Positions 1 through 25,118 of a DNA stretch of 25,118 nucleotides are shown one piece after another; within the stretch, counting starts at the first letter, position 1; the number at the start of each line of letters is the position of its first letter. The DNA is from a virus. The translations under genes were made by a program, and so were the position numbers. Where the stretch lies: positions 1 through 25,118 of IMG/VR virus record IMGVR_UViG_3300009071_000064, one strand, 5' to 3'. The notes below the pieces were generated by a model. The model was not told the DNA's origin and did not search any database. It saw only the letters and a program-made list of their open reading frames with translations.

Positions 1-2151
1 TGGAAGCCAGTACCTATAATACCTAAATTTGTAGATATAGTTGTAAATGGTATATCAGATAGAATTTATGATGTAAAAGCATATTCACAAGATCCTTATG
101 GCGTTAGTCAACGTACAGAATACATGGAGTCTGTTATTAGAGATATGCAGACTAAAGATTTAAATGAATTTTCTGAGCAAGCTTTTGGTATAACTATAGC
201 AGAAAATGATCCTGCAACTTTACCTAGAGATGAAGAAGAATTATCTCTACATATGCAATTAACGTATAAGCAGTCTATAGAGATCGCAGAAGAACAAGCT
301 TTAAATGTTATACTACAAGGCAACAAGTATGATCAAATAAAAAGAAGATTATATTACGACTTAACTGTTATAGGCTTAGCATGTGTTAAAAATAACTTTA
401 CTAAATCAGAAGGTGTAACAATAGATTATGTAGATCCAGCAAATATAATATACTCGCACACTGAGTCACCTTACTTTGATGATATATACTACATTGGTGA
501 GGTAAAAAATATACCTATTAATGAGCTTAAAAAGCAATTTCCAAACCTTACTAATGAAGATCTAAAAGAAATAACACAACAAGGTATACATAAATCGTCA
601 CTAGAACGTAACAATGTTTATGATAGAACTAACGTTGATAATAATATAATACAAATACTTTATTTTAACTATAAAACCTACATGAATGAGGTTTATAAAA
701 TTAAAACAACTGGTAGTGGTGCATCTAAAATATTAATGAAAGATGATTCTTTTAATCCACCATTAGAAGTTGTAGATGAAAGATTTGGTAAGCTATCTAA
801 ATCTATTGAAGTTTTATATGAAGGCGCTTTAGTATTAGGTACTAAAAAATTACTTAAATGGGAAATGTCAAAAAATATGATGCGACCTAAGAGTGATTAT
901 ACTAAAGTAAAAATGAATTACTCACTTTGTGCACCAAGGATGTACAAAGGTAAAATTGAATCTTTAGTTCGTAGAATAACTGGTTTTGCAGATATGATTC
1001 AGTTAACTCATTTAAAGTTACAACAGGTTATGTCGCGTATGGTTCCTGATGGTGTTTATTTAGACGCTGATGGTTTAGCTGAAGTTGATTTAGGTAACGG
1101 TACAAACTACAATCCACAAGAAGCGTTAAATATGTTTTTCCAAACTGGTAGTGTTATTGGAAGATCATTAACAGCAGACGGAGATGGTAATCCAGGTAAA
1201 GTACCTATACAAGAAATTCAAAGTGGTAGCGGCGGTAATAAAATGCAAGCGTTAATACAGACATACAATTATTATCTACAAATGATAAGAGATGTTACTG
1301 GATTAAATGAAGCAAGAGACGGTAGTATGCCAGATGCTAATACATTAGTCGGTGTACAAAAGTTAGCAGCAGCTAATTCAAATGTTGCAACAAGACATAT
1401 ATTACAAGGTGGTTTGTTAATAACTTCAGAATTATGTGAGTGTTTATCTATGAGAATTGCAGATGTATTAGAGTATTCACCAACAAGAGAAGCTTTTATA
1501 CAAGCTATTGGAGCTCATAACGTTGGTACTTTAGATGATTTGTCTACATTACATCTTCATGATTTTGGTATATTTATTGAACTAGCACCAGATGAAGAAG
1601 AAAAAGCAATGTTAGAAAATAACATACAAGCTGCTATTTCAAAGAATAGCATTGAGCTAGAAGATGCTATTGATATAAGAGAAATTAAAAACGTGAAACT
1701 TGCAAATCAACTTCTTAAATTAAGAAGAAAGAAAAAAATAGAGCAGGACCAAGCAATGCAACAACAGAATATAAAAGCGCAGTCACAAGCTAACGCAGAG
1801 TCGCAGCAAGTTGCAGCTCAAGCAGAAGTACAGAAACAACAGGCTTTAACACAAAGTAAAATTGAACTTGAAACTGCAAAGAGTCAATTAGAGCAGCAAA
1901 AGCAACAACAAGAAGCTAATCTAAAGAAAGAGTTAATGAATCACGAGTTTGAGCTAAATATGAAATTAAAAGAAAAAGAGCTTGAAACTACAAAGATGAA
2001 GGAGAGTACAAAAGAAGATCGTAAAGATGAAAGAACTAGAATACAAGCTAGTCAACAATCTGAATTAATAGATCAAAGAAATAATCAAGCACCACCTAAA
2101 AAGTTTGAGTCTTCAGGTAATGATATAATGGGTGGCGGAATAGAATTATAA
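1..2151 (+). CDS. Portal protein (5'-truncated by window edge)
   Basis: Forms the dodecameric ring at one capsid vertex through which DNA is packaged and ejected, and to which the tail attaches. The frame is open from base 1, giving 716 visible residues. The first ATG at 124 is internal, because the upstream codons (WKPVPIIPKFVDIVVNGISD) read as typical portal sequence, so the true start lies before the window. The core carries the family motif RDVTGLNEARDGSMPDANT at visible residues 430-448, followed by VGVQKLAAANSN. From about residue 563 to 690 the protein becomes a Gln/Lys/Glu-rich coiled coil, as in portals of crAss-like and related marine phages. The next gene starts 27 bases downstream. 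The family call is from recognised motifs and from position just before scaffold and capsid genes. I am confident of the function, less so of the exact phage lineage. Confidence 0.93.
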   Translation, partial: WKPVPIIPKFVDIVVNGISDRIYDVKAYSQDPYGVSQRTEYMESVIRDMQTKDLNEFSEQAFGITIAENDPATLPRDEEELSLHMQLTYKQSIEIAEEQALNVILQGNKYDQIKRRLYYDLTVIGLACVKNNFTKSEGVTIDYVDPANIIYSHTESPYFDDIYYIGEVKNIPINELKKQFPNLTNEDLKEITQQGIHKSSLERNNVYDRTNVDNNIIQILYFNYKTYMNEVYKIKTTGSGASKILMKDDSFNPPLEVVDERFGKLSKSIEVLYEGALVLGTKKLLKWEMSKNMMRPKSDYTKVKMNYSLCAPRMYKGKIESLVRRITGFADMIQLTHLKLQQVMSRMVPDGVYLDADGLAEVDLGNGTNYNPQEALNMFFQTGSVIGRSLTADGDGNPGKVPIQEIQSGSGGNKMQALIQTYNYYLQMIRDVTGLNEARDGSMPDANTLVGVQKLAAANSNVATRHILQGGLLITSELCECLSMRIADVLEYSPTREAFIQAIGAHNVGTLDDLSTLHLHDFGIFIELAPDEEEKAMLENNIQAAISKNSIELEDAIDIREIKNVKLANQLLKLRRKKKIEQDQAMQQQNIKAQSQANAESQQVAAQAEVQKQQALTQSKIELETAKSQLEQQKQQQEANLKKELMNHEFELNMKLKEKELETTKMKESTKEDRKDERTRIQASQQSELIDQRNNQAPPKKFESSGNDIMGGGIEL

Positions 2152-2178
2152 TATGTTTAACAAATAAATAATAGTAAA

Positions 2179-2532
2179 ATGGCAAAAGTAGTACAAGATT
2201 GGACTGGCAAAATAATGGGATCTGTTTTTACAACAGCTTCTAGTGATGCTATTAAACCTCCTACAGGATGTGTGTTTATTGCTATAACAGCAATAACTGA
2301 CACTGATTTTGATAGTTCAGGTGGTTTAGTTGCAGAAACAGCAACTGTATTCGCTAACACAGAGGATGCTGCTAATGATTTAGCTGCAGGTTCTGAAACT
2401 AATTTAGAAGGATCTGGTGGTGTTCAAATAACAAACACAAACTTAGATTTAAAATCTGGCGTAACAATTTATGGTAGATATACTGAAATTGATGTTAATG
2501 CGGGACAGGTTGTAGCATACATAGGAAAATAA
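2179..2532 (+). CDS. Small virion protein of unknown function, possibly capsid decoration
   Basis: A 117-residue protein between portal and scaffold genes. It begins MAKVVQDWTGKIMGSVF and is rich in Thr, Ala, Gly and Asp with alternating hydrophobic residues, suggesting a compact all-beta fold. No signal peptide or membrane segment is visible. The start is ATG in a leader of A, T and a single G, with no Shine-Dalgarno sequence. Its place inside the head-assembly cluster argues for a capsid-associated role such as decoration or auxiliary head protein. I do not recognise the family, and the role is inferred from location only. The 10-mer ATATGTTTAA occurs just before it and again just after it. 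Confidence 0.75.
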   Translation: MAKVVQDWTGKIMGSVFTTASSDAIKPPTGCVFIAITAITDTDFDSSGGLVAETATVFANTEDAANDLAAGSETNLEGSGGVQITNTNLDLKSGVTIYGRYTEIDVNAGQVVAYIGK

Positions 2533-2583
2533 AAAAAATTGTACGAGAGTACATATGTTTAATTAATTATATAATATTATATT

Positions 2584-3792
2584 ATGGCAAAAGCAAAAAA
2601 AGAAAAGGTAGAAGAGACTACCGATTCTGCTGCTGAAGTGAAAGCAACAGAAAATGATGGTAAATTAAAAGTAAAGAAAAAACCGTCAATGAAAAAAATG
2701 GCTGTAGACAATGAACCGTTAAAGGTTGACATGTCTAAAGCTCCTGCAGAAGAAAAGCAGGAAGAAGAGCAACCTAAAGAAGAAGTCAATGATAAGATTG
2801 TTGAGGAAGTTAAAGAGGAAAAGGTTGAAACCAAAGAAGAAGAAACTGAAAAACCAGTTTTGGAAGAGATTACAGAAGAAAAAACTGATGAGGTTGTTGA
2901 AGATAAAGCTGAGACAATTGAAGAAGCAGTTGAAGAAGCTGTAGAAGAAGCTAAAGAAACTGGCAAAGAACTACCGGATAATATTCAAAAAGTTGTAGAC
3001 TTCATGGATGAGACTGGTGGTGATCTTAACGATTACGTAAAATTAAATCAAGATTACAATAAACTTGATGATAAAGCTTTATTAAGAGAGTATTATAATC
3101 AAACTAAATCACACTTAACAAGTGATGAAGTTGATTTTCTTATAGAAGATAGATTTGACTACGATGAAGAAGTAGATGAAGTAGTTGATGTTAAGAGAAA
3201 GAAATTAGCGTTTAAAGAGCAAGTTGCCGACGCTAAAAGCCACTTAGACGGGCTAAAGTCTAAATACTATGCGGAAATCAAAGCAGGCTCAAAGTTAAAT
3301 CCTGAGCAAAAAAAGGCAATTGATTTTTTTAATAGATACAATGAGAAGAACGAGGTAGAAGAAAAAGCATTAGAACAACAAAGATCAACTTTTACACAAA
3401 AAACAAATAATGTTTTTAACGACAAGTTCAAAGGTTTTGAATATAATGTCGGAGATAAAAAGTTTAGATTTAATGTTAAAGATGTAAACAGAGTTAAAGA
3501 ACAACAAAGTGATATTAATAACTTTGTATCTAATTTTTTAGATAAGAAAAGTAAATTAATTAATAACGCTGAAGGGTATCATAAATCTATGTTTACAGCT
3601 ATGAACGCTGATGCTGTTGCGAATCATTTTTACGAACAAGGAAAAGCAGACGGTGTTAAAGAAAGTATTGCACGATCTAAAAACATTGATATGTCTCCTA
3701 GAGCTACTAATGAAACAGATGTTAGTGGTGTAAAAGTAAGAGCGATAAGTGGCGACTCTACTGATAGACTTCGATTTAAAATTAGAAAATAA
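2584..3792 (+). CDS. Probable capsid scaffolding protein
   Basis: Scaffolding proteins direct capsid subunits into procapsids around the portal and leave before or during packaging. This 402-residue protein lies directly between portal and capsid genes, the usual place. Residues 1-45 are Lys-rich. Residues about 50-125 are extremely Glu-rich (runs such as EEKQEEEQPKEE), probably disordered. Residues about 149-260 form a charged helical region containing YYNQTKSHLTSDEVDFLIED. The C-terminus is basic (RLRFKIRK), as expected for a capsid-binding tail. No protease motif is seen. The start is ATG at 2584 after the AT-only leader ATATTATATT. The call rests on position, length, charge distribution and predicted helicity. 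A head-maturation accessory protein is the main alternative. Confidence 0.78.
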   Translation: MAKAKKEKVEETTDSAAEVKATENDGKLKVKKKPSMKKMAVDNEPLKVDMSKAPAEEKQEEEQPKEEVNDKIVEEVKEEKVETKEEETEKPVLEEITEEKTDEVVEDKAETIEEAVEEAVEEAKETGKELPDNIQKVVDFMDETGGDLNDYVKLNQDYNKLDDKALLREYYNQTKSHLTSDEVDFLIEDRFDYDEEVDEVVDVKRKKLAFKEQVADAKSHLDGLKSKYYAEIKAGSKLNPEQKKAIDFFNRYNEKNEVEEKALEQQRSTFTQKTNNVFNDKFKGFEYNVGDKKFRFNVKDVNRVKEQQSDINNFVSNFLDKKSKLINNAEGYHKSMFTAMNADAVANHFYEQGKADGVKESIARSKNIDMSPRATNETDVSGVKVRAISGDSTDRLRFKIRK

Positions 3793-3819
3793 CTTTAAAC
3801 ATTTAAAATTTAAAATAAA
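3793..3819 (+). promoter_or_regulatory. Shine-Dalgarno-less leader of the capsid gene
   Basis: The 27 bases between scaffold stop and capsid ATG contain only A, T and two C residues, and end in TTTAAAATAAA directly before ATG. There is no purine-rich GGAG or AGGA stretch. A occupies -1, -2, -3, -5 and -6. In Bacteroidota, A/T-rich unstructured leaders with A near -3 and -6 are known to drive strong initiation. This is the leader of what should be the most highly expressed gene of the phage. Confidence 0.55.
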
Positions 3820-5265
3820 ATGGCAGCAATTAACCCAACGGCTGGGTCGAATTTAAACTCAACTCCAGCCCCAAAACAACAAACCCTTTCTAGTAACTAT
3901 ATTGACTTTACGTCATCTAGTACTGAAGGTTGGGCTCAACAATATCTACCTGATATTATAGAAAAAGAAGCTGAGGTGTTCGGTAATAGAACTATCTCTG
4001 GTTTCCTTTCTCAAGTAGGTGCTGAAGAGGCTATGACAGCTGACAGAGTAATCTGGTCAGAACAAGGTAGACTACACATCTCTGTAACAGGAGTATCTGT
4101 AGCAAACGCTGGTACTATTACTGGCGCAACTAATCACGGTGTTAGAGTTGGTCAAACTATCGTATTATCTGATGGTGAGTCTAGCCCTACAATAACAAAA
4201 TGTTATGTTTCTGCAGCTGATTCAGCAGCAGGTACTTTAACAGCTCTTCCTTATGCAGTAGCAACTGTTGGTGCAGTAAGTGGATTTGTTACAACTGATG
4301 ATGACGCTGCAGCTAGATGTTCTTTCTTCGTTTATGGATCTGAATTCAAAAAAGGAGATAGCGGAATGTCTAACGCAGTAACACCTCAACATAAATCTCA
4401 TGTGAACAAACCAATTATTATCAAAGATAAATTTGAAGTAAGTGGTTCAGACGCATCAGCTATTGGTTGGGTAGAAATTTCAGGTGAAGAAGGTCAAAAT
4501 GGTTACCTATGGTATTTAAAAGCTGAAGGTGATACAAGAGCTAGATTCTCTGATTACTTAGAAATGGCATGTATAGAAGGTGAACTTGGTGTACCTGGTT
4601 CTTCTGCAGTAGATTCAGAATTATCTGGAGCTGGTGCGGATTTTGGTACTGAAGGTTTATTCGCAGCAATCAATGACAGAGGTCACGTTACTTCTGGTAT
4701 CGTTGGTACTAGTGCAGCAGATGACTTAGGATCTTTTGATAATATCCTTAAGAAATTTGATGGACAAGGTGCGATTGAAGAAAACATGTTGTACTGCAAC
4801 AGAAGTGTATCTTTAGCAATAGATGATATGCTTGCAGCACAAAATTCTTATGGTTCAGGTGGTACTTCTTACGGAGTATTCAGTAACGATGAGGATATGG
4901 CATTAAATTTAGGTTTCTCTGGTTTCAGAAGAGGTTCTTATGACTTCTACAAATCTGACTGGAAATATCTAAACGATGCTTCATTAAGAGGTCAAGTAGA
5001 TGGCGATTACAACGACGTTAGAGCGGTTGTAATTCCAGCTGGTGTATCAACTGTTTATGATGAGTCTTTAGGTAGAAATATGAAAAGACCTTTCTTACAC
5101 GTAAGATACAGAGCTTCACAATCTGATGATAGAAGAATGAAAACTTGGATCACTGGTTCAGTTGGTGGAAACATCACTTCTGATCTTGATGCAATGGAGG
5201 TACATTACCTATCAGAAAGATGTTTAGTTGTTCAAGGAGCTAATAACTTCATGATTCTTAACTAA
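3820..5265 (+). CDS. Major capsid protein
   Basis: Main shell protein, expected HK97 fold, several hundred copies per virion. It has 481 residues. After a flexible N-terminus rich in Ser, Pro and Asn, the sequence WAQQYLPDIIEKEAEVFGNR (residues about 38-57) looks like the N-terminal arm and first helix typical of this kind of capsid protein. Residues about 90-145 (VRVGQTIVLSDG, KCYVSAADSAAGTLTALPY) may be a small beta insertion. The call rests on place after scaffold, size, composition, and two expression signs: an A/T leader before it and a strong terminator after it. Phe codons are 13 TTC to 6 TTT, whereas the visible portal gene has 1 TTC in 17, which suggests codon selection for heavy translation. 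I am sure of the role, but the fold is inferred rather than demonstrated. Confidence 0.92.
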   Translation: MAAINPTAGSNLNSTPAPKQQTLSSNYIDFTSSSTEGWAQQYLPDIIEKEAEVFGNRTISGFLSQVGAEEAMTADRVIWSEQGRLHISVTGVSVANAGTITGATNHGVRVGQTIVLSDGESSPTITKCYVSAADSAAGTLTALPYAVATVGAVSGFVTTDDDAAARCSFFVYGSEFKKGDSGMSNAVTPQHKSHVNKPIIIKDKFEVSGSDASAIGWVEISGEEGQNGYLWYLKAEGDTRARFSDYLEMACIEGELGVPGSSAVDSELSGAGADFGTEGLFAAINDRGHVTSGIVGTSAADDLGSFDNILKKFDGQGAIEENMLYCNRSVSLAIDDMLAAQNSYGSGGTSYGVFSNDEDMALNLGFSGFRRGSYDFYKSDWKYLNDASLRGQVDGDYNDVRAVVIPAGVSTVYDESLGRNMKRPFLHVRYRASQSDDRRMKTWITGSVGGNITSDLDAMEVHYLSERCLVVQGANNFMILN

Positions 5266-5275
5266 TACATTATTT

Positions 5276-5315
5276 TAAAGAGTTAGGTGCTTCGGCACCT
5301 AGCCCTTTATTTTTT
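5276..5315 (+). terminator. Intrinsic terminator after the capsid gene
   Basis: A 15-position stem with one A-C mismatch and one G-T wobble. The inner arm GTTAGGTGC pairs with GCACCTAGC around loop TTCG closed by C-G, the extra-stable cUUCGg tetraloop. The outer part TAAAG pairs with CTTTA. It is followed by six T at 5310-5315. It lies 10 bases after the capsid stop codon, where it would cap the capsid transcript and reduce read-through into the tail genes. Confidence 0.88.
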
Positions 5316-5337
5316 AATTATTTAATTATATTATATT

Positions 5338-6162
5338 ATGGAAAAATCAAAAAAGAAAACTTCTAAAACAGAAGTTACTATGAAAAAAGCATCAGTGGCA
5401 AAACAACCAGTTGATGTTAAAACGCCAGTCGTTGCTGATAAAAACGCCTGGGATATTAAAGACAGAGTATATTATTTAAGAGATGGTTTATCACCATTAT
5501 CATATACTATACAAAGTAGAGGTATTTATTGGTTTGATAATGAGAAGGGATATGAGAGAGAGTTGAAATACACAGAAAATCAAAAAACACCTTTTGTAGA
5601 TGAATTTAAAGGTGACGCTAGATTAGGTCACGTAACTTTTACTGATGGAATATTAAACGTTCCAAAAGAAAAACAAACACTACAAAAATTACTATCACTA
5701 TATCATCCTCAAGCAAATAGATTATTTTATGAGTTTGATCCAGTTGAAGAAGCTAAAGATGAGTTAGGAGAACTTGAACTAGAACTAGAAGCTTTAAATA
5801 CAGCTAGAAATATTGAAATAGATTTAGCAGAAGCGGTGTTAAGAGTAGATCAAGGTAATAAGGTAAGTAACATGACATCTAAGGAGATAAAAAGAGATGT
5901 TATGCTTTATGCTAAAAGAAACCCTAAATTATTCTTAGAGTTAGTTAATGATGATAATGTTGAGCTTAGAAACGTTGGTATTAAAGCTGTTGAAGCTGGA
6001 TTACTTAGACTTTCAAGTGACAACAGAACTTTTCATTGGGGAAGTAATGACAGAAAAGTCATGACTGTTCCATTTGATGAAAACCCTTATTCAGCATTAG
6101 CTGCATACTTTAAAACAGATGATGGTATGGAAATATACCAAAATATTTTAAAACAATTATAA
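5338..6162 (+). CDS. Unknown head or connector protein downstream of the capsid gene
   Basis: A 274-residue soluble protein. Residues 1-35 form a Lys-rich, probably disordered tail. Residues about 38-118 form a compact domain with VYYLRDGLSPLSYTIQSRG and GIYWFDNEKGYERELKYTE. A short helical segment follows around residues 136-168 (EEAKDELGELELELEALN). The C-terminal part is mixed and ends DDGMEIYQNILKQL. I see no enzyme motif. It sits between the capsid terminator and the first adaptor gene, so a structural role (auxiliary capsid, head-completion or connector protein) is likely. From memory, similar proteins occupy this slot in other marine phages, without assigned function. The ATG at 5338 is preceded by ATATTATATT, the same ten bases that precede the scaffold start. 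Confidence 0.82.
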   Translation: MEKSKKKTSKTEVTMKKASVAKQPVDVKTPVVADKNAWDIKDRVYYLRDGLSPLSYTIQSRGIYWFDNEKGYERELKYTENQKTPFVDEFKGDARLGHVTFTDGILNVPKEKQTLQKLLSLYHPQANRLFYEFDPVEEAKDELGELELELEALNTARNIEIDLAEAVLRVDQGNKVSNMTSKEIKRDVMLYAKRNPKLFLELVNDDNVELRNVGIKAVEAGLLRLSSDNRTFHWGSNDRKVMTVPFDENPYSALAAYFKTDDGMEIYQNILKQL

Positions 6163-6169
6163 ATCACTT

Positions 6170-6206
6170 TATAGAGTAGTCACTCTATACGGGTGACTAC
6201 ACTATA
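6170..6206 (+). promoter_or_regulatory. Double, mutually exclusive hairpin before the adaptor gene
   Basis: Two overlapping inverted repeats lie just after the stop codon of the preceding gene. Fold 1 pairs 6170-6183 with 6193-6206: 14 positions, one A-A mismatch, 9-base loop. Fold 2 pairs TATAGAGT (6170-6177) with ACTCTATA (6182-6189) perfectly around a 4-base loop. They share the 5' arm, so only one can form at a time. No U-run follows, so this is not a plain intrinsic terminator. An RNA-processing site, a stability element or an attenuator-like switch are possible roles, all unproven. Confidence 0.55.
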
Positions 6207-6221
6207 TAAACAAAAGAAATT

Positions 6222-6944
6222 ATGGCAGTAAGTATAGACACTGTATATCAAAAAGTATTAGCAATTGCCAATAAAGAGCAAAGAGGTTATGTAACACCTC
6301 AAGAGTTTAATTTACTAGCAAATCAAGCACAATTAGAAATATTTGAACAGTATTTCTATGACATAAACCAATTCAGTAGAATACCTGGTAACAGCACTAT
6401 TTATTCAGATTCACTTGACGTGTTGCAAGAAAAAGTTGATCATTTTGAAAAGTTTAGAGCAGACGTGTCAATGGCATCGGGTGGTGTTGGTACATTGCCA
6501 GAATATTATAAAATGGGTACGTTATATTATTTAAAAGACGGTCAATACTTAGCAATAGAAAATGTAGAACAAAACAAATTACACTTACATATAAACTCAC
6601 CGTTAACAGCCCCAACGACATCGCGACCAATATATGTGAGAAACTCTGGTACAACAGAAGCTCAGAGAGAAAGAAGAATACAAGTTTACCCAACTACAAT
6701 AACATCAGCGGTAACATGTAACTATATTGCAAAGCCTACAAAAGTACAATGGGCATACACAATTGTAAATAGTGAAGCTTTATATAACTCAACAAATGCT
6801 GTTGATTTTGAACTTCACGCTTCAGAAGAAACTAAATTAGTAATTAAAATACTAGAATTAGCTGGTATAACTATGAAAGATACAGGTTTAATTCAAGTAG
6901 CTGATAAAGAAGAAATAGAAACAATACAACAAGAAAAATCATAA
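6222..6944 (+). CDS. Head-tail adaptor / ring protein (structural, short)
   Basis: A 240-residue structural protein in the position of the portal-adaptor of podoviruses. Residues 1-55 are helical and contain TPQEFNLLANQAQLEIFEQY and FYDINQF, a stretch I associate with a family of marine phage structural proteins. The middle is beta-rich (LPEYYKMGTLYYLKDGQYLA; RRIQVYPTTITSAVTCNYIA). The C-terminal helix (SEETKLVIKILELAGITMK) resembles the helix seen in head-tail connector folds. It is followed after four bases by another adaptor-like gene, so the two probably stack as rings between portal and nozzle. The exact correspondence to the T7 gp11 or crAss ring proteins is inferred from order and general shape, not from detected homology. 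Confidence 0.75.
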   Translation: MAVSIDTVYQKVLAIANKEQRGYVTPQEFNLLANQAQLEIFEQYFYDINQFSRIPGNSTIYSDSLDVLQEKVDHFEKFRADVSMASGGVGTLPEYYKMGTLYYLKDGQYLAIENVEQNKLHLHINSPLTAPTTSRPIYVRNSGTTEAQRERRIQVYPTTITSAVTCNYIAKPTKVQWAYTIVNSEALYNSTNAVDFELHASEETKLVIKILELAGITMKDTGLIQVADKEEIETIQQEKS

Positions 6945-6948
6945 ATAA

Positions 6949-8106
6949 ATGGGATTACTAGGAACAACAACACAAGAGTCGTATTATAATCAAAGTCAAA
7001 GCGCTTGGGGTGAAACAATTAATGGTTCTGGTAGTAGCGGTACTGTAGCATTTACATTAACAACTGCTTATTTTAGTACACTACCTACAGCTGAAACTCA
7101 ATTTGATGTTTTTATAAATGGCAAACAAGTATCAAGTTCTAACTACAGTTATTCATCTCCTACTTTAACATTTTCTTCTACAGATTACGATTCAACAATA
7201 CAAGCTAGCAATGGAGCACCGTTAACTGGCATGACTTTAGTAGTTAAACAAACAGACGTTGCTGAACAATTTGGTAATTATCAATACATAAAACTAAAAG
7301 ACATTATTAGTAACTTTTTAATATCATATGTTGGTGAAGATCGTATAATATCAAAAACACCAAGAAGCTTAGTTGCTTTTCACGCACAAAGAGGTTTAGC
7401 TGAAATGAGTTACGATACTTTTAGATCAGAAAAATCACAAGAAATAGAAATACCACCTACATTAGTTATGAAATTACCACATGATTATGTAAATTACGTT
7501 AAATTATCGTGGATGGGAAGTGATGATGGTATAGAGCACGTTATATACCCAGCTAGTAAAACAAGTAATCCAAAAGCTTTATTACAAGATGATGATTACA
7601 ATTATTTATTTGATGAAACAACTGGTGAGGTTTTAACAGCAGAAAATTCAGATACTTGGAATAATTATAAGAATAATACCAACGAAGATGCTACTGATAC
7701 TAAAAGAAATATTAGAGAAGACTTACAGGATTTAAATATAGGTAACAGATATGGTATTGATCCTCAGTATGCACAAAATAACGGGAGTTTTTACATTGAT
7801 CCATTAAAAGGTAAAATACATTTTAGTTCAAATTTAAGTGCTAAAACTGTTACTTTAAAATATATAAGTGACAGCTTAGGTACTGATGATGAGATGCAAG
7901 TACATAAGTTAGCAGAAGAAGCTATGTATAAATATATTGCTTATGCTATTTTATCAACAAGAGCTAATACACCACCATTTTTAATACAGCAGTATAAAAA
8001 AGAAAGATTTGCAGAAACTAGAAAAGCTAAACTTAGATTGTCTAATTTAAAAGCTGAAGAGTTAACTCAAATAATGCGAGGAAAATCGAAACAGATTAAA
8101 CATTAA
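6949..8106 (+). CDS. Second adaptor / ring-type structural protein with an N-terminal beta module
   Basis: A 385-residue virion protein. After a short conserved N-terminus (MGLLGTTTQESYYNQSQSAW), residues about 30-100 form a beta-rich module (QFDVFINGKQV, YSYSSPTLTF) of the kind found in tail and fibre proteins. The core from about residue 108 (FGNYQYIKLKDIISNFLISY; VAFHAQRGLAEMSYDTFRSE) and the C-terminal helices (HKLAEEAMYKYIAYAILSTR; RFAETRKAKLRLSNLKAEEL) fit a ring or adaptor protein that sits on the portal. It starts four bases after the previous stop and ends six bases before the nozzle gene, consistent with assembly as one unit. The ring role is inferred from position and helix pattern. 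The N-terminal module may be surface exposed. Confidence 0.75.
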   Translation: MGLLGTTTQESYYNQSQSAWGETINGSGSSGTVAFTLTTAYFSTLPTAETQFDVFINGKQVSSSNYSYSSPTLTFSSTDYDSTIQASNGAPLTGMTLVVKQTDVAEQFGNYQYIKLKDIISNFLISYVGEDRIISKTPRSLVAFHAQRGLAEMSYDTFRSEKSQEIEIPPTLVMKLPHDYVNYVKLSWMGSDDGIEHVIYPASKTSNPKALLQDDDYNYLFDETTGEVLTAENSDTWNNYKNNTNEDATDTKRNIREDLQDLNIGNRYGIDPQYAQNNGSFYIDPLKGKIHFSSNLSAKTVTLKYISDSLGTDDEMQVHKLAEEAMYKYIAYAILSTRANTPPFLIQQYKKERFAETRKAKLRLSNLKAEELTQIMRGKSKQIKH

Positions 8107-8112
8107 TAAAAT

Positions 8113-11100
8113 ATGTCAGAGTTAAAACATCATTTTAGAGCCGGTAAAATGAATAAGGATCTAGACGAAAGGCTAGTTCCTAACGGTGAATATAGAAATG
8201 CAGAAAATATAGAAATATCTACATCAGAAGGGTCTGACGTAGGCGCTGTACAAAATGTTTTAGGTAATACTAAATTAGTAGGTAAGACATATGACGCTAA
8301 CACAAAGGTTTTATCTGCAACTGGGTGGGATGATGTGTCAAACGCTATTGATGATTTAACTAATCCCACGTGTATAGGATCAATAATAGATTATCAAAAT
8401 AATAAAATATATTGGTTTATAGCTGCAACAGGAGTTAGTTGTATAGCAGAATATACAGAATCAACAGGTGTTATAGCACCAATATTAGTTGATAAAAATA
8501 GTATACTAAATTTTAGTTCAAGTTATCCTATTACAGGTGTTAATATTATAGACGGCTTGTTATTATGGACAGACAACCAACATGAACCTAAAAAAATAAA
8601 AATATCTTCATTTAAATCTGGTTCTACAGATTTTAATACTCACACAACTTTTAATAGTGTTGCTTTTACAGAAAACGATATTACTGTAGCAAAGTTAGGA
8701 CCAATAAATGCGCCAACGCTAACAATGGCTAATTCAAAAAGAACTGGCAATGGAACAGGTACTACAAAAGTATACTCGCGTTTTAAATTTACAGACGGTA
8801 GTGGTGATCCTTTAGCAGCTCAAACTTCAGTTACTTTAGCATTAACTCCATCTGCTAATTTCAAGAAAGATGATATTATAACGCTGAGTCACACGGATGA
8901 AGAAAATGAAGAGTACACAATTAAAGTATTAATTACTAAATTAAACAACTTCACAACAGCTTTAACTAACAATATAACAGGTAAAATACAGACAATACCT
9001 TCAGATACACCTAATGAAACAATACAATGGTCAGTTTTATTAGATGAAGAAGAGCCAATGTTTGAAAAGAAATTTGTAAGATTTGCATTACGATGGAAGT
9101 ATAAAGATGGAGAGTACTCAACGTTTTCACCATTTTCAGTTCCTGCTTTTTTACCTACAAACTTTGAGTATAAATCCGCAGATGGTCACAATATAGGTAT
9201 GTTAAATACACTAAGATCTTTAACAGTTAACTTACAAGATACACAACCCGCTGATGTAGATGAGGTTGACATATTATATAAAGAATCAAGTAATAATTTA
9301 GTTTATGTTGTTGACACGCTTAAAAATAACGAAACATCATACGAGATACAATCTGAGATAATTGGAAGTGTTGTAGATTCTAAACAAATATTAAGACCTT
9401 GGGATAATGTACCTAAAAAAGCTTTAGCACAAGAGATTACAGCAAACAGGTTAATATATGCTAACTACTATCAGCAGTATGATATTTTAAAACAAAATAT
9501 ACCTAATGTAGAAACTGCTATAACTTCAAATGATATAACAACTATTAAAACCCCTCAAAAATCTTTAAAATCACAAAGAACATATCAAGTTGGTGCTGTT
9601 TACAAAGACGCTTATGGTAGAGAAACACCTGTATTTTCAAATAAAAAAGCAGCAAAACAAATTGATAAGTCTTTTGCTAATAAGGTTAACTCGCTACAAT
9701 GTAAGCTAGTTAATGACGCACCTGACTTTGCAACACATTATAAATTTTTTGTTAAAGAAACTTCTAATGAATATTATAATATAGCATTAGATAGATTTTA
9801 TTTAGCTGATGATGGTAATGTTTGGTTAAGTTTTCCCTCATCTGAAAGAAATAAAATACAAGACGATAGCTATTTAATACTTAAAAAACAACATGATAAA
9901 GATATTGCTATATCTGTTGATGCTAGATATAAAGTTTTAGATATTCAAAATGAAGCGCCTAGAAATATAAAAATGGTATCACAGTCTGTTGCTAACTCAA
10001 AATTAGAAATATTAGACGGTGCTATTAACGCGCCACAAGTTGGAGCTGTTGCATTTCAATTAAAAGGACCTAAGTATTCAGAAAATAATAAATTTGCTGA
10101 TGGGTTAAATGGTGATGGTGTAATAACATTTACAACATCTGGTGGAACTACTGGTCAGTATAAAATATCAAATGGCGGTTTAAACGGTGAAGCAGATGGT
10201 AGCGGTGATAATAAACACATTTATGATTTTGTTTTAAAAGATCCTATAAAAGATGTTGACTCAACAATACTTGGCAGTAGTTATGTTGAAGATAATGACA
10301 CTATAACAATAAAGTTATTTGAAGAAAGAGAAGTTGAAAAAGCAGAGTTTTATGGTAGATTTTTTGTTAAAATAAATAGGAACTCAGTTTTTGATACAAA
10401 TATAATACAATCATTTCCAGCTCTAGATACTGAATATAATATATTATATAGTAGAGATGTCGATCAAGATGTAACTAATGACTTTTCAAGAACTATATCA
10501 GATGATGGTGTAACAAAGAAAAAAGCAAGATCTGATTTAGCTTGGACTGATACTAAAGCAAAAGATGATTTTACGCAAGTAGCAAATATACACCCGGTGT
10601 TAGGAAAAAATACATTTACAGTTTATTGGGCAGGTGTTAATTATGGTGAAGACTGGCAAGATAATGTTACAAGTGATAAGGGTAAGAAACATAATGAACT
10701 AGATACAGTTAATCAGTTTTTAGAAAATTTATCTAACTCTGGCACGTATATACAGTTTGCTAATGCTAATGGTGATACTGGTGCTATATACGAAATAACA
10801 GATGCTACAATTGACTATCAGTTTAGAAGAAAAAGCGGTAGAAATAGAAAGTTTATAGCTGGAAAACGTAGAGCGTATAACTTGACAATAAAAAACACAG
10901 ATACTGGTGAAGGTTATGATGATGCGTTTACATATAGTGGTTCTGGCTCAACAGGTAGAATTACAAAAATAAATATAATGCAAAAAGATTTACCTTTAGG
11001 TAATGATATGATCTCATCTTCAAATCCAGCAATATTTGAGACAGAGCCTAAAGAATCAATAGACTTAGATTTATATTATGAAATAAGTGATGCATACCCA

Positions 11101-14100
11101 ATTATAAAACCTGGCATGACAGTTGAACATTTTAAAGATGAAGATGGAGTGTTGATTTCAATACCTTTGATTCCAGCTAGTACAACAATCACCTCAATTA
11201 CAGATGTTAATAATTTTACTTTATCTGCAAATACTACAGGAATAATAGCAAGTGGATCAACATTAAAGATAACAGACTCAAAAGGTATTTATAGTTTTAA
11301 TGTTATAACAAATGGTAGTATAGCAAGTTCAACAGCTGCTGTTGTGATAGCAGATGGTGATTTTCATGGTCACACACAATCATTAAATTGGTTTAACTGT
11401 TATAGTTTTGGTAATGGTGTTGAATCAGATAGATTAAGAGATGATTTTAATGCTGTTAAAATAGACAAGGGAGTTAAAGTATCAGCGCCACTCGCAGAGC
11501 AATACAAAGAAGAACATAAACAAAATGGTTTAATATTTTCAGGTATATTTAATTCAACAAGCGGAATAAATAGATTAAATCAATTTATACAAGCAGAACC
11601 TATAACAAAAGATATTAACCCATATTATGGTAGCATACAAAAGTTACATGCTAGATTTGGTGATTTAATTACATTATGTGAAGACAAAATTTTAACAATG
11701 TATGCTAATAAAGATGCTTTATATAATGCTGATGGGTCTGCAAACTTAACAGCTACAAATAGAGTATTAGGCAGTGTTAAGCCTTTTCCTGGTGAATACG
11801 GTATATCTAAAGATCCTACGTCATTTGTATCGCATGTAAATAATGCTTATTTTACTGATAAAGCTAGAGGAGCTGTTCTCGCGCTCTCTGGCACACAGTT
11901 AATCAATATATCAGATCAAGGTATGAGAGACTGGTTTAAAGACAACCTACCAGCATCTACGTCATTAATAGGTACATATAACCAAAACAAAGGTCTATAC
12001 AATTTAACGGTTAAAGGTACAACTGATTATACTTTAAGTTATGACGGTAAAGTGAAAGGCTGGCCAAGTTTTAAATCATTTATTCCAGAGTCAGGGTGTT
12101 CGTTAAATAATAAGTATTATACTTTTTATAATGGTGAAATATGGGTACATACAAACACAACAAGAAATAACTTTTATGGTACTCAATACGATTCATCTGT
12201 TAAGGTTTTAATTAACGATGTTTCAGATACTATAAAAGGGTTTAAGACTATTTCTTATGAAGGTACTGATGCAAAAGAATATACATATCAAGGTGTAATA
12301 ACTATTGATGGTTCAGGTAACGACTTAACAGATCAAGGTTTAACTGATATAAAAATACCTGGTTACACAATGGGTGAGTTAATAGAAGGTGGATATTCCG
12401 AGGCACAAATAGCACAGTTAAGTGAAACAATATCAAGAGGATGGCATGTTGATTCTATAACAACAAACGAAGATACTGGTTCAATAAGAGAGTTTAAAAG
12501 AAAAGAAGGCAAGTATTTTAATTACATAAAAGGAGATACAACTGTTTTATCAAACGTTGATTCAGAAGAGTTTTCAGTGCAAGGTATTGGTCAACTAGCA
12601 TCTATAGCTGGAAATACATCAATAAGTGGATATGCTGCTGCAATAACTGTTGCTGCTGAAACTGGATTAACTATAGCTAGCGTTACAGATTCAGCTGCTA
12701 GCTCACACTGGGTATTAGACGGTAATGTTATAAGAAGATATAATAATGCAAGTGGTTTTAATGTAGATGATTTCAATGATTTAAAAATAACATTTACAGC
12801 TGATAATGGTTATGCATTACCAAGCAGTCAAACTATTTCATCACAAAGTCCAACTGCTTTTATAGCTATTGGATCAGGTACTTCAACTTGGAATAGTTCA
12901 ACTGGTGTGTTAAGACTTCAATTTGCAAGTTTAGCTGCTTCTGCAGATACCAATTTAGCAATTAGTTTAGATTTAGCAAATGGTGGTACACTTAATACAT
13001 ATTCAATTGCTGGTACTTATGATGTTGTGGCAGAAAATACAGATTTAAAATCTTCTGTTGAAACAGCATACACTAACACAGGAGAGTATGCAAGCAGTGA
13101 AGTTGTATTAACTAGAACATTTAATGCTAATACTGGACACTTTTTTAATACACGTGCAACGTGTGAAATAATAAAACAAGATAATGATGATGAAAGTCTT
13201 TATACTATAACACAAACAACACCAACTGTAGGTAATGGTGGTAAAGATTCAGATGGAAATATAATTAAAGAGGTATTTTCAATTACGTATAAGTATGGCG
13301 CAGCTAATGTAACTGGAGATAAGCTTTTATTTACAGCAAAAGCAGAAAAAATATTTGTAGCACCTACTGTTGAAATAACTGGTTTAGATGTTAATACTAA
13401 GTCAATAAGCAGAAGAGGTGAAAACAGAACACTTACAGTTGTAGGTGTAGATACAGCAACATTTAAAGTTAGTAGAATAGTAAGTGATGGCACGAAGCAT
13501 TATTGGGATGGTGATTCATGGGAGTTAATTCCTACACAATTAACAATACCATCAACTGGTCAATATGCAATAGCTGAGGTTTATGCATCATCAAGCACAT
13601 CAAAAACGTTTAAATATGAAATTGAAGATGCAACTATAGCAACAAACTTTACAGGATCAAACCCAGTAACATTAAATCAATATGCTGATGTTACGTTGAC
13701 ATTTAATGCGGTTACTTCTAATGCTAAAATACACCCAGGAACTGGATCATCAGCAACTGCAGATACAGTAGCAAGTTCTTATTATAGTTTAGGTGAACCA
13801 TCTGCTGAAGAATCATCTGGAGCTATAGAACTTGAATTCTATATATACAGAGCAGCAGCAGGGGATGATGTAGATGATCATATAATACCTACATCAGCTG
13901 GTGTTACTGAAGATGATTTTACAAACAATGCAACAGAATTAACAACAGCTTCTGCTGTAGGAAATTCAACAAACGTTACATTGAGTAGTGGTAGTAATAG
14001 TTTAGTTGCCGGTATGGTTGTAACAAGTACAAGTATATCGCCAGTTGGAACAGAGACTGAGGTAACTATTGCTTCTATAAGTAATACTGCTTTAGTTTTA

Positions 14101-14973
14101 TCATCCGCACAAACAATACCATCTGGTGAAACATTAACTTTTTCACCGCCTAACAGCTATGAGTTTAGCATAGCCAATATTACTGGTGCAGCAGCAGCGG
14201 ATACAACAGCTACAGGATCAGGTAGTGCTGGTACAGCAATGACAATAAGTGCTGTAAATAGTAATATTAAAGTGGGTATGCACATATCAGGTACTAATGC
14301 ACACGCAAACGCTAGTGTAACAGCTATAAGCGCAGACGGTTTAACTATAACAATGTCAGACGCTGCTAGTGGAACTATGTCAGGTACATATAGTTTCTTA
14401 GGTCAAAATGCTGACAGTGAAATTTATGTATATAAAATAACAGCTGATATTGAAATAGAAAAATATGGATCAGCAGATTTAACATCACAGTTGTTACTTG
14501 ATAAATTTTTAACACATACTGATGATAGCAGTAGTGGAACTGGTGGTTCTACTGCTACGGCAATGACTATTTCAGCTGGAACTGATGGCTCGGTATTAGC
14601 AAACTTAACAACACATACGCCAACTATTAACAGGCATATGATATTCCAAAATACAGCAGACGGAACTACAAAAACTGGAACTATTAGTGTAACTGGTAAC
14701 TTTGATGGTAATTCATTATCACAAATTGAAATTGTAGCTCCAGCGGCAACTAACACACAATTAAGCGCTGTAACATTTACAAACAAGAGATTTGCTAGTG
14801 GTTATACCGGTAGTACAACAACAGGTACAGCAAGTGGTAGCTCAACAAAAATAATGATTGATTACTCAGTTAACTTAGATAATGACAGTGGTGGTGCAGC
14901 AACAGCGGCTAATATTACAACTGGGTATAACGTGGCAGTACACGTTGGTGGATCTAACTTTAATACACCTTAA
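8113..14973 (+). CDS. Giant tail nozzle / stabilization-type protein with adhesin-like C-terminal half
   Basis: A 2286-residue tail protein. The N-terminus (GKMNKDLDERLVPNGEYRNA, residues 11-30) is the signature I associate with stabilization or muzzle proteins of crAss-like and related podovirus-like phages, in the slot of P22 gp10 and T7 gp12. Residues to about 1400 show many repeated beta segments (YQVGAVYKDAYGRETPVFSN; NWFNCYSFGNGVESDRLRDD), probably a beta-propeller-type nozzle through which DNA leaves. From about 1400 to the end composition changes to Ser/Thr/Gly/Ala-rich beta repeats resembling Ig-like or adhesin domains. A small module around GM-x-V recurs at residues 999-1054, 1947-2010 and 2040-2095. 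No coiled-coil fibre shaft or peptidase motif is seen. Since no separate tail-fibre gene is present here, the C-terminal half may supply receptor binding; that is inference. Confidence 0.82.
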   Translation: MSELKHHFRAGKMNKDLDERLVPNGEYRNAENIEISTSEGSDVGAVQNVLGNTKLVGKTYDANTKVLSATGWDDVSNAIDDLTNPTCIGSIIDYQNNKIYWFIAATGVSCIAEYTESTGVIAPILVDKNSILNFSSSYPITGVNIIDGLLLWTDNQHEPKKIKISSFKSGSTDFNTHTTFNSVAFTENDITVAKLGPINAPTLTMANSKRTGNGTGTTKVYSRFKFTDGSGDPLAAQTSVTLALTPSANFKKDDIITLSHTDEENEEYTIKVLITKLNNFTTALTNNITGKIQTIPSDTPNETIQWSVLLDEEEPMFEKKFVRFALRWKYKDGEYSTFSPFSVPAFLPTNFEYKSADGHNIGMLNTLRSLTVNLQDTQPADVDEVDILYKESSNNLVYVVDTLKNNETSYEIQSEIIGSVVDSKQILRPWDNVPKKALAQEITANRLIYANYYQQYDILKQNIPNVETAITSNDITTIKTPQKSLKSQRTYQVGAVYKDAYGRETPVFSNKKAAKQIDKSFANKVNSLQCKLVNDAPDFATHYKFFVKETSNEYYNIALDRFYLADDGNVWLSFPSSERNKIQDDSYLILKKQHDKDIAISVDARYKVLDIQNEAPRNIKMVSQSVANSKLEILDGAINAPQVGAVAFQLKGPKYSENNKFADGLNGDGVITFTTSGGTTGQYKISNGGLNGEADGSGDNKHIYDFVLKDPIKDVDSTILGSSYVEDNDTITIKLFEEREVEKAEFYGRFFVKINRNSVFDTNIIQSFPALDTEYNILYSRDVDQDVTNDFSRTISDDGVTKKKARSDLAWTDTKAKDDFTQVANIHPVLGKNTFTVYWAGVNYGEDWQDNVTSDKGKKHNELDTVNQFLENLSNSGTYIQFANANGDTGAIYEITDATIDYQFRRKSGRNRKFIAGKRRAYNLTIKNTDTGEGYDDAFTYSGSGSTGRITKINIMQKDLPLGNDMISSSNPAIFETEPKESIDLDLYYEISDAYPIIKPGMTVEHFKDEDGVLISIPLIPASTTITSITDVNNFTLSANTTGIIASGSTLKITDSKGIYSFNVITNGSIASSTAAVVIADGDFHGHTQSLNWFNCYSFGNGVESDRLRDDFNAVKIDKGVKVSAPLAEQYKEEHKQNGLIFSGIFNSTSGINRLNQFIQAEPITKDINPYYGSIQKLHARFGDLITLCEDKILTMYANKDALYNADGSANLTATNRVLGSVKPFPGEYGISKDPTSFVSHVNNAYFTDKARGAVLALSGTQLINISDQGMRDWFKDNLPASTSLIGTYNQNKGLYNLTVKGTTDYTLSYDGKVKGWPSFKSFIPESGCSLNNKYYTFYNGEIWVHTNTTRNNFYGTQYDSSVKVLINDVSDTIKGFKTISYEGTDAKEYTYQGVITIDGSGNDLTDQGLTDIKIPGYTMGELIEGGYSEAQIAQLSETISRGWHVDSITTNEDTGSIREFKRKEGKYFNYIKGDTTVLSNVDSEEFSVQGIGQLASIAGNTSISGYAAAITVAAETGLTIASVTDSAASSHWVLDGNVIRRYNNASGFNVDDFNDLKITFTADNGYALPSSQTISSQSPTAFIAIGSGTSTWNSSTGVLRLQFASLAASADTNLAISLDLANGGTLNTYSIAGTYDVVAENTDLKSSVETAYTNTGEYASSEVVLTRTFNANTGHFFNTRATCEIIKQDNDDESLYTITQTTPTVGNGGKDSDGNIIKEVFSITYKYGAANVTGDKLLFTAKAEKIFVAPTVEITGLDVNTKSISRRGENRTLTVVGVDTATFKVSRIVSDGTKHYWDGDSWELIPTQLTIPSTGQYAIAEVYASSSTSKTFKYEIEDATIATNFTGSNPVTLNQYADVTLTFNAVTSNAKIHPGTGSSATADTVASSYYSLGEPSAEESSGAIELEFYIYRAAAGDDVDDHIIPTSAGVTEDDFTNNATELTTASAVGNSTNVTLSSGSNSLVAGMVVTSTSISPVGTETEVTIASISNTALVLSSAQTIPSGETLTFSPPNSYEFSIANITGAAAADTTATGSGSAGTAMTISAVNSNIKVGMHISGTNAHANASVTAISADGLTITMSDAASGTMSGTYSFLGQNADSEIYVYKITADIEIEKYGSADLTSQLLLDKFLTHTDDSSSGTGGSTATAMTISAGTDGSVLANLTTHTPTINRHMIFQNTADGTTKTGTISVTGNFDGNSLSQIEIVAPAATNTQLSAVTFTNKRFASGYTGSTTTGTASGSSTKIMIDYSVNLDNDSGGAATAANITTGYNVAVHVGGSNFNTP
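13951..14397 (+). repeat. Tandem diverged beta modules in the tail protein
   Basis: Two protein-level copies of one module. The first (13951-14142) reads VTLSSGSNSLVAGMVV, TEVTIASISNTALVLS and ETLTF. The second (14230-14397) reads MTISAVNSNIKVGMHI, ASVTAISADGLTITMS and GTYSF. Shared skeleton: (V/I)xxGMx(V/I) - Tx(V/I)xxIS - L(V/T)(L/I)(S/M)S - x(L/Y)(T/S)F. A third, longer version lies earlier at 11107-11274 (KPGMTV, TTITSITDVNNFTLS). Such modules are common in marine phage structural proteins. The DNA copies have diverged, so duplication is old or the module arrived separately. Confidence 0.6.
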
Positions 14974-14984
14974 AATTAAAATAT

Positions 14985-15320
14985 ATGGCAGTAATAACAA
15001 TGACATTTGCAAGAGACATAAATTCATCTGTACAAGTTGGAGATATGATATATAAAGCAGCACTAGGAAGTTATGGTGAAACAGGTAGTTTAGTAGAAGT
15101 TGGAACTGTTACAGCTGTTACAAGTACAACAGTAAGTTGTAACATAGCAACAGGAGATGTAAGGCCAACAGCTAATGACTTCATACTGTTTAGTAAAGAT
15201 AATAAAGCAAATTTATCTACTTTAAAAGGGTATTACGCAGAGGTAGAATTAAAGAATAATTCGCTAACTTCAGCAGAAGTATACGCTGTAGGATCTGAAA
15301 TATTTGAAAGTAGTAAATAA
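14985..15320 (+). CDS. Small virion-associated protein of unknown function
   Basis: A 111-residue protein starting MAVITMTFARDINSSVQVGD. The first two thirds look all-beta (MIYKAALGSYGETGSLVEVG; VTAVTSTTVSCNIATGDVRP). The last third (STLKGYYAEVELKNNSLTSA, then EVYAVGSEIFESSK) resembles the C-terminal end I recall from small structural proteins of other marine phages, including T4-like cyanophages; I could not check this. It starts 12 bases after the nozzle gene, so a tail-tip, cap or chaperone-like role for the nozzle or its adhesin half is plausible. No catalytic motif, signal peptide or membrane segment is seen. Confidence 0.7.
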   Translation: MAVITMTFARDINSSVQVGDMIYKAALGSYGETGSLVEVGTVTAVTSTTVSCNIATGDVRPTANDFILFSKDNKANLSTLKGYYAEVELKNNSLTSAEVYAVGSEIFESSK

Positions 15321-15363
15321 TGTGTAATAATAATATGTATAACAAAAATTTAAATTTATAACT

Positions 15364-16044
15364 ATGGCATTACCAATAATGGCAGCGGGTATGGCCGCAA
15401 AAGCAGCAGGACAAGTAGTTGGTGGCTTAACCAACATGGCTAGTGGTATCATAGGTGGAGGCGCTAGAAGAAGAGAGCAAAGAGAAGCTCAGAAGGAATA
15501 TGATATAGCAAGAGCTGCAGCAAGAAACGTAGACACATCAAACTTAGCTGCTAACATGCAAAATACAATGGAAGATTTAACTGTTAACACGCAAGCAGCA
15601 GATTTTGCAGCACAGCAACAACAGCAGGGATTAGCAAACACTATGAGCGCTATGCAGGGAGCAGCAGGCGGATCAGGTATAGCAGCTTTAGCTCAGGCTA
15701 TGGCGGGTCAACAGTCTCAAAATCTACAAAGAGCTTCTGCTGATATAGGACAGCAAGAACAGAGAAACCAAATGGCAGCGGCACAACAAGCGGCAAGTAT
15801 ACAGCAGCAACAAATAGCAGGCGCTAGTCAAGCAAGAAATTTAGAAGGTCAAGTAGTACAACAAAACTTAGATATTGGCATGGCAAGAAAACAAGCTGCA
15901 GATGAAGCAAGGCAAGAGGCAACATCAAACATAATGAGTGGCGCAGGTCAGTTTGCAGGTGGAGCAGCAGCGGCTGCAATGTTAGGTAAAAAAGGCACAG
16001 GAGCAGGTGGTATTGGAGGTTTTGTACAAGGTATGTTTAATTAA
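15364..16044 (+). CDS. Ala/Gln-rich internal virion (ejection) protein, T7 gp14-like by position
   Basis: A 226-residue protein of strongly biased composition. The N-terminus (about residues 4-33) is a hydrophobic Gly/Ala stretch (MAAGMAAKAAGQVVGGLTNM, then ASGIIGGG) with glycine-zipper spacing. The centre (about 35-180) is a Gln/Ala-rich helix without proline. The C-terminus (about 192-226) is again Gly/Ala-rich and hydrophobic (GAGQFAGGAAAAAMLG, GAGGIGGFVQGMF). Small proteins like this in the first slot of an ejection block, such as T7 gp14, leave the virion and form the pore in the outer membrane. The pore role is inferred from order and composition. The leader holds the palindrome AAATTTAAATTT. 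Confidence 0.72.
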   Translation: MALPIMAAGMAAKAAGQVVGGLTNMASGIIGGGARRREQREAQKEYDIARAAARNVDTSNLAANMQNTMEDLTVNTQAADFAAQQQQQGLANTMSAMQGAAGGSGIAALAQAMAGQQSQNLQRASADIGQQEQRNQMAAAQQAASIQQQQIAGASQARNLEGQVVQQNLDIGMARKQAADEARQEATSNIMSGAGQFAGGAAAAAMLGKKGTGAGGIGGFVQGMFN

Positions 16045-16050
16045 TGAATT

Positions 16051-17121
16051 ATGGAAGAACAATATAATATAGCAAATCAAGCACAGCGAGCTTTAATGAA
16101 TAAAATTGAAAGCGGTGACAGTATAGCGCAGCCACAAAAAGCTATGATAAAAAAAATGTTAATGCGAAAGAAAAGTGACTTTATTCAAGCTACGCAAGCT
16201 AAGCAGAGTTTTTCAAGTAACAGTGAAGAAGCTAGCATGTTAAATCAAGAAGAGGATAATATAAAAAGCTCATTTCCAGAAATACAAAATGAACTACAGG
16301 GTTTTCAACAAGGGGCACAGGAGTTTATACAGGACATTAATAGTTTTTCAAAATCGTCTAACCCTAATCACGTAACGGCACTAAGTAGTATATACGCCGG
16401 TAATTATAAAGATTTTACAGAACAAGACGGCCAAAGAGGTTTTGTTTTACCAGATGATAGCTTTATACCTTTAAAGCAAGTTAACATGATGCAGAAAGGT
16501 TTAAATAGACCTGATTTTAAAACATACAACGAGTTAAAAACAAACTCATTTGCTATGCAAGACAAAATATCTAAAGAAGGACCAAGCGCTTGGAATCCAG
16601 CGCAAGCAGAGTTTCAAGTAAACCAAAGATTAGATGATGTTGCTGATGGGCAAGGCGGTAATGATCCAATGAAAAAGAAAGAGCGTTATTTATCTTTAAT
16701 GACAGATACATTTAATGATGATAAAAACTTTGAAACTTTTTTAAAAGAAAAATATCCTAAAATAAACATTGATCCATTAAAACAAATGGTTGAAGAAGGT
16801 AACTATGAGCAGGTTAAACCATTTTTAACAGAGCATTTAATGGAAGGTATTACGCAAGCTGCTAATGCAGGCATGGATGTTTATAATAAAAATAATGCTA
16901 CACAGCCAGAGATTGATTTTAGTAGCTTAGATGCTATTAATAGTGAAATAAGTAGGTTACAAAACTTATCACCACAGGAGCGTTATGATACAGATTACTC
17001 TGAAGGTTCTGTTGAGGGGAGTGTTATTGAAAGAATAGCAAAATTACAAATGCAAAAAGAAGCGTTAAACACAAAGCAAGATCCTAAAAACGCACAAGCT
17101 TTGATAAATAAATATTTATAA
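16051..17121 (+). CDS. Second internal virion / ejection protein, T7 gp15-like by position
   Basis: A 356-residue soluble, mostly helical and highly charged protein with no recognised domain. The N-terminus (NIANQAQRALMNKIESGDSI) and a mid-region (SSFPEIQNELQGFQQGAQEF) look like amphipathic helices. A more compact part contains GQRGFVLPDDSFIPLKQVNM around residue 130. The C-terminal third is acidic, with a final helix (VIERIAKLQMQKEALN). It begins six bases after the previous stop and ends two bases before the giant protein starts. That places it second in a three-gene block matching T7 gp14-gp15-gp16, so a role in the ejected core or periplasmic tunnel is likely. Function is inferred from order only. 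Confidence 0.7.
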   Translation: MEEQYNIANQAQRALMNKIESGDSIAQPQKAMIKKMLMRKKSDFIQATQAKQSFSSNSEEASMLNQEEDNIKSSFPEIQNELQGFQQGAQEFIQDINSFSKSSNPNHVTALSSIYAGNYKDFTEQDGQRGFVLPDDSFIPLKQVNMMQKGLNRPDFKTYNELKTNSFAMQDKISKEGPSAWNPAQAEFQVNQRLDDVADGQGGNDPMKKKERYLSLMTDTFNDDKNFETFLKEKYPKINIDPLKQMVEEGNYEQVKPFLTEHLMEGITQAANAGMDVYNKNNATQPEIDFSSLDAINSEISRLQNLSPQERYDTDYSEGSVEGSVIERIAKLQMQKEALNTKQDPKNAQALINKYL

Positions 17122-17123
17122 AC

Positions 17124-20100
17124 ATGTCTAAATTAGAGCTAGAAAAAGTTGTTAACAATATGCTCACAGATGGTAAGTCAGAAGACGACGTTGCTATTGT
17201 TATAAACGAGTATAAGAAAAAAAATCCTACAATACTAGATGAGGTGACTGTGGAAGACACTAAACTGCCTAATGTTCCGCTGGTACTAGCACCTCAAACA
17301 AGTCCAAATCAATTACAAAACATCCCACAAATACAAACTGAAATAGAAAAAAATATAGAACCATTAAAAGATAAAGATGGTAATCCAATAAAAGCATCTT
17401 ATGAACAAATGAGAGATATAAAAGGCATATCTCAGTTAGATGAAATAAAAAGTTTAACGCAATTTGTTACTACACCTAGTTTACTTAAAATGGAAATGGA
17501 AGGTAAAACAGACGTTTTAGATTTAGATGAAAGTTTAAAAATAGCAGCAGTAACACCTATTAGCTGGATTGCTTCTGCTAGAAAGGCTGTAAATTTAAAA
17601 GCCGGCGTTTTAAATAAAACAATAGAAAAATACGGTTGGAACCCGACAAATTGGGACCAACTAACTAAAGAAGAAAAAATAGCTGTAGAAAAAGAGGTTG
17701 ATAAGCAGGAAATAATTAACTTTGCATCTGGCAATTATGGTATGCCAGGGCTTGGTTTGTCTTTTGTGCCTCCTAAAATAGCAGTTGAAGAATATAAAAA
17801 AGACGTTCAAGATGATTTAACTCAGTATGATGGTGACATACTTACATCATTTCAAAAGGGAAATTTTTTTGATGCAGGAGCACGTATATTAAATGGCTCA
17901 ATACAAACAGCACCAACATTAGCAGCTGCTGCAACTGGTTATGGTGGTATCGCTGCTATGACAGCTGGTATGTACGGTGAAAATTTTACAGAAAACTACA
18001 AGAACAACCCAGAGCAAACATTAGGTATGAATATATTAAACTCTGGTTTAAAAGCTGGAATAGAAGGTGTTGGTGCTATAGCTACTAACAAAATATTATT
18101 TAATGGAAAAATTATTAATAATCTTATTGGGTCAAAAAGCACGGCTGGTAAAAAAGCTGTAAGCGATGTGCTTAACGGTGGATTTAACAGGGTAAAAAGT
18201 ACGTTAGGAGGTATGGTTCTTGAGGGAGGTGAAGAGTGGAGTACAGAATTAGCTGCTGACTTTGCTAACGAAGTGACTAACATCAACAAATTTGACACTG
18301 ATCAAATGCTTGAAAATATGGCAAACTATGATCTACCTACAAAAATGCGTGAAAAAGTAGATGCTGCTATACTTGGAGCAGCTATGGGTGGTGGTACTAA
18401 AACTATACAAAATCTAGGTAAAACAGAATCAGCTATAAAAGAGCATGCTGTTAACTTATTTATGTCAGACGCTGATGCTGATATCATATCTAAAAAAGGA
18501 ACAGAAATAAACGATTTACAACAAAAGTTAGGTAAAGCTGAAACAGATATAGGTAAAGAAATCATTGAAAGACAGATAAATAATAAAGCACAAGAAATAG
18601 CACAAAAAAGAAAGTCACAGTATAATAACTTAAAAAACCTTGAGCCAAAGGAGTTGATTGAATTAGGAACAGAAATTGATAATAAAAACAACTTACTAAA
18701 AAATTTACAAAAAGAAACAGACCCGAGTGTAAAACAAGAAATTGAAAAGGATTTAAAAGAATCAAAAAAGAAAGCAAAAAATTTATTTAATAATGCTACA
18801 AAAAGAAGAGTACAAGAAAATGTGGCAACAGCTAGAAAATCAATAGGCGCTAAAAATGTTAAAGTACATACTAACCCTGATACTTTTCAGAACATTCATG
18901 ATGAATCGACGGGTGCTGATCCAAAAGAATCTATTGACGTTAGTGGTGTTAATGCATTTTATGTTAACGGTACAATGCACATTAATAAAACAGCTGCAAT
19001 AGAAACCGACGCAACTTCAGTTGGTACACATGAAAATCTTCATGATATTACAAAGGCAAAAATAAATGACACAAACGGTAGATTAACACCTGATGGTAGA
19101 AAATTAATTGACGATTTTAGATCACAATTATCTGCCAAAGAAATAAAGGTTGTAGATCAGAGAATTAATGATAATTATAAGTTTGACGAAAATGGCAAAG
19201 AAAAACCATACGATGAGTATGCAGAGGAATATTTAAACCAATTTCATGATGCTGTAGTTACAGGAGATATTAAATATAACGCTACCGATGCTCAATGGTG
19301 GAAAGACTTAGCTAATAGTTTTACTGGTATATTTAAAAAGGAAGGTTTTGAAAATGTTAATTTTGAAACAGGTCAAGATGCATACAATTTCTTACAGTCA
19401 TATAACAAAGCAGCTAAAGAAGGTAAAACAGAAGACGTTAAAAAGTTATCTACAGAATTAAAAAAACAAGGTAGAGATCTTGATACTCAAATAGCACAAG
19501 AAAAAAATCCACAAAAATTAGCTGAATTAAAAAGACAAAGAAAACAAAAACAACAAGAGGTAAGAGAAGCTGTTGCTAACGAAAGTCAAATAAAAAAATC
19601 TGACACAAAAGAAAATGAAATAAATCAGTTAGGGCGTAATGTTACTAAAGCTGAGTGGGATGGTGGTAAAGCAGATCAAGCTATTGGTAATATATATGAA
19701 AAATTACAAGGTTTAATTAAAAGCAAAATACCTGTAAATAAACCACCTGGTTTTTCTGAAACTGATTTTGTAGCGTCTACTATAGGAGAATTAATACCAC
19801 ACATACGTAATTTTAATCCTGAAGTTAATGATAGTTTATCTGGTTGGATTAATTCACAGTTATCAAATAAAATTGGTAATGTGTTTAAAAAAGGAACAGC
19901 AGGGACTAAAGCAGAGTTTGAGCAAGATATATCTGAAGCTAGAGGAGTTGCTGTAGAACAAGAAGTAGAGCAAGAAGTTGATAAAAAACAAAAGGTTACT
20001 AAAAAAGTGTTATCAAAAGAGTTTAATTTTGATAAAAAAGACAAAGCGACAACAGAAGTCATGAAGTCAAAAGACTTTAAAATGCCTGATAGCTACAAGT

Positions 20101-23100
20101 CAGTTAAAGATATGACACCTGAATTAACAGCTGAATTATTTGGTGTTGATCCAAAACAGTATGTTGATCCTAAAAAATCATTAAAAAAAGAAGATATTAT
20201 TGCAGCAAGAACATTTATAAGAAAAAACCCAGAGTTATTATACAATATGTTACCTGAAGCATTAAATGAGCAAGGTAAATCAACTGGCGTAAGAAAATTA
20301 TTACTTGATGCTTTTTATGAAGGTACAGGTGTAAGAAAAGAAGCTGCATTAGGTAGAAGTAAACAGGGATCAGAAGTAAGAACTAAAAAACCATTTAATC
20401 AAAAAGAATTTTTATCAGCACTTGGCATTATTCCAGGGGAAGTTATGAAAGTTAAAAACCAAACTAAGGTATCTGGTATGATATCAGCTTTAATGAACGA
20501 GACTGGTAAAGCCATGACTAATCAAGCTATTAAAAATAATCTTGATGCTGACTTACAAAAAGAGGTAATACAAAAAATAGATGATGGTAAAAATAGAATA
20601 CTATACAGCGACACGCGTGACAAAAGTGGCGTAAAAGAAACGCTAGACAAACAAGCTAAACCTGAACCTGTGAATAAAAGCGGCACTAAAAAAATGGTTG
20701 ATTTTTTAACAGGACCTCTTGCTAAAGTTTTACCTTATGATTTAATTATAAGATCTGGTAATCTTGCGGCTGCCGGAAACGACGCAGCTAGAGCTATAGA
20801 TAGGGGTTTTAGGTTTATTGGTAATTTCGCACGTACAAAAAATGATGCAGATAGAAAACCCACTGATACATATAAAAAAGAAGACACGTTTAAATATCTC
20901 AATTCTGGTATAATAGCTGATTTAGCTGTAGTTAACGCTTTAGCATCAAATACTAAATATGAAGGTAATACTGATACTAATAACATGAGAGAAGCTATTA
21001 GAGGTAAAAACAAAGGCAACATAGATAAAAATATAGCTAACTTAGACTCGCATAAAAAAGGTGTAAAAGAAATATTAACAGAACTAAAAGATTTATATAA
21101 GAAATATCCAAATCAGGTAAGAGAACTATTGTATAATGCAAATGCTAATGCTAGTTTTAATAGAAATTTTGCTTCTTTATTAGACATGGAATTTAATCCT
21201 AAAAATTTAAAAACAGAGGAAGAACACGTTTTTCAAGCTGGTAGAGCAGCAATAAGATCTTTAGAGGCTATGGGTAAATCAGATAAAGTATTTAATAATT
21301 ACTTAGACTGGCTTGCAGATAATTACTATCAAGTAGCTTTAACTAAAGAAACAGCTGACATAGTTGATAAAAGCAAAAAGGCAAAAGAAGCCGGTATTGA
21401 TTTTAAAAGTCAAGAGCATCCACTGTTGCAAGAAGGGTTAGATCAAGCTATGAAGGATGGTGATTTTAGTAAAGTTCCATCTTCAGATATTAGATACTTT
21501 AATGAATATCATCACATAAACCCAAACACAACTGGTTACGCTAAAAAATATAATTTAGAAGTAGATAAAAAACACCACAATAATGCCGACGTCGTAGAGG
21601 CACAAGCTGATCTAATATTTAGACAAATAAAAGGTGAAATAACACCTAAACAAGCTAAGGCTGAAATGGACAGCTATTTAAAATTAGTGACACCAAAAAA
21701 ATCAATTAAGTATTCAACATCTAAAAAACAAAACGAAAGTAATAAAGAATACTTACAAAGAATGAAAAAGTTAGATAAAGCCCTTGAAGTTGCTAGAGAT
21801 CCAAACGCTCCAGAAAAAGGCATATCAATATTTGATTTTGATCAAACATTAGCCAACACAAAAGAAAAGGTTATAGTCACTACACCTGATGGTAAAACAA
21901 AAAAGATAGGAGCGCAAGAGTTTGCTGAAAAAGCTGCTGAACTAGAAGAGCAAGGCGCTGAGTTTGACTTTAAGGAATTTGAAAAAGTTAAAGGTGCAAC
22001 AAAAGGACCGTTTTTTGATTTAGCACAAAAAATAAAGGGAAAGTTTGGTAATAAAGACATATTTATATTAACAGCTAGACCGCAATCGTCTGACATAGCG
22101 ATACAATCGTTTTTAAAAGCTGTTGGGCTAGATATTAAATTAGAAAATATTACAGGTTTAGAAGATGGTACACCTCAAGCTAAAGCTGATTTTGTTATAG
22201 ATAAAGTTGCGGATGGTTATAATAACTTTTTCTTTGGCGATGATGCTTATAAAAATGTTAAAGCTGTGCAGGAAGTTTTAGATCAAGTTGATGTAAAAAG
22301 AGATGTTCAACAAGCTAAAGAACAATTAAATAAAGATATAGACACTGTATTTGATGAGATAATACAGGAAAATACTGGACTAAATAAAAACGCAACAGTT
22401 AGTGTTGCTAAGGCAAAACAAATTGGAGCAACAAGAGGTAGCTGGTTAAAAGATTTCTTTTTAGCACCATCATCTGAAGATTTTACTGGACTAATGTATA
22501 CATTAATAGGTAAAGGTAAAAAAGGTGAAAAGCAATTTGAGTTTATTAAAAATGCTTTAATAAGACCATTTGCTAGAGGTATTAGAGATTTAAATGCAGC
22601 TAAACAAGTTATATCTAATGAGTTTGCTAATTTAAAGAAAATTTATCCAGATGTTACAAAGTCATTACGAAAGCCATCACCAGTAAAAGGTTATAATAAT
22701 TCACATGCTATAAGGGTTTATCTGTGGAATAAAAACGGTATTCCAATACCTGGTTTATCAAAAACAGATGAAAAAGCACTAGTCAAGCATGTAAACAACA
22801 ATTCGGACATGAAAGTGTTTGCTGATCAAGCTGGTCAAATAACAAAGCTTAAAGAAGGATATACAACTCCAAGTAACTCATGGATGATAGGTAATATATC
22901 AACAGACATGCAGGATGTAAGTAATAAAGTTAAAAGATCTGAGTATTTAAAAGAGTATTTAGACAACTATGAAAAAATGTTTACACCTGAAAGGTTAAAT
23001 AAACTTGAACTTATATACGGTAGTAAATTTGTTGAAGCATTAAATGATATGAAATACAGGATGGAGTATGGAACAAACAGATCTCAAGGTCAAGATAGAA

Positions 23101-24380
23101 TAACAGCTGCTTGGCAAAACTGGGTTAATAACTCTGTTGGCGCAATAATGTTCTTTAATATGAGATCAGCGGTGCTACAGACATTGTCATCTGTGAACTT
23201 TGTAAACTGGAACGATAATAATCCATTTAAAGCTGCTAAAGCTTTAGCTAATCAAAAGCAATATTGGAAAGATTTTAGTTATATATTTAATCACCCAACG
23301 CTAAAACAAAGAAGAGCTGGGTTAGATATAGATGTTAACGCTTCTGAAATTGCCGCAAGAGTAGCTGATAGTAAAAATAAAATATCAGCTGGTTTAAATC
23401 ATTTATTGCAATTAGGTTTCACACCAACAAGAATAGCTGATAGTTTTGCTATTGCATCAGGTGGTGCTACGTTTTATAGAAATAGAATTGAAACTTATGT
23501 GAAACAAGGTTTAAGTAAAAAAAGAGCAGAAGAAAAAGCATTTTTAGATTTCCAAGAAATATCAGAAGCAACACAGCAGTCAGCTAGACCTGATATGATT
23601 TCACAGCAACAAGCTGGTCCACTTGGTAGATTAGTATTGGCTTTCCAAGTAACACCAATGCAGTACACAAGATTAATGAAAAGATCAGTACAGGATTTAG
23701 TTGCTGGTAGAGGTGATATGAAAACACATGTATCAAAGATTATATATTATGGCGCTGTACAAAATATGATATTTAATGCACTACAAAGTGCTGTATTTGC
23801 ATTAGCATTTGGTGATGATGAAGAAGATGATGAAGATAAAATGTCAGAAAAAGAAAAAAGAAAAGCAGTAAGAGTAGCAAACAACATGGCTGATAGTTTA
23901 TTGAGAGGTTTAGGTGTTCAAGGTGCTGCTGTAGCTACAGTTAAGAATATGATTATTAAATTTTTAGAGCAAGAAAAACGTGGATACAGAGCTGATCACG
24001 CTTACACAATGATTGAAGGATTAAATATATCTCCACCAATAGGTAGTAAAGCAAGAAAAGTATATAGCGCAACACAAACATATAAATTTAATAGAGATGC
24101 TATAAAAGAAATGGGATTTGATATTGACAACCCAGCGTATGAAGCTGTAGGTAACATTGTATCAGGTACTACTAATGTTCCTCTTGATAGAGTTATAGCA
24201 AACCTTAATAACGTTAGAGCGGCTATGGATAAAAATAATGCGGCGTGGCAAAGAATATCTGTACTTTTAGGTTGGAACGCTTGGGATGTGGGTATACCAG
24301 ATAGAGAGGTAGAAAAAGTAAAACAAGAAATAAAAAAAAGAAAAGCAGAGGAAAGAAAGCGTAAAAAAAGTAAAAAGTAA
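17124..24380 (+). CDS. Giant polyvalent ejection protein: zincin-like, sigma-r2-like, HAD phosphatase, LPD38-like
   Basis: A 2418-residue virion protein in the slot of T7 gp16, probably injected with DNA. Regions in order: hydrophobic helices near residues 259-285 and 309-327 (APTLAAAATGYGGIAAMTAG), then EGGEEWSTELAADFANEV; a coiled coil at about 447-573; a zincin-like segment with HENLH at 636-640 and candidate third ligand in YAEEYLNQFHD (Glu701/702); a second coiled coil at about 774-822; residues 865-925 resembling sigma-70 region 2; a HAD domain at about 1565-1735 with Asp1571, Asp1573 and Thr1575, Thr1650, Lys1687 or Lys1694, and Asp1706-Asp1707; an LPD38-like region at about 2000-2230 (MRSAVLQTLSSVNFVNW; GPLGRLVLAFQVTPMQYTRL); and a very basic C-terminus (KKRKAEERKRKKSKK). 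No single-subunit RNA polymerase motif (DxDGD) was found. Domain positions are by eye. The HAD call is strong, the zincin call moderate, and the sigma-like call speculative. Confidence 0.85.
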   Translation: MSKLELEKVVNNMLTDGKSEDDVAIVINEYKKKNPTILDEVTVEDTKLPNVPLVLAPQTSPNQLQNIPQIQTEIEKNIEPLKDKDGNPIKASYEQMRDIKGISQLDEIKSLTQFVTTPSLLKMEMEGKTDVLDLDESLKIAAVTPISWIASARKAVNLKAGVLNKTIEKYGWNPTNWDQLTKEEKIAVEKEVDKQEIINFASGNYGMPGLGLSFVPPKIAVEEYKKDVQDDLTQYDGDILTSFQKGNFFDAGARILNGSIQTAPTLAAAATGYGGIAAMTAGMYGENFTENYKNNPEQTLGMNILNSGLKAGIEGVGAIATNKILFNGKIINNLIGSKSTAGKKAVSDVLNGGFNRVKSTLGGMVLEGGEEWSTELAADFANEVTNINKFDTDQMLENMANYDLPTKMREKVDAAILGAAMGGGTKTIQNLGKTESAIKEHAVNLFMSDADADIISKKGTEINDLQQKLGKAETDIGKEIIERQINNKAQEIAQKRKSQYNNLKNLEPKELIELGTEIDNKNNLLKNLQKETDPSVKQEIEKDLKESKKKAKNLFNNATKRRVQENVATARKSIGAKNVKVHTNPDTFQNIHDESTGADPKESIDVSGVNAFYVNGTMHINKTAAIETDATSVGTHENLHDITKAKINDTNGRLTPDGRKLIDDFRSQLSAKEIKVVDQRINDNYKFDENGKEKPYDEYAEEYLNQFHDAVVTGDIKYNATDAQWWKDLANSFTGIFKKEGFENVNFETGQDAYNFLQSYNKAAKEGKTEDVKKLSTELKKQGRDLDTQIAQEKNPQKLAELKRQRKQKQQEVREAVANESQIKKSDTKENEINQLGRNVTKAEWDGGKADQAIGNIYEKLQGLIKSKIPVNKPPGFSETDFVASTIGELIPHIRNFNPEVNDSLSGWINSQLSNKIGNVFKKGTAGTKAEFEQDISEARGVAVEQEVEQEVDKKQKVTKKVLSKEFNFDKKDKATTEVMKSKDFKMPDSYKSVKDMTPELTAELFGVDPKQYVDPKKSLKKEDIIAARTFIRKNPELLYNMLPEALNEQGKSTGVRKLLLDAFYEGTGVRKEAALGRSKQGSEVRTKKPFNQKEFLSALGIIPGEVMKVKNQTKVSGMISALMNETGKAMTNQAIKNNLDADLQKEVIQKIDDGKNRILYSDTRDKSGVKETLDKQAKPEPVNKSGTKKMVDFLTGPLAKVLPYDLIIRSGNLAAAGNDAARAIDRGFRFIGNFARTKNDADRKPTDTYKKEDTFKYLNSGIIADLAVVNALASNTKYEGNTDTNNMREAIRGKNKGNIDKNIANLDSHKKGVKEILTELKDLYKKYPNQVRELLYNANANASFNRNFASLLDMEFNPKNLKTEEEHVFQAGRAAIRSLEAMGKSDKVFNNYLDWLADNYYQVALTKETADIVDKSKKAKEAGIDFKSQEHPLLQEGLDQAMKDGDFSKVPSSDIRYFNEYHHINPNTTGYAKKYNLEVDKKHHNNADVVEAQADLIFRQIKGEITPKQAKAEMDSYLKLVTPKKSIKYSTSKKQNESNKEYLQRMKKLDKALEVARDPNAPEKGISIFDFDQTLANTKEKVIVTTPDGKTKKIGAQEFAEKAAELEEQGAEFDFKEFEKVKGATKGPFFDLAQKIKGKFGNKDIFILTARPQSSDIAIQSFLKAVGLDIKLENITGLEDGTPQAKADFVIDKVADGYNNFFFGDDAYKNVKAVQEVLDQVDVKRDVQQAKEQLNKDIDTVFDEIIQENTGLNKNATVSVAKAKQIGATRGSWLKDFFLAPSSEDFTGLMYTLIGKGKKGEKQFEFIKNALIRPFARGIRDLNAAKQVISNEFANLKKIYPDVTKSLRKPSPVKGYNNSHAIRVYLWNKNGIPIPGLSKTDEKALVKHVNNNSDMKVFADQAGQITKLKEGYTTPSNSWMIGNISTDMQDVSNKVKRSEYLKEYLDNYEKMFTPERLNKLELIYGSKFVEALNDMKYRMEYGTNRSQGQDRITAAWQNWVNNSVGAIMFFNMRSAVLQTLSSVNFVNWNDNNPFKAAKALANQKQYWKDFSYIFNHPTLKQRRAGLDIDVNASEIAARVADSKNKISAGLNHLLQLGFTPTRIADSFAIASGGATFYRNRIETYVKQGLSKKRAEEKAFLDFQEISEATQQSARPDMISQQQAGPLGRLVLAFQVTPMQYTRLMKRSVQDLVAGRGDMKTHVSKIIYYGAVQNMIFNALQSAVFALAFGDDEEDDEDKMSEKEKRKAVRVANNMADSLLRGLGVQGAAVATVKNMIIKFLEQEKRGYRADHAYTMIEGLNISPPIGSKARKVYSATQTYKFNRDAIKEMGFDIDNPAYEAVGNIVSGTTNVPLDRVIANLNNVRAAMDKNNAAWQRISVLLGWNAWDVGIPDREVEKVKQEIKKRKAEERKRKKSKK

Positions 24381-24393
24381 GTAATAATAAAAT

Positions 24394-24696
24394 ATGGCAC
24401 TAAACAAAAGTCAAACAACTAAAGAAATATTAAGAATATTAGAATATCAAGTAGAACAGATATTTACTGAAGTTGAAAAGATAAAAGAAGATAACAGGCT
24501 AGCTCACGATGATGTGAAAGACGATTTGCGCTTCATTAAAAATAATCTCTTTGATCCAAAAGAAGGTATATGGACTGAAGTAAAAGAAAATTCAAATTTT
24601 AGAAAAGAAACTGTAAAGTGGAGGAACGCTCTAGGTTTCGGTATATTTAGTTTAATAGGAAAACAAGTGTATGACTTTTTTAAATCACTATCATAA
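24394..24696 (+). CDS. Small membrane protein, holin-like (XhlA-like layout)
   Basis: A 100-residue protein with a charged helical N-terminal two thirds (EILRILEYQVEQIFTEVEKI; DDLRFIKNN) and one hydrophobic C-terminal segment at about residues 77-96 (NALGFGIFSLIGKQVYDFF). There is no signal peptide. This coiled coil plus C-terminal transmembrane layout matches XhlA-type hemolysin/holin-associated proteins. Its position, first of two membrane proteins before an endolysin gene, supports a lysis role. The stop TAA shares its last base with the ATG of the next gene (TAATG), so the two are probably translationally coupled. The holin function itself is inferred; no sequence-specific family match is claimed. 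Confidence 0.68.
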   Translation: MALNKSQTTKEILRILEYQVEQIFTEVEKIKEDNRLAHDDVKDDLRFIKNNLFDPKEGIWTEVKENSNFRKETVKWRNALGFGIFSLIGKQVYDFFKSLS

Positions 24697-24998
24697 TGAA
24701 ACAAATAGAAGAATTAGGCGATAAAACAATAGGTATAGATATAGATGGCGATAAAAAGCCAGACTTTAAAATCGACGTAAAAAGTATTGCGATCGTCATA
24801 GGGTTTGTTATATCCGGCACTATGGGTTATAACAACCTTAAACAAGAAATAGAACTAGCTAAAGAACTACCTACATATGAAGTTAAAGAAACTTCTGATG
24901 GTTTATTGTTAAAGCAAAAGGTTACATACTTAGAAAAGGAAATAGAAAAACTTGAAGAAAGAGTTAGCGATCTAGAAAACAAAGTGTATAAAAGATAA
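24696..24998 (+). CDS. Small membrane protein with DxDGD loop and coiled coil, lysis cassette
   Basis: A 100-residue protein in three parts. Residues 12-27 hold an acidic loop DIDGDKKPD (Asp15, Asp17, Asp19, Asp23) resembling a calcium-binding DxDGDxxxD site. Residues about 31-45 (IAIVIGFVISGTMGY) form one hydrophobic helix, short for a membrane span. Residues about 70-100 form a regular heptad coiled coil (LEKEIEKLEERVSDLENKVY). It overlaps the preceding gene by one base and is followed 23 bases later by the endolysin start. A holin partner or an i-spanin-like bridge are both possible. There is no lipobox, and no second spanin is visible in the window. Exact role unknown. Confidence 0.68.
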   Translation: MKQIEELGDKTIGIDIDGDKKPDFKIDVKSIAIVIGFVISGTMGYNNLKQEIELAKELPTYEVKETSDGLLLKQKVTYLEKEIEKLEERVSDLENKVYKR

Positions 24999-25021
24999 TA
25001 GTTTAATTAAAAAATTAAAAA

Positions 25022-25118
25022 ATGATAAGTAAACATATCAGTATGCGCGAAGGTGTGTATAGCATAACCGCTACACGACTTGGCTTAGAAAACAAACCGA
25101 CTGAAGAACATCTTAACA
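25022..25118 (+). CDS. Endolysin, peptidase M15A-type (3'-truncated by window edge)
   Basis: Only the first 32 codons lie in the window. They read MISKHISMREGVYSITATRL, then GLENKPTEEHLN. This N-terminus (hISxxE...S.TA.RLGh.N.P) is characteristic of the small M15A-type zinc peptidases used as endolysins by many Bacteroidota and marine phages; they cleave peptide bonds in peptidoglycan. The catalytic His/Asp residues lie beyond the window and cannot be checked. Location after two small membrane proteins supports the lysis role. The leader TTAATTAAAAAATTAAAAA before ATG has no Shine-Dalgarno sequence. Confidence 0.8.
   Translation, partial: MISKHISMREGVYSITATRLGLENKPTEEHLN

Follow-up and report, generated by a model that had tools for sequence, protein, structure and literature searches.

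Gene order of the window and its muzzle gene

The DNA analyzed here, referred to as the window, belongs to a marine phage with kinship to crAss-like phages and is a viral record of 25,118 bases whose left end lies inside a portal gene (5'-open, 716 aa here; 802 aa in the near-identical relative G001). Rightward from the portal follow capsid and tail genes, a muzzle gene, a gene encoding a 2418-aa protein and a holin-like ORF. This order of portal, MCP, tail genes, muzzle and cargo-type genes is a crAss-like arrangement; within the window, only the portal was named by family, and the other gene names were assigned by position and homology to genes of Cellulophaga phage phi38:1. All six relatives found among bacterial assemblies sit in Bacteroidota MAGs, which suggests a Bacteroidota host for the window phage. 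The following features are central to this study:

8113–14973, + strand: muzzle gene (tail gate of the crAss-like or T7-nozzle type) including the fused C-terminal extension, 2286 aa in one frame
8113–12612, + strand: conserved muzzle body, aa 1–1500, last strand ..FSVQGIGQLASIAG
11113–11382, + strand: most variable block of the body, aa 1001–1090, from comparison with relatives
12613–14970, + strand: inserted extension, aa 1501–2286, rich in Ser, Thr, Gly and Ala and predicted to fold into consecutive Ig/FN3-like beta domains, from composition and a structure model
14985–15320, + strand: 111-aa ORF, displaced C-terminal domain of the muzzle as a separate chain, from HMM comparison and phrog_18548

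Judged by homology, the N-terminal part of the ORF at 8113–14973 is a crAss-like muzzle. It matches phrog_14478 in PHROGs (E = 1.7e-118), contains Pfam crAss_MUZ_C at aa 1350–1474 (34.5 bits, cut-off 27) and was recovered in an hhalign profile comparison with the crAss001 muzzle gp44 (95.5%, E = 1.4e-8, 258 columns), in which gp44 residues 1055–1331 can be aligned with window muzzle aa ~1165 to 1473. The preliminary description had proposed a nozzle protein with a long C-terminal extension, and this single ORF bears it out. A tblastn search with the muzzle matched 87 phage records, all below 60% identity, from Cellulophaga, Flavobacterium, Tenacibaculum and Maribacter phages and one unclassified phage; PDB sequence searches with the whole protein and with profile A3 returned no solved relative at E 1. 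Bayfield 2023 (PMC10172136) describes the crassvirus muzzle as highly conserved, likens its ring-joining and propeller domains to those of T7, assigns the tip to the crass domain and the gate to the propeller, and attributes variation in length to insertions in the crass and IG2 regions. Like the window gene, crAss001 gp44 (PDB 7qok/7qol) carries crAss_MUZ_C and is encoded behind a tail gene and ahead of cargo-type genes.

The extension had initially been placed at base 12300 with a length of ~890 residues. Its presence was upheld, but conserved sequence continues to ~aa 1500 (base 12612), about 100 residues further, leaving an extension of ~786 aa from approximately residue 1501. Ser, Thr, Gly and Ala together account for 30% of aa 1–1396, 46% of aa 1397–2286 and 47% of aa 1475–2286. 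This agrees with the earlier characterization of the C-terminal part as beta sequence rich in these residues, and a structure model combined with structure searches predicts an all-beta string of Ig/FN3-like domains. The model (pLDDT 62.5, pTM 0.33) is mostly usable for model residues 32 to ~550, that is, to ~aa 2025, and poor beyond, with low confidence after model residue 553. The repeats first proposed for this region hold as a string of Ig-like folds but not as sequence repeats, as a BLAST self-comparison of the muzzle ORF found none. The closest PDB match of the model was 6xi3, the extender region of a large adhesion protein. The strongest VIA structure rows were complement/alpha-2-macroglobulin domains (Z up to 8.9, covering one domain), which we read as a common Ig/FN3 arrangement rather than as kinship. 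A viral structure library gave low TM-scores, mostly to uncharacterized or tail-type phage proteins. Searches of aa 1475–2286 for tail-fibre families or an S74 chaperone tip yielded zero Pfam and zero PHROG families at E 0.05.

The 111-aa ORF behind the muzzle gene

The small ORFs found behind the muzzle genes of the window and its relatives were combined into an HMM (11 copies). It matched the C terminus of the phi38:1 muzzle gp097 (6e-8), the end of gp121 from Cellulophaga phage phi13:2 and the ends of a 250-aa ORF in G020, a 252-aa ORF in G021 and a 244-aa ORF in G022. Phage phi38:1 (Pervagoviridae) is among the best tblastn matches and shares the gene order of the window. Unlike the window protein, its gp097 (1324 aa) has no extension and keeps the C-terminal domain in one chain, the MUZ_C part passing uninterrupted into a final domain of ~100 residues. 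The neighboring phi38:1 gp098 was considered as a counterpart of the small ORF and rejected, as the small-ORF HMM gave no match to it. In addition, phrog_18548, a family of unassigned function, covers both halves: its positions 4–87 correspond to window muzzle aa 1307–1387 and positions 145–239 to the 111-aa ORF. Because the HMM finds the end of gp097 and phrog_18548 spans both halves, the ORF at 14985–15320 is, by these sequence comparisons, the displaced C-terminal end of the muzzle, and the extension is an insertion placed ahead of it. By contrast, crAss001 gp44 is a single chain of 1371 aa with 40 residues beyond the aligned part. The insertion in the window falls in the C-terminal domain, a site that the portions of PMC10172136 drawn on here do not name among the crass and IG2 insertions.

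The junction is sharp: the body stops at ..FSVQGIGQLASIAG and the small protein opens with ..ITMTF..VQVGD.. In a model of the unbroken L023 ORF, the break falls between strands 133–143 and 146–149, at the turn of a predicted beta-hairpin, and both strands belong to a small barrel that forms the confident part of that model. This C-terminal domain model has a mean pLDDT of 53, with only residues ~136–205 confident, and its underlying alignment misplaces the first 13 residues of the small ORFs. Compared with the crAss001 muzzle structure 7qok_A, it aligned over 104 residues up to the last residue, 1371 (Z 6.8, rmsd 2.9), although this VIA row ranked 38th, with a Z level with unrelated rows. The barrel resembles those of phage tail proteins (tail tube, GTA, Chi tail tip and LKA1 spike; Z 8.1–8.6). 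Scores nearly as high were obtained with ATPase barrels and unrelated enzymes (Z up to 7.9), which marks the barrel as a common fold. Foldseek found no match for the C-terminal domain model at E 0.001. The small-ORF HMM did not match gp44, and the alignment of profile A4 to gp44 was confined to the first half; the gp44 link of the last domain, therefore, rests on the 7qok_A row and on hhalign up to the domain border. The break-bearing domain appears to match the gp44 C terminus, a result that we treat as supporting rather than decisive because of the low overall confidence of the model.

The adjacency of the two genes and their different frames in the window raise the question of whether the small ORF and the fusion are assembly artifacts or whether both ORFs yield one protein by programmed frameshifting. 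Among the matches listed, however, the C-terminal domain forms its own ORF in 66 of 86 loci and lies inside the muzzle ORF in none (0/86). Furthermore, 14 of the 17 fused loci include both genes, and in these the stop-to-start distance is 6–13 bases. Because these gaps occur in all three frame relations, we interpret the genes as encoding two proteins and discarded a frameshift. The phage phi13:2, isolated on Cellulophaga baltica, likewise has a split muzzle. Taken together, an artifact or a frameshift is extremely improbable. In phi13:2, the muzzle is, as in the window, made from two genes, gp120 and gp121, but the cut lies ~200 residues earlier (window aa ~1305), and gp121 comprises the MUZ_C part together with the last domain.

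Fused, free-standing and absent extensions

To compare the extension across relatives, an HMM was built from 11 fused copies. It detected homologues as free-standing ORFs in G008 and G014 (752 aa, 1e-45), G015 (605 aa, 2e-13) and G016 (509 aa, 1e-6), all located between the muzzle gene and the small ORF. Its other matches among 608 ORFs of 24 contigs were only fused muzzles and the ends of the G008 and G014 muzzles.

A wider scan with a conserved muzzle piece listed at least 600 stretches in at least 579 relatives; 80 loci were retained among these matches and classified together with six from bacterial assemblies. Of the 86 loci listed, 17 have the extension homologue fused to the muzzle and 51 encode it as an ORF of its own. 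The separate homologue precedes the C-terminal domain in 38, follows it in nine and occurs where this domain was unseen in four; a further 12 loci gave no match and six are cut. Five of the 86 are contigs of the first set, and removing them leaves 13 fused, 37 separate before, nine after, four with the domain unseen, 12 without a match and six cut. Tails of at least 250 aa occur on 26 of the 66 muzzles with a C-terminal domain in its own ORF, not all of which match the extension HMM. In a three-gene tree (MCP, portal and another gene), which includes very long outgroup rows, the fused G025 is sister to the free-standing G008 and G014 with full support; the fused state requires at least two changes both there and on a tree of 63 loci. 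These comparisons point to an exchangeable Ig-bead module that is either fused or free-standing in one slot, although the nine loci with the homologue behind the C-terminal domain do not fit a single fixed position.

Other contents and cuts were also recorded at this region. One free-standing extension homologue carries Big_9/cadherin domains according to Pfam, and the short slot ORF of G020, which lies between muzzle pieces (L021:14551-15054, 168 aa), contains a spondin-like domain of thrombospondin type 1 (Pfam E = 4e-12). Eight loci (L123, L126, L131, L132, L134, L135, L136 and L145) have a different long muzzle tail, unmatched by the extension HMM, and a separate extension homologue behind the C-terminal domain. 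In L023 (G022), L021/L022, L014 and phi13:2 (L026), the muzzle is cut at a different loop near window aa ~1305, with three ORFs in the gap in L023 (15369–18337) and one short ORF in L021/L022. L018 (9968–14594) has two muzzle ORFs cut near window aa 1100 and a C-terminal end without the small-barrel insert. A cut near aa 1254 in the G023 muzzle may be a frame error and was left out of the counts. In the spring-water phage MW202828 (L063), a 183-aa ORF at 12665–13216, annotated as 'putative glycosidase', sits between two muzzle pieces; neither Pfam nor PHROGs gave a match to it at E 0.05.

Tail fibres, sequence variation and possible role of the extension

The window has 34 listed ORFs, counting all frames; a PHROGs scan of 14 of them detected no tail-fibre family. 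The initial statement that a fibre gene is missing is thus accurate for the 25-kb fragment but does not extend to the genomes of relatives, which carry fibre-type genes upstream of the terminase. In phi38:1, this position is held by the S74-chaperone spike gp085. An S74 domain was present in seven records among the 23 first relatives, including G004 and G012 with fused extensions. The S74 genes of these two (1708 and 1342 aa, both cut by contig ends) lie upstream of the terminase and match tail-fibre families; the S74 match in G015 belongs to a cargo-region ORF that is not an obvious fibre. G010, which is near-identical to the window (MCP 100%, DNA 96.6% over 8.8 kb, muzzle 99.6% over the first 231 aa, after which the G010 copy is cut), encodes upstream of the terminase the last 384 aa of a gene matching the G004 fibre (blastp identity of 63% over 92 aa; in a second search, 48% over 135 aa with E = 1.1e-27), a piece that has no S74 domain and matched no Pfam family. 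From these relatives, we infer that the fibre gene of the window phage would lie upstream of its portal.

Of 12 fused-extension records (11 new ones and G025), seven contain an S74 domain or a homologue of the G004 fibre. The remaining five showed neither; four are fragments of 22–30 kb, and the fifth is the 69.5-kb G025, where both the S74 search and the fibre search found no fibre. An 804-aa ORF of G025 is 43% identical to the G004 fibre over 121 aa (blastp) and weakly matches the 'tail tip protein Tal' family but no tail-fibre family. As for further candidates, a 722-aa ORF in G014 matches many tail-fibre families and a 533-aa ORF in G006 matches one, while a 1255-aa ORF in G006, a 1915-aa ORF in G014 and three of four candidate ORFs in G025 matched none. 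The two G006 fibre ORFs may be one gene, as a run of N lies inside it.

We then examined where the muzzle varies between close relatives. A strongly variable C-terminal part next to a conserved N-terminal part had been predicted, but the nearest pair shows a different pattern. Window and G001 are 95–100% identical per 100 residues and 97–98% across the extension up to aa 1826, where the G001 copy ends; the exception is aa 1001–1100 in the body, with 59% identity, a 14-aa gap and a dS of 1.1. The block at aa 1001–1090 is also largely missing in G012, G025 and G008. Hypervariability of the whole extension was, therefore, rejected for this mostly conserved pair, and a rate test including the entire body with aa 1001–1090 was not significant (p = 0.44).

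A second informative pair is G004 and G006, with 99.5% DNA identity over 25.8 kb and 99.4% identity in the muzzle including its extension. G004 bases 2905–5086, which make up the distal part of its fibre gene, lack a DNA counterpart in G006; at the protein level, short pieces match at ~60%, a run of N lies between them and the S74 tip is missing in G006. This pattern does not support the earlier suggestion that host recognition has moved onto the nozzle. Within the muzzle, the last 366 residues hold 13 of the 16 amino acid differences, and the distal third shows 15 nonsynonymous to four synonymous changes, compared to 3:20 elsewhere (Fisher p = 2.6e-5). For G012/G007, the distal third evolved faster than all of the remaining protein (p = 4e-5). 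It was not significantly faster for G012/G011 (p = 0.26) or, against the whole remainder, for G008/G014 (p = 0.29–0.35), where p reached 0.03 only without the fast body middle (aa 781–1100), itself faster than the other body parts (p = 0.0035). All these tests involve small counts and regions picked after data inspection, two pairs share G012 and recombination was ignored. What is seen of the variable C terminus expected earlier is an excess of substitutions in the distal third, present in two of the four pairs that could be tested, with most of the extension at body-level identity. The faster evolution could reflect relaxed constraint.

These data allow several roles of the extension to be weighed. 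One is that the fibres were lost and that the muzzle extension became the main receptor-binding organ, for which the adhesin-like composition and fold, the 15:4 ratio in the distal third of G004/G006 and the double negative search in G025 could be cited. We regard this as very unlikely, as the near-identical G010 and the fused-extension relatives G004 and G012 retain fibre-type genes upstream of the terminase, contrary to the initial view that fibres are absent, G004 and G006 differ in DNA in the distal fibre rather than in the muzzle, and over most of its length the extension is no less conserved than the body. Since relatives carry fibre genes elsewhere, and often the beads as their own gene, replacement of the fibres by the tail gate is improbable.

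Another role would be that of a passive spacer or exterior decoration taking no part in host choice. The extender-type best PDB match, the generic Ig/FN3 folds, a length ranging from ~600 to 900 aa among relatives and the two pairs without a significantly faster distal third are compatible with it, but the amino acid excess in the distal third of the other two pairs makes it rather unlikely.

A third possibility concerns the solved nozzles. In T7 gp12 and SU10 gp17, as presumed for the window protein, a beta-propeller nozzle places its C-terminal part in an adaptor-facing platform (PMC6702177, PMC9509320); the portions of these reports drawn on here describe neither an Ig-bead insertion in the platform nor a split chain. 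T7 fibres dock between nozzle propeller and C-terminal platform (PMC6702177), and the short fibres of SU10 hang on the nozzle (PMC9509320). With its insertion in the C-terminal domain, the extension could, hence, dock or brace the separate fibres on the side of the muzzle that faces the collar, without binding a ligand. The muzzles of phi38:1 and G023 lack an extension, yet both phages have S74 spike or fibre genes, which indicates that the extension is not needed for docking. Together with the fast distal third in two pairs, this renders a pure docking function unlikely.

We consider it somewhat more likely than not that this crAss-like muzzle bears an exchangeable Ig-bead side appendage, with its last domain as a separate chain, and that the appendage is auxiliary to separate fibres. 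In this short-tailed crAss-like phage, the bead module occupies the loop that joins the final two conserved strands of a domain presumed to lie on the collar side and to be of the ring-joining or platform type. The gene is cut behind the module, and the 111-aa protein would restore this beta domain through strand pairing between the two chains. Given the homology of the muzzle with the solved nozzles of T7, SU10 and crAss001, the beads would be expected proximally on the outside of the muzzle, beside the fibre collar and not at the tail tip, with six copies per virion. The resulting whisker would reach outward, and its distal third may make auxiliary contacts with the host surface besides those of the tail fibres.

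More tentatively, at a level of confidence just short of even, marine Bacteroidota phages may possess a multi-chain gate in which the muzzle is routinely cut at propeller or collar-side loops, with its last domain provided in trans and the cut serving as a slot for swappable modules, fused or free (Ig beads, cadherin- or thrombospondin-type domains and other genes). Swappable appendages would then hang on the pressure-bearing gate itself. We found no paper on a split muzzle or a bead extension in the open PubMed Central literature. If the proposed architecture is correct, annotating the muzzle as one long ORF misreads such genes, phrog_18548 gains a role as the C-terminal muzzle piece and the fused and free versions provide a natural test of a gate-borne appendage beside fibre-borne recognition.

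Observations were also made on other genes of the window. The 2418-aa protein (17124–24380) contains an HENLH stretch at aa 636 and a DFDQT stretch at aa 1571, which we take to be reminiscent of zinc-protease and HAD motifs, respectively; a Pfam scan of the protein returned nothing above the cut-off. At 6222–6944, the copies in L006 and L011 (G010) are 71% identical to the window, with neighboring genes at 98–100%, possibly the result of allele replacement, and G001 has an additional 171-aa ORF behind its counterpart of this gene.

Follow-up and report, generated by a model that had tools for sequence, protein, structure and literature searches.

How do podoviruses that have a crassvirus-type tail but no polymerase start transcription? 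Crassviruses and N4 carry their own RNA polymerase in the virion. One very large gene that may bear on this lies in a whole IMG/VR record of 25,118 bases (IMGVR_UViG_3300009071_000064; this whole stretch is referred to as the window), in which all coding lies on one strand. The gene order is portal (cut at its 5' end), a small gene, a scaffold-sized gene, the probable major capsid protein, three head-tail genes and the muzzle, followed by three small genes, an ORF of 2418 aa and two genes of 100 aa. The large ORF runs from ATG through stop with its frame intact (P0001), bearing out the single uninterrupted frame described in an earlier sequence-only reading. The same reading had placed it in the slot of T7 gp16, which is right by position, as it is the last large gene, after the head, the tail and two small cargo-type genes. 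The principal genes of the window are as follows.

1..2151, + strand: portal protein, 5' end cut at the contig end (phrog_6547, 3.5e-132)
3820..5265, + strand: probable major capsid protein (phrog_13704 virion structural protein, 8e-104)
8113..14973, + strand: muzzle (distal tail) protein, 2286 aa (Pfam crAss_MUZ_C, E 2.8e-8; phrog_14478, 1.7e-118)
15364..16044, + strand: Ala/Gln/Gly-rich cargo-type protein, 226 aa (profile matches phi38:1 gp099, 1.9e-9, and elemo gp20, 2.5e-7)
16051..17121, + strand: upstream cargo-type protein, 356 aa (profile matches phi18:3 gp121, MS/MS-annotated, E 5.9e-5)
17124..24380, + strand: giant putative cargo/polyvalent protein, 2418 aa (ORF call and relatives)

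The last 100-aa gene (24696-24998) encodes one hydrophobic segment and has a weak holin/anti-holin match (phrog_10340, 3.8e-4). The leaders of 14 window genes, judged from the upstream bases by eye and not counted, were A/T-rich with no clear Shine-Dalgarno motif, as expected in Bacteroidota. The relatives of the portal all belong to phages of Flavobacterium, Cellulophaga, Tenacibaculum and Maribacter, apart from one uncultured record, and the MAG contigs carrying relatives of the giant include Flavobacteriaceae, Saprospiraceae and Sphingobacteriales. These two lines of evidence support the earlier proposal of a Bacteroidota host, which is the probable one. Relatives were also seen in MAGs labelled Aliivibrio, Maricaulis, Woesearchaeota and Ilumatobacteraceae (L091, L092, L094-L096, L098 and L099); these are more likely misbinned phage contigs than indications of true hosts.

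Whole-protein searches of the giant (Pfam, PHROGs, PDB and phage tblastn) returned nothing reliable: no Pfam match exceeded the family cut-off, and tblastn against the INPHARED phage records gave no match, so that its lineage seems uncultured or nearly so. The family is nevertheless large in viral metagenomes, as a single scan identified 154 viral-contig stretches encoding relatives, 80 of which were kept. Iterated segment profiles showed the module order NT-zincin (ZN)-SIG-MID-HAD-CT2 to be unbroken in 66/66 complete relatives, which measured 2252-4311 aa; modules other than HAD and CT2 were present or absent by relative, with the order still kept. The length of the N-terminal side varied (s.d. 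321 residues) and that of the HAD+CT2 side hardly did (s.d. 44), as in a modular carrier whose C-terminal half is fixed. In the window protein the modules and motifs are located as follows.

17871..18401, + strand, residues 250-426: NT module, small-residue-rich, common to virion proteins of isolated flavobacterial phages
18975..19445, + strand, residues 618-774: zincin-like metallopeptidase domain, by conserved residues (65/88 members, including elemo gp18)
19029..19043, + strand, residues 636-640: HENLH, putative active-site motif, with candidate third ligand Glu702 at 19227-19229
19761..19904, + strand, residues 880-927: sigma region-2-like core (hhalign, Foldseek, AF2 pLDDT)
19764-20321, + strand, residues 881-1066: SIG module enclosing that core (46/88 members)
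20760..21725, + strand, residues 1213-1534: MID module, without known relative (27/88 members)
21759..22493, + strand, residues 1546-1790: HAD phosphatase domain, nearest to PNK-type phosphatases (phrog_415 match, conserved motifs)
21834..21842, + strand: HAD motif I, D1571-F-D1573, conserved in relatives
22071-22079, + strand: HAD motif II, T1650-A-R1652, conserved in relatives
22182-22184, + strand: HAD motif III, K1687, conserved in relatives
22239-22244, + strand: HAD motif IV, D1706-D1707, conserved in relatives
22491..24296, + strand, residues 1790-2391: CT2, all-helical conserved C-terminal module (81/88 members)
24288..24377, + strand: Lys/Arg-rich tail, net +8 over the last 30 residues

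The net charge of the tail agrees with the very basic C-terminus noted earlier. The hydrophobic helices claimed near the N-terminus were overstated: Kyte-Doolittle means over 19 residues nowhere rose above 1.4, peaking at 1.04 near the N-terminus (265-284) and at 1.32 in the protein as a whole (2210-2230). A Pfam Tox-PLDMTX match at residues 340-402 (E 0.013) was set aside, being below cut-off and in a small-residue-rich region. An LPD38 identity for CT2 was likewise set aside, with no match in the window to an LPD38 set of 3 sequences only. PADLOC on 16 family members gave one marginal match. Two relatives had divided frames: in L043 (12900-13120) the reading frame shifts at HAD motif I and breaks the ORF, through an assembly error or a real split, and in L036 (11700-11900) the giant is present as two ORFs (1978 + 968 aa) with the break before HAD and a local sequence repeat near the junction.

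The HAD domain was reported earlier as carrying all its motifs, and indeed motifs I-IV are present and are invariant or nearly so in 31 full-length aligned sequences, the catalytic residues being kept in about 70-80 relatives. The closest family of the window domain was phrog_415 'polynucleotide kinase' (E 2.4e-4), and the PDB profile matches included no HAD proteins other than mammalian PNKP, at E about 1. The HAD+CT2 half was modeled with an AF2 pLDDT of 79 (residues 1540-2400); in Foldseek, where a search with this whole model is swamped by helices, the best probabilities went to the HAD proteins 9jz1 (0.66) and 1zjj (0.60), both weak matches with E above 2, at about 3. In three relatives HAD motifs I and II are separated by an inserted 212-aa P-loop kinase with the Walker A motif GGPGAGKT (L060:11849-12493, L061:10328-10972 and L074:10319-10963). 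The L061 insert matched phrog_505 polynucleotide kinase at 1.1e-12, and further matches of the kinase were to Pfam AAA_33 (3.7e-14, for one member of alignment A2, a set including L061) and T4 Pnk 1ly1 (0.008). Other, unrelated-looking inserts occur in the HAD of L039 and L040 (77 aa) and of L034, L051 and L067 (54-56 aa). Varied inserts at about the same HAD position indicate that insertion has happened repeatedly at the cap site. Inteins were considered for these inserts and rejected, as the 212-aa insert is a P-loop kinase and those of 54-77 aa are too short.

Rather than being an unspecified effector, the phosphatase probably acts on nucleic-acid ends. PNK-HAD phosphatases of jumbo phages, usually with an N-terminal kinase, have been assigned to RNA repair (PMC7824862). 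An RNA-repair role is weakened here by the lack of any RNA ligase or RtcB match in 17 larger relatives; PF09511, PF00940 and PF18818 gave no match either, but their controls were silent, so that result is uninformative. The missing ligase also fits a phosphatase acting on small molecules or nucleotides and having no link to nucleic-acid ends, as do the weak matches of generic HAD models (TIGR01509, 0.0022 for L046) and the softness of HAD family assignments at such E-values. Against this reading, which is somewhat unlikely, stand the best match of the window domain to a polynucleotide kinase family, PNKP as the sole HAD among the PDB profile matches and the kinase inserted in L060/L061/L074. 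The known counter-defence repertoire would be widened by a virion-type protein whose phosphatase harbours a kinase.

The N-terminal part of the giant bears on its carriage in the virion. The gene order portal-scaffold-MCP-tail-muzzle-small cargo-giant was found to be the same in Cellulophaga phi38:1 and, with insertions, in phi18:3, Flavobacterium elemo phages and uncultured MW202828. This synteny is backed by homology for most genes, as profiles of window genes matched the counterpart genes. An NT HMM built from environmental sequences only matched the giants of Panino (3e-25), elemo (gp18, 1e-21), phi38:1 (gp101, 1e-20) and phi18:3 (gp123, 1.5e-11) and none further among 475 background sequences, reversed and shuffled ones included. 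Both gp123 and gp121 of phi18:3 are annotated in the record as 'structural protein, experimental MS/MS'. The SIG, HAD and CT2 modules were in none of the giants from 5 isolates/records compared, so the MS evidence reaches the NT module only. Hence the virion carriage proposed earlier is well supported by analogy, and we infer from gene order and the NT module that the giant would be packaged. The Panino protein (Maribacter phage PP540027 CDS0069; L088:18229-23718, - strand) is annotated as a tRNA methyltransferase, yet it has the NT module; it also shows a sub-threshold LPD38 match (E 1.8e-5) near its C-terminus. By its sequence, this protein is probably a cargo polyvalent protein as well.

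A protein of this kind could be mainly an ejectosome or structural component resembling T7 gp16. NT and CT2 would then form or line a channel across the envelope, and the parts between them (zincin, sigma2-like and HAD) would be degenerate or scaffold folds with no function directed at the host. CT2 is the most conserved module of the family and is all-helical, the NT module is common to structural proteins of several phage families, and the giant adjoins two cargo-type genes, all of which suit a structural role. Against this, conservation at the zincin and HAD catalytic residues far exceeds that of the surrounding sequence, a strictness that a dead scaffold would not need, and in three relatives the HAD has gained a kinase with a Walker A motif. 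A purely structural function is therefore unlikely, and a polyvalent cargo protein with working domains is preferred.

The sigma-70-region-2-like stretch noted earlier at about residues 880-930 proved real by profile-profile comparison and predicted fold. With hhalign, the SIG profile matched 30 Bacteroidota-MAG sigma sequences at E 8.5e-6 (probability 83%, 46 columns) and the wider SIG alignment A4 matched the same sequences at E 2.6e-4; the best control, among ZN, NT, HAD and HAD+CT2 alignments and 20 column-shuffled ones, reached E 0.15. An AlphaFold2 model of residues 596-1078, made template-free from an alignment to which no sigma sequence had been added, gave pLDDT 90-96 in the sigma-core helices. 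Sigma factors made up 44 of the best 50 PDB matches of this model in Foldseek, individually poor at E 0.5-4.5; the cleanest, the SigE N-terminal domain 8b3z (rmsd 2.8 A, 75 columns), was also the top PDB match by sequence profile (E 0.56). Pfam Sigma70_r2 was the family matched by most SIG members, yet by 3/39 only (best E 0.013). In the printed alignment, read by eye, the window segment has an ECF-like pattern (W, N, K/R) and not the primary-sigma WW pair. A sigma-70 region-2 fold for the SIG core is thus supported, by sequence profiles and by the predicted model.

Against full-length cellular sigmas, the top-scoring local profile alignment spanned just the region-2 core (46-50 columns), with no region 4 found, and SIG is present in only 46/88 members, so sigma-type promoter recognition is doubtful. 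This restriction to a region-2-like core of ~46 aligned columns would also suit an anti-host decoy that blocks host sigma binding instead of aiding phage transcription; such a decoy would likewise bind core RNAP, and we regard it as quite unlikely. The preferred reading is that of a domain favouring phage transcription.

HENLH is present, as had been stated, and is the sole HExxH in the protein, with 0.0065 expected per shuffled copy. In alignment A5 (51 sequences), E25, H28 and E90 (= E637, H640 and Glu702) are invariant and H24 (= H636) is nearly so, and H-E-x-x-H is kept in 31/31 full-length sequences of two alignments. Matches of individual members to peptidase families were weak (M78 in 4/51, SprT-like 2, M1 0.0012), and because the HExxH motif itself drives part of them, conservation is the stronger evidence. 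Profile and PDB searches of the domain gave no curated match; curated LPD and MPTase-PolyVal domains had no match above cut-off in the giant, but the MPTase-PolyVal control was silent too. The predicted model places HENLH within a helix, after two short strands, and its Foldseek list of best 50, filled by sigma factors, held no peptidase. Structural matches for the proposed domains were accordingly uneven, being found for sigma, weak for HAD and absent among those 50 for the protease. A zincin that cuts host proteins instead of processing its own chain, an option given by Iyer et al. (2017; PMC5512222), is very unlikely, as that study prefers processing as the unifying role and a mid-chain place in a giant modular protein fits cleavage between units.

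Taken together, an ejection-cargo polyvalent protein with self-cleavage, RNAP binding and end-healing is the overall reading towards which we lean. The giant would be the ejection cargo of a crAss-muzzle-type podovirus of Bacteroidota, packed in the capsid beside the cargo-type proteins of 226 aa (15364-16044) and 356 aa (16051-17121), and would enter the cell by way of the portal and tail, either before the DNA or together with it, the NT module and helical C-terminus possibly serving packaging and passage. In crassviruses the cargo occupies capsid and tail, and its ejection is believed to proceed N to C with the chain partly unfolded (PMC10172136). The zincin (HExxH...E) may then cut the chain, most likely its own, freeing the units, in line with the proposal that polyvalent proteins are cut by their own zincins so that their activities separate (PMC5512222). 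The sigma2-like domain could bind host RNA polymerase and thereby favour early phage transcription; transcription start has been proposed as the first service of phage polyvalent proteins (PMC5512222). The PNK-type HAD phosphatase might strip 3' phosphates from the ends that host nucleases leave on nucleic acids or perform a related nucleotide clean-up, joined in three relatives to the polynucleotide-kinase-like domain. Delivery and early action of the giant are plausible. No Rpb1-type (cellular multisubunit) RNAP was found in 17 relatives of 35-72 kb, where a positive control was detected; a T7-type polymerase was not found in the relatives, but its control was silent. A bolder version, in which the virion-delivered sigma2-like domain, released by the zincin, captures host RNAP at DNA entry in a lineage without its own RNAP and, with the end-healing phosphatase and the kinase of some relatives, forms a pre-packed transcription and repair kit acting before phage gene expression, is speculative and rather improbable. 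If true, an ejection protein with a sigma2-like domain would answer in concrete terms how transcription starts in polymerase-less muzzle podoviruses.

Among known systems, cargo gp45/gp46 of crAss001 is comparable in being large, virion-packed, probably ejected and carried by a muzzle-bearing podovirus (PMC10172136). In contrast to the crAss001 virion RNAP gp47/49/50 (PMC10172136), the giant is without the RNAP motif DxDGD, which is sporadic among its relatives, and no Rpb1-type RNAP was found in 17 of these. With phi18:3 gp123, phi38:1 gp101, elemo gp18 and Panino CDS0069 it shares the NT module and a position directly behind the muzzle and small cargo genes, and with elemo gp18 the zincin module too, whereas all four are without SIG, MID, HAD and CT2. 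A lytic transglycosylase of the T7 gp16 type had no Pfam match in the window protein. Resemblance to T4-type polynucleotide kinase-phosphatase lies in the HAD 3'-phosphatase-like domain and in the PNK-like kinase of three relatives; unlike the N-terminal T4-type kinase, that of the relatives sits between HAD motifs I and II, and the window protein has none. The polyvalent-type multi-domain protein of the sequence-only reading is supported by zincin, sigma2-like and HAD signatures in one chain. Like the polyvalent proteins (PMC5512222), the giant is a large modular chain with a zincin-type common element and unrelated predicted activities in one polypeptide, predicted to be injected and encoded by a phage with portal/terminase (here the portal at 1-2151). 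By analogy it would fit the polyvalent scheme with the sigma2-like part standing where N4 has an RNA polymerase. It differs in its sigma2-like and PNK-type HAD modules; 'sigma' and 'phosphatase' are absent from the main text of Iyer et al. (2017; PMC5512222), in agreement with the earlier suggestion of an undescribed domain set. The polyvalent class is thus already known, and what is new against the published catalogue is the sigma2-like and PNK-type HAD modules, together with the relatives that carry a kinase within the phosphatase.
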